Shown in pieces: positions 1-64,000 of a DNA stretch of 64,000 nt; position 1 is the first letter of the stretch; the number at the start of each line of letters is the position of its first letter. The notes beneath the pieces were generated by a model. The model had not been told where the DNA came from. It did no database searches and worked only from the letters and a program-made list of their open reading frames with translations. Position numbers and translations under genes: made by a program. This DNA is from Aphanomyces cochlioides (taxonomy: Eukaryota > Oomycota > Saprolegniomycetes > Saprolegniales > Verrucalvaceae). Where the stretch lies: contig JAHQRK010000029.1 of NCBI GenBank assembly GCA_019828595.1, positions 248,001 through 312,000 of the forward strand. The letters run 5' to 3'.

Positions 1-89
1 TCAAATGGCTCAAATGGTTCCCGCATTGGCGACCTGTCAATCGACCAATTGTTCTACTTGTGGAAAATTATGAAAGTCACATACCCAAA

Positions 90-1735
90 AGGTGCATCGA
101 GAAGTTTGACGCACTTCATCTTCCGTGATAAAATCCCGGGCTTAAACGAAATGGTTGATAAGAATGGGTATCTTCACTGCAGCAATTTGCAACTCAAGAT
201 CATCAGTGTCGTCTTCTTCGATCCTTTCATCGTCAATCCAATTGTCACGCAAGTGGCGCTTGAACGGGGCCATGATTCCTACGTCAAGAGGCTGATAGGA
301 TAAGTCGATATGGGTGGTAAGGCACAGTCTTCGTTATTTTGTGCAACCCAATGTACATCATTGTTTGATTGGCTTAAAATATACTTTCATGACACTTGTC
401 AAACCCCACATGCAGTTGTATCGAGTCTAGTGTGAGATGTATAAGCAAATCATTCATACTAGACTCGACACAATTGCATGAAGTTCTCCATTACTACTAT
501 ATTTTGCACAGGTTTGGTGGCAAAGAAGTTTGATTGCGGCTCTTTGAAAAGACAATCCAGCATGTGATGTGCAGTTGTCACAGCGCTGGGCCACTGACAG
601 AGGCTCTATTGCCTATGTAGTTTAGCTTTTAATAAATTCATTGCAATCAGCATTCCCAAAAGCAATATTTGGTTGCGTCGTGCGAAGCACGACGACTCTC
701 GGGTTTGTTTGAAATATTTTGCTATTTGCGGCTGTATGCCCTCCACACGTTTTAGATCACGAAGCACTATTTTAAGGTAAAAATACCGACACTAACTTGT
801 TGTAATTATCAATCGAAGTCACTGCATGTTGAGACAGTATAACACTTTTATCATGGTATGGAGGAATAGACAGCCTTGCATGGCAAGGCTAAGCATCCCT
901 CACTGACATGGATGACAAGTGAATGGCTCAACATCGATGATTGCTTTTTATGCTGTCTTTGATGAAAAACTTTGTATTGATAAGTTATTACATGTTGACA
1001 AATAAAGTGGCTGATTTGCAACCCATGTATAATCACTTAGTTTCAGTATACTTCAGGGTTGCAAAACGCTTCGAAACGTGCAACGCTTACTGCAACCTTT
1101 GTTGCAAAGCGAACATAGATATGCAGCAAATGTACCAGGGATTTTTGTGGATGGCACAGTGCAAAAATAGAGATATAGCCAATGAGAACTCTAGAATTTT
1201 GAGATTTAAATCTTCGGTTGCAAATGGCTGGTAAAGTCACGGTATCTCATATCGTAGATTGCCTTGGAGGAAGCGACACTCACATGGGGATCGAGATTGG
1301 CAAGCACAATGACAGAGGGGTCTTACATATCCTGCTTGAGGACGTCAATAAGATATTGTCTCCAAAGGGCGACATCCATCCATGCCTTCATTTTTCTTCT
1401 TGCCGTCGCCGCGAAATGTCAAGAACGCTTCTTCTCTCCAGCGGAAAATATCTTGGCGTATCATAATGAATTGGAGTTTCATCGACGTTGTACCTGTAGC
1501 AGTCGTCAAACGTTTCGTACTGAATATGATAATCAGCGAATTGACATGAGCACGTCCTATTGCAGCATTAGTTTGCATGGCCTCTGTCGAGAAAACCTAT
1601 GGCGATGTGAGAAGCGCTGGAGTAACTGGAGAAGACTTGCAGTCGTTGGATTTGTGGCTTAGATATGAGCGAAGCCATTCGCGATGGTACTTTTTGATCC
1701 ACTTGATGGCGTGAGTGCAAACCAAAGCACGCTCC
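90..1735 (-). pseudogene. Broken pogo-like DDE transposase (left-arm copy)
   Basis: The minus strand of this arm encodes, in several frames, pieces of a pogo/Tigger-type DDE transposase. The N-terminal part (complement of about 1600-1720) reads like the helical DNA-binding region (WIKKYHREWLRSYL). The first catalytic Asp lies in YNVDETPIHYD (about 1475-1505). The second lies in a VIVLANLDPHVS motif (about 1280-1320). The third is in QPLDVGIMAPFK (about 260-295). Between the second and third motifs lies about 0.9 kb of unrelated sequence (about 300-1210), so the gene was itself interrupted. Stops and frame changes are frequent, so no protein is made. The same copy appears in the right arm at 46150-47800, where the motifs were read. 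The family assignment is by motif only. Confidence 0.6.
409..480. repeat. Foldback hairpin, 23-bp arms
   Basis: Bases 409-431 and 458-480 are inverted copies differing at two positions, separated by 26 bases. The core is TCGAGTCTAGT / ACTAGACTCGA. The hairpin lies in the sequence that splits the pogo-like transposase and is repeated at about 47405-47476 in the other arm. It may be a tiny foldback element or part of a larger insertion. Confidence 0.7.
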
Positions 1736-1745
1736 TTAGCCCGCA

Positions 1746-2978
1746 CTAGTGTTATAAAATTCTTTATTAGGATCGAAGAGAATCTCTGCTTCTTCTACAG
1801 ACTTGAGCGTCTAACGCATTTTGCTGCCTTTAAAGGCTTCGATGGCATCATTATGATAAGACCAATCTCGTATCGTTTGTTGTGGTATGTCCATCTCCTG
1901 TGCAACAGCATTCGACTATATTGCATTCAATAACTCGAGAGCATGTCAAAAATGGCTTCAAAATCGAGGGACATTGTATTTTGAATAGCTTTTAGACGCG
2001 AATAAAAATCCTACCGATTGGAGAACAAGATTTCAAAAATATTTTGATTGGTCGGACTTATTTTAGTACTATGTCCTTTTGACATAGTTAAAAGTTCGAT
2101 AGGCCAAGGATGGTCATTCTGTGTACTAAATTTGCTGATTGCAACCTTTGCAAATATACTATATTCGTGTTATGCTCGTATACGTATAGTCGTAATATAA
2201 ACAATGCGATACTAGATGAGAATATTTGTCTCAGCCGCACGTAGAGCTAAATACAAAGACTAGTTATGAGAACACTTGATATGGATACAGCAATTTAGTA
2301 CGTTGAAGAACCATACTAGTTTATAAGAATATCTTTTACCTTATGGTGTTGGCTCCAATTGAAGTCTTTTGTGATCACTATGTCATTCAGTAGAGTTTGG
2401 AGTTGGCGCCGAAGAATTTTCTGTAATTTCACGCTTGACATTTTTTACATGTTTATGATATCATTGCTACTTCTCTCATTGAGCATAGTAACTGAGAGAC
2501 TATTGACTTCATCGCTTTCATTCAGCATTTAATGTTATGTAGTATGAGAAAGAAAATGGCTTTCACATAAACTTTACAGTTGATGTCGGCACATGTTATC
2601 GACATTAAATTACTATAGCTAGTGTTCGCTAAGTCACGGGATTGAAGGGAAATACTAATCAAATATCAATCGGCGCATATGAAAAAGGAAACTATTCCGC
2701 GATAATAAGTAACTTGGAGAGCACCCCTATAGGTGAGATGAATGGAAGGGATATTATGTTTCAGCCCCTCATGCAATCATGATTCAAGTATGATACCAAG
2801 ACCTTTCTAGATCTTCGGCAACAATGTCTTCGTAAGTAAAGATGTCAATTACTCTGTGCATTGTTCCGCATCGATAGGTTGAAAGCATAGAAGCATCCTT
2901 ATGATGAGTGCAATGCCCCAAGTTAATAAAATGTACTGGTGTCAAGCGGAGTAAAATGTTTTCATGAAAGTCAAAAAG
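1746..2978. other. Arm sequence with no recognisable gene
   Basis: AT-rich unique-looking sequence shared with 44908-46140 of the other arm. Only short reading frames occur on both strands and none resembles a known family. No repeats, transposon ends or RNA genes are seen before the tRNA. Confidence 0.6.
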
Positions 2979-3050
2979 TGGAGACGCCGGGGATTGAACC
3001 CGGGGCCTTCCGCATGCAAAGCGGACGCGCTACCACTGCGCTACACCCCC
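2979..3050 (-). tRNA. tRNA-Ala (anticodon TGC)
   Basis: Read on the minus strand, this 72-base gene starts GGGGGTGTAGCGCAGTGG and ends with discriminator A after GCGTCTCC. The anticodon stem CCGC/GCGG encloses the loop TTTGCAT, giving anticodon TGC (plus-strand positions 3016-3018). The T arm is GGGTTCAATCCCC. Box A (TAGCGCAGTGG) and box B (GGTTCAATCC) are both present. Two G-U pairs occur in the acceptor stem. Its 5' end abuts the 5' end of LINE copy D with no spacer. It is the intact member of an inverted pair; the partner at 39849 is split by an insertion. Confidence 0.95.
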
Positions 3051-3127
3051 AAACTTTCTTTTTTACTGTGTTACACATACTGATCGAAGGTACCAACTCT
3101 CAAGCACTCCAAGCGCAACGAAAAACG

Positions 3128-5790
3128 ATGAACAACTTGAATCCAATGACAATGAGTCCTCCAGCCATGCGTGTGGACAGCGCGCTCGATATTACGCAAG
3201 CTCAAGTGGACGGCATGCACCACAATCCCCGCGAGGCTGGGGTCAGTGGAAATGCACAGGCATATTTTGACAAGAACCCCAAACCAACCCATGATGCGTC
3301 CATGATCGATCGGTCCGAGACTGAATACGCTACAAAACAAGTGAGAAAGACGGAGCTGCCCCAACCAGTACCGACAACATGGAAATGAATCAAAGCGGCG
3401 TGAGGATGAGAGAGCTCGGACAACCTGACGGCGCGTCCATCGCTAGCGATGAGCTCCACGACTCCATTGCTGGGAATTCGCCTCTGCAACCTACCGTCGC
3501 TCTTGACGCCGTGGGAAGCAAGCCTGCTGTCCTGGTTGGTTCGATGGCGCCGCTAGCCGGTGGAGGCCGCTCGGCGCTCCTGGAGATCCCGCCCTCCGCT
3601 CCAATTCAAGAGGGGGATGGGACTATCATCCATCAACAACCAATCAAAACGAATGTGACGAATGACGACAACCAGCTGTCCGAACCAAATGGAAACACGG
3701 AGCAACCCAAAAGACAAGTGATTGACCTGAGTGAGCCTTCAGCATCGTTCGCGGGTGCGCCAAAGGAAAAGCTTTCGTATGCATCGACGCTGCGTCGTGC
3801 CGTTGAATGATCGAATGACAGCGAGGTTAAAGCCTTTCTCACTCGACCCAGTCGTGAAATGTTAGCCACGCTTATGCAGCTAGCCGAGGATGAAAGTACC
3901 ACGGATGATACGATGTTTTCGGCAATTGAACAAGCCTTACCATACCCAAAGAGAATGGGTGCGGCTACATTCTGGATTGAAACTGGAAACAATCTGACGT
4001 CGGAATCGAATGACAAAATTATCAAAAGCTTGTTCAATGACAACAAAGAAGCCACATGGAGCCCATTGATGTCAGAATTTGTGCAAATCAATAAGGCCCG
4101 TGTCGGAGATGTGGTGGTCACCGTCACTGATGAGACAACACGACTCGGTATGCTAGGACAAAGCGTGGTAATACTCGGTCAAGAGTATAAAGTCTCCGCT
4201 CCTACCCCAAAGCAAGGTCGTCCGACAAACCAACGACAACAAACGGAACTACAGGACTTGTACTACATGGACGTCGTGGGTACACGCTATAACTTTGATG
4301 CTCACGCATTGCTCAAAGCTCTGCGACGATTGAAAACAAATCCAGTTTTCATCAGCTACAAAATGACGTACTCATCGAAGGTACACAACTCAACAGTACA
4401 CCCCAATATATGGCGGGTATACTTCAATAAAGCATCACAACCGGCCGCACTACTAATCAACGAGCACCCCGTCGACCAAATTATTCTACAGGGTGTGACA
4501 TATGGGGTCTTTGTGAAAGACTACATCAAACCAACAACAACAAGACAGAGTCGCCTGTCTTCATATTGCATCGATCTTGATAAACTGTTGGCTCAACCAG
4601 CAGAGTCCATGGAGAGCGATGGAAATAAACGAGCCAGGGTTGGCTCCGAGGAACAGGAGAAACACACTGGGGACCAAGTCTCCGATCCTTCCCCGCAACA
4701 GAATGAACATACACAAACAACGGCGGAGGCTTTTCAAACTTTAGTAACGGAGATGGATGTGGATGAATTTATCCAACCGAAGAAACCTCTCAAACGCTCG
4801 AGGGAGGACGCATCCACACAAGGAAAGAAGCCATCATGGATTACTCCAAATATGTTTGAGGCGCTGAGCACGCTCACAGTAGCACCTCGGGTGGTTGCTC
4901 TACAGAAAGATGTTACAGTCTGCTCATACATCGTCGACATGCAAATACCTTCTCCCACAACATTTCACGGCAGAACTAGCATCAGACGCATGAGGGTGCG
5001 ACACAACCGCATGCAATGGCATCCTAACAACATGACGATGAAGGAAATCGTAAAAGAACTGGAAAGTCTGTCGGACTCACTCGATGACACGAGAAAATCC
5101 CAGGAACTAGAGGCAGCCAGTGTCAAGCCACTAGAGGACATTACCGCCTTTTAAACAATGCCGAACCTGTTGGGTTGTGGCAGTGGATAGATGCTGACCC
5201 CCACAAAGCTAATTGGACACTAGCACGAGCTAGCATGAGCGGCACTGGACATACGGGCCATAGCGCTTCTGCATGCATGGCACAGATGGACGGTAGCATC
5301 AGCTCTCCCAAAAGTGGCCTCTTTTCAAGCCACATTCATGGAGATATTTTCTACGCCTCCAACAATGGACTTTTTACAAGCAGCATTTGGAGCTCAGGTC
5401 GCTGTTCGAGCGTCTTGTCCCCCAGCGTTGGATATGTCATTGCTGGACATAGAGTTGGCATTAGCAGCACTTGAAATCATTCTTGCAACTCAAGTATCAC
5501 CATACTACTTTAGTGAAGCATGGCTCGTCTCGGTGAGTAAACAGCCTGTGATATGGCTACCTGTCGTCAATGCTGCTCCTATGGTAGCTTCCACAACCCT
5601 ATGGAGAATCCTTCATTCTACGTTTGGACACCAGCTCGTTCAGAGTCTACACGTATCATGCCCCAATGGGTTGACGGAAATTCTAACAGCACTCCAAAAG
5701 CATAACTATAGCTATGACGATAGCAGTATGCTTATGTTTATTCCTGGCAAAGTTCTGACACTCGAGTTTGGAACTCCATACCACACGTAA
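3128..5790 (+). pseudogene. LINE ORF1 (gag-like), copy D
   Basis: ORF1 is the presumed RNA-binding protein of this LINE family. The reading frame runs from ATG 3128 through segments 3128-3388, 3379-3810, 3859-5154 and about 5200-5790, with frame changes or stops between them, so it is not translated whole. The best-preserved segment (431 codons from 3859) aligns with ORF1 of copies A and B along its length, sharing blocks such as LYYMDVVGTRYNFDAHALL, HPNIWRVYFN and GVFVKDYIKPTT. No CCHC knuckle is visible in it, so the family of the protein is unknown to me. The last segment ends in PYHT followed by TAA, which is in frame with ORF2. Confidence rests on the match to the two other copies in this window. 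Confidence 0.8.
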
Positions 5791-6205
5791 GGCGCATCAT
5801 TCTCTCAAACATACGGGTCATCCCCTCAACAGCAAACAACGCCAACAATAACTTCCACACTACCTCCGCCTGCAGATACAACTCCCCCCAAAACCTCACA
5901 AAGTCAGACAACCTGTGAATCTCGAGCTCGATCATTCACGCAGCTCATCTCCTCTGAACTGTCCATCTTGACGGTGAATGCCAATGGCTTCAAGGACAAT
6001 GGACATCGCCTCATTGGAAAGCTCCTAAGTCGCCACACAGTGATAGCTCTCCAGGAAACAAAACTGGCAGACAAATTTCAGTATGCAAAGGTCCGCTACC
6101 ACTTGGATCATATCCTTGGGGTAGGCAATTATCTCCTTGCAGTCAACGACCACCGAAGTGACGCGGAGGAGACCGAATCTCGAAGAAGTGGAGGGTCGAT
6201 TGTCA
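5791..6205 (+). pseudogene. LINE ORF2 N-terminus (endonuclease start), copy D
   Basis: This is the start of an apurinic-like endonuclease domain, which nicks target DNA in non-LTR retrotransposition. After the ORF1 stop TAA (5788-5790) the same frame stays open for about 140 codons with no ATG before the endonuclease begins. The domain shows the first conserved Asn (VNANGFKDNGH, about 5970) and the catalytic Glu (ALQETKLA, about 6050), and it ends abruptly near 6205 at RRSGG. Everything downstream (rest of the endonuclease, reverse transcriptase, zinc knuckle) is missing. Confidence 0.8.
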
Positions 6206-6499
6206 GGTGGTGGAAGACGTCTCACGAGTAAAGAACTTGAGATCCATCTTTTCGAGCGTGTCATATACGAAAGATCATTGGGTTATCGTTTGTTGGACGA
6301 TTTTGATGATATCCACGTCCTTGACAATCCATAGCATGAGAAATTACCTTTCATACTCTATATTTCATTCAGTAATTACAATACAAAGGAATTTGTTTAT
6401 AGAGGCTCAAAATGTTTTGGGTGCCGTTGTAATCCTTGGTGTCGTTTAAATAAAGCGTTTACAGTATATGAATATCCGGGGATACTGATACTAGAACGT
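6206..6499. other. Spacer with no recognisable content
   Basis: Sequence between the break in LINE D and the first recognisable part of the older LINE remnant. It is AT-rich, with only short reading frames and no repeats or motifs that I recognise. Confidence 0.5.
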
Positions 6500-7545
6500 C
6501 TATTCATCTATCTTTGATACGTTGAGATGAGTTGGGTGAGCTAATTCGTCACCTTTTGTGCTTGTCGCAGTAAACGTATTTTGTTGCATAGTCCGTATAA
6601 AGGATAAAGGATAGAAGTTTGCGCTCAAAATTGGGTTCGTTACAACAGGTCCAGAATGTATGAATATGAAGACCCATACTTTTTGTGATGCAGACGACAT
6701 TAATGTTATACGGAGTGAATAAGAACAAATCCGAAATGACTAAGTAGTGCTCAGTAACCTCCACTTTCAATTTGTAATCACCAACGTGATAAAATTCGTT
6801 CATGTGGATTAAAATGGCTCGTTGGGGCATCGGTCTCAACGATTTACAACCTCCTGCCTTAGGAAGAGCCAGCACATCGACCACTCAAGTCGAAGAACCC
6901 TATTTTCAAGGTTATGCTTCTGTCCATTGTCGCACACCCATGATGGAAGTCGAACGTCCAGAACGAAACAGCGTCAGGAACAAAGGTTCCTGCCTCCGGT
7001 AGCAGTCGTAATTGGAACCCTTGAGACAGCCATGTTGAATGTCACTCGAGAGAGACTAACAATGCTATACCGCTTGATAATGTCATTCTGCTATCAAAGC
7101 TCTAAGCAGGCCATGAGCGAGTCAAAAAGATAGTTATTCGACAGGATAACGCTCGACCATGACACGCATGCACATCTGTACAATGGACAGCTGGAAGATG
7201 AAGCTGGTGTTTCTATTTCCGAATTCACCTGATATGAACTTGGCTTGGCTTGTTTCGATTGACCCAGTCACTTCAAGCTCTAATTCCCCAGAATCTTTCG
7301 ATGAAATCGATTTTTTAAGACTTGATCAAAAATTACATTTGTAGCAAGCGTTTCAAAACTTCAAGGATTGTCATTGTAGCAAACATGTCTGTAAGCAGTT
7401 AATCTACATAGAACCAGCACGTGCTTCTAGGTCTCCACTTCTACAGTTACACTGTAGGATAAGTGGAATCCAAAATATCGTTCATTTGGATTCGAAGGAA
7501 GAAGAAAAATTATTTGTTGTTGCTGTCAAAAGGAGGTTTCCCGAA
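6500..7545 (-). pseudogene. Old LINE remnant (copy E), ORF2 C-terminal part
   Basis: Two stretches resemble the ORF2 C-terminus of copies A-C. Plus-strand bases 7400-7545 match the region around the CCHC knuckle (compare 8640-8760 of copy B, e.g. GGTCTCCACTTC and GAAGAAGAAAAA). Bases about 6590-6720 match the segment encoding the SLWTCRNQ-like motif (here HTFWTCCNEPNFE). They are in the right order on the minus strand and are separated by a Tc1/mariner remnant. The copy is heavily mutated, more so than B or C, so it looks like the oldest insertion here. Confidence 0.6.
6790..7345 (+). pseudogene. Degenerate Tc1/mariner-like transposase fragment
   Basis: The plus strand contains, in changing frames, motifs of a Tc1/mariner DDE transposase: KSKNPIFKVMLLSIVAHP (about 6889-6945), IRQDNARP with the second catalytic Asp (about 7137-7160), and PNSPDMN with the third (about 7221-7241). 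Stops lie between the blocks. It sits within the old LINE remnant E, so it inserted after E. Confidence 0.6.
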
Positions 7546-7625
7546 TACTCTCAAACCTCACTGAGATGTGAGAACTGAAAATGTGGGTGTTATTAATAGT
7601 AAATATAGAGAAAATTAATATATGA

Positions 7626-7639
7626 GGGGGTGTAGCGCA
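7626..7639 (+). repeat. 14-bp tRNA-Ala 5'-end remnant (first)
   Basis: GGGGGTGTAGCGCA is identical to the first 14 bases of the tRNA-Ala gene. It is followed at once by the 3' end of LINE copy C (7640). It is best read as the target duplication left by insertion of C into the tRNA 5' end. To its left there is no LINE 5' end, so C was probably the first insertion of this stack. Confidence 0.85.
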
Positions 7640-8118
7640 CTGTTCAATCGGGGTGTATTTGACGTTTATCCCCTATCTACTTTCCTGTGATAATATACAT
7701 CGTCTTCATAACGTGGTTAATCGTTTTGACATTGATATGGAGAATGCTCGAGGGTATCGAGATTTGAAGTGCTTGTAATGTGGGTGTTGACAGAGTTGGG
7801 TGAGCGCCTGCCGTATCAGATCTGACTCTGATTGGTCCCATAGTGTTTGACGGAGTAGTCTTCTGACATTGGCACTCCATTGTACCATCGTTTTTTGTTG
7901 GATTGCAGGGATAAATGGCGGTGGTTTTTCCTCGAATTTCGCCTGGTTGCGACAGATCCAGAGTGTATGCAGCATGGTACCTCCCAGGAGCGCCCAGAGT
8001 TTGTGTAAGACGGGTGACATGTGGAGCCATTGGGCTGAAACTGTCAATGAATCCAAGTTGATGAGGGAGTTCCACGTGAACCGCACGCCAAACTGACTCC
8101 AAGCTGCAGAATGCCACG
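7640..8118 (-). mobile_element. LINE copy C, 5'-truncated (479 bp)
   Basis: On the minus strand this copy starts at 8118 inside ORF2 and encodes the last 140 or so residues of ORF2, ending near 7706 (FKSRYPRAFSIS). It includes the conserved LHTLWICRNQAKFE motif, and it ends with the same 3' sequence as A and B (TCAAATACACCCCGATTG). It is bounded on both sides by the 14-bp tRNA remnant. It is the typical product of incomplete reverse transcription at the same target. Small frame shifts relative to A exist, so no functional product is expected. Confidence 0.85.
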
Positions 8119-8132
8119 GGGGGTGTAGCGCA
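8119..8132 (+). repeat. 14-bp tRNA-Ala 5'-end remnant (second)
   Basis: GGGGGTGTAGCGCA again, between the 5' end of copy C (8118) and the 3' end of copy B (8133). It marks the second insertion into the same tRNA 5' end. Confidence 0.9.
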
Positions 8133-8230
8133 CTGTTCAATCGGGGTGTATTTGACATTTATCCCCTATCTACTTTCCTTATCTAGTATACACTTGTCGA
8201 ATTGCCTTCGAGAAATAAGTTAGTCTGTCA

Positions 8231-11200
8231 CTACGGACTTGAGGTGGTGAATGCTCGAGGGTATTGAGCTTTGAACCAGCTGTAGTTATTATGTTGGCAC
8301 AGTTGGGTGATGGCCCGCAATATTTGTGTTGTTTCGATATCGTCACCCCTGGTTTGTCGCAGTAGACTTCTGATACTGCCACTCCATTGAAGCAGAGTCT
8401 TGTGTATCGTTGCTGGTATAAATGGAGGCTTGTGTTCAAACTTTGCTTGGTTTCGACATGTCCACAGGGTATGGAACAGAGCTCCAGTAAGGAGGGTCCA
8501 TAATTTTTGTATAGCTGACGACATGTACCTCCATCGTCGGGAAACCTGGAATGTGTCCAAATTGGTGACTAGGTTCCAAGTGAAAGGTTCGCCACGGTGC
8601 AGAATGCAATTCCCAAATCGGTGCAATATTTCTGCATTCCATGAGGACGTGCTGTATGGTCTCCACTTCCCGGCAGTCTGTGTATGAGCACTCCAATACA
8701 TCGGGGATTTGAGTTTGCAAGAAGAAAAAAGAGTAATTTGTTGGCAACATGCGATACAGAACACGCCACCAAACATCTTCTTGGATCGGTAGTGTCAAGG
8801 CTAGTACTGGCTTGACTGTGTGTTGAATGTAGATTCGAATTTTGTTTGCGGTGTTTCTGGCATCTGAGTGCATGGGATGCCTTTTTACTAATGGAGGAGC
8901 ATGAAAACTCGCTCGTTTGATCAACGATATTGGCCATTGGTTGAATGGTAGTGGGGCCTTCTTGTGTAGTCGCTGGAAGGGTGACAAATCCCCATACATT
9001 AGCGGTATCGGGTCCTTCAATGATATCCCCCCAACCTGCCACACCTTGGTCGCGACAGTTGTTAAAAGCGAGTAAAATCGATCAAACGATGACGGTCGAG
9101 GCTCGCGCCTGTCGTAGACCGTGATATAATCCTCCATGCTTGTTTCAAACTCGTCTCGTGTAGGCCATGTGCGGTTCATAGTAAGAAAGTGTTCCAGAGT
9201 GTGCAAACCACACTCAGCTAGATGACGATACCATCCTCTATGGTTTCTCAGAGCAATCCCAAGACAAGTCTCGGCAGCGTCCGTTGGAACCAAAAACAAC
9301 GGGTGTCTCTGTAACCACAACGGCAAATTGATGAGCTGTCCGAACGTGGCCTCAACTGGCCACTAAGTACTCAATGGGGTGCGTCCCCATTCTTTCCATA
9401 CGTCATGCCACAATGGCGGTATCGTCTTGAGGTGTATGAGTTTCGTTCTGACGCTGGGAACGTAGGATAGAAGATCCCACCATGGTTTTCTGCAGTAAGG
9501 TTGGGTACAGCGGTCATATAGTTCCTTCGGCAAGATCGACCACAACTCATTGTCAGGTGCATTGGCTGTCATGAGTAGTTGTAGTCTCTGTAATCGCTGG
9601 GCTCTAATTTGCGACGCGATGTGAGGGACACGAAGTCCGGTCACTTTATAGTGTGCCAGACCATAATTTGTTGGAGCAATGTATGGGTCGTCTTGTCGAA
9701 CTCGACGACCAAGGATATATTTGGCCACCATAGTTTGCCATTTCCTGACCATTTCTCTTGGTACAGGTATGACAGCCGTGGAGTGCCACAATTTTGAGAG
9801 AACCATAGTGTTGGCGATAAGCCGTCTGCCTTTTAGCGTTCGGGCTCGACATCCCCACTCCACGAAGGCCTTTAAAATGCGTCTGAGATGCTATTGAGTT
9901 GGTGTTGAGGATCCAGTTGATGACCCAGATGAATGCCAAGGTAACGAATGGGAGCGCCACTCGCAACCATGTTCAGCCTTGGGTGGTGTACTATGCTCTG
10001 GTGATCATTTAAAGTCATGACTTTGCATTTATGACGATTGAGTTTGGCGGCATAGAAGCCACAGAACTCTTCCACCAAGTCCAATTGTCGTTCGAGATTT
10101 TCCAAAGATGATGCAAGAAGCGTCGTATCATCTGCAAAGAGGAGAGTAGTTGCGATGCGGGTTTCAGAGAACGGGATGCCCAATTCCTCGTGATCTCTGA
10201 GGAGTTGGCTGAGTGGTTCGACTGAGAGGACAAACAGCAGCGAGGAAAGCGGGTCTCCTTGTTTCACACCGCGTGTTGGTCGAATTGCCTCACTCAAGGC
10301 ACCATTGATGATAAGGTGAGCAATTGGTTGGTTGTACAATAGCCGGACCCACTTGAGGAATTGTGGTCCAAAGTTGAAGGCTTCCAATGTGTCCATCATG
10401 TAGTCCCAATTAATTCGATCGTATGCCTTTTCAAAGTCAAGAAACATTGCATAGCCCTCCTCGTCATCGAGTGTATGCTTATGTTGCAAATCTCGAAGGA
10501 AAATAATGTGATCGTGGATTCGTCGTCCCTTGACGAATCCTGTTTGAGTGGGGTGGATGAGGAAGGGCAGAAGCGAACTCACACGGTATGCCAACACTCG
10601 AGTGAGAATCTTCACTTCGACAGGGATCAGTGATATCGGTCGATAGTTGCCAGTATTTTTTCTGTCGCCCCCTTTGAAAAGAAGGGAAACCGCGGATCGT
10701 CGTTGAATGCCCAATAATTCTCCGCGTTCAAGTTGATAAACAAACACACGGCGCAGAATCTCTCCAAAGAGCTTCGGGTCTATTTGATAGAAGCCAGCAG
10801 AGAAGCCATCCAAGCCTGGTGTTTTGTTGGGATGCATCGTCGTAATAGCTTCAGCCATTTCTTCGTATGTGATAGGAGAGTCCAGGTCCGTTCGTTGCTC
10901 CTCCGTCAAGCGAGTTCGAAGGACTCGAAGAAATCGTCTTCTCGCTGCTCGATTTGGCGGTCTAAAGTCGTTTTCACACATGATACTGCTCCATTTATCG
11001 TTGAACGATTGTTGTATGAGTGCTGGGTCGGATGTGCTCGTCCCATCACGTTGGTTGACTTCGACAATGGGTACTCGATATAGCTTGCGTTTCGGTGGAT
11101 GAAAAAAGTGCTGGGTCGACACTTCATTTTGTGTGGCGTGAAAGTCGAATTGCAAGTCATTTTGATGTTGATGCCATTCAGCCATGACTGTTTTATACGC

Positions 11201-11950
11201 CACTTTGGCTACAAGTAGCTCCTCGTCGTTCAGACGATGTGCTGCGTGGGCTTGTTGGGCTTGGAGCCACTTTAATATTGCTTGGTCGCGTGTTTGAGTG
11301 CGCTGAACGGTGTATCTTATGTGGTAGGTCTGGAGGAACCGTCTAGTTCTCTTTTTCCAGCCAGACCATAGAACCCCGACGTTGTTTGCCGTCTCCAGTT
11401 GTCCGAGGAGAATTTGAGCTTCGTTGCGAATAACTTGACGGACTTCTGGTATTGCCAAGAGCTCCCTTGGCAATTTCCAGTATGGCCGAGACGTTTGGAC
11501 TGCATTCGGTTGTAAACAAACTCTATGGTATAGATGATTGGTTGGGTCGGGACAAGGAAAGTATGAAGAGTCTTTGTATGCCTCTTCGACTAGTCGAGTT
11601 GTTACATAGATGTAATCCAGTCTCTTTCTGGACCGGGTGAGGAGTACGACCGCTGCAAGGGGTGGTGGAGTCTCCATGCGTCAATAATTCATAGAGCCTG
11701 GAGCCACGTCATACATTCCTGTCGACCTGTATAGTAGTTCCGTGTCCCTGCTATCGAGTCGATGGCACGGTCGATTGGTAGATTGAAATCACCCATAACA
11801 ATGTGCGTCGCATTTGGAGGGAATTCTCTCGGGAGGCTTTCAAAAAAGGCCTCTCTATCGTCGTTGTCTACCGGGGCGTACACGTTGTGAAAAAAAGACT
11901 TCCTGGTTGGTCCACGTCGTTTGAACAACCATATACTTGTCTGGGACGTC
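8231..11950 (-). pseudogene. LINE ORF2, copy B: C-terminal part (endonuclease remainder, RT, zinc knuckle)
   Basis: Continuation of the ORF2 interrupted by the Maverick; the sense frame resumes at GACGTC (11945-11950) as DVPDKYMVVQT. A run of Ts near 11890 carries an extra base that shifts frame. The rest of the endonuclease follows (VMGDFNLP at about 11795), then the reverse transcriptase in a 601-codon segment (9872-11677) with KGGDRKNTGNYRPISLIPVE, GFVKGRRIHDH and the catalytic LLFADDT near 10125. Segments 9363-9863 and 8436-9326 supply the C-terminus with a CCHC knuckle (C-x4-C-x8-H-x4-C) near 8690, and the frame ends at 8231 (YPRAFTTSSP). At least four frame breaks are present. No RNase H domain is seen. 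The family is L1-like by domain order; the exact clade was not determined. Confidence 0.88.
11945..11950. repeat. Left target-site duplication of the Maverick (GACGTC)
   Basis: GACGTC lies directly outside the left end; the same six bases follow the right end at 29235-29240. Counting it once, the LINE B reading frame passes through the junction without a break. Confidence 0.95.
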
Positions 11951-12230
11951 AGTAATAGCTGTTAAAGGTATATCGTGGCCACTTCAAAATTCTCACGACG
12001 AGAAGCATTAGTAAGGCATCATCCATTAGCTAAGAATGGATTCTCACCCATTTCCACAACCATACGCTAGAGACACCCTCGAGCAAAAAACACAATTAAC
12101 ACTTGTGGAAGTGTCCAAAGGCAAAATGATCACCACTCAAAGCATTTTGCATCACCAGCATAATCTTGACCTTCATACAGAAAATTTTAAAATTCATTTG
12201 ATCTTGAACAATAATTATTTATAATATAAT
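11951..12230 (+). repeat. Left terminal inverted repeat of the Maverick (280 bp)
   Basis: Matches the complement of 28955-29234 from AGTAATAGCTG to TTATAATATAAT, after which the two sides diverge. A 62-codon frame (12036-12224) is identical in both copies; it is probably fortuitous. The inner AT-rich edge lies just upstream of a gene at each end and may serve as a promoter. Confidence 0.95.
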
Positions 12231-12247
12231 ACAACAAATAATCACAA

Positions 12248-12403
12248 ATGGCTCCACCAAAGAAATCACCCGAAGACAAAAAACCAAGAGTTCAGGTGAA
12301 TCACGATTATTACTACAAACATCAACAACGCATCTTGGATCGAATTAATGCTAGAAATCACTACAAAAGAGAAGTTAATTTGTTAAGACAAATCAATGTT
12401 TAA
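12248..12403 (+). CDS. Small basic protein, 51 aa, unknown function
   Basis: The first gene inside the left terminal repeat, starting 18 bases after it. The protein begins MAPPKKSPEDKKPRVQ and is rich in Lys, Arg, Asn and Tyr, with no Cys and no membrane segment. The proline/lysine start could be a nuclear-localisation or DNA-binding tail, but that is a guess. Its position and AT-rich composition match the neighbouring Maverick genes, which supports it being real. I do not recognise a family. A TATA-like ATAATATAAT lies at 12221-12230 in the repeat edge. Confidence 0.5.
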   Translation: MAPPKKSPEDKKPRVQVNHDYYYKHQQRILDRINARNHYKREVNLLRQINV

Positions 12404-12520
12404 GACACAGAATTTTGATATTTTCTAAGCTATATTTTTTTTATTCCAACTCATATACATCTTCAAGAAAAACAATTTGATCTTGAAAGAAAAATTGTTA
12501 TTATATAGATCTGAAAAATT

Positions 12521-15500
12521 ATGTCATCAAAAGCTAATAATGCAATTAAAGCAACTAGAGCCAAGTCAGTAGTCTATCAACAGGCTAAATCACTTGGTCT
12601 CCCCGTTAGATGGGATATGAAAATATCCAAGATCCAAGAAATCCTAAATCAACCACAACGTAAAGCTGACTCTCAGACTAAAATTGCATCAGTCTTTAAG
12701 ATGTATAAAGCTAAATCACAATTAAGTGATTTCAAAGCATTAAAGAAGGTTAACAGTTATCAAACAACAACTTTGCTTCTTGAACAATTTAAGCGAATTC
12801 GTCCAAACATCATTGCTCCTGCCGACAAAAACTTATTAGTTCATTTTCTGGATATAGATGGATCAACTCTTCGAACGTATCATTTGAATTCTAATCAAGT
12901 AAATATTGAAAATCTTTATATAACTGAAAATAATGAATACACATCCGGAGCTGATGTTGATCTTAACATTCTTCCAACAACAATGATAACGTTAGAATGG
13001 ATTGAAGATCCAAAGCAATCCAGATCATCTCGCAAAAACTTTTTCCGTTATTTAACAAAAGCAGATTATTTACTTGACCAATTTCAAGTATATCCTGAAT
13101 CACCAAATGGTCTTCCAAAAGAATCAGAAATTCCATGCTTTCTATATGCTCTTGAGCAAGGAGGAGTTTCAAAAGTCATTGTTAATAAAATTAAGCAACT
13201 AATGTTTCATTCAGGTATTACAACTAATTTGTTTAAAAAAATAGCAGAAAAGTTTAAGTTAAGATTGGAAGTAAAAACCTATAAAAACAATAATGGAGTT
13301 AAAAGTTATAATATTAATAATTATGGACCTCATAGTAACAATGTAATTCGTCTTGGAGTAACGCCAAAACACGTATTTGCTATTAAAGAAACAAAAATCA
13401 CTCTAACAGCTCTTAATAATCCAGAAATTGTAAAAATAGAAGGATCGACTGAATTTATACTTCATCACGGACGAGTTAGTTATAATTCAAAACGAATCAA
13501 GTTTCTTGACAGTTTTGAAGTCATTTCACATTTATATCACAACAGAGATAAATTACTTATTCCTATTACTCAAAGTAATGTTCCTAAACTACTTAACAAT
13601 GAGTATCAAAAAGTTGATTCATTATATGAAGAAGACTTTGATGAGAATACATTCAAAGAAATTGGACGTGTTGATGGTACAATGAAATTTGGTCAATCGC
13701 CTTTCAATCAAGTAATTAATAAATACACTAAACAATATGAAGAAATAATCAACTTTAATGTTATCTATTTCGATTTTGAAACATTAGTAAATAATGATAA
13801 CGAGCACGTTGCCTACTGCATATCTTTCAAGATCCTAAAGTATAAATTTAGAAAGCTGTATTCAACAGGCGAAACACAAAACTTTTATGGGTTTGACTGT
13901 GCTCAACGATTTCTAGAGTCAATTCCCGAAAAGAGTCATAATTTACTTTGGGCTCACAATGCTGGATTCGATTTGCGTTTTCTAATGAAACACGTAACAA
14001 GCTTTTCTCAAAAGAGCAATATGATAGAATGCGGAACTCGACTAAAGCAAGCTCATTGCTTTTATAAAAGCTCTGAACTTGTAGTCAAATGCTCAATGAG
14101 TTTTATTAATAGCAAACTTGCAAATCTTCCAAAGATGTTCAAGGATGCAAGCAAAGATCTTAACTTAGAAAAAGAATCATTTCCTCATGACTTCATAAAT
14201 GAAAACAACTTCAAGTCAATGTGGAAGCTTAGCTATCTCAATGGATTTGAAGACAAAGGAGCTATGATTGCCAACGCAAACAAGATCGGTGCAGTAATTG
14301 AAGACCAAATCGATATCCAGAAGTATGCTATACATTATTGTAATCGCGATGTTGATGTTCTTCATACTTGTTTTGAAGCTTTCAGAATGATGTTTATTAA
14401 TCGTTTCAACATTGATGTATATCGATTTATGTCTATGCCATCAATTGCTTATGCAATTCAACATAATCAAGGTTGCTTTGATGGTTGCTATGAACAAAAT
14501 GGAATCGTTCTGGGATTTATCAGACAAGCTATTGTTGGAGGACGAGTTATGACTCGAGATAATAAGAAGTATCACATTAAACATCAATTATCGGATTTTG
14601 ATGCTGTTTCACTATATCCATCACTATATCCATCAGGACAATCAATATTAAGCGGTTATGTAAAAGGTAAAGCAAAATTCTTTAAGGATACAATTCCGAA
14701 TAATGCTGATTATTACATTGCTCGAGTTAGATTTAACTCTATCGGAAAACATCAAAGTTTTCCACTTTTAAGTATTCAACAAGATGGATCACGTGGTTTT
14801 ACAAATGATATCATAGGACAAACAATGGTTATTGGAAAGCAAGCTCTTGAAGATATTGTACAATTTCAAAATGCTACATATACGGTAATTGAAGGTTGTT
14901 ATTGGGATGAAGGTTTTAATCCAAAGATAGTAGAAGCAGTAAAAGAATTATTCAACGAACGACTTAAGTTGAAAAAAGAAGGCAATCCTCTACAAGAAGG
15001 AATCAAATTGCTCCTCAATAGCGCTTACGGAAAGCTAATTCAAAAACCAATTGTAAAAGAGAAGATACTTGTCAAAGGATCTGACGAGATTAAAGAGCGA
15101 ACAAAACGAAAGATTCATAAAATGATTTCAAGAACGTCAATTACTGATGATTTGGCATTATTTGAAGAACACAAATATCTCTATGAACATTATTCACCAG
15201 CTCATCTTGGAGTTCAGATACTCGATTCTTCAAAACATATTATGAATGAAGTTATGTGTCTTGCAGAAGATATTAAAGCTAACATTTGGTATCAGGATAC
15301 AGATTCGATGATGATTGATCGTGATGGGGTTCCAAAATTGGCAATCGCTTTTAAAGAAAAATATGGAAGAGAACTAATTGGAAAGCAAATGGGGCAATTT
15401 CATACAGATTTTAGTCTTGAAGGTTCAAAAGGAGAGGTTTATGCTAAGGAGTCAATCTTCTTAGGAAAAAAAAGCTATGTGAATGTGCTATCTTGCGATG

Positions 15501-15706
15501 GTAATGATGTTGAGGGACATCATATTCGTATGAAGGGTATTCCTGGAAAGCTTCTTAAAGAAAATCCTCTCGAAAAGTATATGAAGATGTATAATGGTGA
15601 ATCAATGGAATTTGATCTAAGCGAATGTTGTTCAATCGACATTAACACTAAGACACAAAAGGTAAGCAAGAGATTGAAGTTTACAAGAAAAGTTTCATTT
15701 GCTTAG
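12521..15706 (+). CDS. polB: Protein-primed family B DNA polymerase (Maverick pPolB)
   Basis: This enzyme replicates the element, presumably using a terminal protein as primer, as in Polintons and adenoviruses. The 1061 codons carry the 3'-5' exonuclease motifs (YFDFETLV at about residue 415; LLWAHNAGFDLRF at about 472; YCNRDVDVLH at about 607) and the polymerase motifs A (DFDAVSLYPSLYPSG, about 693), B (KLLLNSAYGKLIQK, about 828) and C (YQDTDSMM, about 923). All catalytic acidic residues of motifs A and C are present and the frame is unbroken. Length fits Maverick polymerases. The N-terminal 400 residues are Lys/Asn-rich and not assigned. A TATATAG sits about 20 bases before the ATG. The integrase starts 9 bases after the stop, suggesting a shared early unit. 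Confidence 0.97.
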   Translation: MSSKANNAIKATRAKSVVYQQAKSLGLPVRWDMKISKIQEILNQPQRKADSQTKIASVFKMYKAKSQLSDFKALKKVNSYQTTTLLLEQFKRIRPNIIAPADKNLLVHFLDIDGSTLRTYHLNSNQVNIENLYITENNEYTSGADVDLNILPTTMITLEWIEDPKQSRSSRKNFFRYLTKADYLLDQFQVYPESPNGLPKESEIPCFLYALEQGGVSKVIVNKIKQLMFHSGITTNLFKKIAEKFKLRLEVKTYKNNNGVKSYNINNYGPHSNNVIRLGVTPKHVFAIKETKITLTALNNPEIVKIEGSTEFILHHGRVSYNSKRIKFLDSFEVISHLYHNRDKLLIPITQSNVPKLLNNEYQKVDSLYEEDFDENTFKEIGRVDGTMKFGQSPFNQVINKYTKQYEEIINFNVIYFDFETLVNNDNEHVAYCISFKILKYKFRKLYSTGETQNFYGFDCAQRFLESIPEKSHNLLWAHNAGFDLRFLMKHVTSFSQKSNMIECGTRLKQAHCFYKSSELVVKCSMSFINSKLANLPKMFKDASKDLNLEKESFPHDFINENNFKSMWKLSYLNGFEDKGAMIANANKIGAVIEDQIDIQKYAIHYCNRDVDVLHTCFEAFRMMFINRFNIDVYRFMSMPSIAYAIQHNQGCFDGCYEQNGIVLGFIRQAIVGGRVMTRDNKKYHIKHQLSDFDAVSLYPSLYPSGQSILSGYVKGKAKFFKDTIPNNADYYIARVRFNSIGKHQSFPLLSIQQDGSRGFTNDIIGQTMVIGKQALEDIVQFQNATYTVIEGCYWDEGFNPKIVEAVKELFNERLKLKKEGNPLQEGIKLLLNSAYGKLIQKPIVKEKILVKGSDEIKERTKRKIHKMISRTSITDDLALFEEHKYLYEHYSPAHLGVQILDSSKHIMNEVMCLAEDIKANIWYQDTDSMMIDRDGVPKLAIAFKEKYGRELIGKQMGQFHTDFSLEGSKGEVYAKESIFLGKKSYVNVLSCDGNDVEGHHIRMKGIPGKLLKENPLEKYMKMYNGESMEFDLSECCSIDINTKTQKVSKRLKFTRKVSFA

Positions 15707-15715
15707 ATATATAAT

Positions 15716-16804
15716 ATGTCTGCACTTCTTAAAAAATTATACTATGATCCAAAGATTGGATTCATTAGCGCAACAGCATTGTATAAAAAAGCAAAAGAAC
15801 TTAATAATTCTATTACTCTAAAACAAGTTCGCGATTGGTATAAGAAACAAACTGATATTCAACAGCATTCAGCTCAAAACAAGAAATTTCCTGAGTTCAA
15901 AATTGCAAGCAACAATCCAAACTCATGGCAAATGGATTTAGCTTTTTGGCAAAAACAGCCAATATTTATCGCAATCAATATTAACAGTCGAATCGGCTTC
16001 GCCAAATTGTTGAAAAACAAAACTGCGCCTGTAGTTAGAAAAGCAATAGAAGAATTTCTTTCTCGAAACAAAACACATTCGTTTACATCAGATAATGGAA
16101 ATGAGTTTATGAATAAAAAAGTTCAAGAACTGTTAACAAAAGAACATATCAGTCATTACGCTGGAGAGTCTGGGGATCATACAATTCTAGGCAAGGTAGA
16201 TCGATTCATTAGAACGTTAAAATCAAGACTAACCAAAATGTTCGAGACAGGAATCTTTAAAAAGCTAACTCAAAAGCATCTAAACGATGCAATTTCAAAT
16301 TACAATGACACGGAACATTCATCCATTCATGCAACGCCAAATGAGATGAAAGGAAAAGTCATATTTTCCGAAAATGATCATAACCAAAATGTAGCAAAGC
16401 AAGTCTTAGAAAGCATCCCAATTGGCTCAAAAGTACGTTACAAATTGAAACCAAAAAATCCATTTCAAAAAGAAGGTGCTAAATATTCAAAATCCGTTTA
16501 TGAATTTATTGGATTAGATGGACTAAAGATGCATTTACGATCAAAAAATAATCACGTCGTATATAAACCAGTTAATGATATAAAAATAGTAGAAGCTCAA
16601 ACTACTTACGCTGATGGAAGAGCAAATGACATTTATGAAGCTGAGAAAATTTTAAGTCACAAGAAACTAAAAAATGGTCCATACAAATATCTGGTTAAAT
16701 GGGCTGATGGAAGTGAATCTTTTGAGCCTCAGAAGAATCTAAGAATATTTAATAAAAATCAAATGAGTCAATTAGAAAAAAATTATTTTGCACAGGTAAT
16801 ATAA
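15716..16804 (+). CDS. Retroviral-type integrase with C-terminal chromodomain (Maverick INT)
   Basis: Catalyses insertion of the element and so makes the 6-bp target duplication. In the 362 residues, the RNase-H-like core shows Asp74 (QMDLAFW), Asp126 (SDNGNEF) and, 36 residues on, Asp162 (KVDRFIRTLKS), where retroviral integrases have Glu; this gives a D,D(35)D pattern. The C-terminus (about 305-350: YEAEKILSHKKLKNGPYKYLVKWADG) is a chromodomain, which could steer insertion to marked chromatin. The frame is intact. It follows the polymerase with 9 bases between. Whether Asp162 is normal for this family I cannot check here; I recall VDRF/IDRF forms in Polinton integrases. Confidence 0.95.
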   Translation: MSALLKKLYYDPKIGFISATALYKKAKELNNSITLKQVRDWYKKQTDIQQHSAQNKKFPEFKIASNNPNSWQMDLAFWQKQPIFIAININSRIGFAKLLKNKTAPVVRKAIEEFLSRNKTHSFTSDNGNEFMNKKVQELLTKEHISHYAGESGDHTILGKVDRFIRTLKSRLTKMFETGIFKKLTQKHLNDAISNYNDTEHSSIHATPNEMKGKVIFSENDHNQNVAKQVLESIPIGSKVRYKLKPKNPFQKEGAKYSKSVYEFIGLDGLKMHLRSKNNHVVYKPVNDIKIVEAQTTYADGRANDIYEAEKILSHKKLKNGPYKYLVKWADGSESFEPQKNLRIFNKNQMSQLEKNYFAQVI

Positions 16805-16842
16805 ACTACCAAATATATATACGTTAATTAATTCGTAGTAAA

Positions 16843-18141
16843 ATGTATCCGAGCTATAAGGATCTCGCTGATAAAAAAGCAAAATTAGAAGAATATTATG
16901 ATCAAATAAAACTTGATAAAAAGATCGATGCTATTAAACAAAAGGCATATGAAACTGCTATTTGGAGTAGTGATGTTGCATCAAATGTAATTCTACCAAA
17001 ACCTCAAACGACTTCAAATGTTGGCAGAACCATTGAAGTTCAAACCGAATCAAACGGTAGAACTATACAAACTCAAACTAAACGAAATACGAAAGCCAGA
17101 TCTGCTCAAACCGAGCCAATGGGTATTACAACTGGAACTCAATATGAAAGTAATCCAAGATACGAACCCAGAATTAAAACAAAGGATCAAATCAAATTAG
17201 AAAATTCACCTCCAATTAAAACGGGAAATCCCTACGAACTGTTATCAAATAGCGATGATGAAGAGGAATCAAAACCAATGTTTCCCGCAGAGGATAACAA
17301 AAAAACTCCAAGAGAACAAATTATAAAACTTTATAAGGACAATTGGAACTTCTTTAAAACAAGAAAGATTTCTCCGATATTACTAAATGGTGATGAAGAT
17401 AAGAGTGTATACTTGGGAAGGTCGGGAAGACTATTTACCATACGGAGTGATCATGAAAATAAGAATAAACGTATAATTGATTACGATTGGATTGCTACAA
17501 AAGAAAAAATTGACAAAATTATTGATGAAAATAGACGTGTGAATGGCATCCGACAAGGCGTTACTCAAATGTCAATTAAAAGCGAACCTGATATCAAAAT
17601 GGAAGGCCAAGGATTTAAATTAATCACTCGTAAAAAACTCATTGGACGAGGCTTAATCGGCGCGGGAATTTCGCATTTACATAATTTTGAAAAAGATTAT
17701 TTATATCGACCTCTTGGAGCTAAATATGTCAATTTGAAAGCTCTTGGTCAAGGATATTTATCACTACGTCATCCATCTGGTAATTCCTGTTTTAAACGAT
17801 TGAAAATGTCAGATAAATTACTTCAAATCATCAAAATCTTGTTATTTGATGGAGTTATTGATTATAGTCTTTATAATCAGCTTGACAACAAAGATAAAAT
17901 TGCGTTTTACGATACTCTAAAAGTTTGTAAATTGTTAAATTCGTTTAAAGAAACTATTAGCGATCCCAGAGAAGGTAGTGATAAATATGTACCTGAATTC
18001 AATAAACTAATTGGAGAAATCAAGATCGGTAATGATAATCCGTCGATTAAATCGGAACTAAAGAAGATTTCAATTCATTTATTTCAAAATGGAATTTTAA
18101 GCGAAAAACAATTCAATGATATTTTGAAGATGACAATATAG
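16843..18141 (+). CDS. Maverick/virophage-type conserved protein of unknown function, 432 aa
   Basis: The N-terminal half is charged and probably disordered, with a short repeated motif (EVQTES, QTQTKR, SAQTEP, about residues 66-95) and an acidic patch (NSDDEEESK). The C-terminal 140 residues (KYVNLKALGQGYLSLRHPSGNS to the end, including IKIGNDNPSIKSELK) resemble a C-terminal module I associate with uncharacterised proteins of Mavericks, adintoviruses and virophages. No enzyme motif is visible. A role in the virion or in DNA packaging is possible but unproved. The frame is intact, with ATATATATACG about 25 bases before the ATG. It lies between the integrase and the small virion-type genes. 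Confidence 0.75.
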   Translation: MYPSYKDLADKKAKLEEYYDQIKLDKKIDAIKQKAYETAIWSSDVASNVILPKPQTTSNVGRTIEVQTESNGRTIQTQTKRNTKARSAQTEPMGITTGTQYESNPRYEPRIKTKDQIKLENSPPIKTGNPYELLSNSDDEEESKPMFPAEDNKKTPREQIIKLYKDNWNFFKTRKISPILLNGDEDKSVYLGRSGRLFTIRSDHENKNKRIIDYDWIATKEKIDKIIDENRRVNGIRQGVTQMSIKSEPDIKMEGQGFKLITRKKLIGRGLIGAGISHLHNFEKDYLYRPLGAKYVNLKALGQGYLSLRHPSGNSCFKRLKMSDKLLQIIKILLFDGVIDYSLYNQLDNKDKIAFYDTLKVCKLLNSFKETISDPREGSDKYVPEFNKLIGEIKIGNDNPSIKSELKKISIHLFQNGILSEKQFNDILKMTI

Positions 18142-18207
18142 AGGAAGGTTATCTGTAGACGAAGTCGGAAGATAAACTTACGACCTTATCATAGTAATAT
18201 AGAAGCT

Positions 18208-18414
18208 ATGAAAACGATTAATGTTAAACATCCATTTTTAAAAAAATATAATAAAAAGGCCAAAGAAAATGAAGATAGACTAATTGAAACGATGGAAAAC
18301 TTAATCATTGATAATACAGAACCAAAATCAAGTTTTCAAAGATATGGACCATCTATTGATGAATATAAAAGAAAAAAGAAATTAGAGCAAAAAGCAAAGA
18401 CATTTGCTCTTTAA
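18208..18414 (+). CDS. Small basic protein, 68 aa, unknown function
   Basis: Starts MKTINVKHPFLKKYNKKAKE and ends with a Lys-rich segment (YKRKKKLEQKAKTFAL). It has no Cys and no membrane segment, and is probably helical and nucleic-acid-binding by charge. It lies in line with the Maverick genes on the same strand, 66 bases after the 432-aa gene, with ATAGTAATATAGAAGC just upstream. I do not recognise a family. Confidence 0.55.
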   Translation: MKTINVKHPFLKKYNKKAKENEDRLIETMENLIIDNTEPKSSFQRYGPSIDEYKRKKKLEQKAKTFAL

Positions 18415-18485
18415 GATGATTTAATTATATATTTTTATTTTTTATGTAATTCATAAAATATAGACTTCGTTTAAATCAACGAAAT

Positions 18486-18965
18486 ATGAAAGGAACAGGA
18501 GGTTATAAAGTAGTTCACGTATCATCATCTCTTTCAAAGAAAAAACTTTCTAAAGCATCCAAAGGTGGTACAGTTGTATTTAGCGCTGATGATTTAAAAG
18601 GAAGTAAGCCAATGCTTGTGCATCCAGCTAATTATAGCAAAATAGTTCAAGCTCAAAAAGCTAATAAAGGAGCTCGTTTGGATTTTACTGAAGGGGAAAT
18701 TCATCACGATTTAAGCCATCACCAAGGCGGAAGCATTTGGGATAGTTTGAGATCAGGTTTGAGTACGGCTTGGAATAGCGTAATTAAACCTGTACTAAGT
18801 GGAGTTGGAGATGCAATCGCATATAGTAATCCAGAATTGGCCCCTATTAGGGAAGGCATTCGTAAACTTAGCGGCGTAGGTTTTCAAAAGGGCTCTCAAG
18901 CGGCTAAAGATCGTATGGCCCTTGTTCGTGCGAAGAAACGTGGTGGTAGTTTTCGACTAGTATAA
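18486..18965 (+). CDS. pX/pVI-like small virion protein with an amphipathic helix, 159 aa
   Basis: The protein has a basic N-terminus (SLSKKKLSKASKGG), a GG site (HHQGGSIWDSL, about residue 80) followed by an amphipathic segment (WDSLRSGLSTAWNSVIKPVL), and a basic C-terminus (RAKKRGG). This layout resembles adenovirus pVI and pX precursors, where a protease cleaves after GG and the freed helix acts on membranes or DNA. The assignment is by pattern and by position between replication and capsid genes, not by clear sequence match. If right, the protease at 25063 would act on it, but that gene is broken. The frame is intact. Confidence 0.65.
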   Translation: MKGTGGYKVVHVSSSLSKKKLSKASKGGTVVFSADDLKGSKPMLVHPANYSKIVQAQKANKGARLDFTEGEIHHDLSHHQGGSIWDSLRSGLSTAWNSVIKPVLSGVGDAIAYSNPELAPIREGIRKLSGVGFQKGSQAAKDRMALVRAKKRGGSFRLV

Positions 18966-19079
18966 ATATACCATTTTACGTTTGACCATGAGCTTTGAAC
19001 ACCAAAACATCAAGCTTTTGTAAAAAATCGGTAGTAAAAAAAATACCTCTATATAGAATATAAGCTTGTGCTTTCAACA

Positions 19080-19274
19080 ATGCTTATCGATTTAACATTA
19101 ATAAAAAAGACTCAAGAAATGATTGATGCTCAAGTTAAACGAAATCTGAATCCATACAAAAGAAACCGATACATTTGCGAATGTGGTGAATCAGTAAATG
19201 TCAGATATCGTTTTAGTCATCAAAGATCATATGCACATAAAAAAGCAATTTTAGAGATCGAAAGAAATAATTAG
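19080..19274 (+). CDS. Small single zinc-finger protein, 64 aa
   Basis: The C-terminal half contains YICECGESVNVRYRFSHQRS followed by YAHKK, a Cys-x-Cys...His-x5-His zinc-finger pattern of a kind I associate with small proteins of Mavericks and large DNA viruses. The chosen ATG (19080) gives 64 residues; a CTATATAGAATATA box lies about 25 bases before it. It ends 12 bases from the stop of the convergent minor capsid gene. Function unknown; DNA or RNA binding is likely. Confidence 0.65.
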   Translation: MLIDLTLIKKTQEMIDAQVKRNLNPYKRNRYICECGESVNVRYRFSHQRSYAHKKAILEIERNN

Positions 19275-19285
19275 AGGATAGTAAG

Positions 19286-20143
19286 CTAATTTTTTTTCGG
19301 TCTAATAATCAACTGAATTAAAATTTGACTATCTTCAAACTTGACAATATTATAATTCTGATCGCAAATTATCACTTCTATGTATGGTCTTGAGCCATCA
19401 GAAATTTCTACCCAAGAATACTCAGGATATCTTACATCTATTAAATCCCCAATAGTGGTGTTTTGTGATGTAAAAGTCGTTAAAACATCAGGAACAGAAG
19501 TGTACGGATTATTAACTAAATTACAACGAACTAAAAAGCTTGAAACAGGGTTTACTTGTGGAGTAAAACTACTCAAAAACGATTGAGCAGTCGTTTGACG
19601 AGAGGGAGGAAATGTTGCAACTTGATAGCCAACTATTAAATTAAATCCACTCGGAATTACAATTTGAGGTGCATAACCTCCTGTTGGTACGCCTGTGGAA
19701 TACAATCCAGTGAATGGTAGCGACCAGCCTGTTGGTAAACTTAAAGGAGTAGGTAATAAATCAATTTGGCAACCATAATATGTAGAATTTTCTGAAATAT
19801 TAAAATATATCACATTGTTTCCATTAGAATCAATCAGATATGCACCAGCCGCGATAAGTTTAGAAGCTACATAATTTTGAATATCAGCATAACTGTAATA
19901 ACCATTAGGTAAAGTGATAGATATGGTCGATGTAGTAGCGCCATATGGTACAATAATTTGAAATGTATTATTTCCATACAAGGTTTGATTAATATTGAAT
20001 TGAGAATTATACAATTGGATGCCAGCAACAGCAATCTCCATATTGCTAAAATTGACTGCACTATTCCCAAATGTATATCTTAGCGTATTATTATAGCCAT
20101 TATTCACAATATGAGTTGAATTAAGAACAATAAGTGAGCTCAT
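19286..20143 (-). CDS. Minor capsid protein (penton, single jelly-roll type)
   Basis: This 285-residue protein is rich in Thr, Ser, Asn, Gly and aromatic residues and predicted to be mainly beta strand, with no Cys cluster or membrane segment. It starts MSSLIVLNSTHIVNNGYNNT and contains NGYYSYADIQNYVASKLI and a C-terminal strand (ILIQLIIRPKKN), features I associate with Maverick penton-like proteins. Its place next to the packaging ATPase and near the major capsid gene fits. The frame is intact. It is transcribed together with the ATPase gene (gap about 90 bases), both on the minus strand. Confidence 0.85.
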   Translation of the reverse strand: MSSLIVLNSTHIVNNGYNNTLRYTFGNSAVNFSNMEIAVAGIQLYNSQFNINQTLYGNNTFQIIVPYGATTSTISITLPNGYYSYADIQNYVASKLIAAGAYLIDSNGNNVIYFNISENSTYYGCQIDLLPTPLSLPTGWSLPFTGLYSTGVPTGGYAPQIVIPSGFNLIVGYQVATFPPSRQTTAQSFLSSFTPQVNPVSSFLVRCNLVNNPYTSVPDVLTTFTSQNTTIGDLIDVRYPEYSWVEISDGSRPYIEVIICDQNYNIVKFEDSQILIQLIIRPKKN

Positions 20144-20233
20144 TTTTTCTTATGTTATTTTATATCATTTATTTATTATTTGATTGAAATAATTGTCTCT
20201 CTAATTGCTGAAAGCAAGCTTATCAAAGTGTAT

Positions 20234-20905
20234 TCAAATCAATTTTTTCCCAAAATTATACTTCAATTCTTGATTAACAGAATCAACAAACAGAGCTTGG
20301 CCTTTGCTTGCAGTAGCTTTATTGTATGCTTTGATCATTTTGTCTTCATTAACTTCAGGAATGTTAAAATCCTTACAAACCATTTGAAGATCTCTTTTGC
20401 TATTTGCTTTTAAAATAAATACATATTCGCTATTCAATCTAATGGTTTTATTAGTATCGAAATATGAATGAGCTAAAAATATTGTGCTTAACAATTTGTG
20501 TCTTCCACGGGTGAAATAATGCGTAAATATATTTTTTTGAAGCATTTTGTCATTTGAATAATCATCGATGATAACTAATTGTAATGAGCCATTATTTGGA
20601 ATATCGTCAACAGAAGGAGGTGGTTCATTTGGGTCATAAATCGTAATGAAGTCTTTTAATTTATCTTTTAAGTAATTATACAGACTTTGCTCAGGATTGC
20701 GAGCAATAATATGCAAATGGCTGTAAATATGAGGAGAGTGCTTGAGAATATGAAAAATTAGATTCGTCTTACCAGAATAGCTGGGTCCCAGCACGATAGC
20801 TCTGAAAAGGTTCTGAATTTTAAGATCTTTGTTTATACCATGAGACTTACTTTTATAAGCCTTAGGCAATTTTCCTCCCCAATCAACTATCTCATTGGAA
20901 CTCAT
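20234..20905 (-). CDS. FtsK/HerA-type genome-packaging ATPase (A32-like)
   Basis: Pumps element DNA into capsids in related viruses. In the 223 residues the P-loop is GPSYSGKT (residues 40-47) and Walker B is LVIIDD (about 110-115), followed by a typical FTHYFTRGRHKLLSTIFLAH stretch that provides the polar sensor segment. The N-terminus (MSSNEIVDWGGKLPK) is short, as in Polinton ATPases. The frame is intact. A TATATATA box lies about 20 bases before the ATG, in the divergent region shared with the fibre gene. Confidence 0.95.
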   Translation of the reverse strand: MSSNEIVDWGGKLPKAYKSKSHGINKDLKIQNLFRAIVLGPSYSGKTNLIFHILKHSPHIYSHLHIIARNPEQSLYNYLKDKLKDFITIYDPNEPPPSVDDIPNNGSLQLVIIDDYSNDKMLQKNIFTHYFTRGRHKLLSTIFLAHSYFDTNKTIRLNSEYVFILKANSKRDLQMVCKDFNIPEVNEDKMIKAYNKATASKGQALFVDSVNQELKYNFGKKLI

Positions 20906-20973
20906 TTATTAGAAAGCTAATATTATATATATTTTAGAATATATACTTATTTGTCTTCAACTCTATTAAAAAT

Positions 20974-23318
20974 ATGAGTGGAATCATAGCTAATACACCT
21001 ACTATAAATAGTTCAACATACAATCCGTCAAATTACACAAGTGATGTTTATTTGAGAAAAAGTGATCCTAGAGTCTCATATATCAGTAATCTAACTGCTG
21101 GGCAAGCAAGTGCTAAAAAGGCATTAATTTTAGATTCAGGGCTTTCAATAAGTGGAATCAACTCGATTGGTATGACTGGTTCTTACACAAATACAAGCAC
21201 TACAGATAGCTCATCTACATCGACTGGATCAATGATCACATCGGGCGGTCTTGGAGTTGCTAAAAGCATTTATAGCGCGGGAAAATACGTTATTAATGGA
21301 ACAGCTCAGATTACATTAAACAGTTCATCAAATTCTGCTGGACGGAGCACAATTGCTTTCACTAATGACGTTTCTACGTTTGAATTGGGAAGCCGTGGGA
21401 GTACTAATGGTACTTATAATAACTCGATGTACATTTACAATGGAGGTTATCTATGGACTATGAGCTCCACTGGAAATACAAGCTTTCTAAGCACATCAGA
21501 TGCAACCAGTTCATCTTCTGGAGGAGCACTTACAATTAACGGAGGATGCTCCGTTGCTAAGAAATTATACGTAGGAACTTCGGTTAATGCTCAAAGTTTA
21601 TCACTTGCATCCACAACAGATGCCTCCAGCCCAACTGTTGCTCCTTGTACAATCTCTGGTGGTGCGGGTATTGCAAAGTCATTGTATGTTGGATCAAATT
21701 GCTTTCTGGGAACTGGATCAACTGGTGGCGTATGTGTAGGCACGAGTACTGATACCGCTCGTATGATCTCATGTTTGAATAGCGGCATGACGACTTCGTC
21801 CAGCAATTACATAACACTTGGTCAAGCTGCTACGAGTAATAATCAGGCTGAAATCTCATTCTTCTACAACAATTCGAGCAGTACTCTCAATCGAATCGAT
21901 TTTGGATTCTTCGGAAGCGGTAGATACTTCCAAATTCAAGCTACGAGCGATTGCTCTTTTAATGGTATTAATGATGCTACGAGCGCTTCATATGGCGGCG
22001 CTTTAACCAGTCTTGGAGGATTTGCATGTCAGAAGAAGCTATTCGTTGGTACGTCTGCCAATATTGGTACGAGCGCGACTATTGGAACAGCTATGAATAG
22101 TGCAACAGCTACGATCGGCTCAAGTTCAAATACCGGAGGTACCCTTTCTATCACGAGTGTCGGATATCACTGTTCGATGTATTATAGTAGTACTGTCTAT
22201 ACTTCGATCAATACGAGCGCAGCTGGCGATTTCGTCATTAATTCAGCAAATGGCGCTACGACAACATACTATACATTTGCTAATAATGGACAAATCCAAC
22301 TTAGTGGTATTACAGCTCGCAATAGCCATAAAATGGACTTGGGGACAAATACAAGCAAAGATAATATCATTTGTTTGGCCCAAGCTATATGCTTGGCGTA
22401 TCAAGTTCATCATTAAACTACACATCAGGTGGTTTGCATACATGGTATTACAATTCAACAACTACACCAGCTATAACGGGTACTCAACAAATGCAAATTA
22501 CTACAGGAGGCAATCTAAATATTGCGAATGGAGGCGTTCATTGCTATGGTCTTAATGCGGCCGATCTCGCGACAACGGGGGCTGGAATGCACATGCACTA
22601 TTCAACAGGCTCGAGCGTTGGTATCATACAATGCTTTGACTACAGCGCCGGCTTATATAAGGATATCGCAATCCAGTCTACTTTGTTCTATAAATCATCA
22701 AATGGATTTTGGGGCGTTGGTACTAATAATCCAAATGCTCCTCTTCACATTCAAGGAACTGGACAGATTTCTACTTCATCGGGTTTCACATTTATTACAT
22801 CAACGAGTGTCGGTCAAGCTTCTGGGTTTACTAATCGTTCTTTCTCTCTATACACATCGGGAGGTATTATGGTGGCGTCTGGTGAAATTGATTGTCTTTC
22901 AGATTTGAGAACAAAGTCTGATGTAATCGATTTAGATTCAGACTTATCTGAACGCTTTATTAGAAATATCACTCCTATCGAGTATAGCTATAAGGCAATT
23001 CCTGAGAAGCGCCATTATGGCTATGGTGCACAAGAACTCGTGAAACATGGTTTGAGTGTGTTAGTTGGCGCTACTGATTCGGATGAACCATTGCCCGAGG
23101 AAATTATTGAATGCGTTAATGGTGATGTTATTCAGATTGGATCTGATAGCCGCCTTGTTGTCGATGTGATTAGTATTGTACCATTGCTGCATTCTGCTCT
23201 TAAACGTGCGCTTGAGAGAATTGATAATCTAACTCAAGTTGTTGGAAAACAACAGATACAAATTGAACAACTGACAACTAAACCTGCTCGACGCGCAAAA
23301 AGCAGCGCTTTGATGTAG
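20974..23318 (+). pseudogene. Fibre/spike protein with S74 chaperone domain, one frame shift
   Basis: A long, Ser/Thr/Gly-rich fibre. The first part (20974-22416, 480 codons) has four diverged repeats ending in motifs such as GGALTINGGCSVAKKLYVGT and CTISGGAGIAKSLYVGS. The second part (to 23318) lies in another frame and ends in a Peptidase_S74 intramolecular chaperone (LRTKSDVIDLDSDLSERF, then PEKRHYGYGAQELV) and a C-terminal coiled-coil-like segment. S74 domains help trimerise fibres and then cut themselves off. One missing base near 22376-22381 would explain the frame change; otherwise both parts are open. It is presumably the host-attachment fibre of the virus-like particle. Such a protein is unusual in a Polinton. 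Confidence 0.88.
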
Positions 23319-23360
23319 CTGAGACGATGAAAAAAAAGCAATTGGTCTTGACCCCACGCG

Positions 23361-23372
23361 CAGACGCGTCTG
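23361..23372. terminator. 12-bp palindrome between convergent fibre and capsid genes
   Basis: CAGACGCGTCTG is a perfect palindrome in the gap between the 3' ends of the fibre (+) and capsid (-) genes, followed by a T-rich run (TATTTTTTTGG at about 23395). It could help end transcription or form 3' ends in both directions; no loop is present, so this is tentative. Confidence 0.3.
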
Positions 23373-23410
23373 GTCCTCACACCTGATCGTTTAGTATTTT
23401 TTTGGTGTAT

Positions 23411-25008
23411 TTAAGTCCAATGATGAATTTCCCCAGTTAAACGGTCAACAGAAAGCTCTCGTTCATACACAACAAATACTAAAGCATTCATACCTTGACA
23501 GCAAGCATTAACACCGCTTACGATAACTGATTGTGGAACGTCTGAATTAGTGATACGAGAGCAATCAGCAACCATGATACGCTGAATCGTTTGCCACTTT
23601 TGAAAATCAATCAAACCATTTGAAATTTCGTGAGTGAGACCACCATTAATTGCCCCAAGTTTCTTAAATTCGTCATTCCAAGCTTCAAAATCGTAATCCA
23701 ATGTTTTGCTAAATACGTTGTCATTCCCAACTTGAACTTGAAAACTACGAATTGAGCTACCTGCTTGACAAGTCCAAGGCGCACTATCAAATGGGCTTTG
23801 GAATTGTTCTACACCGTTAGCCGACGAATTTGCAAAATGTCCGCTGCTTGTTTCGCTGTATGGTACCAAACAAACATATTTGATATTTTTCCAAGAACCA
23901 GATAATTGAAGATTGAATGTAGCATTTTGTTGAGCTGAAGAAAGAGCACCAGTGCCGGCTTTTCCTTGGAAATATTGAGCATAACAATCAAGATATTTCA
24001 CGTTCTTTACGGGCTGACTTACAATCGGTAACGGATCAGCAATATCATAGAATGGAATATTTAATCTGGCCGTTGTAAATGGAAGGTATTGCCCAGCTTG
24101 GGCTAGCGTTGTAATGTTATTCTGAAGAGGAGTAATTTCAATTGAGGATTTCCGATAAGATCCAATTCTTTAAAAATTGGATGAAGATCAACAAGACGAA
24201 TTTTTAACATATGATGCCAAACACCAAGAACCGAGCCCGCCACTGGTGCAGTATTTACAACAAAAGCTCCTTTGCCGTTTTGAGCTGCAATGGTTGATGC
24301 TACAGAAGATCGTTGTGTAATCCAATTGTAGGCATTTACTCCACCCGTATAGTTTCCCGATGCATCAATGTTTCCAGTAAGTTGTGGATTGCTGTAAATA
24401 CGAGAAATAAATCCATTATTTTCTTTCAACGATGCCTCAGTTGGTACAGTTCCCAAAGTAGCGGTGCAATTTGAGAAATTGTTAGTAAAGCCATCCCCCG
24501 ACTTTGATTCCACAGCAGAAAACGACATAGATTGCCAATCATCCGCGCTCATAAAAGCGTCAGCACCGTGTTTATTAAGGTCAGAAGTACTCCATTCAGT
24601 CATTGCACGAATGTTATTCCAGTAGAGTTTGAAATCCGATTCTGTAATGATAGTTTGTCCATTAAGTTCTACTGTCATTGAGTCAATGATATTCCATACT
24701 CCAGCTTTTAAAGCAGTACAATAACGATTGATGCCATTGGGGGGGTTGCCATTAGCGAATGCCCCAGCACCAGTATTTTTCATAGAGACAATATACGGTA
24801 GCGTAAGATAAGCATCCTTTAAAGAAGCAAATCCTTTAGCCCCTTGAAGACTTGTTGCAGCATCAATGGAAATAATACCAGATTGATAGCTACCCTGATT
24901 TACATCGGGGACTTGAACCATTCGTTTTCCTTTAGAAACGCTAATAGATGGTTCACCCTTTAAAGAGCTTTCATATAAAAATTGATCGGCTAATTGATAC
25001 TCACTCAT
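23411..25008 (-). pseudogene. Major capsid protein (double jelly-roll type), one frame shift
   Basis: The shell protein of the presumed virus particle. The first 301 codons run from ATG 25008 (MSEYQLADQFLYESSL) down to about 24103. The frame then changes near 24151-24156 and continues through 24001 to 23411, giving about 532 codons in all if one lost base is allowed for. Landmarks are IDSMTVELNGQTII in the first roll, GVWHHMLKIRLVDLHPIF before the break, YLDCYAQYFQGKAG and the C-terminal NALVFVVYERELSVD. Length, order and position beside the protease fit Maverick/adintovirus capsid proteins. Apart from the single break no stops occur, so decay is recent or it is an assembly error. A TATATAATTAATAAAATATA box precedes the ATG. 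Confidence 0.9.
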
Positions 25009-25062
25009 TATATTTTATTAATTATATACATCCACAGATAAGATTATTTTTTAAATTATTTA

Positions 25063-25436
25063 ATGGACCTAATAAAAGGAATTACAAGCGATCATCAGTT
25101 AATTAAATTATCTAATTTATTGGGTGTTGAAATAACAAATATTTACACTTTTGAAGAAATAAAAAAACAATTGCCCAAAAACGGAAATTATATTATTTTG
25201 TTAGAAAATGGTGGTGGAATTGGACTGCGATTTATAAAAATGAATATTTTGATTCTATGGGCGAGCCACCGCCTTTGATTTTGGGAATAAAAAAATATAA
25301 CAAAAAACAATATCAATCAACGTATGCTGAATATTGCGGTATATGGTGTATGCTTTGGTTATATGCAAAACAGAATAATCGTATGGATTTATTTGATGGA
25401 TTCCACGATTTAAACGATAAAACATTTGAAAGCTAA
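25063..25436 (+). pseudogene. Adenain-like cysteine protease (Maverick PRO), frame-shifted and lacking the His
   Basis: Expected to process virion precursors. The first 50 or so codons (MDLIKGITSDHQLIKLSNLL...NYIILLENGG) are in one frame; near 25213-25220 the frame changes and the rest reads NWTAIYKNEYFDSMGEPPPL through AEYCGIWCMLWLYA to the TAA at 25434. The catalytic Cys motif (YCG) and the FDSMGE block are present. The position of the catalytic His, usually HW, reads Asn-Trp (AATTGG), right beside the break. Total length is about 124 codons, typical of these proteases. It is divergent from the capsid gene, with about 54 bases between starts. Confidence 0.82.
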
Positions 25437-25738
25437 AATTGCTCAAGCTCAGATATTAACTTTGGGCAATTTTCTATCACATATTGATTATTTTTTAACC
25501 AATCAATATAATTTGGGTCAATTTCTTTAATTTTATTCAGAGTTAGATTTCTATGCTTGCCCCATCGCATTTTATAAGACAAATCAGCATCTTTTAATTT
25601 TTCGGTTAAATATGTTTTAATTTCTGGTTTGTTTGACAATAACATTTCCTGATTTATTAACCATTTACAGTAATTTTGATCAATCTTAAAAACTTCTTGA
25701 ATAGTCTTAGCTTTGTATTTTCCGAAATTTAATTCCAT
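25433..25738 (-). CDS. Protein with two ExoX-C-like repeats, 101 aa
   Basis: Two copies of a short motif make up the protein: MELNFGKYKAKTIQEVFKID with YCKWLINQE (residues 1-31), and MRWGKHRNLTLNKIKEIDP with YIDWLKNNQ (about 57-86). The pattern F/W-GK-(x)n-ID-x-Y-x2-WL matches the accessory C-terminal domain of ExoX-like exonucleases, which I also know as stand-alone proteins in large DNA viruses and Mavericks. No nuclease catalytic domain is present, so it probably binds DNA or a partner. The stop overlaps the last bases of the protease gene. A TATAGAATATATT box lies upstream. Confidence 0.75.
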   Translation of the reverse strand: MELNFGKYKAKTIQEVFKIDQNYCKWLINQEMLLSNKPEIKTYLTEKLKDADLSYKMRWGKHRNLTLNKIKEIDPNYIDWLKNNQYVIENCPKLISELEQF

Positions 25739-25948
25739 TATTTTTAATATATTCTATAGGTGATAGGTATTTTTAAAATTAATTAAATATTGAATTTTTG
25801 AATTGGTCAAGTTTGGATGTTCAATTTTTGTGAGTAAATGTTGGACTGTCTGTTATGTTCATCAGGTTTTTGTCGGGAAAACGGCATATTTTTCCAATAA
25901 TAAATCAAGTCAGTTCCGATTAACCATTTCTCTCTAAATATATAATGA

Positions 25949-26080
25949 CTGACATTGAGTTATTTTCAATCAAATGGACATATAAAAACACGTCTTTTAT
26001 TGACATTGAGTTAAATTCAAACAAATGATGGACAAAAAATATGGTTATTTCATTGACTATGAGTTAAACTGAAACAGATG
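25949..26080. repeat. Three ~27-bp direct repeats with ~52-bp spacing
   Basis: Imperfect copies at 25949-25978, 26001-26027 and 26053-26080 share TTGACATTGAGTTA followed by TTCAA and CAAATG. They lie in the roughly 360-base gap between the ExoX-C-like gene and the next small gene. The regular spacing suggests binding sites for a replication or transcription protein. No similar copies are seen elsewhere in the element. Confidence 0.7.
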
Positions 26081-26101
26081 TAAACATACTAATATCCAAA
26101 C

Positions 26102-26290
26102 TCATATTTTATTACAGTTAATTATTTCTGCTTTACTCATTCTTTTAAAATACGTAGTAGCCCAATCGTTATACAATTTATAGATTTTATTAAATCCATA
26201 GAATCCTTCATAATCTTTATCTCCGTATGGACTTGTAATTACAATATAAGCATCATCGTTTGTTTTATAAATCTCTACGTGGTCAAACAT
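26102..26290 (-). CDS. Small conserved-looking protein, 62 aa, unknown function
   Basis: Reads MFDHVEIYKTNDDAYIVITS followed by PYGDKDYEGFYGFNKIY and ATTYFKRM. The pattern of a mini-domain with 'YIVITSPY' and a later 'ATTY' resembles small uncharacterised proteins of large DNA viruses that I have seen, but I cannot name a family. No Cys cluster or membrane segment. It is AT-rich like the rest of the element core. Confidence 0.5.
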   Translation of the reverse strand: MFDHVEIYKTNDDAYIVITSPYGDKDYEGFYGFNKIYKLYNDWATTYFKRMSKAEIINCNKI

Positions 26291-26946
26291 TTCACGGTTT
26301 TCGTAATTATTACATAAATATGTTCTATATCTTGCTTTAAATTTTACAATAATTAAAATAGGTGCAATTGTTATTGTCCCGTTTTGAATAAATATAAAAT
26401 ATGATCAAATTGTTTGATGTTTTATTGCAAAACAAATTTTAATATATTTGCACCAAATGCGGATCAACATACTTGTGAGATATTGGAGTATGGTAACTTC
26501 GCCCGTCCAAAATGGGGGCCACAGTGATGAAAATTGACGCAAACTGTTTTTTCACTATTTTTAATTTTTTTGAAAACAAACAACTTGGGCAGTGTTTGCG
26601 CAGGAGTCAAAATGGAAATTTACAGATATTTTGTGATATACATTGTATCATAGTCCAAAAACCTAAAGAAGAGTTAGTAGTAGAACTTAATGTTAACACC
26701 CTATGAAACACATTAACTGCTTCTAAATAATTGAAAAGAATATTTGTTGGAATACGAAGATCGCACACATTTTTAATATGAGATTTTGACAGCCTTACAT
26801 TTTGTATTGCTGCCATTCGCTGATTTCGTTGCACATGATTGGTTGATAATATTCAACGAGATAAGCAATGATTGGGTAATATCGTCACCACGAACTTGGC
26901 TTTTAAAGCGCAAAATCCCGTCCCAGCTCCTGCACTGCAGACGAAC
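26291..26946. other. Transition from element core to cargo gene; no gene seen
   Basis: The first half is very AT-rich like the Maverick core, and from about 26500 base composition becomes more balanced, like the cargo gene that follows. Only short frames occur. The change marks the probable left edge of the captured segment; no flanking repeats of that segment were found. Confidence 0.5.
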
Positions 26947-28567
26947 ATGTCTGTCGAAGCGCAAGGTGTGCAGGACGTGACTGTCGACTTGCCAACTGCT
27001 TTCAAGTATCGCGCGGAAGAATACTATGTGAGAAAAGCGTACTCGTCGTATTATGTTCGTGTAATTGAACTTCTACAGACATACGACTACATCTCAGTGA
27101 CTGGAACACCAGGTTTGAACTTGTATACGATTAAAAGATGGATAACAGACGCGTGTGTTTTGTGTAGGCATTGGCAAATCGATCTTTTATGACTACTTCT
27201 TTTCTCGATACCGAAATGAACACCACGAGGCTATTATTGTTACTGCGTCTTTCAACAAGGATCGGCAATTGGAGGAGTGTGTCGTGTTTGGTCCAAATGG
27301 TAATACTCAAGTATTTTTTGACATGGTCGAAGTTAGTCGTTTCGGATATCAACACCCCGAAGCCATTCATCTCTATGATGGACCGCCATCTGTGAAACCT
27401 GCGCGATCGAAAATGGTAACTTTCACAAGTCCCAATTTTGGTTGGCTCGATTCGATGCGGAAGAATGTCGAAGCTCATTGCGAGCTGTATATGCCTGTTT
27501 GGGAATTGGGCGAGTTGGGTGACGCCGTCAAAGTGTTGAATTTGGAGATATCAGACGAAGAATTGACCGAGAGATATAAACAGTTTGGTGGTGTCCCGCG
27601 CTATTGTCTAGCAAAATCAGCCAGAGCGTATCGAAAGGGATTGATCGCCATGGAACAAGCGATTGAGAAGATTAAAACGGTGGAGGATGTTCAAGCGTGC
27701 TTTGAAATGTCTGTGCCGTTAAATCTTGTAGTTCATCGACTGCTGCATTACATTCCTGAAGAGGATCCAACATTTGCAACACTCGAGTTTGGTTCGGATT
27801 GGATTGGAATACGGATTTACAACCAACTCGCCGTTAAACTTAGCCAAGAACGAGCAAAGTTGATGAAATGGCTTGACGGTGCAGGAGAAGCGTCTACGTT
27901 TAATGGATGGTTGTTTGAAAATCTCGCCCATGAAAAACTTTTTGACGGTGGTACGTTCAAGTGCGTACAACTTGACGAACGAAGGCAAGAGATATCGCTG
28001 ACGATCAATCGGACCATTGGGCATTATGAGCGGTTTGCAACTAACTTTACTTTGGAAATGGTCTTTCAGAATGTGTATCAAATCCCGAAATCTCAAACAT
28101 TCAAGTCCATTGACTCGTTTATCCATTTGGGTGAGACGTTGCTGTTGTTCCAAATTACAAAATCATTAAACCATCCAGTCGATTGTGCAGGATTAGTGGA
28201 ATTGTTTGCAAAGTTGGAGCTTGTTGACAAGATCAAACAAAACCCACGCTTTGCTCAACTGATATTTGTTGTGCCTCAAGGAATTGGCGACTCGTACAAG
28301 AATCAACAATTGATCACTCAAAATTTGCATTTGGAAGACTTGATGGGAGCCGGCGTGAGATGTATTTCAGGTATTGGGCCAGTCCTGCAAAAGAAGTTGC
28401 ACGACAAGAACATTTTTACTTGTTCACATTTGAAGGCTCATTCTAAAGATCCGGAGGTGAAACATGAGTTTGAGCTTTTGACCAAGCACATCGATCGATT
28501 GAAGCAGGTGTGCGACTTGTCGTATTTGAATATGATTCCACAATATGTGCTTGAGCTTGAAGTCTAA
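26947..28567 (+). CDS. Crinkler/RHS-like NTPase-nuclease, two exons (Maverick cargo)
   Basis: Two exons (26947-27112 and 27168-28567) join in frame to 521 codons, creating the P-loop TGTPGIGKS across the junction; unspliced, the P-loop is broken. Further landmarks of the Crinkler/RHS NTPase family are LYDGPP (Walker B-like), TFTSPNFGWLD and FGGVPRYCL. The C-terminal half (GWLFENLAHEKL, GGTFKCVQL, then SIDSFIHLGETLLLFQITKS and HPVDCAGL) fits the PD-(D/E)xK-type nuclease domain of that family. There is no LFLAK-type secretion header or signal peptide. The chosen ATG gives MSVEAQGVQD. Composition is more GC-rich than the Maverick core. The frame is intact, suggesting recent function. Such proteins in oomycetes act as effectors or in genome conflicts; the role here is unknown. 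Confidence 0.9.
27113..27167 (+). other. 55-bp spliceosomal intron in the cargo gene
   Basis: GTTTGA...TTTTGTGTAG, with a pyrimidine-rich end. Removing it joins CCA-G to GC-ATT-GGC-AAA-TCG and restores the P-loop. It is the only intron that I can support in the Maverick. Confidence 0.88.
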
Positions 28568-28785
28568 GGATTGATCAATATATATATATGTTTCTGCTGG
28601 CGCTCAAAAGTCTACACCCTTGCGATCCTACCTCTGTCATTTGACGTACGACGGCTACAGTACTTGCGAATACCAGGGCGTGAGTGAATACAAAAAAAAT
28701 GTTCGTATTCATATTAAAATAAACGTAATAAAGTGTATTTCAAGTATTGCGCATTTCAGTTATTTGGCAATTTTACCCGATCGAT

Positions 28786-28956
28786 TTATACAAAAAATTC
28801 TTTCGCTAATGATTTAATATTATAATCTTCAACAAATTTATTCCTATTATCAACAATTAATTTATCAGGACGATCAAGTGTTTCTGGAACGCTAAATGAC
28901 CCCCAATAAGTTTTTGCGTAAATTATTGGGTAATTTGTTAAATCTGAATATCGCAT
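28786..28956 (-). CDS. Small protein starting at the terminal-repeat edge, 56 aa
   Basis: The ATG (28954-28956) straddles the inner edge of the right terminal repeat (which starts at 28955), so its promoter would lie wholly inside the repeat. The protein begins MRYSDLTNYPIIYAKTYWG and has no motif I know. It mirrors the 51-aa gene at the other end, which also starts just inside its repeat. AT-rich composition is like the element core. Confidence 0.4.
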   Translation of the reverse strand: MRYSDLTNYPIIYAKTYWGSFSVPETLDRPDKLIVDNRNKFVEDYNIKSLAKEFFV

Positions 28957-29234
28957 TATATTATAAATAATTATTGTTCAAGATCAAATGAATTTTAAAA
29001 TTTTCTGTATGAAGGTCAAGATTATGCTGGTGATGCAAAATGCTTTGAGTGGTGATCATTTTGCCTTTGGACACTTCCACAAGTGTTAATTGTGTTTTTT
29101 GCTCGAGGGTGTCTCTAGCGTATGGTTGTGGAAATGGGTGAGAATCCATTCTTAGCTAATGGATGATGCCTTACTAATGCTTCTCGTCGTGAGAATTTTG
29201 AAGTGGCCACGATATACCTTTAACAGCTATTACT
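28955..29234 (-). repeat. Right terminal inverted repeat of the Maverick (280 bp)
   Basis: Inverted copy of 11951-12230, ending ...CAGCTATTACT next to the GACGTC duplication at 29235-29240. Confidence 0.95.
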
Positions 29235-29666
29235 GACGTCAAGGTGGTTGAGGTGTTTGAGATTGTTGAAACCCGGGGTTTCACTTTGAAAAATAAACAT
29301 GACCCCACTACTGCGGCGAGGTGCTATCTCTGGATTGTCGGTCCGGTGGTCATTGGTTGCCAGGAAGTTGTTGCCAATGCCAAGGGTGTGGTCAAGATGG
29401 AAACGCACCTTGTCATAATGATATTTGCTTGCCAGTTTGGTTTCCTGGATGGCGATGACTGTGTGCTTCGTCACAAGGTGAGAGATGAGTCGATGTCCAT
29501 TGTCTTTGAATCCATTGGTATTCACTGTCAATAGGGACAGTTCTGTTGTAATGTCGGAGGAATACACACCCACGGTTTGTCGATGATGTGTTGTGGTATG
29601 AGGATGTGAGGTTGAACGAGTTCGTGAAGGTGTTGAGCGTTGTGGCATGGTTGTCGTCGAGGAGCC
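29235..29666 (-). pseudogene. LINE ORF2, copy B: N-terminal part (endonuclease start)
   Basis: Starts directly after the ORF1 stop (TAA, 29667-29669) in the same frame, as GSSTTTMPQRS, with an ATG at 29648. It covers the first half of the endonuclease: TVNTNGFKDNGH, then AIQETKLASKYHYDKV with the catalytic Glu, and stops at HLNHLDV, where the Maverick is inserted (GACGTC, 29235-29240). The remainder is at 11950 and below. This piece is open over its whole length. Confidence 0.9.
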
Positions 29667-32659
29667 TTACATTCGATAGGGCTGGACCATATCCAGAGTT
29701 GGCACTGTTCCGGGGACAAAGGCCACCATGCTTCCTTTTTCATAAGTGTATTTTTGTGTTTGGAGGTGTGCCAATACGTCCCGCAGACCACCTGGACACG
29801 TCGCCTGCATTGTCGATACCAATTGGTGCCCGATCGGTGAGTGTAGCAGACCCCATAGTGTGTCTGATGCGACCATACTAGGGATGTTGTGGATTGGTAA
29901 CCAAATGACGGGCTGCTTGGTTGCACAAATTAGCCAAGCTTCGTCAAAGAAGTAGGGTGCTGTTTGCGTCGCTAATAGAATTTCGAAGAGCGCAAGTGCA
30001 AGCTCCACCTCCATGATATCAATTTCGAACGTCGAAGGTGTCGACACGTGAATAGCTGCGTGACTCGCAAATGCATTGCTAAGGAATTCAGGTGTAGGGC
30101 TGGTCGAGAAGATGGATTCAAAGGCCTCATTGAACGTGGTGACGCGTGGAAGTGTTGAGACTACGACCCATCGATGCCAGGCATGTAGGTAGGCAATAGT
30201 CCGAATGTCGGTAGGGTTAGACAAGAATGCGCGTGTGCATGAGACATTGGCTATCGCAGGGTTGCGGCAGACCCAGCGCCAAAGGTTTTCCGGCTTAGCC
30301 GTGGCCAAGAGGTGCTGGATATCCTCTGTTGATGTTGCCATGGCTTGCTCGAGTTGTTCAAGAGCCACGTTTTCATCATAATTGTTTTTGAGTTGGTCCA
30401 ACTCGGTCTCGATTTGTTTCATGGTCAAATTGTTGGGATGCCAAAGCATACTGTTCCGACGCTGTCTCATGCGACGGATCGAGGTACGCCCATGAAATTT
30501 CCCTGGTGCAGAATGTTGTATTTCCATGGAATATGCATGAATAGTCTTGTCATGCTGAGTTGAAATCAGTTTTGGATTGATTTCAATCGCACTGAGAGCA
30601 TCGAACATGTTGGAGGTTATCCAAGACTTAGTGCCAGCTATGCCAGTCTCGTCTCTTGTTCGTTTGATAGTCCTCTTTGGTTGTACAAAATCATCGACGT
30701 CCATTTCACCCACCATGGACTGGAAGGCATCTTGTGCAGCATGCGTTTCACTTGCTATCTCGTCGCCCATTGCATGATGGCCATCGCCATCCACGCTGTC
30801 GGGTTGGGGTTGACTCTCCATGGGAGGTTTGTTGTTTAATTCAACGTCAACCTCCTGTCGACATGGATGATGTTTTAGAGATTCATTTGGTTGGATAACG
30901 TCGTCCACTTCCATCTCCAATGGTTGAACGACTTCTTCTGTCGTTTGCATTTGGCCCCTTGGTGGCGGTGAAGGATCTAAGTCTGTATCATGTTGACCAC
31001 GGCCTTCGACTCCGTCAGCGTGGTCGGTGTTTAATTCAACGACGGCTTCTTTTTGGCCTCGATTTTGTTGTATTCCATCGCCGTGGTCTGAGGCGAGTCT
31101 TTGTCGTTTTTGTGTATCCTCCTCCTGCTGAGGCTGTTGTTCGTTTCCTTCGTCTCCACCGGCAAGAAGTTTGTCGATATCAATACAATGTTGAGAAGCT
31201 CGTCCTTGCCGGGGTGTTGTTTGTTTGACGTAGTTCTTGACAAAAACCCCATAACGGATTCCTTGTAGTACGAGTTCATCAATAACAAGACCATTGACGA
31301 TTAGAGCTGAGGGCTGCTTGTTGTGGTTAAAATAGACTCTCCAGATGTTTGGATGCGTTCGTGAACCGCTCTCCTTCGAGTCGTAGATGGACTTGTAAGT
31401 GTAAAGCGGGTTTGTCTTAAGTCGTCGCAAACCCTTGAGCAACAAGTGGGCATCGAAGTTGTATCTGGTGCCCACAATGTCCATGTAGTATAGATCCTCC
31501 AACCCATGTTGTTTGTTGGTTCCAGAGTTTCGAGGGTTCTTGGTGGCACGTGGAGCCGACACCGTGTACTCCTTGCCAAGGATAGAGACAGTCTGGCCAA
31601 CATGGTCAGTCTCGTCTCTTCACTTGTCACAGACACAACAACGTCACCTCCGCGAGCTTTGTTGATTTGGAGGAAGTCTTGCATGAGAGCTCCATGGTGC
31701 GTCTTTGTTGTCGTTCAGTATACTGCGAATGATCTTGTCATTGGTCTCAGCGACCAAATCAGCTGACGTCTCAATCCAAAAGGTCCCTGTGCCGACCCGA
31801 GTCGGATACGGCAAGGCTTGCTGGATGGTATCAAACATTTCGTCGTCGGTCCCGTGGAGTCATTCTCGGCAAGTTCAATAAGTTTTTGCAGATTGCTACG
31901 AGACGGGCGAGATAAGTAACATTTCAAATCGCTTTGTTGTGAGTCCTCGATCGATTTCTTGAGCACCGACGCATAGGTCGAGATCGGAGGTGTATCGTTT
32001 TGGCGTGCATTGTTTGTGTCCACAGTGGATCCGATTGGATCTCTCAAGTCAACAGTTCGACCACATCGTTGCGGTGGGGCGTCCCGGTGGCGTGCCTCAG
32101 GCGCACCCACTTTGGCTTCCTGTTGGCATGTCTCTGACGCACCCACTTTGTCTTCCTTTTGGCCGGTGATTGGCGGGTTCCAAGCGGGTGGTGACCCATC
32201 CCCATCATTGGCTTGTGTCTCTGGCCGCGGCTCAAGAGCGCTGGCTTGGCCACCATCTACCGACGGCCCTGTCGCGCCAGTCAGGCCAGCAGGCATGCTT
32301 TCCCTGGCGTAAAGAGCGACGGTGTCAAGCAGAGGCGAATTCCCGGTTGTGGTCGCGCATGGCTCCCCATCGGCGTTGGTCGAGCCAACCTGCAGTTCTG
32401 GCACAGGCGGAGTGTCGAGAGCATGGGCAAGCGGGGTGTCGGGAGAAGCGGTACGTTCAGGCGGCGTGGATTGCATTTCATTCGATTGTTGTAGATGTTC
32501 AATTGGCGATTCTGCCGGCGCTGACGGTGATGCGTTGGTTGGTGCAGCGGTAGTGCCAGGCGTTTCGCGAGGTTGAAACGGTTGATCGGCTGCGGCGTTC
32601 GAAGGCGGAGTTTCGACAGTGCGGCAATTGGAGTCTTGCGGAGGTGATGGCGTGGACAT
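29667..32659 (-). pseudogene. LINE ORF1 (gag-like), copy B
   Basis: ORF1 starts at ATG 32659 (MSTPSPPQDS) about 100 bases inside the 5' end. It shows an N-terminal Pro/Thr/Ser-rich region, then the conserved blocks CYLSRPSRSNLQKLIELAEN and LEDLYYMDIVGTRYNFDAHL, and ends in PTLDMVQPYRM. At least two frame changes (about 31840 and 31560) break it. The long middle part (31562-29667) is open. There is no zinc knuckle that I can see; protein family unknown. It aligns with copies A and D throughout. Confidence 0.85.
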
Positions 32660-32760
32660 GGTAGCGTGGATCGGTGGCGAGAGCGTTGAGTTCTTGCGAG
32701 GTGATGTCGGTAAGGACAGTGGTACTTTCTTTGATGCGTTGGACAGGGTAAAAGGAAAGT

Positions 32761-32774
32761 GGGGGTGTAGCGCA
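32761..32774 (+). repeat. 14-bp tRNA-Ala 5'-end remnant (third)
   Basis: GGGGGTGTAGCGCA between the 5' end of copy B (32760) and the 3' end of copy A (32775). It marks the third insertion into the same tRNA. Confidence 0.92.
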
Positions 32775-32868
32775 CTGTTCAATCGGGGTGTATTTGACAT
32801 TTATCCCCTATCTACTTTCCTTGTCTAATTTACATTAAGTTATTGTGTTCGAGGATAAAGTCTCTCGA

Positions 32869-35800
32869 TCATGATTGAGTGGATATACTGAATACCCTGG
32901 GATATTGTTTCTTGAACCAACTGTAGTTGTCATGCTGACAGAGTTGAATGAGAGCACGATGAAGGTGGGTTGTTTCTAAATCATCGCCCTGCGTTTGACG
33001 TAACAGACGTCTGACGCTGGCACTCCATTGCAGTAACGTCTTGTGTTGAATTGCTGGTCGAAATGGTGGAGGCTTGTGTTCGAACTTTGATTGGTTTCTG
33101 CAGGTCCACAGAGAGTGAAGTAGAGCTCCCGCCAGCAGGACCCAGAGCTTCTGTATTGCTGACGACAAATTCTGCCATGACCGAGCCACTGTGAACGAAT
33201 CCAAATTGACGAGCAAGTTCCAAGTAAAACCCACCTTAAATTGTCGCAATGGTGCGGAGTGCCATGCCCAAATTGGTGCAACGTGCTTGCATTCGAGAAG
33301 TACATGTTTCATCGTTTCCACTTCTTTGCAGTTAGGGTATGTACATTCCAAAATGTCGGGGATTTGGGTTTGTAGGAAGAAGAAGGAGTAGTTGGTTGGC
33401 AACATGCGATATAGTATACGCCACCACACATCTGCTTGGATGGGCAAGGTCAATGCGAGGAGTGGTGAAATTGTGTGTTGGATGTACGCTCGAATTTTGT
33501 TTGTACTGTCTCTATCGTCCGAGCGCATGGGGTGTCTTTTGACCAGGGGAGGAGCGTGAAAACAGGCCTTCTTTACTAGAGATTTTGGCCACAGGTGGAA
33601 GGGGAGTGCCTTTTTCTTGTGCAGTGCTTGAAACGGCAGTACGTTTTCAGACTGTATTGACACTGCGTCCATCAATGTGTACCCTCCAACTTGCCATATA
33701 TTTGTTGCAAGCTTTGTAAGCAAGGAGTAAAATCTGTCAAACGATGTTGGTCTGGGCTCCCGCCGATCATACACCGCTATATAGTCTTCCATTCTAATCG
33801 CAAATTCAACAGGTGAGGGCCATTTGTGGTCTGCAGTGAGAAAGTCCTTTAGTGTGCATAGCCCCCATTCTGCTAAATGACAGTACCATCCACGATGATT
33901 CCTCAAAGCAATGGCAAGACTAGTGTCTGCATCCTCCGTTGGAACCAGGGGAGAGTGGGTGCCGCTGTAGCCAAATTGGCATGTTGACCAGTTGTGTAAA
34001 TGTGGGCTGCACCGGCCAAAGAGAAGTATATGTGGTTCTCCCCCATTCTGTCCACACATCGAGCCAAAAGGGTGATAACGAGTTGAGTTGGATCAGCTTT
34101 GTCCTTATATTCTGGACATAATGCAACATATCCCATGTTGTGAGTCTGCAGTAGGGCTTCGTGCACCGAATCCACATCTCTTTTGGAAGGATTGGCCATA
34201 GCTCTTCATTCATGAGCTCCGACGCCATAAGCAGCTGCAACCTTTGTAATCGTTGTGTCCGAATTTGTGATGCTATGTGAGGCATACGGAGTCCAATGGC
34301 TTTAAGGTACGCGAGACCATAATTGGTAGGTGCAATATATTTGTCATCCTTGTGGACACGCCGTCCCAGGATGTATTTAGCCACCATGGTTTGCCATTTG
34401 TTGACTAATTCCGGAGGTACGGGTATCACAGCCGTGTAGTGCCATAATTTTGATAGAACCATCGTATTTACAATGAGGCGACGTCCTTTGAGCGTGCGTG
34501 CCCGACATCCCCACTCCACAAAGGTCCTATAGAACGTATCTGAGATACTGTTCAATTGTAGTTGGGAGTCCAGTTTGTGACCCAAGAGAATGCTAAGGTA
34601 TCGGATGGGAACGCCACTGTCCACCATATTCAGCTTTGGGTGTGGAATAATGCTCTGGTTTTCGTTTAATGTCAATGTTTTGCATTTATGACGATTGAGC
34701 TTAGCCCCAGAGAAGCCACAAAACTCGTCCACGAGTTCGAGCTGGTACTCGAGGTTTACAAGTGACGAGGCCAGAAGTGTAGTGTCATCGGCAAACAAAA
34801 GTGTGGTTGCAATTTGCGTTTCAGAGAACGCGATGCCCAATTCCTCGTGATCTCTGAGTAGTTGACTTAGTGGTTCGACTGAGAGGACAAACAACAGCGA
34901 CGATAGGGGGTCTCCTTGTTTTACTCCACGCGTTGGTCGAATAGCCTCACTCAGTGCACCGTTGATAATGAGGTGTGCAATGGGTTGATTATACAATAGA
35001 CGGATCCATCTGAGGAATTGTGGCCCAAAGTTAAACGCTTCCAATGTGTCCATCATGTATTCCCAATTGATTCGGTCGTACGCCTTCTCGAAGTCGAGGA
35101 ACATGGCGTAGCCTTCTTCCTCGTCTAATGTGTGTTTGTGTTGCAGATCTCGGAGGAAAATAACGTGGTCATGTATGCGCCTTCCCTTCACAAAGCCCGT
35201 CTGAGTAGGATGGATGAGCCTGGGAAGGAGCGAGCTAACACGGTAGGCCAACACTCGAGTGAGAATCTTCACCTCGACAGGTATCAACGAAATAGGTCGA
35301 TAGTTTCCCGTATTTTTTCTGTCCCCCCCTTTGAAGAGGAGGGAGACGGCTGACCGGCGTTGAATTCCCAATAATTCCCCTCTCTGGAGTTGGTATTCAA
35401 ACACTCGTCTTAAAATTTCACCAAAGAGTCTCGGGTCGATTTGATAGAAACCAGCCGAGAACCCATCCAAACCCGGCGTTTTGTTGGGATGCATCGTTTT
35501 GATGGCTTCAGCCATTTCGTCACTTGTGATGGGGGAGTCTAAATCTCTTTGTTGATCATCTGTCAGTCGAGTGCGAAGTCGTCGTAAGAATCTCCGTCTA
35601 AGCTTACGGTTTGGTTGTATAAAGTCACGCTCACACATAACGTTGCTCCACTTCTCGTGAAACGCTTGTTGTATAAGCGATGGAACAGATGTACAAGTGC
35701 CGTCGCTTTGGTAGACCTCGACGATAGGTACACGATACAGCTTTCGTTTGGGTGGTCGAAAAAAGTGTTGGGTCGAGACCTCGTTTTGTGTAGCGTGAAA

Positions 35801-36985
35801 ATCGAATTGGAGGTCATTTTGTTGCTGCTGCCAATCAGCCATGGCCGTCTCATAGGCGACTTTGGCAACCAGAAGTTCATCGTCAGTGAGACGACGCGCT
35901 TGGTGGGAATTTTTGGCTTGGGGCCACTGAAGTAGCGCTTGATCTCGTGATCGTGTGCGTTGAGCTAGATATCGTGCATGGTACGTCTGAAGAAATCTAC
36001 GTGTTCTCTTCTTCCAGCCGGCCCAAAGCACCCCAATGTTGTTTGCTGTCTCCATTGTTTGTAAAAGTACTTTTGCTTCCTCCTGGATAACCCGTCGGAC
36101 TTCTGGAATTGTCAAAAGCTCCTTGGGAATTTTCCAGTACGACTTCGACGTATGAACACCAACAGGGAGGAAACTCACTGAATGACAAAGATGGTCAGTC
36201 GGATCGGTGCATGGAAAATATGACGATTCTCGGTACGCATCCTCAACTAGCTTTGTTGATGCGAAGATGTAGTCAAGACGGTTCTTGGACCGTGGTGAGG
36301 AATATATACGTTGCTCTGGGTGATGGAGTCTCCATGCATCTATGATACCCAGGGCTTGGAGCCATGTCATGCATTCCTGTCTACTCTTATGATGGTTTGT
36401 GATACCAGTTGCAGAGTCCAAGTCACGGTCTATGGGTAGATTGAAGTCCCCCATAACAATATGAATGGAGTCCAAGGGGAAGTCTCTTGGGAGTTCTTCA
36501 AAGAAGGCTTCTCGAGAATCGTTTTCCACAGGAGCATACACATTGTGGAAGTAAACTGCCCGATTGGCCCATTTCGTCTGGACAATCATGTACCTGTCTG
36601 ATATATCCAGGTGGTCTAAATGTTGTAGATGTTCGAAGCCTGGTGTGTCTTTTTGAAAAAGAAGCATGACGCCACTGCTTCGTCTTGCTTCCACAGTTAG
36701 AGAGCTGTGTCTGTGATCGTTAGTTGCAAGAAAGTAGTTGCCAACCCCAAGGACATGGTCAAGGTGGAAACAGACCTTGTCATATTGGAATTTGCTTGCC
36801 AGTTTGGTTTCCTGGATCGCGACAATTGTGTGCCTGGACATGAGTTGAGAGATGACCCGATGGCCATTATCCTTGAAGCCATTTATGTTCACGGTCAACA
36901 AAGATAGTTCTGTTGTAATGTGCGACGTGTATGCGTTTTCCTGTGGTTGAGGTCGGTGTCTGTGCAGATATGCCGTTGAGGAGCC
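32869..36985 (-). pseudogene. LINE ORF2, copy A: endonuclease, reverse transcriptase, zinc knuckle
   Basis: About 1,370 codons follow the ORF1 stop in the same frame. No ATG lies between that stop and the endonuclease (TVNINGFKDNGH, near 36890). Endonuclease residues are visible: IQETKLA, VMGDFNLPIDRD and the PTDHLCHSV motif near the domain end. The reverse transcriptase shows NKTPGLDGFSAGFYQID, YRPISLIPVEVKI, GFVKGRRIHDH, FLDFEKAYDRINW, GVKQGDPLSSLLF and the active-site LLFADDTTLL (about 34780). The C-terminus has a CCHC knuckle (CTYPNCKEVETMKHVLLEC, about 33315). One base is lost near 33955, where the long first segment (to 33920) passes into the second (to 32869). No RNase H. With that single break the copy is nearly functional. 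Confidence 0.93.
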
Positions 36986-36988
36986 TTA
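36986..36988 (-). other. In-frame stop between ORF1 and ORF2 (TAA-GGC), possible readthrough site
   Basis: The ORF1 stop TAA is followed by GGC, and the frame continues into ORF2 without another stop. The same arrangement is present in copy B (TAA 29667-29669) and copy D (TAA 5788-5790, also followed by GGC). In A and D no ATG precedes the endonuclease. This suggests ORF2 is produced by reading through the stop. Confidence 0.65.
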
Positions 36989-39752
36989 CATTCGGTACGG
37001 GCGAACCATATCCAACGTTGGCACTGACCCTGGTACGAAGGCCATCATGCCGCCCTTCTCGTAGGCGTAGTTGTGGGATTGCAAGCTGGCAAGCACCTCC
37101 AGCAGACCCTCTGGAATTGCTTTTCTCATGTTCGAGACCAATGCGTGTCCAACTGATGAATGAAGTATACCCCATAGTGTATCATTGGCCACCATATTTT
37201 GAGCGTTATGCACAGGCAGCCAAATGACAGGATGCTTTGTGATGCTGACTAACCAAGCTTCGTCATTGAAATAGGGATCAGCTTGTGTAGCTAACAGGAT
37301 TTCAAAGAGCGCGAGCGCAAGCTCCACTCTGATATGTCGATATTGAGAGTCGGTGGAGTTGTCGCCTGTATGGTTGCATGATTTGTAAAAGCATGCTGGA
37401 GGAACTCTGGCGTAGGCTTGATTGAAAATATTGATTCGAATGCTTCATTAAATGTAGTCACTCGTGGGAGTGTAGAAGCAACGGTCCACCTATGCCAGGC
37501 ATGAAGGTATGCCAGAGTACGCATGTCATTTGGGTTGGACAACAAAGTGCATTCTACATTGGCCTTACAAGGATCCTGACTGATCCAGCGCCAAAGATTT
37601 TCCGCTTGAGCTGTGTCTAGGAGTTGACGAACCTCTTCCTCCGTTGTCTCTAGGGCTTGTTCAATACGTCCCCGTGCTATGTTCTCATCCTGAGTGTCGC
37701 TGAGTTTGGCCAGTTCTGTCTCGATTTGCCTCATGGTTAAATTGTTTGGATGCCATACCATGCTGTGGCGACGCGGTCGCATGCGACGAATAGATGTACG
37801 TCCATGAAACTTTCCCGGTGTAGGAAGCGTGATCTCCATGGTGTATGCATAAATAGAAGAATCCTGTTGAATTTGGATTTGGGCTGGATGTCGACCCCAC
37901 TAAGAGCATCAAACATATTGGATGTTATCCATCCTTTGTTGCTATTTAGCTCTGCTTCGTCGCGCGTGCGTTTGTTGGTTGTAAGTTTCAGTGGTCTTTT
38001 TGGGTGGACAAATTCTTCCACTTCCATGTCTTCAAGCATGGATTGGAAAGCATCCCCCGCAGTTTGGGATTCGCCGAAATTGTCTCCCTCGATTAGGCTA
38101 GGAACTGGGGCGACGATTTCAGAAACCACCTCAACGTTAGAGCTCTCTCTGTTTATGTTGGTCACCGAGGTTTCCGTTTGTTTCGTTTGTGTTTGAATAC
38201 CATCACACTCAGTCGAAGGAAGCCGTTGGCGTTTCTGTATATTGCTCTCGGCAGGTGGCTCATTGGTGCCATTATCATTGCCGTTGTGAAGAAGTTTATC
38301 CAAGTCAATGCAGTGTTGTGAGGCACGGCCTTGCCTTGGGGTTGTTTGCTTGACGTAATTTTTCACGAAGACTCCATAACGCACCCCTTGTAGAACAAGT
38401 TCGTCCACAACAAGTCCATTGACAAGAAGTGCTGGTGGTTGCTCGCTCTGGTTGAAGTAGACTCTCCATATATTTGGGTGCATGACCGTACTGTAGTGTT
38501 TGGAGTCGTATGTAGACTTGACACTAACGTACAGAGGATTCGTTTTAAGTCTGCGGAGCCCTCTCAACAAGAGCTGAGCGTCGAAGTTGTATCGTGTGCC
38601 AACGATGTCCATATAATAGAGATCATCCAGTCCACTCTGTTTCTTCTTACTTGAAGAAGTCTTGTGCGTTGATGCTTTGGGAGCTGACACCTTGTAGTCA
38701 GTGCCGAGAATAGAGACAGTTTGACCAAGCATAGCCAATCTGGTCTCCTCGCTGGTAACAGTCACAACCACGTCCCCTCCTCTAGCTTTGTTAACTTGGA
38801 GAAAGTCGGGCATGCGTGAGATCCACGGTTTATCTCCGTTGTCGCTCATAATGCTTCTGATGATTTTATCGTTGGTTTCAGAGATCAACGCTGTTGATGT
38901 TTCGATCCAGAATATACCCGTCCCAACTCGTTTTGGGTACGGCCAAGCGTTCTGGATGGCTTCAAACATTTCGTCATCCGTCGTAGAATCCTTCTCTGCA
39001 AGCTCCATTAGCTTGAGTAGCATGGTACGAGACGGGCGAGATAAGTAACATTTCACATCACTCTGCGTGGTGTTGTCCGCAGACTGCTTGAGCACCGACG
39101 CATAAGTCGGCGGTAGGGAGTCATCTTTTCGTTTGGGCATGATATTGCCTTCGGCTAACTCGGGTGGATTGGTCAAGTCGATCACTCGACGGATCGGTCG
39201 TGGTGGATCGCCGTGATGATGTGTTCCTGATATGGGTGCGCTCTCCATGTGGACGTCAATGATTGGTTTAGTAAGATCCAGTTCTTGCTCATCCTCTTCC
39301 GTTGCCGGATTCAGTGGCCGCGGCTCAAGAGCGCTGGTTTGGTCACCACCGGCCGACGGCCCAGTCGTGCCAGCCAGGACAGCAGGCATGCTCTCCCCGG
39401 CGTCACGAGCGACGGTATCAAGCAGAGGCGAATTCCCGGCAGTGGCAACGCTGTGCTCATCGTCGGCGATGGTCGATCCAACCTGCATCTCCGGCACAGT
39501 CGGCACGTCGGCAGCGCAGGCAAGCGGGGTTCTAAGGCAAGCGGTAGGTTCGAGAGGAGTTGGTCGAATGACTGGAGATTGTTGCAGACTTGTAGTTGGC
39601 GTTCCGACTTGTTGACGAAGCGTCGTGGTTGGCTGAGCGCAGTCGATGGGAGACGATTCGAGCGGTGGAAGTCCTTGGTCGGCGGGCGTCTTAGAAGCCG
39701 GAGAAGGACAGGCACGACGAGTGGGGTCTTGATTAGACGACAGAGAAGACAT
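36986..39752 (-). pseudogene. LINE ORF1 (gag-like), copy A
   Basis: Starts at ATG 39752 (MSSLSSNQDPTRR) and runs 671 codons to about 37840, then continues in other frames (37839-37291 and 37327-36986), ending TLDMVRPYRM-TAA. The N-terminal 190 residues are Pro/Thr/Ser-rich and probably disordered. The middle carries CYLSRPSRTMLLKLMELAEK and LDDLYYMDIVGTRYNFDAQ, and the C-terminus carries a hydrophobic segment (VEFALALFEILLATQ-like). No CCHC knuckle, coiled coil or RRM is obvious to me; it presumably binds the LINE RNA. About 920 codons in total, similar in B. Confidence 0.87.
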
Positions 39753-39848
39753 GGTAGCTGGGCGAGAGCGTGGGTTCCTGCGGGTCGGTGTCTTGAGGAG
39801 ACGGTGGTACTTTCTTTGGGTGTGATGGACACGGTAAAAAGGAAAGTG

Positions 39849-39890
39849 GGGGGTGTAGCGCAGTGGTAGCGCGTCCGCTTTGCATGCGGA
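39849..39890 (+). pseudogene. tRNA-Ala(TGC), 5' part of a split gene
   Basis: GGGGGTGTAGCGCAGTGG... continues to the anticodon arm and then stops at CATGCGGA (39890), where foreign sequence begins. The 3' part resumes at 44878. The gene is identical in the compared parts to the intact tRNA at 2979-3050, of which it is the inverted-repeat partner. Split this way it cannot yield a tRNA. Confidence 0.95.
39875..39890 (+). repeat. Left copy of 16-bp target duplication in the tRNA anticodon arm
   Basis: CCGCTTTGCATGCGGA, the anticodon stem-loop plus one base. The second copy is at 44862-44877. It bounds the 4,971-base insertion. Confidence 0.92.
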
Positions 39891-40783
39891 TCCTGTTAGA
39901 TTGGATTAAATCTCAATGCTCAAGACGCCATTTAGCCACTCCCGATCATAAATGGTGGTATGCTCTACACGGAAGACTTAAGTCTATCCTACCATCTCCA
40001 CCCGAGGACACAGAAATTAATTTTCGACAGCCTACACCTTATCGGCAAACGGCTACCGAAATTACTTGGGCTGGAAATTTTAAAGATGGCTTTTTACCCT
40101 TTATTGATGCCACCTTGGATGATTTAACTCATGAATTTAAATCCAAATCAGCTCAGGAGGTTTTACCCACAGCGCATTTATTGGTACCCTCGGATTTTTA
40201 TGCCCACAAGGAAAATATTAAAGTGGTCGCATTCTACAGGCAGCCCAAATTTATTCTGCCAACGTATAGTGCTTTCATATATCGACTGCTTATACGAGCC
40301 TTACCTCTCCGATACAAATTCAAGTACTCGGACGATATCCCGAACACTTGTATTTTTTGTCATGAAGTGGAGATGTATAAACATTTCACCTTGGACTGTC
40401 CATATACTCGAGCATGTTGGAGTCCATTTAAATCCATGGCCAGATCCCTTAACTTTACTTGGCCAACTACCATGGAAAAAATATTCTTCTCTCCTATAGC
40501 ACTCCAAGACAAAGACCTCCAAGCTGGATTTAATTTGCTGTGGCCAATTTTTTTATCTTGTATTTGGTATACAATATGGAAGACTCGGTGCGACCGGATT
40601 TACCGTCCAGATTTACCTAACAAAACACCTACAGATGTCCTTCAAAATAGTGATATCAAATTTTACAATTTCGGATATAATTTTTTACAGTATCCATTTT
40701 CGGCGGGTTTCTGTCGATTTCGCCAGGGGTTGGCATTTCAAAAGTGTGAAATAATACTACTCCCCGATTGGAAGCAACCCTAA
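39891..40783 (+). pseudogene. LINE ORF2 C-terminal fragment, second family
   Basis: An open frame of about 297 codons starting at the insertion junction, so truncated at its 5' end. It encodes the region downstream of the reverse transcriptase: YSAFIYRLLIRALPLRYKFK, then a zinc knuckle CIFCHEVEMYKHFTLDC (C-x2-C-x6-H-x4-C), and IWYTIWKTRCDRIYRPDL, a pattern of the zf-RVT region of plant- and oomycete-type LINEs. No catalytic domain is included, so it is non-functional although the frame is clean to the TAA at 40781-40783. It is unlike ORF2 of copies A-D. Confidence 0.75.
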
Positions 40784-40806
40784 CCCTACTCATACAAAAT
40801 CAAGTA

Positions 40807-42244
40807 CAATCCTTGCGACTGGAACTCCCCTTAATACTAAACACAAGTATAAACATCAGATATTACATTCATGAAACCTATCTATCAATTCATGCAATTC
40901 CTCATCTAAGATTTGCGTATGTTTCCAGCAGTTTGAGATTGTCCTGTCCGTTACATGCTCCCAAGCAGCAGTCGCCCATTCCATTGCAGTCACCACGTCG
41001 ACGTGGTGAATCTTTTCTATCGCCTTCTTCATTTCGTCGTTCGCCAGTTCGTGCTCACGTCGTAAGAGCTCGTCAAATTTATCGACAGCATATTTTGTCT
41101 TCACCTGCATAATCTTGGACTTGAATGAGTGGATTACGCCGGCATCTTGGGGTTGCAGGTGAGTTGTCGTATTCGGGGTAAGCATTTCAACACAAACATT
41201 CGACAAAGCTTCGTCGAATCTATGCGATGACACATTGTCCAAAAGCAGAAGCACGTGTCTTCCTTATCTCTTCATTTCATCATTCAATGACGTAATCCAA
41301 GCAGCGAAAACGTTTCCCGTCATCCATCCCTTTTTTGGTGACGTGTAACATGACGAGACGTCCACACTTGTATCTCTTGAGAAACACCTCGGACGTTGAG
41401 CTTGCCCAATGAAGAGAAGCGGGGTCTTGCTTTTCCGGTAGCATCGCTCGTTATAGCCACGGTTATTCGCTTCTTCACATCTTTACGCCCACGTATGCTT
41501 TTTCTTGAAATCGTCGTTTTGGTAGTAGAGCAATAGAAATAGGCAGTTTCGTCCATGTTCAATATGTTCTGCTTGGAGTAGTTTGCTGTCACTTCTTGCA
41601 AACGTCGTCGACCAGTTTCAACAGCAGTATCATTTGCAGATGTGGCCTCACCATGAAGATGCCGCATCTTCAAATCATGTCGCTGTTGGAATCGGTAGAG
41701 CCAGCCCTTCGAAAACTGAGCGCTTGAGAGACGGCTCTCTTGACGTGCGTTTGGACTCAGGCCCGCCAATATACGCGTCCGAATTTGGTCTGCCTTGTAC
41801 CGCAGCATTTCGCCAGTGACTACTGGAACTTCGTACGTTTCAGCTTTTGATATCCACGTCATCAGTTCTGCTTCGACTTCGGGGTAGAAAACCCTTGTGG
41901 CATGACCGACGACTTGGTGCAAGTTCCTTCGGCAGCTCATTCTTGAGAATCGTCACTACAGTGGATTGGGCTGGTGGGCATGGCAGTCCGAAGTTCTTCA
42001 TAGCCCAGCGAGCCAGACTACGCTGAGTCATATGGCCATTGGCTCTGTAATAGAGCAAATTGGCTTCTTTTTGCTCCTTGCTCAGGCGTAGACGTCGTGG
42101 CTTCTCTTGAACCTGCATGGTGTGATGGGTGATTGATAACCATCACCTTAAAACTCTATAAACAAATATCTATAATTGGCCATAAATATATTATCTTTCA
42201 GAAATATTAAGTTTTGGTGTTATCACTATTTTGAAGGACGACTG
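40807..42244 (-). mobile_element. pogo-like DNA transposon, decayed (~1.44 kb)
   Basis: Ends resemble one another (CAATCCTTGCGACTGG at 40807 and, on the other strand from 42244, CAGTCGTCCTTCAAAA) and are flanked by TA at 40805-40806 and 42245-42246. The terminal repeat is short and imperfect, so the boundaries are tentative. The transposase gene inside is on the minus strand. Confidence 0.5.
40856..42118 (-). pseudogene. pogo/CENP-B-type DDE transposase, frame-shifted
   Basis: Starts at ATG 42118 with a Lys/Arg-rich HTH region (LRLSKEQKEANLLYYRANGH, then SLARWAMKNFGLP). From 41940 it continues in another frame with the CENP-B-type second DNA-binding part (SKGWLYRFQQRHDLKMRHLH) and the first catalytic Asp in ILNMDETAYFY. 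A third frame (41254-40856) has the second Asp in LLLLDNVSSH and the third in LQPQDAGVIHSFK. Frame changes near 41930 and between 41320 and 41254 break it. All three catalytic Asp residues are still present, so decay is moderate. It belongs to the pogo/Tigger group by motif. Confidence 0.82.
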
Positions 42245-42246
42245 TA

Positions 42247-44861
42247 TGACGATATCCAGCTTAGCAGGACACATTATAAAGCGGCATCTGTACCAAGTCA
42301 ATCGAGCCTCCTTGGACGACTCCACGAAGGCTTCCTTGACATCGGTGCTTCATAGTTTGCACCAGAATGAGTGGTTCTCTGCCCAAATCTTACCACAATC
42401 TCAAAACGAGACCTTGGAACCTTAAAAGGCATGTTATATTGCAACCTTTGAAGAAATTCACCTAAGTCACCCAAACCAATGGGAAAACTCAAAGTGGATT
42501 TTCTCGCGACCCACTTGGCCTTTTCATGCGTTTGATGGCTCGTTAGCCCCAGCTAACAGAGCTCTATGAACACACCAAGTAACTTTATCTCATGCCGAGT
42601 CGTTCACAAAATCGACTTGACTTTATCCGTTCACCCAAAATGGCAAAACTATCGACAACTCTGGCATTGCCCTGACGATCATTTCAGACATTCTAATGGT
42701 CTTCAGGGTTGCTAGACATCCCAAGCAGACAAACGCAAGCGTTAGATTGCAAAAAAGTGCAGTGGTTCTCTCACAACAACACTTTGAAAATTGTTACGAC
42801 GTCTCCCCCTGGGGGCGAAATCTCAAAATCGAGTGCACACTTTTTGTTCGGGAAAATTGCGCCACGGTGCCTAAAAGCTTCTCCCATGTCTCCTCCTCAA
42901 GATGTGCCAGTTTGCGAGTGCTCAAACCTCGTCAAACTCGCGATACAAAATTCGAAAGGAAATTCGACCCGGTGACACCCATTTTGAGCCGGTTTCAACC
43001 CGTCACCAAAAGTGAAATTTCTCTCGACCTACTGCGTGGATTTCTACGTTTAGGGCTTGTTATCTCAGTTGAATCGAGCTCTATGCTGACACCAACTAGC
43101 ACATATTGCAGATGTATGGTTCAAAACCACGAACCCATTTTGGACTGTCACCCAAACCGGTGAAACACCAGGACAACTCGAACGCTTTCCCTACGGTCAC
43201 CGAGTGACATCTTGGGGTCTAGTGGGTGGCTCCACCACTTATTACGACTAGCCAAAGCGTTAGAACGCCCTGAAACATCCTGGTTTGCTCGCAATCATCA
43301 ATCCAAAATGTCAACCGCCCCTATCCACTGGCTACAACACCTTAAGTCGGCTACAGGTCGCAAATCATTTCCAATCGACCGGCTACGACTCTTTTCCATC
43401 CTATCATGGCTAGATGAGTGTTTTAAGCCATCAAGAGCGATGATTGAAGCCCTGGAACCTACTTGCCGTCGCCCCGACAACTTTTGGTGAAATGGCTAAA
43501 ACTCATCGAAAGGGCTCCTGAACGCAAATCAACTCCGATCGCCCAACTTAGAGTTGGAGAGGCTCGAGAATGTCCTCGCGATGGATTTGAGCTATCAAGC
43601 ACCATGATAGCAGCACAGGAACCCAACTTCCGATTCCAAACCATTTTGAGCCGATAAGGCTCCAAAACGACCATCGTAGCTCATTTCAGCTACACGACTC
43701 TATATACACCGATTAATATGGTGCATCCACCGCTAGCCTCCATTGATGGAGGACACCAAGTATGGCTATCTATCTCATAGCCGTTCGGAAGTTATGACTC
43801 CTTCAAATTTGGCCGCCGAGACGCCCGATTGGAAAAACCACTGGTTTTGGCTAGCGCTCTCCCGCTACACACTACCTATGGCGATTCTAATGGTGCGCTA
43901 TCCTTCGTACGTATCGTCGCTACGATTCTGCCAAGTGGCTCCATGCACCGCGGCGCCGTTCGAAATCCAGCTCCGACGATGCTCGCGCTCGAGACCTATC
44001 CGCGCATGGTGCAAGTCAAAATGGCACCTCCCAAATATTTTACCCTTTTTTATTATTTTTGGGAGGTTTACCCCAAAAGCCCAACCAACAAGGGATTTTC
44101 CCTCTATCTCGCCACCATCAACTCCGACGAAGACGCTCCTGAAATCAACTTTGCTTGTCATGGAACGACCGACCTCGTTGATTTTTTTGGCTGGTCAAAT
44201 CGTCCAAGAACATTTTATTTTGGATGGTCTTTTCTCTCAAACCCAGCTTTTCCCATGGTTCCAGCGATTTAATTCGGCCTCCTGAGGTCGAATTAAATTG
44301 GCCACGACCTTTTTGGATTTTTTGGGCTCCTACCTCTTGCCAATTTATTTTCCTTGGGCCTGATTTTACTCTGTTTCGACCCTTTTGTCAATTTTTGGCC
44401 ATCCTCTCCTGTCGATTTATTTATTCATGGATCGACCCCAACTCAAGCTTTTATGTACTTGGCCTTTTTCACTGCGTACCTCCACTTGGAATTTTTATCA
44501 AGACTTTTGTATACAAATTTTCAAGTCCTCCACAGTCAACCCGAAATTGCCTCGTATCTCGCCACCACCAACTCGGATCAAGATGGTCATGAAAAGAAAG
44601 TTGCTTGTATGGCTCTTCTCTATACTGTTGAATTTTTTCACAGTCTGAATCGCCATGCAACATTTTCTTTCTGCCATGGTTCCTCCAAATTACCCCACAC
44701 CCAAGTCTATTTCGGTTAAGCAACACTGGACGATTTTCCACAAGAACCTTCCAAGGTCACATTTCGCAACACATATTTATTATGCGACCTATGAAGCCAA
44801 AATCGAAAGTCTAGTTTGCGGCCCTTTTGGGCCATATTAATTCTTTAATATACTCAGTTAA
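42247..44861. other. Unassigned 2.6 kb with an internal diverged duplication
   Basis: No recognisable domain. The first 1.4 kb holds scattered similar phrases (CCATTTTGAGCCGG, CCATTTTGGACTG, CCATTTTGAGCCGATAAGG). Two stretches at about 44098-44270 and 44545-44690 are diverged copies of each other (CTATCTCGCCACCATCAACTC versus CGTATCTCGCCACCACCAAC) and encode similar peptides (YLATINSDEDAPE versus YLATTNSDQDGHE). This may be the 5'/ORF1 part or the long 3' tail of the second LINE, but I cannot show that. Confidence 0.5.
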
Positions 44862-44877
44862 CCGCTTTGCATGCGGA
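44862..44877 (+). repeat. Right copy of 16-bp target duplication in the tRNA anticodon arm
   Basis: CCGCTTTGCATGCGGA, the second copy of the sequence at 39875-39890, here joined to the 3' part of the tRNA. Confidence 0.92.
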
Positions 44878-44907
44878 AGGCCCCGGGTTCAATCCCCGGC
44901 GTCTCCA
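44878..44907 (+). pseudogene. tRNA-Ala(TGC), 3' part of a split gene
   Basis: Variable region, T arm with GGGTTCAATCCCC, and the acceptor 3' strand ending GTCTCCA at 44907. Together with 39849-39890 it makes the complete gene once the insertion and one target copy are discounted. Confidence 0.95.
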
Positions 44908-46149
44908 CTTTTTGACTTTCATGAAAACATTTTACTCCGCTTGACACCAGTACATTTTATTAACTTGGGGCATTGCACTCATCATAAGGATGCTTCTATG
45001 CTTTCAACCTATCGATGCGGAACAATGCACAGAGTAATTGACATCTTTACTTACGAAGACATTGTTGCCGAAGATCTAGAAAGGTCTTGGTATCATACTT
45101 GAATCATGATTGCATGAGGGGCTGAAACATAATATCCCTTCCATTCATCTCACCTATAGGGGTGCTCTCCAAGTTACTTATTATCGCGGAATAGTTTCCT
45201 TTTTCATATGCGCCGATTGATATTTGATTAGTATTTCCCTTCAACCCCGTGACTTAGCGAACACTAGCTATAGTAATTTAATGTCGATAACATGTGCCGA
45301 CATCAACTGTAAAGTTTATGTGAAAGCCATTTTCTTTCTCATACTTCATAACATTAAATGCTGAATGAAAGCGATGAAGTCAATAGTCTCTCAGTTACTA
45401 TGCTCAATGAGAGAAGTGGCAATGATATCATAAACATGTAAAAAATGTCAAGCGTGAAATTACAGAAAATTCTTCGGCGCCAACTCCAAACTCTACTGAA
45501 TGACATAGTGATCACAAAAGACTTCAATTGGAGCCAACACCATAAGGTAAAAGATATTCTTATAAACTAGTATGGTTCTTCAACGTACTAAATTGCTGTA
45601 TCCATATCAAGTGTTCTCATAACTAGTCTTTGTTTTTAGCTCTACGTGCGGCTGAGACAAATATTCTCATCTAGTATCGCATCGTTTATATTACGACTAT
45701 ACGTATACGAGCATAACACGAATATAGTATATTTGCAAAGGTTGCAATCAGCAAATTTAGTACACAGAATGACCATCCTTGGCCTATCGAACTTTTAACT
45801 ATGTCAAAAGGACATAGTACTAAAATAAGTCCGACCAATCAAAATATTTTTGAAATCTTGTTCTCCGATCGGTAGGATTTTTATTCGTGTCTAAAAGCTA
45901 TTCAAAATACAATGTCCCTCGATTTTGAAGCCATTTTTGACATGCTCTCGAGTTATTGAAGGCAATATAGTCGAATGCTGTTGCACAGGAGATGGACATA
46001 CCACAACAAACGATACGAGATTGGTCTTATCATAATGATGCCATCGAAGCCTTTAAAGGCAGCAAAATGCGTTAGACGCTCAAGTCTGTAGAAGAAGCAG
46101 AGATTCTCTTCGATCCTAATAAAGAATTTTATAACACTAGTGCGGGCTA
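44908..46149. other. Arm sequence with no recognisable gene (right copy)
   Basis: Mirror image of 1746-2978. Short frames only; no motif, repeat or RNA gene recognised. Confidence 0.6.
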
Positions 46150-47800
46150 AGGAGCGTGCTTTGGTTTGCACTCACGCCATCAAGTGGATCAAAAAGTACC
46201 ATCGCGAATGGCTTCGCTCATATCTAAGCCACAAATCCAACGACTGCAAGTCTTCTCCAGTTACTCCAGCGCTTCTCACATCGCCATAGGTTTTCTCGAC
46301 AGAGGCCATGCAACTAATGCTGCAATAGGACGTGCTCATGTCAATTCGCTGATTATCATATTCAGTACGAAACGTTTGACGACTGCTACAGGTACAACGT
46401 CGATGAAACTCCAATTCATTATGATACGCTAAGATATTTTCCGCTGGAGAAAAGAAGCGTTCTTGACATTTCGCGGCGACGGCAAGAAGAAAAATGAAGG
46501 CATGGATGGATGTCGCCCTTTGGAGACAATATCTTATTGACGTCCTCAAGCAGGATATGTAAGACCCCTCTGTCATTGTGCTTGCCAATCTCGATCCCCA
46601 TGTGAGTGTCGCTTCCTCCAAGGCAATCTACGATATGAGATACCGTGACTTTACCAGCCATTTGCAACCGAAGATTTAAATCTCAAAATTCTAGAGTTCT
46701 CATTGGCTATATCTCTATTTTTGCACTGTGCCATCCACAAAAATCCCTGGTACATTTGCTGCATATCTATGTTCGCTTTGCAACAAAGGTTGCAGTAAGC
46801 GTTGCACGTTTCGAAGCGTTTTGCAACCCTGAAGTATACTGAAACTAAGTGATTATACATGGGTTGCAAATCAGCCACTTTATTTGTCAACATGTAATAA
46901 CTTATCAATACAAAGTTTTTCATCAAAGACAGCATAAAAAGCAATCATCGATGTTGAGCCATTCACTTGTCATCCATGTCAGTGAGGGATGCTTAGCCTT
47001 GCCATGCAAGGCTGTCTATTCCTCCATACCATGATAAAAGTGTTATACTGTCTCAACATGCAGTGACTTCGATTGATAATTACAACAAGTTAGTGTCGGT
47101 ATTTTTACCTTAAAATAGTGCTTCGTGATCTAAAACGTGTGGAGGGCATACAGCCGCAAATAGCAAAATATTTCAAACAAACCCGAGAGTCGTCGTGCTT
47201 CGCACGACGCAACCAAATATTGCTTTTGGGAATGCTGATTGCAATGAATTTATTAAAAGCTAAACTACATAGGCAACAGAGCCTCTGTCAGTGGCCCAGC
47301 GCTGTGACAACTGCACATCACATGCTGGATTGTCTTTTCAAAGAGCCGCAATCAAACTTCTTTGCCACGAAACCTGTGCAAAATATAGTAGTAATGGAGA
47401 ACTTCATGCAATTGTGTCGAGTCTAGTATGAATGATTTGCTTGTACATCTCACACTAGACTCGATACAACTGCATGTGGGGTTTGACAAGTGTCATGAAA
47501 GTATATTTTAAGCCAATCAAACAATGATGTACATTGGGTTGCACAAAATAACGAAGACTGTGCCTTACCACCCATATCGACTTATCCTATCAGCCTCTTG
47601 ACGTAGGAATCATGGCCCCGTTCAAGCGCCACTTGCGTGACAATTGGATTGACGATGAAAGGATCGAAGAAGACGACACTGATGATCTTGAGTTGCAAAT
47701 TGCTGCAGTGAAGATACCCATTCTTATCAACCATTTCGTTTAAGCCCGGGATTTTATCACGGAAGATGAAGTGCGTCAAACTTCTCGATGCACCTTTTGG
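46150..47800 (+). pseudogene. Broken pogo-like DDE transposase (right-arm copy)
   Basis: Same gene remnant as in the left arm, read here on the plus strand. About 46175-46240 encodes HAIKWIKKYHREWLRSYLSH. About 46240-46310 encodes, in another frame, LLQLLQRFSHRHRFSRQRP. At about 46365-46470 comes YETFDDCYRYNVDETPIHYD with the first catalytic Asp. About 46500-46660 encodes MDVALWRQYLIDVLKQ, then VIVLANLDPHVSVASSKAIYD. At 47591-47650 comes QPLDVGIMAPFKRHLRDNW with the third Asp and an acidic tail. Sequence 46675-47590 between the last two parts is foreign and includes the foldback hairpin. Several stops are present. Confidence 0.65.
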
Positions 47801-48009
47801 GTATGTGACTTTCATAATTTTCCACAAGTAGAACAATTGGTCGATTGACAGGTCGCCAATGCGGGAACCATTTGAGCCATTTGAAAAAGAGTTCTTCAGA
47901 AATTTATCCTTCATTTGACGGCGTAATTGCACTTCCGTGAATCACATCATAGTATTCAAGCTCATTTTATCGTTTGCTTCTAGAAAATACCAAAATACCA
48001 ATAACGGAG

Positions 48010-48235
48010 AAAGCACTTTACCGAATGCACTATCAAATCCGCTATGGTCAGGTGGTATGTCGGTAAAACTGACTTGGACCTAGCTGATTTTGACCCACAC
48101 AGCAGGCTCTTTGATTCGTTTCGCGAGTCAAAGACAGTTTCATCGATGTTGTAAATTCTTGTCCCGTCGAGCGGATGTTCGTTAATGGCAGCTGCAAGTG
48201 ACTTGCGGAAGGTGTCCTTGTCAGCCGGAGTTACC
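48010..48235 (-). pseudogene. DDE transposase fragment
   Basis: On the minus strand an open stretch reads DTFRKSLAAAINEHPLDGTR followed by IYNIDETVFDSRNE, a first-Asp motif of the pogo/Tc5-like type (compare NMDETAYFY and YNVDETPIHYD elsewhere in the window). Nothing else of the gene is evident around it, so it is an isolated fragment just outside the right arm. Confidence 0.45.
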
Positions 48236-49184
48236 TAATTGTGCTCATGAAATTTTTGTGACGAACACAGAAAAACCTGCGGGTCCACAGCCGGATAAGT
48301 GTTTTAAATGGATCTATTTTGCATCTGGCATGCTTTGATGAGTAATGCTCGATGGTTTGGCATGTCCCCAACCCAGGATACGATATTCGGCTCATTGGCA
48401 TAGGAATTGCTAGACGGGGGCGAGATGTTTCAAGACAATCACGACACGGTGTTTTCAAGACGATCACATACGGTGTTTTTTGGAGCGTTGTGTCTCTTAC
48501 CCGCACGATAGATTGACATCTTGCGTCCTAGCTCGCTCTTGATTGCTCCAGAGTTACATGTGTATTCGAATTGTATATCAAAATTATTTACAATGTAGAG
48601 CACAATCGAGTAGGCTTATCAGATGTTGAAAGTTTGTCAAGAGGTTCTTTGACACTTAGAAATCACATGGATAAAAAAACTCGAATACTTAAGAATCGAA
48701 ATATGTATTTAATTAAAAAGTATACAAAATATAGAGGTTTAAGTACCAGATTTCATCGACAATATCTTTTTCACAAGCACCAATGCAGTCAGAGACATCA
48801 CTTGGTCTCGCTTCATCTGACGGTACACCGCTGACATTTTCATCCTAGTTCACACTGTTTTGACCAGCTATTTCATTTTGAATACGGGATTTAATACACT
48901 CGAGATGCTCATTCAGAGCCATTCAGCTTGAACAAACAAATCGGTATACATATCTTCAGTTTCTGATTGGTTATATAATTTGAAATATGTCAATAAGACT
49001 CATCGAGGATGTCCACCATTGTTAAGAATGAAAGTCTGGCAACCAGGTGAGGTGACCGAAAACAATCTAATGAAAATTAGTAATTATACATATATGTTTC
49101 CTACCTAATAGTATTTAGAAAGGAAGGAATTTACTGCCTAAGATAGCTCCATGCTACCTTTAATCCCTTACGCTATGTGTACGA
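48236..49184. other. No recognisable gene
   Basis: AT-rich sequence with short frames on both strands. A local near-repeat (ACACGGTGTTTTCAAGACGATCAC then ATACGGTGTTTTTTGGAGC at about 48440-48485) is the only structure noticed. Confidence 0.5.
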
Positions 49185-49715
49185 TGCGACAAGTCGAAGC
49201 TCTTCGTTACGAAAGTCATGTTTCTCGCCGCTGTCTGCCGACTCCATTAAGACCGCCACAAGGAATGCATGTTTGACGGCAAGATGGGTGTATGGACTTA
49301 TGTTGAGAAGGTCGTTGCAAGGCGTGCGAACAAAAACCGGCCGAAAGGAACGGTAGTGACTGGGCCAAAGACTTTGACCTCCGACGTTTACAAGGATATG
49401 ATCTTGTCTAATGTGATTCCTGTAATTCAAGCCAAGCTTCCAAGAGATGGCAAGTTGAAAACGATCTTTTTCAGCAAGACAACGCCAGCCCACATCGGAG
49501 TGTGATGACGAAATTTCTCGCTGAGAATGGAATTTCGGGCATTGAAATCTCATCGCAGCCTCCAAATAACCCTGATTTTAATGTTTTAGATTTAGGATTC
49601 TTTAACTCTGTTCAAAGGCTACAAAATCTTAAGCTTACTCTTACAATTGATGAGCTTGTTGATGCTGTAGAAAGCCAGTACTCTTTCCAAAACCTTTGTT
49701 ACCTTGCATGAGGTA
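49185..49715 (+). pseudogene. Tc1/mariner-like transposase, C-terminal fragment
   Basis: Encodes KVMFLAAVCRLH (about 49210), then FDGKMGVWTYVEKVVARRAN, then SNVIPVIQAKLPRDGKLKT, and in the following frame SSQPPNNPDFNVLDLGFFNS with the third catalytic Asp (about 49550-49610). In the region of the second Asp it reads FFSKTTPAHIG, where DNARPH would be expected, so that catalytic residue is lost as well as the frame (change near 49500). The N-terminal DNA-binding half and terminal repeats were not found. It is a dead fragment. Confidence 0.75.
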
Positions 49716-50836
49716 ATGGAAACGATGTTAGAGGCTAAGGGTGGGAATGACTTTCAACTCCCTCATATGAAGAAGGATGCTTCAATTAAGGGGTTGTCAA
49801 CCTTCAATGTGATTTGCGATCCACTCAACCTTGAAAGCGCTCAAGGGTATCTTGATAACATGCAATCTCCTTAAATAAGAAGCGACAATACAAATGCAAT
49901 TTTTCATTATATTATTGGGAGGAATATATGATTTCGAGACTCAATACAAATTCTAGTATATTTTCTCGGAGCTGACATACGATGAATTTGCAAACATTTT
50001 GGACCAGAGTGTAGTCCTATTAAAAGTATTGATTTTGGCGCAGGTTTCAATTTCGAGGTGACATACAGGACGATAACTGAATACATGAGGCATAATGAGT
50101 CTGGTCTTCTCCATTGTTCATGCAACATTACTGGACACGGGGAAAGTACTCCAATTTACAAATTATATGATTCATGCAATTTGATGCAAAGCTTTGAATA
50201 ATACTTTGAGTGGTCCACGGCAATGTATCTTCGAAAAGGTCTCTGCCAAGTAAATTTGTTCCTCTTGGTAATTTCATAATTCTCTTTTGCGTAGATTTAA
50301 CCGATAATCTGTAGATTCAAAGCAGCCTTGTATATTTTGCAGATATATTTTTCGGAACTATATGGAGTTTTCTCGGTCATGACTGCGGTCATAGTTCATT
50401 TTTGGTCGTTTTATGACCAGGATAAAATATTCTGTTTTTTCATTTTTCTTTCACAATAGGACACCGAAAATCTTGTTTTCAGGCTTAAATCAGGCATCAC
50501 AAGACATGTAAACTTTGTAATGACCGCTCTAGCAGTCGAGATGGCTCTCATCATGGAGCATGATAGTCTTGACCTTGGCAGGAGTGATGACAACGAGTGT
50601 TTGTATTAGCTTAAAATTAGTATGATGACCAGAGTTAAATATATCTCGAATATTTATTCAGAAACAACCAATTTGGAAACTATATACTAGTATCTGATAT
50701 TTATTTTCTCGGTCATGACCCTGGTCATGACCGCAAAATTTATACTTATGTTCATGCCCTATATCTACTAAATTTAGAAATACTTTAATTGATTTATCGG
50801 ATGTGACGCCGCTTTTACTGCGAAATATGATATTTA
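49716..50836. other. No recognisable gene
   Basis: AT-rich, short frames only. TTTCTCGGTCATGACTGCGGTCAT (about 50371) and TTTTCTCGGTCATGACCCTGG (about 50703) are two similar phrases about 330 bases apart and may be part of a degenerate repeat. The last three bases (TTA) are the left target duplication of the Harbinger element. Confidence 0.5.
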
Positions 50837-51044
50837 GAGCCTCTCCAACCGGTAGCTATTATCCTAGCCATAGCCATATTATAGCTAGAAAAGACATCCA
50901 CCCAGGCTAGCTATAGCTAAATTTACATGCTTGCGTAGCTATATTTCACCAAGATAGCTAGGCAAGTAAATTCCTGGCCAAACGGCATACATACATTCTT
51001 TGGCGGCGACTCCTCGCATTCTCATCATTTTGGAAAGATCTGCC

Positions 51045-51838
51045 ATGAGTGAAATAGAGGTGAAGAGAGGTCGCAGAGGCCTAGGCTGGACCGAAGTAGA
51101 AGACATGTCGTTAGCTCGTGCGTACGTGGCCGTATCTCATGATCCCATTGTCGGAAACGGTCAAAAGGCAGGTGCTTTCTCTGGAATCGTGTGCACGACG
51201 AATTCAAGCATCTTGTTCCCGATACAAAACGAGTGTCGTCAAGTTTGCCTCATCGATGGAGTACCCTGCATAGGCTCGTGTCCAAGTTTGCTGGATATGT
51301 TAAGAAGGTGGAGGACAAAAATGAATCTGGAAAACGATATGAAGACCAGGTGTCGGACGGTTTGTTTGCCTTCCAGTCTATCGAAGGTAAAGTCTTTAGG
51401 CATCGGGATGTGTGGGAATATCTCCAACGTGAGTCTCCGAAGTTTTTCGACGTCCCCAGCGTCGATTGCTCTGCAGACCAGGACAATTCAATTGCCATTG
51501 GCTCGCTTGACACTCCTATGGCTTTGACAACTCAAAAACATGATCGTCCCATGGGCTCCAAAAGAGCAAAACTTGAAGCAAAACATGTCGAGATCGAACA
51601 TGAAACAAGCGCTGCAATAGTTTCCTTCGTCAACGAGCAGCGTGAAGTTATGCAACGTATTGCTGAAAGCGTTCAACAAATGGCAGAAACACAAAAAGCT
51701 AATACTGCAAACGAGATGGCGAAAAGAGCAAGTCAAGAAGAATTGGCTTTATTTTCAATCAACATCAATGATCTCGATGAAGACGCTAAAGAGTACATCA
51801 TGTGGGCTCGTCAACGTGTTAGAGATAGTAGTAAATAG
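51045..51838 (+). pseudogene. Harbinger accessory Myb/SANT-like protein, one frame shift
   Basis: This partner protein brings the transposase to DNA and to the nucleus. From ATG 51045 the protein reads MSEIEVKRGRRGLGWTEVED, the first helix of a Myb/SANT-like domain (Trp in RGLGWTEVED), through NGQKAGAF. The frame then changes near 51172 and continues as WNRVHDEFKHLVPDTKR, with the later Trp in LPHRWSTLHRLVSKF, to the stop at 51838. The second half has a charged, coiled-coil-like region (EVMQRIAESVQQMAETQ). Two extra bases at about 51172 would explain the break. About 260 codons in all. Confidence 0.8.
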
Positions 51839-51879
51839 TTTATCGCTCTGCTTAATCGTAATACAGAAAAATGTGTTCT

Positions 51880-53247
51880 CTACTTACGACCTCTTTCAGT
51901 CCAACAGTGCGCAATTAGATCGTTCTTCAACTGGTGGTGAGCTGCCCGATCTTGTATCAACTGAATGTGCTTTATCTTTTGTGATAAAGTTGCTGGTATC
52001 AAATTTGGGCGTGCCATGGCAAATGGTTGATCGTCATTGTTGTCGTTGACACGTGCAAGGCTTGATTTTCGTCGTGAGTTCTTGTCAAAGTCGATTAGAT
52101 GATAGGTATGCTCTTCGTCTTCGACAATCATATTGTGTAGAATACAACACGCTGTGATGATTGAGACCATTTTCTTCACAGACCAGAAGCGAGATGGTCG
52201 CTTAACTATTGCAAATCGACCTTGAAGTATACCGAAAAATCGCTCAACGTCTTTTCGGTATGATTCTTGTAGTTTAGCAAAATGCTTGCGATCAGCAGTA
52301 AGTGGATCCGGGATAGTTTTAACAAACGTAGACCACTCCCGTCGGAGAGCCAGTAGGGTGTCCTATATGTCTTGCCATTGATAACGAATTCTACTTCTGG
52401 TAGTCTGCCATTAATGATTTCGTCAAGGAAAGTTGAACGTTGAAGAACATTGATATCATTCATCGAACCTGGTACTCCAGCAAATGCATGCCAAACCCAA
52501 GTACGATGATCAACGATGGCTTCTAGCATGATTGAAGTACCTTTATCTCCAGTGTAAGCTCCTTTGTAAGCAGAAGGACACTTTTCCCATTTCCATGCAT
52601 AACAATCAATTGAACCAGCCATACCAGGAAAGCCCCTTGCATCGCTATATCTATGACACACATCATGAGCAGTAGAAGGAATGGTACTAAACAATCAATT
52701 ACCTCAAAATCTTCTAAAGATCAGACGAATTTGGAGAACGTAGATATTCAAAACCAAAGCAATCGATAATAGCTTTGCAAAAATGAACCAGAGCAAGATC
52801 AGCAGTAGATTCTCCGATGCGAACGTATTCATCACAAGCATCAGCTGCACATCCATATGCCATGATCCGTAATGCTGCCACTACTTTCTGCAACGGCGAG
52901 ATACATGGTTTGTTTGAAATCGCATCGTATTTCTGGCTGAACCAGGGATCTTGCCTCTGGACGGCTTCTAGAATTCGTAGAAAGAGTCCCTTTTGCATGC
53001 GAAATCTTCGTCTAAACAATCGATCGTCATAAACTGATCTCACACTGAAATAATCCCGGAAGATTTGTTCATCGCCACCTTTGAAGTCACGGTTCATATT
53101 CGGCTTTCGACCAGGTCTAGACCCACCCGGTCTACGCTTTTGTCGCTTTCTTTGTACCTGTCGTTGTCTAACTAGGTTCAAGAAGGCAATGTTCGTCGCA
53201 GATGCTTGGGATATTGCTGTCAGGGCATTGATGAATCCTGGATCCAT
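51880..53247 (-). pseudogene. PIF-Harbinger DDE transposase, several breaks
   Basis: Starts at ATG 53247 (MDPGFINALTAISQAS). The first segment (53247-52714) has the N-terminal region ending FGFEYLRSPNSSDL, followed by an in-frame TAG. The DDE domain resumes before 52694: GFPGMAGSIDCYAWKWEKCP with the first Asp, then VPGSMNDINVLQRS with the second. Near 52345 the frame shifts; the remaining part reads YRKDVERFFGILQGRFAIVK, with the Glu, and then the C-terminal MVSIITACCILHNMI. An intron with GT...AG around 52624-52690 cannot be excluded for the first gap, but the TAG before it remains. All catalytic acidic residues are recognisable. Length fits HARBI1-like transposases. Confidence 0.85.
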
Positions 53248-53496
53248 GATTCAGGCAGACGATGTGTTGAATGTTGCCAAGGTTTGGAGATGCAAAGTTT
53301 CATTTTAGCAACGCCTGGGTGTGGATTCCAAAAATAGCTATAGCTTAAATTGTCTCAACTTGGGTGAATTGGCTATGACTATGGCTAGTGGGTTGGAGAT
53401 GCTCTTAAATTGTATGCATTATGGAGATTCCCGATGAAAGTTAAACACTTCGACAACTGATAAATTAAACTATAGAGTATTGATTCAAACATTTGA

Positions 53497-54975
53497 ATGT
53501 CCTTCGGCGCCAAAAGTGGTTTTGCAATGGCTCGCACAAATGCCGCCACTGCTCACCGGAAAGCCACTGGTCGTCCTTGTTTGACAGCAGCCAGCAAGAA
53601 AACCAGTAAACGCAAGAACATTAGAGAACTCGCAACGTTTTCGAAGAGAAAACAAATTATCGAATCGCTTCACAACAATGGTAAACAATTCGTGCTGAAG
53701 ACTTACTTCAATGGACTCACTGGAACTCAGCTCCTGTCAGCGTGGAAAAAGATTTTACAGTGGAAATCTGATCAACATCGTATATTTACGGTAGCCGATG
53801 CTCCATCGACATCACGCCACCGAACCACACAAGAAAAGTGGATAGGAACAACAATGAGTGAAGAAGCAGAAGCTACGCTAGCCAACTGGATAGCCAAGAC
53901 AAGACAACAAGGGGTGCCCATTAACAATCTTATGCTAACTTGCAAAGCATTGGACATTGCGAAAAAAATTGGCCTCTCCGTTGAACAATTTAAAGCAAGC
54001 CCAACATGGGTTCAAGGATTTCTTAAGCGATGGGGGCTTTCTATTCGCGCCAAAACACGCTCTGGACAAGCCAACTTGGAAGAAGGGCAAGCCACCCTGG
54101 ATGCCTTTAGCTCGCGCATCCGCTCGGTCATTGCACGACACAACATAACTGACATCTACAATGCCGATCAAACTGGAATCAACTACGAATACGTTCCAAA
54201 GAAGACTGTCGATATCACCGGTGCCAAATCAGTCTGGATCAAGTGCTCGAAGAACGAAAAGGACCGAATAACTGCAATGGTTTTGGCAGACAACCATGGC
54301 ACGAAGTATTCTCTCTTTATAGTCATGAAGACTGCAGAATCGAGAGTACAAGCCGTTGTCAACGAGAACATTGCTGAGCGACATGGTTTTGGCAAACAGC
54401 TCTGGAACAATGAAATTTTGGAATTGCAAGATCGTTACCCTTCAAGGATTTATCGAAACCCAAGCGCTTGGTGGAATCGACAAATGTCACTGGAGTTCCT
54501 TCGATACCATTTTGGACATCGCGAAGACAAAGATTTGCCGCCAGTTTTGCTTCTTTGGGACGATTTTGGTGCCCACTTCACCATCGAGGTGCTTGCCTAC
54601 GCAAAATCAATGCAAGTCATCATCAAAAAGATACCGCCAGGGTTCACGTGGATATGCCAACCCGCAGACGTATCGTGGATCAAGCCAATGAAGTCAGTGC
54701 TGCGTCGCAAATGGGTTTATCATCTTTTGAAACAGTTGTGTGCATCAGAGTCACCAGAGTCCTTCAAGCTGGAGCGACCAACGAGGGAAGACATTGTCGA
54801 ATGGGCCAACGATGCTTGGTACGGCCTTCCGAAGAGAACGATCAAAAAGGGCTTCCAAAAGTGCAAAATTGTCGATCCTCCAGGCGTCGAAAGGTCGAAT
54901 GAGATGCCAAATGATGTCTTGGTTGAAGGTCCTGTTGTCCATGTGCCAGGCTACGTCACAGTTGTCGTGGTGTAA
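53497..54975 (+). CDS. pogo/Tigger-type DDE transposase, intact
   Basis: Unbroken frame of 492 codons, the only complete transposase gene in the window. The N-terminal 100 or so residues are basic (SKKTSKRKNIRELATFSKRK) with a helix-turn-helix. Next is a CENP-B-type DNA-binding domain (ATLANWIAKTRQQGVPINN ... WVQGFLKRWGLSIR, about 130-190). The DDE core follows, with Asp in IYNADQTGINYEY (about 230), VLLLWDDFGAHFT (about 355) and WICQPADVSWIKPMK (about 390). An alternative start at 53527 (MARTNA) fits better with a normal N-terminus. No terminal inverted repeats were found in the flanks, so it may be an isolated or domesticated copy. It begins about 90 bases after the Harbinger end. Confidence 0.88.
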   Translation: MSFGAKSGFAMARTNAATAHRKATGRPCLTAASKKTSKRKNIRELATFSKRKQIIESLHNNGKQFVLKTYFNGLTGTQLLSAWKKILQWKSDQHRIFTVADAPSTSRHRTTQEKWIGTTMSEEAEATLANWIAKTRQQGVPINNLMLTCKALDIAKKIGLSVEQFKASPTWVQGFLKRWGLSIRAKTRSGQANLEEGQATLDAFSSRIRSVIARHNITDIYNADQTGINYEYVPKKTVDITGAKSVWIKCSKNEKDRITAMVLADNHGTKYSLFIVMKTAESRVQAVVNENIAERHGFGKQLWNNEILELQDRYPSRIYRNPSAWWNRQMSLEFLRYHFGHREDKDLPPVLLLWDDFGAHFTIEVLAYAKSMQVIIKKIPPGFTWICQPADVSWIKPMKSVLRRKWVYHLLKQLCASESPESFKLERPTREDIVEWANDAWYGLPKRTIKKGFQKCKIVDPPGVERSNEMPNDVLVEGPVVHVPGYVTVVVV

Positions 54976-56247
54976 TAGATAATCGTGTTGAACATTAGTT
55001 AAGACAAGAATCCTATAAAGAACATGACAAGAGAGTTGTGGAGAAAACACACCTGAGCTTGCATGCAACGTGTTTCGCAGCTTGTCCACGGTTTTGATCG
55101 CCCTGGCTGATGCATTGCCAATCCACGACTTGAGTCAAGCACCGGTATCCGGTGAAGAAATATCGAGGGCGAGGCCGAAATGGTCCCACGACTACTGAAT
55201 TCGCGGGCCATTTGATACTGCTCTTGTGGATACAAGATCCAATGTGGAGAAGGCAAATTGAAAAATGATGTCTCTGGAAATTTGGTCTTCTGATGAATTG
55301 GGACTAAACGGGCATTATAATTCTTTTCTTAATAATGCCCCTTTTCTCAGCAATTTTGTATTAAGTCATTTTGATTGATTTAATTTCATAGTACTTGTGT
55401 GATATTATTACTTGTACAAACATATGTTCATATTTCTGTCCGACAACAGTAAAGTTCTTTATAACACGATAGCCTCCATAAAATAGTAATTTATCTTTCA
55501 ACCGATTAACAAAAAGAGAGAGGTTTTCTGAATTTTCGAGTCGGCTCCTGTCACATTGCTTCTCATGCGATAAATCAAATAAAGTACTGTTCAATCACGA
55601 CATCCTAGATAACATGCTCATTGACCCGACAGCTTTGATTTCGATTCTCCATACCAACGTGGCGTTGATTGCCGTTTCACTGAGCATTTCGGACCGATTG
55701 ACAGACTTCAAAAGGCACGAAAGATTGATCTTTAGACTTCAACATGCACAATTCGTAAGCTCAGAGTCAGTTGAACAAACATGCCGTATTGGAAAGTGAA
55801 CGACTGCATGTACTGTCTCCCGCGACTTCCGGCCACAGATACGTTTTCCCCTAGCTAGCTAACCAGTGTCAAATATACTTGCCTTGTCGAAGGACTTCGT
55901 TCCCCTCGCTCCAACTGACTAACGTTCACTAAACCGGTTCACAAAAGGCAGCTGGTCAAACTGACGCGCGGCCCTGGCTGCTCTGCACAGCAGAACACTG
56001 CAGCACGTCATACTCATACTTGAAAATTGTTTGTGTTAAGGCGAGTCATGTCTGCGGTTCGAGTATTTTCAAGGTGACACGTGCAGCGTCATAAGATATT
56101 TTCAACTTAAGAAACCAACAAACAATTATGTATCGAGCGCAGTTGCATTAATACTATCAGAGCATAACTTTAAACCTCTCATTTTCAAGAGACACTGAAA
56201 CACGTTTCCAACATATACTGTTTATCTTTGCGTAATGAATCAGCTGA
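54976..56247. other. No recognisable gene
   Basis: Short frames on both strands with no recognised domain. No terminal repeats of the preceding transposase were seen. Confidence 0.45.
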
Positions 56248-56708
56248 TTACCTGCCAGCCCTGTACTTGTCCACTTGCTTGCCTATCTTGCCTTCAACCC
56301 ACGCGCAGGCACGTTTGCCCCCAGCAGCACCAGCCGCTGTCCCCAAACTGCCACCGATACTTGCTCCAACCGGTCCTGTAAGAGCTCCGCCAGCAGCCCC
56401 ACCGGCGGCACCACCAAGGGCGCCACCAACAACCTTGCCGACTTTGCCACCGATACGCTTGCCAGCAGCTTCATGCTTTCCCATCTTGGCTTGGGGCCTG
56501 GCACCACTGGAAGGCTTGGCCTTGCCGACGTCTTGACGGCACCAACTTTAAACGCCTTTTCACCTTTGAGAATACGATGTTCGTAGGAGGTTTCGAAGGG
56601 GGTGACTTGATTGAATATCATGACGGGCGTGTCGTGGCTAGGCTAGTGGAAGGCAACCACAGCGGACGCAGCGATAGCAAGGGAGACGAGAACTCGCATA
56701 ACTGACAT
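56248..56708 (-). pseudogene. Secreted glycine-zipper protein, broken
   Basis: On the minus strand a start at 56708 or 56699 gives a signal-peptide-like N-terminus (MRVLVSLAIAASAVVAFH), followed at once by an in-frame TAG (56643-56645). The same frame continues as MIFNQVTPFETSYEHRILKG, then shifts into the frame that encodes a basic linker and a glycine zipper (GKRIGGKVGKVVGGALGGAA, then GGALTGPVGASIGGSLG) ending DKYRAGR at 56248. Glycine zippers pack in or on membranes. One stop and one frame shift disable it. It resembles in style the secreted repeat gene at 61009. The natural function is unknown. Confidence 0.65.
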
Positions 56709-56935
56709 CACAGAGCAAATTGATCAATAATTAGAAGTCAAATGTCAATGGAGACTGGAGAGGGATCATTTTCCGCTTTTTGTCGAATCCAACCAGAGGA
56801 AATGACAGCTGGAAACTTCGCGGAATACCGTCGATTGAACGAGTTTGGCGAGGTGTTCAATAACAATTGCAGAGGAACATTACGCACTTGGCGCATGGGT
56901 CCAAAGAGTGGAAAGACTTTATACTGCCTAGTAAC

Positions 56936-57119
56936 TTATAAACTTCAATATACTACGAAGTACGTGGTATAGTAAATTGTATTAATTTTGACAGGTATAC
57001 CTTTTATTGTGTATACTGTCGTCTGGTGGAGATGCCCTTATAAACTTCAATATACTACGAAGTACGTGGTATATTAAATTGTATTAATTTTGACAGGTAT
57101 ACCTTTTATTGTGTATACT
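56936..57119 (+). repeat. 82-bp direct repeat pair
   Basis: 56936-57017 and 57038-57119 are the same 82 bases (TTATAAACTTCAATATACTA... to GTGTATACT) with one mismatch. The 20 bases between them (57018-57037) complete a 29-bp sequence (57009-57037) that is the exact complement of 57131-57159, the left end of the adjacent small element. Confidence 0.9.
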
Positions 57120-57130
57120 AGATGCCCTGA

Positions 57131-57421
57131 GGGCATCTCCACCAGACGACAGTATACACAAAAATTTCTGTCAAAATTTATACACTAATTATTCAGTTGC
57201 CCCACCAGTCGACTGTAAACACAAAACAGGATGCCGTCGACAGTAAATTTGGACCATTTGACACAAAAACAGACCGATATTGTGTCGGAAAATGGAGCGA
57301 CGGTAAATTATCAGCTATACAATTGGTATAAAATAGAAGAAACTGTCCAATAGTGATGAGCAGAGAGGTCCAAGAACAGTTGATTGTTGAAATGAAAGTC
57401 TTGAGTCGCGTGGAGATGCCC
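57131..57421. mobile_element. Small inverted-repeat element (Harbinger-type MITE), 291 bp
   Basis: The ends GGGCATCTCCAC (57131) and GTGGAGATGCCC (57421) are perfect inverted copies, flanked by TGA on both sides (57128-57130 and 57422-57424). The motif GCATCTCCA is shared with the ends of the complete Harbinger at 50837-53404. A second right-type end, followed by TTA, lies at 57009-57037. No coding capacity. Confidence 0.8.
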
Positions 57422-58230
57422 TGACTTCGATTCGCCGATGGACAACCACCACAAAATCGAGAAAAGTATGCCACAATTAAAGATGCATAAGTTAGGACAG
57501 TAGAACGCTCCTGTGATCGACCTAATGTTTTAATTGCTCATTGCGATCAATCTCATTAGATGTTCTGGTTATCATCTTTAAATAGGTTACTCTACTGTTA
57601 TACAATAAAAGCTCTGAAACACCATATAACCTTGAAACTTTATACTGTGCGTAGGTATAGTAGCAACAGTGATCCATGGACACTACATGACACTTTGCTT
57701 GAACTCCCACTCGCCTCTGAGTTCCTTTTTAATAATTGACCATCCATGGACAGGGGCGAGTCCATTTCTCAGCACGTTCGTCTTGTTGTGTAGCGCAACG
57801 CAATGCATAAAATGGAATGTTTTCGTGATGAAAATTTAGATTTGGAGGATCTTGTTTGGAATGGTCACGTGATGTCTGCTGAATTGTACAACTGATAGAA
57901 AATAGCTTTTTAAAGTGCATCGTTTCTATCGCAGGACACTCTTTTCTGAATATAAATAAACTATATAATTCAATATGTGGATATAAAGTTTTGTTGTAAA
58001 TTACCCTCGCTTTATAATAACTTTTAATAATTGGTATTTTTGTCTAACTTTAAACCAACTTCCAGCGACGAGTAGTGACAATTAAAGTCTGTGCTTCAGC
58101 ACTCAATTACCGCCTTACCGAGAAAGAAAAACGCACAGGACTGTCATATTCACGGCGATGCAATGGATGGCTGACGCGTAAAAAGATCTAATAACCATAT
58201 GTGTAATGTTCCTCTGTTAATTCTAGCACA
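57422..58230. other. No gene; contains a copy of an upstream region seen before the 61009 gene
   Basis: 57740-57800 resembles 60860-60921: CCATCCATGGACAGG versus CCATTCATGGACCCC, then TTCTCAGCA, TCGTCTTGTTGTGT and GCGCAACG in both. The second lies about 90 bases before the secreted repeat gene at 61009, so the first may be left from a lost paralogue. The rest is AT-rich without recognised content. Confidence 0.5.
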
Positions 58231-58232
58231 TA

Positions 58233-58989
58233 CAGTGCTGTGCGAAACGTTAGGACATACGCGATATCGGCCGCACTACAGCTAGAGCTGTAGAAAGACT
58301 CATCGCAGAAACATCAAATACTATCGTACAGGTGTATCCATGGTTGCAGTGCATCTAACAGTGTTGAAGTGTTGCTAGAAACAGCAGAATCAAGGCAAAT
58401 AGCTCTAGCAGTGTGTGCGAAAGGTTAGGACACTTGCGAAACTCGTTGATCATGGACGGAAACGATACTGTATTATGCCTTGAACGTAGTCTAGTACTTA
58501 ATTGTCTTCCCATGAGCCTGTAAAACGTCAATACAGCGTGATTTCATGCTGCAAACAAGATTTCTCAAGTATGATTGATCAAGCAAGTTCCAATGCATCA
58601 AAATTGCAGATTTCAAGGCCTCTTTTGACTCGTATTGTTTTCACGCTCGAGTTCCGTGAGCTGACTACCACGGCCCATTCAACTTGTTGTAAGTGCTCAC
58701 AGTCGAGAATATCGTTAAGTGAAGGGCGAGAAGTATGCTTGGTGGCGGTAAAGCATTTCAAAATTCAAATTTTCGGTTTGTTTAGTACATGTCCTATCGT
58801 TTCGCACAGGAGCAAAAACCGAAACTAGTCTGTATTATAGCCAATTTCGAATGAAATCTTCCAAAGCGCTGACTGTTTAATACAGAACGAATCTGCAAAT
58901 AGAACAGTACCCGTGGAAGTGAATAAACTCCAAGAAATTATTCATGTAATGAAGCAATACAATGTGTCCTATCGTTTCGCACAGCACTG
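58233..58989. mobile_element. Tc1/mariner-type non-autonomous element, 757 bp
   Basis: 25-bp terminal inverted repeats (CAGTGCTGTGCGAAACGTTA... and its complement at 58965-58989, one or two mismatches) are flanked by TA. Inside, a second inverted pair with the same core (GTGCGAAAGGTTAGGACA near 58415 and TGTCCTATCGTTTCGCAC near 58790) lies nested within the first. Short frames only; no transposase motif recognised. Confidence 0.8.
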
Positions 58990-58991
58990 TA

Positions 58992-60859
58992 GTCATCCAC
59001 AGATTCCTAGCACTCTTTCTTATAACGCAACACAACGTACTACAGTGCTTGGAAACTAGAAAATGTTCAACGAAGTGCTTTCGAGTATTATTATATTCTA
59101 CTTTCATTCACTTGCAGAGGAAATCCTCCCACGCCGACCATTTCCCCCATCGCTGGATTACACCTGGCGATTAATTGCCTCTGGTTCGATTGTCAATTGA
59201 CCACCCATCGACTGTTCTCGTCGATTTCTTTGCACGTTTAACATGCCGAAAGGCGCGTGGCAACATCGCGACTGAATCTACAGGATATCTCGATGTCGCC
59301 ACCGAAGGGCAGGCTTTCTATGTGTCATTATTCAATTTACAACGTCGATCAACCTCATTCGCGTTTCGATTCCCCTCTTCATGGCTGCTATTGCATTGGC
59401 TTGGGGGAATGGAATACTCCAGAGTACCATACACCGTTGAGGTCTCCCGTGGATTGTCAGCAACTCCCGACGACAGAGCCTTTGATGCTTATGATGGAAC
59501 TTTCCCTGACAAAAGTGAAATTGCTGCGACACTTCATTCTTTTCAAGGAAAACGACGCGAAAAAGGGTGAATCCGTGGCCACCGTCATGGATCTCACCGC
59601 CGTCAACTTGCTTCACTCCAAGCCAGCGAAGACAAGCGTGGCTTGATGGCAGTTCCTCTTGGCAAGAGCAAAGCAAGCGTACGTACAGAAATCGATTGAG
59701 GGCAAACGAAGCACGACGGGCATCGCTAGTCGTGGCATCGGAAGATTTGGTGTTTTCCCTCACACTCCAAATTGTTGGGGGCGGCCCAAAGGCCGCATGC
59801 TTCGTCAAGACAGTCGAAACGAAGACAATGCCAGCCACCGAAGGTCCGCCAGTTATCTCTAAAAACTTACAAAGTGATCGAATTGGTCCAAGCAATGACC
59901 CCTTCCTTCGATTCAAACTAAACTTGTCATCTTCAGCAATATACCTGCCAGTTTCATATTACAATTTTCTATCACCTGTCTACTCATTTCTGGATTTGCA
60001 GCTACGCCCAGCGTAAATACTGGAGCCTTCAGGAATGCAACCGCTCCACGATGGTCATTGCTTGTCCAAAAGGTCATATATCCCCGGACACCAAGAGCCT
60101 TAGCTCGCTGTCGTGGTTTGACAAAGTCTTTGTGGTGGAATTCTACCACAATTATTGCATCTTTTGACTGTCAAATTAGGACCCGCCGATAGAGTTCTTT
60201 CCCCTTGGAAATGCCCTGCAAAGCAAACAACGAGGGAGTTTCCAGAGGCACGACGGGCGCAATGGTGACACTGGAACGAACACAAAATGTGCCCAGCCAT
60301 ATGTCCCTGGTTTTAATGACTCCCAAGAGGTATACTTTTATAATGTGTAACATTAAGAACGATAAAAAAATGTCCTTAAATCAAGGTACTTTTGGGAATC
60401 CGGTGTTCCAACCTCGTAGGATACAACTTGGCAATCTTGCAGATGTTGACAGCTTTAGAACTCGCCACTGCACGGTTGTCTAGTTCCAAACAGCTGCGCA
60501 AATACTCCAAGAGATGACCAATCTTACTCCCATGCCATGCCATGGAGGCTCCCAACCGCCCCTCGCGAGGCAGAGCCGATAGCTTCACCTCTCACGTTTT
60601 TTCACCCAGCCATCGCGGCGCTGCTGGAGCCCCATAGCAAGCCATAGCCGTCTTCTAGAGCGTAGTAGTCCATCGAGGTGCCACGGCAGAGCACGACGTG
60701 ACGACGACAATGATAGTGGAAGGCACAAACAGCACAACTTTATCAATTTGTTGTGTCTTTCAGCGTCCAAAGGTGCAGACATTACACACGAACTCTCTCG
60801 TTCTACGACAACAACCACTGAAATGAACAACCTAACGACAACCTTCGACCCGCCTTTCG
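58992..60859. other. No confidently recognisable gene
   Basis: Frames of up to about 190 codons overlap on both strands and none shows a known domain. On the minus strand, 60149-59979 reads VRGYMTFWTSNDHRGAVAFL, faintly like the middle of a LINE endonuclease, but no catalytic motif is present. A plus-strand frame ends MDLTAVNLLHSKPAKTSVA at 59646 and could be the end of a lost gene. Confidence 0.4.
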
Positions 60860-60921
60860 ACCATTCATGGACCCCATCTGGTTCTATTCTCAGCATCTTC
60901 GTCTTGTTGTGTGGCGCAACG
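60860..60921 (+). promoter_or_regulatory. Upstream region shared with 57740-57800
   Basis: Similarity between these two non-coding places (TTCTCAGCA, TCGTCTTGTTGTGT, GCGCAACG in the same order) suggests a conserved promoter or leader of the gene family represented at 61009. A start site was not identified. Confidence 0.35.
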
Positions 60922-61008
60922 TGAAATTGCGGCAGAGTCCGCCCACTGTCACCCTCGTCTCTCTGCTTAACGGAATTCAAGTCGGTATTTTCAAATTTCC
61001 TCTCTTCC

Positions 61009-61830
61009 ATGCGCGTCTTCCTTCAACTTTTCCTTGCTGCTGCTGCGGTGGCCTTGAGTCATGGCCAACTTGCCAACCAAGTCGTATCGTTTGAAGACTC
61101 TCGATCGTTGTCAGCTACGGCAGGCTATGGTGCTCTTGACAAGACTGTCCAAACTGCTGCCAACCACGGCGAAGTTACCGAGACTCTCCGGTTGTTGCGT
61201 CGCAAAGGGCGTGGCAAAGGTCGTGGCCGCCGTGGTGCTAAATCTGGCCGCCGCAGTCGTCGTCGATCTCGCCGCCGCCACCTGATGACTGTTCAAGGCC
61301 GTGAATTGGCAGCGACGGCAGGTGGATTCATGAATGGATTGACGTCCATGTGAAGAAAGATTAGCAGCGCTGCGGGCACAGTTGGTCGAGCGGCGAGCGG
61401 TGCGACGGGTAAAATTAACCGCGCCGCCAGTCAAGTTGGCCGAGTTGCTGGTCAAGTTGGTCGAGTGGCGGGCAAGTTTAGTCGTACTGCCAACAGAGTC
61501 GGCCGTGTTGCTGGACATGTCAGCCAAGTTGGCGGTCGAGTTGGCCGTGTCGCCGGCAAAGTCGTTCGCGTGCCTGGACAAGTTAGCCGTACTGCTGGAT
61601 AAGTTCGTCGCGGTGCAGGTCAAGTCCGTCGCACTGCTGGTCAAGTTGGTCATGTTGCTCGTCAAGCTGGTCGTGCAGGCCGCGTTACTGGGGGTCGTTC
61701 CTCTGGTGGTCGTGGTCGTGCCTCTGGTCGTGCTACTGGTGGCCGTCGTGCTGCTGGATGTCGTGCTTCTGGCGGCCGCTCAGCTGGTCGAAAAGCTGGC
61801 CGTGCTCTCCGTGGTGTCGGTTCAAATTAA
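61009..61830 (+). pseudogene. Secreted Gly/Arg-rich repeat protein with two internal stops
   Basis: A single frame runs from ATG 61009 to TAA 61828-61830 (273 codons), broken only by TGA (61351-61353) and TAA (61600-61602). It begins with a signal peptide (MRVFLQLFLAAAAVALSHGQ). A short acidic-neutral segment follows, then a very basic block (RRKGRGKGRGRRGAKSGRRS), and after the first stop a repeat region with units like VGRVAGQ, VGRVAGK and VGRVAGH (about 61385-61600), ending in GRASGRATGGRRAAG-type sequence. The stops fit single transitions (CAA to TAA; CGA or TGG to TGA). An exported, nucleic-acid- or wall-binding protein is plausible from charge. Function unknown. Confidence 0.65.
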
Positions 61831-63009
61831 AACCAGTCTTTCAATCACCCTTGAAAAAGTTAGAGTTAATTATACAACATAGTCTCTGTAGTGAAAGATC
61901 GATGGCCTCTCGACTCGCAAGCTTGAAAAAGCTCGTCGTGTTCGATATTAAAAAAACAACCGCCCTTGTATGTCTGAGAGAAAATTGCATTTTGAAATCA
62001 AGCGTTTTGCATTCCAGAGCTGTTGTAACGACATGACATGCTTGAAAGTGAAATGCTCCTCTGATCGTCAGCCGACCTTATCCCAGTCTACCAGCAGTTC
62101 CTGCCACGCTGCAGAGCGTTCGAAAGTGTTGAGGAATTTCCCCAACACCCCTCGGAAGCTGCATGAGCGTATAGAGATTTTATTGCTGGTCGACAACATC
62201 GTTGTCAGCATCTCCCAAGATGAAAAGGACACAAAATGCAATTGAATCCCGTGGCGACCTGCTGCGAGATCAAGCCAAATTCTTTTTATCACAACCACTG
62301 GATCTACTTGCCACGAGCCTCACCTATCGTCTCGCCTTGCGTGACGCAGCGCCACGTTTCGTATCGACTTGTCGTGTCGTAAGAGCGTTGCCGCCGCCTA
62401 AACAACCCTGTCGTCAATGCCTTCTGATATATTTCCCCACTTTGGCCGTCTCCGTCATTCAATCTTTCCGTTGGAACGCCTGTCGCTGCCTTTCTTGAGC
62501 CGCATGACCGCAAAGGAGTCGCTGGTGCGTCTTTGCTCTGTCGTTTGAACGCCGCGGCGATGGTCGAAGACAATCAATTACAAGGTCAACTCGTGCAAGC
62601 TCAGCTCGTGTATCGGTCAGGAAAGTCTAATTCCTACAACGATTCTTCACCTGCCTGCCGCCTAACCGACGGGACGACTAGCTACGCGGCGTAAACTATG
62701 ACTTTTGTGGGGGTTTCCAAGGGGATAATGACCGCCCTTGCCCCCGCCATGTTTCTCCCACGGCTGCCACGGAGATCATACGCTGCAGCGTCCATCGGGG
62801 CCATGCTGTTGGTTTCTAAGCAAGGAAAGCAGCCGTGAAAAGCGGGAGGGGCGACCAAAACGCGCATAGAAGTAGAAGATGGCTTTCTCGAAGGCAAATT
62901 CCGCCATGAGGTAGTCAAAACATCGCTGTCAGGAGCAATCCAAGAGCACCGTCGACTAGCTGAGGAATGAGTCCCCTTCAGCGCGCCGTGGATGACACGA
63001 AGCAGAGCC
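61831..63009. other. No recognisable gene
   Basis: Frames up to about 98 codons on both strands without known motifs. No repeats or transposon ends seen before 63010. Confidence 0.45.
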
Positions 63010-63011
63010 TA

Positions 63012-63609
63012 CAGATAACGCCGGAAAAACTCGACACAGCAGTACATCAGATATTTATTTAATTTTTCAAAGTGGGGAAGTTTGAATTAGCGTGTACATA
63101 TTATCCAATCATATCACAATGAAATCCCGTCAATCAAATGTCTTGAATTCTGGGATTTACCCTGTGATTGGTTGCTAAATGGCCCAAAATAGTGACATTT
63201 GATTGGTCACTTGTGATGATGTCGATTACATCGCGCCATGCCCGCTCGAATTCAAACTGAAGCAATAGAGATCGATGTAGCTCACTTAACCTTTAATCAT
63301 GCTGTGCGAATTTGAACTATGCCCTTCACCTGAGCAAGAACGTTCATGTTTAATGTGTGGTGCTGTCTCGCACAACTTATGCTCAAATGAATACTTCAAT
63401 TCTTTGCGAATTGAGCCGCCCCATGACGCCGCCTGTTGTTCTGTTGCCTGTGCTACCCAATATATTACTGAAGAGACCGAATCACAGGCATTGACGTCAC
63501 CCAGAAGAGTTGTCAAGTGATAAAATTTATTAAAATACAAACTGAAGCCATGTACAAACTTCTATATAAGTTTGAGTACAACTGTGTCGAGTTTTTCCGG
63601 CGTTATCTG
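63012..63609. mobile_element. Tc1/mariner-type element with 28-bp perfect terminal repeats, 598 bp
   Basis: CAGATAACGCCGGAAAAACT... at 63012-63039 is exactly complementary to 63582-63609, and both sides are flanked by TA (63010-63011 and 63610-63611). Perfect repeats indicate recent activity. There is no transposase inside; a 73-codon Cys-rich frame is present instead. Confidence 0.85.
63299..63520 (+). CDS. Cys-rich zinc-binding-like small protein, 73 aa
   Basis: Reads MLCEFELCPSPEQERSCLMC, then GAVSHNLCSNEYFN and ACCSVACATQY. Eight Cys plus His in a CxxC...HxxC...CC...C arrangement suggest a zinc-ribbon or FCS-like finger. It lies wholly inside the small inverted-repeat element. It could be a captured host exon or the remains of a transposase zinc finger. 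I do not recognise a family. Confidence 0.4.
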   Translation: MLCEFELCPSPEQERSCLMCGAVSHNLCSNEYFNSLRIEPPHDAACCSVACATQYITEETESQALTSPRRVVK

Positions 63610-63639
63610 TACATGGTAGGTGCACGGGATGGTGATATA

Positions 63640-64000
63640 CAGTAAGTTCCCGCTTATCTGCGATTTGCTCTCTATTCTGCGATCTCAGAAGACCCGCACC
63701 CATGGATCAACCTCTTGGACCCACCGTGAACAATAGACCTTTCAAACAAATAGTGAGCAACTTCGATAAAATTCTTCGACCTCCAAGAAAACATATCTCA
63801 TTCACATGATGTCTGAGTATACCATACATTCGTCAATATTTCCCGACCAGATAGATTTTTCGCGAATTCCTGAATTCATCGATCTTCTGTCGATCACTCA
63901 CATGTCAATCTCGACAGAAAAGTAGAGTTCTTTGTGTTATGGGTCTGTTATTTCGTAATTGACTGTGAACGTTTGAGAATACCATGTCCATCTCCTCCGC
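63640..64000 (+). mobile_element. Possible left end of a pogo/Tigger-like element, cut by the window
   Basis: After TA (63638-63639) comes CAGTAAGTTCCCGCTTATCT, followed by GCGATTTG, of the style of pogo/Tigger terminal repeats (CAGTA...TCC start, TA target). No coding sequence is reached before the window ends, so this is a tentative call. Confidence 0.35.

Follow-up and report, generated by a model that had tools for sequence, protein, structure and literature searches.

Crinkler-type genes are scattered across distant eukaryotes, which raises the question of how such genes move and what their first role was. The locus described here lies in a stretch of 64,000 nucleotides from the oomycete Aphanomyces cochlioides (C22:248001-312000, hereafter the window), in which an initial annotation had placed an intact gene for a Crinkler/RHS-type NTPase-nuclease inside a Maverick element. 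We analysed the anatomy of the element in the window and searched the assembly (76.2 Mb, 94 contigs) for further copies.

The Maverick occupies positions 11951-29234. It is bounded by terminal inverted repeats (TIRs) of 280 bp (left, 11951..12230, forward strand; right, 28955..29234, reverse strand), which start with AGT and are 100% identical to each other. The sequence GACGTC is found immediately outside both of them (11945..11950 and 29235..29240, no strand assigned); since it is a palindrome, it was initially taken for repeat sequence. The host site in the window is a LINE; when the flanks were joined, they aligned across the junction with a further LINE copy of the window (583 bp, 73% identity). 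A 6-bp target duplication was thus established for the window copy. In addition, inverted repeats of about 3 kb with 99-100% identity were observed at window positions 1-3024 and 44862-47884, enclosing about 41.8 kb that includes LINEs and the Maverick; the left arm is at the window edge. Two open frames further downstream, at 52206-53250 and 53497-54975, resemble what we take to be Harbinger-type and pogo/Tigger-type transposases, respectively.

The gene content is that of a Maverick/Polinton, with DNA polymerase B, integrase, packaging ATPase and capsid between AGT-starting TIRs and a 6-bp duplication. The polymerase is of the organellar/viral type B kind (12515..15706, forward strand; PF03175, E 5.7e-29, over the cut-off), and it is followed by a retroviral-type integrase with a chromodomain (15707..16804, forward strand; PF00665, E 2.7e-06, and PF00385, E 3.8e-05, both slightly below the curated cut-off). 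A small element protein (18450..18965, forward strand) was used as a divergence control. The A32-like packaging ATPase is at 20234..20905 on the reverse strand (PF04665, E 1.1e-07, over the cut-off), a fibre-like protein with an S74 chaperone end at 20938..23318 on the forward strand (PF13884, E 4.7e-07), and the major capsid protein at 23411..25014 on the reverse strand. The last was identified via homologues that UniRef names 'Capsid protein' (P0144) and 'Major capsid protein' (P0164). A candidate for the maturation protease is a small ORF in a homologous copy (L046:931-1329), which has no Pfam match.

The left TIR gave 40 matches in the assembly at 97-100% identity, comprising 19 pairs and two singles, which belong to 20 full-length elements including that of the window and to one relic on contig C56, where the cargo gene is in pieces. 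The bases adjoining the right TIR differ in all 20 copies, so the copies represent separate insertions. The right-hand halves of all 20 were compared; the left half of the other 19 was covered by the integrase, found full length at 99-100% identity at 18 loci (window and relic included), and by the 18450..18965 protein, which is 100% identical in 18 copies including the window, 99% in C45c and 81% in C17b. The fibre and capsid frames are broken in the window copy. In the family, the 750-codon fibre frame is found in 14 of the 20 copies, and 17 have an open capsid frame of 587 codons. The earlier statement that the capsid genes have decayed therefore applies to the window copy but not to the family. 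Likewise, the cargo gene had been called more GC-rich than the element core, which holds against the 12-21 kb stretch (44% at 27-28 kb versus 30-33%) but hardly against the fibre/capsid block at 21-25 kb (about 40%).

The cargo gene adjoins the right TIR at 26947-28567 on the forward strand. It consists of exon 1 (26947..27112, with the likely start codon of the window copy at 26947), a 55-bp GT-AG intron (27113..27167) and exon 2 (27168..28567), which encodes a STAND-like NTPase, a REase-like domain and a helix-hairpin-helix. The two intact exons, the intron and the splice sites 27112/27168, across which the P-loop GTPGIGKS is rebuilt, are in the sequence as the initial annotation had them. 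Searching the assembly with exon 2 (read from 27149 in the copy, homology and cassette comparisons, so that the first six codons are intron) yielded 45 rows; 20 of these were full-length matches of 83-100% identity without stops, and the rest were partial matches, one full-length match at 70%, or relatives of 24-35%. The gene is at the same position in all 20 full-length copies of this genome; on the ground of this shared position, the reading that the gene was inserted afterwards and made a duplication of its own was rejected.

The intron has GT..AG borders in every copy (55 bp in 17, 54 bp in 3), and no copy has an interrupted exon 2 frame, which would fit splicing. Three database proteins named Aphanomyces euteiches and marked partial (P0001, P0010 and P0011), 99-100% identical to assembly copies over 214-397 residues, run uninterrupted across GTPGIGKS. 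An in-frame ATG upstream of 26947 (MDGS...) is present in 15 of the 20 copies and also in A. euteiches database proteins. The other five, including the window, lack it and start at the ATG at 26947; eight copies lack the inner ATG, all of which have the upstream one, and none lacks both. The upstream start is lost within a region (26450-26900) where the copies fall into several haplotypes marked by indels, one of them a 20-bp block. For the cargo without codons 25-95, dN/dS is 0.24 (14 copies); for the capsid it is 0.15 over the 17 open copies and 0.49, from few changes, over the 13 open ones among those 14.

Crinkler-type genes also occur in other Mavericks of this genome. Searching with the capsid gave 68 rows, merged by hand to 48 loci, and the Crinkler header (PF20147) was scored in 150 of 184 candidates, a list in which the lack of a header is no proof of its absence. 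In a second Maverick subfamily of nine loci (integrase 56-57%, capsid 61-62%), every locus has PF20147 matched on the strand opposite to the capsid, 931-947 bp away from where the capsid starts. One of its members, L049, encodes the header followed by a different C-terminal part; six further loci match it over nearly the full length at 81-93%, and those on C78 and C10 match the header only. Among the nine capsids, seven have scores of 785.2-787.1 bits and the remaining two are fragmented. For a tenth capsid, at 62% (C45:1623583), there is no header nearby among the matches listed. Also among the matches listed, three further headers lie 2.2-2.9 kb from capsids (C20, C31 and C6) and another 7.4 kb from one (C45); by position these four would be candidate members of elements. 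In total, 13 of the 150 header matches listed fall within 8 kb of the point where a capsid starts; if they were placed uniformly, 0.94 would be expected within 5 kb, a rough yardstick as Crinklers cluster.

A closer relative of the window element at C5:1159k (integrase 91%) has other ORFs in the cargo stretch, one of them glycine-zipper-like under the cut-off, and beyond them 176 bp that match the TIR at 92%; the cargo gene was not seen in that stretch. An ORF at C20:856k is similar to Uma2-type nucleases, again under the cut-off. From the contents of the second subfamily and of these two loci, the stretch between the capsid block and the right TIR looks like a cargo slot, one that often holds Crinkler-type genes. 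Since the gene is in 20 of 20 copies of one subfamily and header-type Crinklers occupy the same slot at nine of nine loci of the other, we consider Crinkler-type genes a standing cargo of Mavericks in this genome.

Several other Crinkler loci were noted in the same searches. An intact header-type Crinkler with an NTPase-nuclease body of 608 codons (L046 2302-4125; C20:710304-712124) stands 1.4 kb away from a capsid gene that resembles the family's at 95%, with no TIR end beyond the Crinkler in the 6.5 kb read. At C6:86033-91036 and C31:271252-275834, capsids of Maverick type that have diverged far (28-29%) stand beside header-type Crinkler genes related to the second-subfamily cargo (39% for one; 34 and 42% for the other), with an 18450-type protein between capsid and Crinkler. 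Crinkler header matches similar to one another are densely arrayed at the end of one contig and on three further ones (C25 685-780 kb, C28, C88 and C90).

The cargo gene encodes a protein of the Crinkler/RHS (CR) type that has no header and is composed of a P-loop NTPase, a REase-like domain and a helix-hairpin-helix near the C-terminal end. It carries the P-loop NTPase by which the CR NTPase-REase superfamily is recognised. As judged from the predicted model, the NTPase part is STAND-like with a P-loop NTPase fold: the top fold rows are STAND/ORC proteins, with Avs/AVAST and eukaryotic STAND/NLR proteins among them, and Clp/Hsp104 rows follow within 1-2 Z. The nSTAND3 profile was matched by homologues only, under the cut-off. 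The REase-like domain is weakly supported and has an odd active site, with QxT at the place where (D/E)xK is expected; Avs4 is among the fold rows of this part too.

When both exons were searched with Pfam profiles at E up to 1, neither a Crinkler nor an RHSP profile matched, and the header PF20147 was absent; PADLOC defence profiles at E up to 1 did not match the window protein either. The homologue P0003 gave RHSP at E 0.039, under the cut-off. Homology to known CR/CRN proteins was found with NTPase-type relatives in the same genome (24-27% identity, E 1.5e-16 to 3.1e-7) and with P0012 and P0046, which UniRef names Crinkler (CRN). Of the same-genome relatives read, L042 and L046 have PF20147, and L041 (cut) and L044 are below it. 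The family link rests on 24-27% identity to relatives and on the predicted fold. Of the original Crinkler/RHS assignment, the NTPase with a nuclease-like end has been borne out, but the profile match expected of such a family member was not obtained.

The 49 database hits include relatives named A. euteiches, Thraustotheca, Phytophthora, Terramyces (a chytrid) and Lithocolla, as well as a large number of metagenome proteins without a name. The tree places the cargo in one group with A. euteiches, Thraustotheca and metagenome proteins, and the chytrid and Lithocolla proteins are further out on the same side. Supported branches split five cargo rows from four same-genome NTPase-type Crinkler relatives, among which long branches meet. 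The capture from the host suggested initially is not what this tree indicates. That one Maverick recently captured a host Crinkler gene could be expected of a genome with at least 150 header-type Crinkler matches and with NTPase-type relatives resembling the cargo at 24-27% identity, but the tree parts the cargo from the four such relatives tested, and the A. euteiches protein P0003, 63% identical, is also without a header match; we regard such a capture as highly improbable. Cargo relatives mostly of 56-78% identity also exist at C2:1503817-1517011, C3:1431244-1432632 and C78:2549035-2550425; they are partly broken, have no listed capsid nearby and are possibly solo or relic copies. If they rooted the cargo clade, the capture reading would gain weight. 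A viral origin was rejected, the predicted viral structures giving a single row under E 0.001 with probability 0.23. Searches with two or three peptide patterns, a weak probe, confirmed no cargo relatives in prokaryotic genome contigs or IMG/VR viral contigs and no capsid relatives in the latter.

One part of the cargo gene differs strongly among otherwise nearly identical copies. Over all 20 copies both fibre and cargo are variable, the fibre with only three haplotypes, and therefore divergence was measured in a set of 14 copies that fall together in the large fibre cluster and also in the clusters for the middle and the end of the cargo (left out were C22, the window, and C4, C17b, C45a, C34 and C67). 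The fibre as a second hypervariable locus was rejected, its modules forming three haplotypes with 17 of 20 copies in one cluster. The fibre modules (20938-23318) of C22, C45a and C17b are unlike the other 17, possibly a swap of a receptor-binding part. Among the 14 copies, the 204 windows of 210 bp starting before 26190 or after 28564 have a median divergence of 0.14% and a maximum of 1.5%, whereas a hypervariable stretch at 27218..27430 on the forward strand diverges by 15.8%, with a peak of 15.9% in the 210-bp window at 27224. Divergence is 1.5-5.6% in the adjoining upstream block (1.5%), in exon 1 with the intron (3.9%) and in the first codons of exon 2, and 0.1-1.0% in the blocks outside 26450-27430.

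The core of this stretch is a cassette at about 27290-27370 on the forward strand (codons 48-73), which comes after the strand that follows the P-loop helix and before the Walker B-like LYDGPP. Of its three types, A is carried by 5 of the 20 copies, B by 6 and C by 9, and pairwise the types have 9-11 of 29 residues in common; the six copies outside the 14-copy set carry the same three. On both sides are short flanks, residues 40-43 and 81-86 (numbered from 27149), whose types are linked left to right (p 5e-5) and unlinked to the cassette (p 0.55 and 0.96). The cassettes are thus interchangeable, in mosaic fashion, between covarying flanks. Residues 42/83 are M/P in 11, K/E in 6 and E/K in 3 copies, and residues 43/86 are E/R in 13, K/D in 4, D/R in 2 and E/H in 1. 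Among 36 wider relatives, by coupling statistics that ignore relatedness, the corresponding positions are coupled as well: in P0003 numbering, the pairs 106-146, 108-148 and 109-151 rank 11, 33 and 1151 of 98,346, compared with 19,367 and 19,015 for the off-register pairs 108-151 and 109-148 and 89,780 for the pair 107-147. Charges are opposite in 14 and equal in 1 of the 36 rows at 108-148, and opposite in 19 and equal in 4 at 109-151. By their covariation and charge pairing, the two flanks behave like the halves of a clasp that fit each other at the base of the cassette.

The three A. euteiches database proteins have cassettes of type B or C with flanks as in the assembly. The exon-1 types of P0001 and P0011 are unlike those of their best-matching copies, C13b and C13a, which argues that the shuffling is not an artefact of assembly. 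A short variable piece in near-identical copies is suggestive of strong evolutionary pressure on a weapon or sensor. The variability might instead be a by-product of a recent burst of copies and gene conversion with older, diverged ones, with no selection for diversity, an account that concerns the cassette only and is compatible with any function of the gene. It agrees with the strong mosaicism (636 of 1006 site pairs 50-99 nt apart violate the four-gamete rule) and with the diverged fibre module in 3 of 20 copies. We nevertheless find it rather doubtful, for in the 14 copies the patch does not extend beyond the cargo and the sequence upstream of it and has its maximum at a single structural element, the cassettes are discrete with covarying flanks, and the second subfamily shows a like contrast between its cargo (81-93%) and its capsids, whose scores of 785.2-787.1 bits are however no proof of identity.

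What the gene might do for the element can be considered on this basis. The explanation that we favour, with about as much confidence as reservation, is that it is a standing Maverick cargo, a headerless CR member that acts inside the oomycete cell in conflicts among mobile elements or with viruses. The STAND-like NTPase would bind and hydrolyse ATP and assemble on a trigger, the helix-hairpin-helix and REase-like domain would engage DNA, and rival or invading DNA would be cleaved or retained. The recognition or assembly surface may be formed by the hairpin and helix that separate the P-loop part from Walker B, with the three cassettes exchanged among element copies and their diversity presumably kept by selection. 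More tentatively, one may envisage a self/non-self contest among Mavericks, waged with a STAND-like nuclease protein whose recognition hairpin is swapped as a cassette between copies and gripped by charge-swapped residues on its flanks, and in which the elements spread Crinkler-type genes among eukaryotes; we see this as possible, though on the doubtful side.

A hitchhiking Crinkler effector directed at plants, secreted and sent to host nuclei, with cassettes that escape plant recognition, would agree with Crinkler (CRN) being the nearest named family (P0012 and P0046), with the header-type Crinklers of the second subfamily, and with the lifestyle of A. euteiches, a legume pathogen (PMC8780586, in the part of the article available) whose proteins are 99-100% identical to our copies. 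But the header is in neither exon, which makes the earlier label 'effector' doubtful, exon 1 has no signal peptide on inspection by eye, and relatives occur in the chytrid Terramyces, in Lithocolla and in many metagenome proteins; we judge the effector role unlikely. The combination of an NTPase with a REase-like end also recalls TnsC/MuB with TnsA, and the product could be an accessory of transposition, serving target choice or immunity. The C5:1159k relative, with other ORFs before a matching TIR end and the gene not seen, and the different architecture in the second subfamily make this improbable, and a core transposition factor would hardly be expected to be the most variable gene.

The accessible parts of the literature contain pieces of this picture. 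In Phytophthora sojae, duplicated CRN genes had Polinton as the commonest repeat in their 2-kb flanks (at 63 genes), and the authors proposed that transposons may have carried genes or aided duplication (PMC3726527). The association was thus noticed earlier; the available text gives neither element anatomy nor a cassette. A giant-virus insertion contig of Phytophthora parasitica likewise holds CRN genes and Polinton fragments, which the portion seen does not describe as Polinton cargo (PMC8204020). Nematode Mavericks that move genes between species (wosp proteases and krma kinases; work of Widen et al., as told in the meeting report PMC10680173) are alike in carrying conflict-type cargo, but the gene families and hosts are others, and the available text has no hypervariable cassette. 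Both Mavericks and Crinklers are mentioned in a paper on Rhizophagus irregularis, which draws no link between the two in the part available (PMC8647823). For A. euteiches, the text available reports 160 CRN and CRN-like genes (PMC5907361), and a long-read assembly of 72 Mb has 234 predicted CRN effectors (PMC8780586). Our literature search, with subscription journals mostly outside its coverage, found neither Crinkler-type genes as fixed Maverick cargo nor any description of a fixed CR cargo with a shuffled hypervariable cassette.

As far as the accessible text of the review goes, CR proteins, for which a prokaryotic, transposon-linked origin has been proposed, have a P-loop NTPase followed by a REase-like domain, an order to which the NTPase and the putative REase-like domain of the cargo correspond (PMC5289972). 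The cargo differs from them in being headerless and Maverick-borne, in the helix-hairpin-helix near its C-terminus, in QxT at the (D/E)xK place and in its hypervariable cassette. The likeness to Avs/AVAST and eukaryotic STAND/NLR proteins lies in the fold rows of the NTPase part, and for Avs4 in the nuclease rows; unlike Avs/AVAST, the cargo has no PADLOC match, its nuclease-like part is C-terminal and no sensor repeats were recognised.

Crinkler-type cargo in two Maverick subfamilies of one genome provides a concrete vehicle for these scattered genes and a testable original role besides attack on plants. The roughly 100-fold contrast in divergence between the cassette and the rest of the element points to a surface under pressure, and the cassette alleles are ready sets for tests of assembly and specificity.
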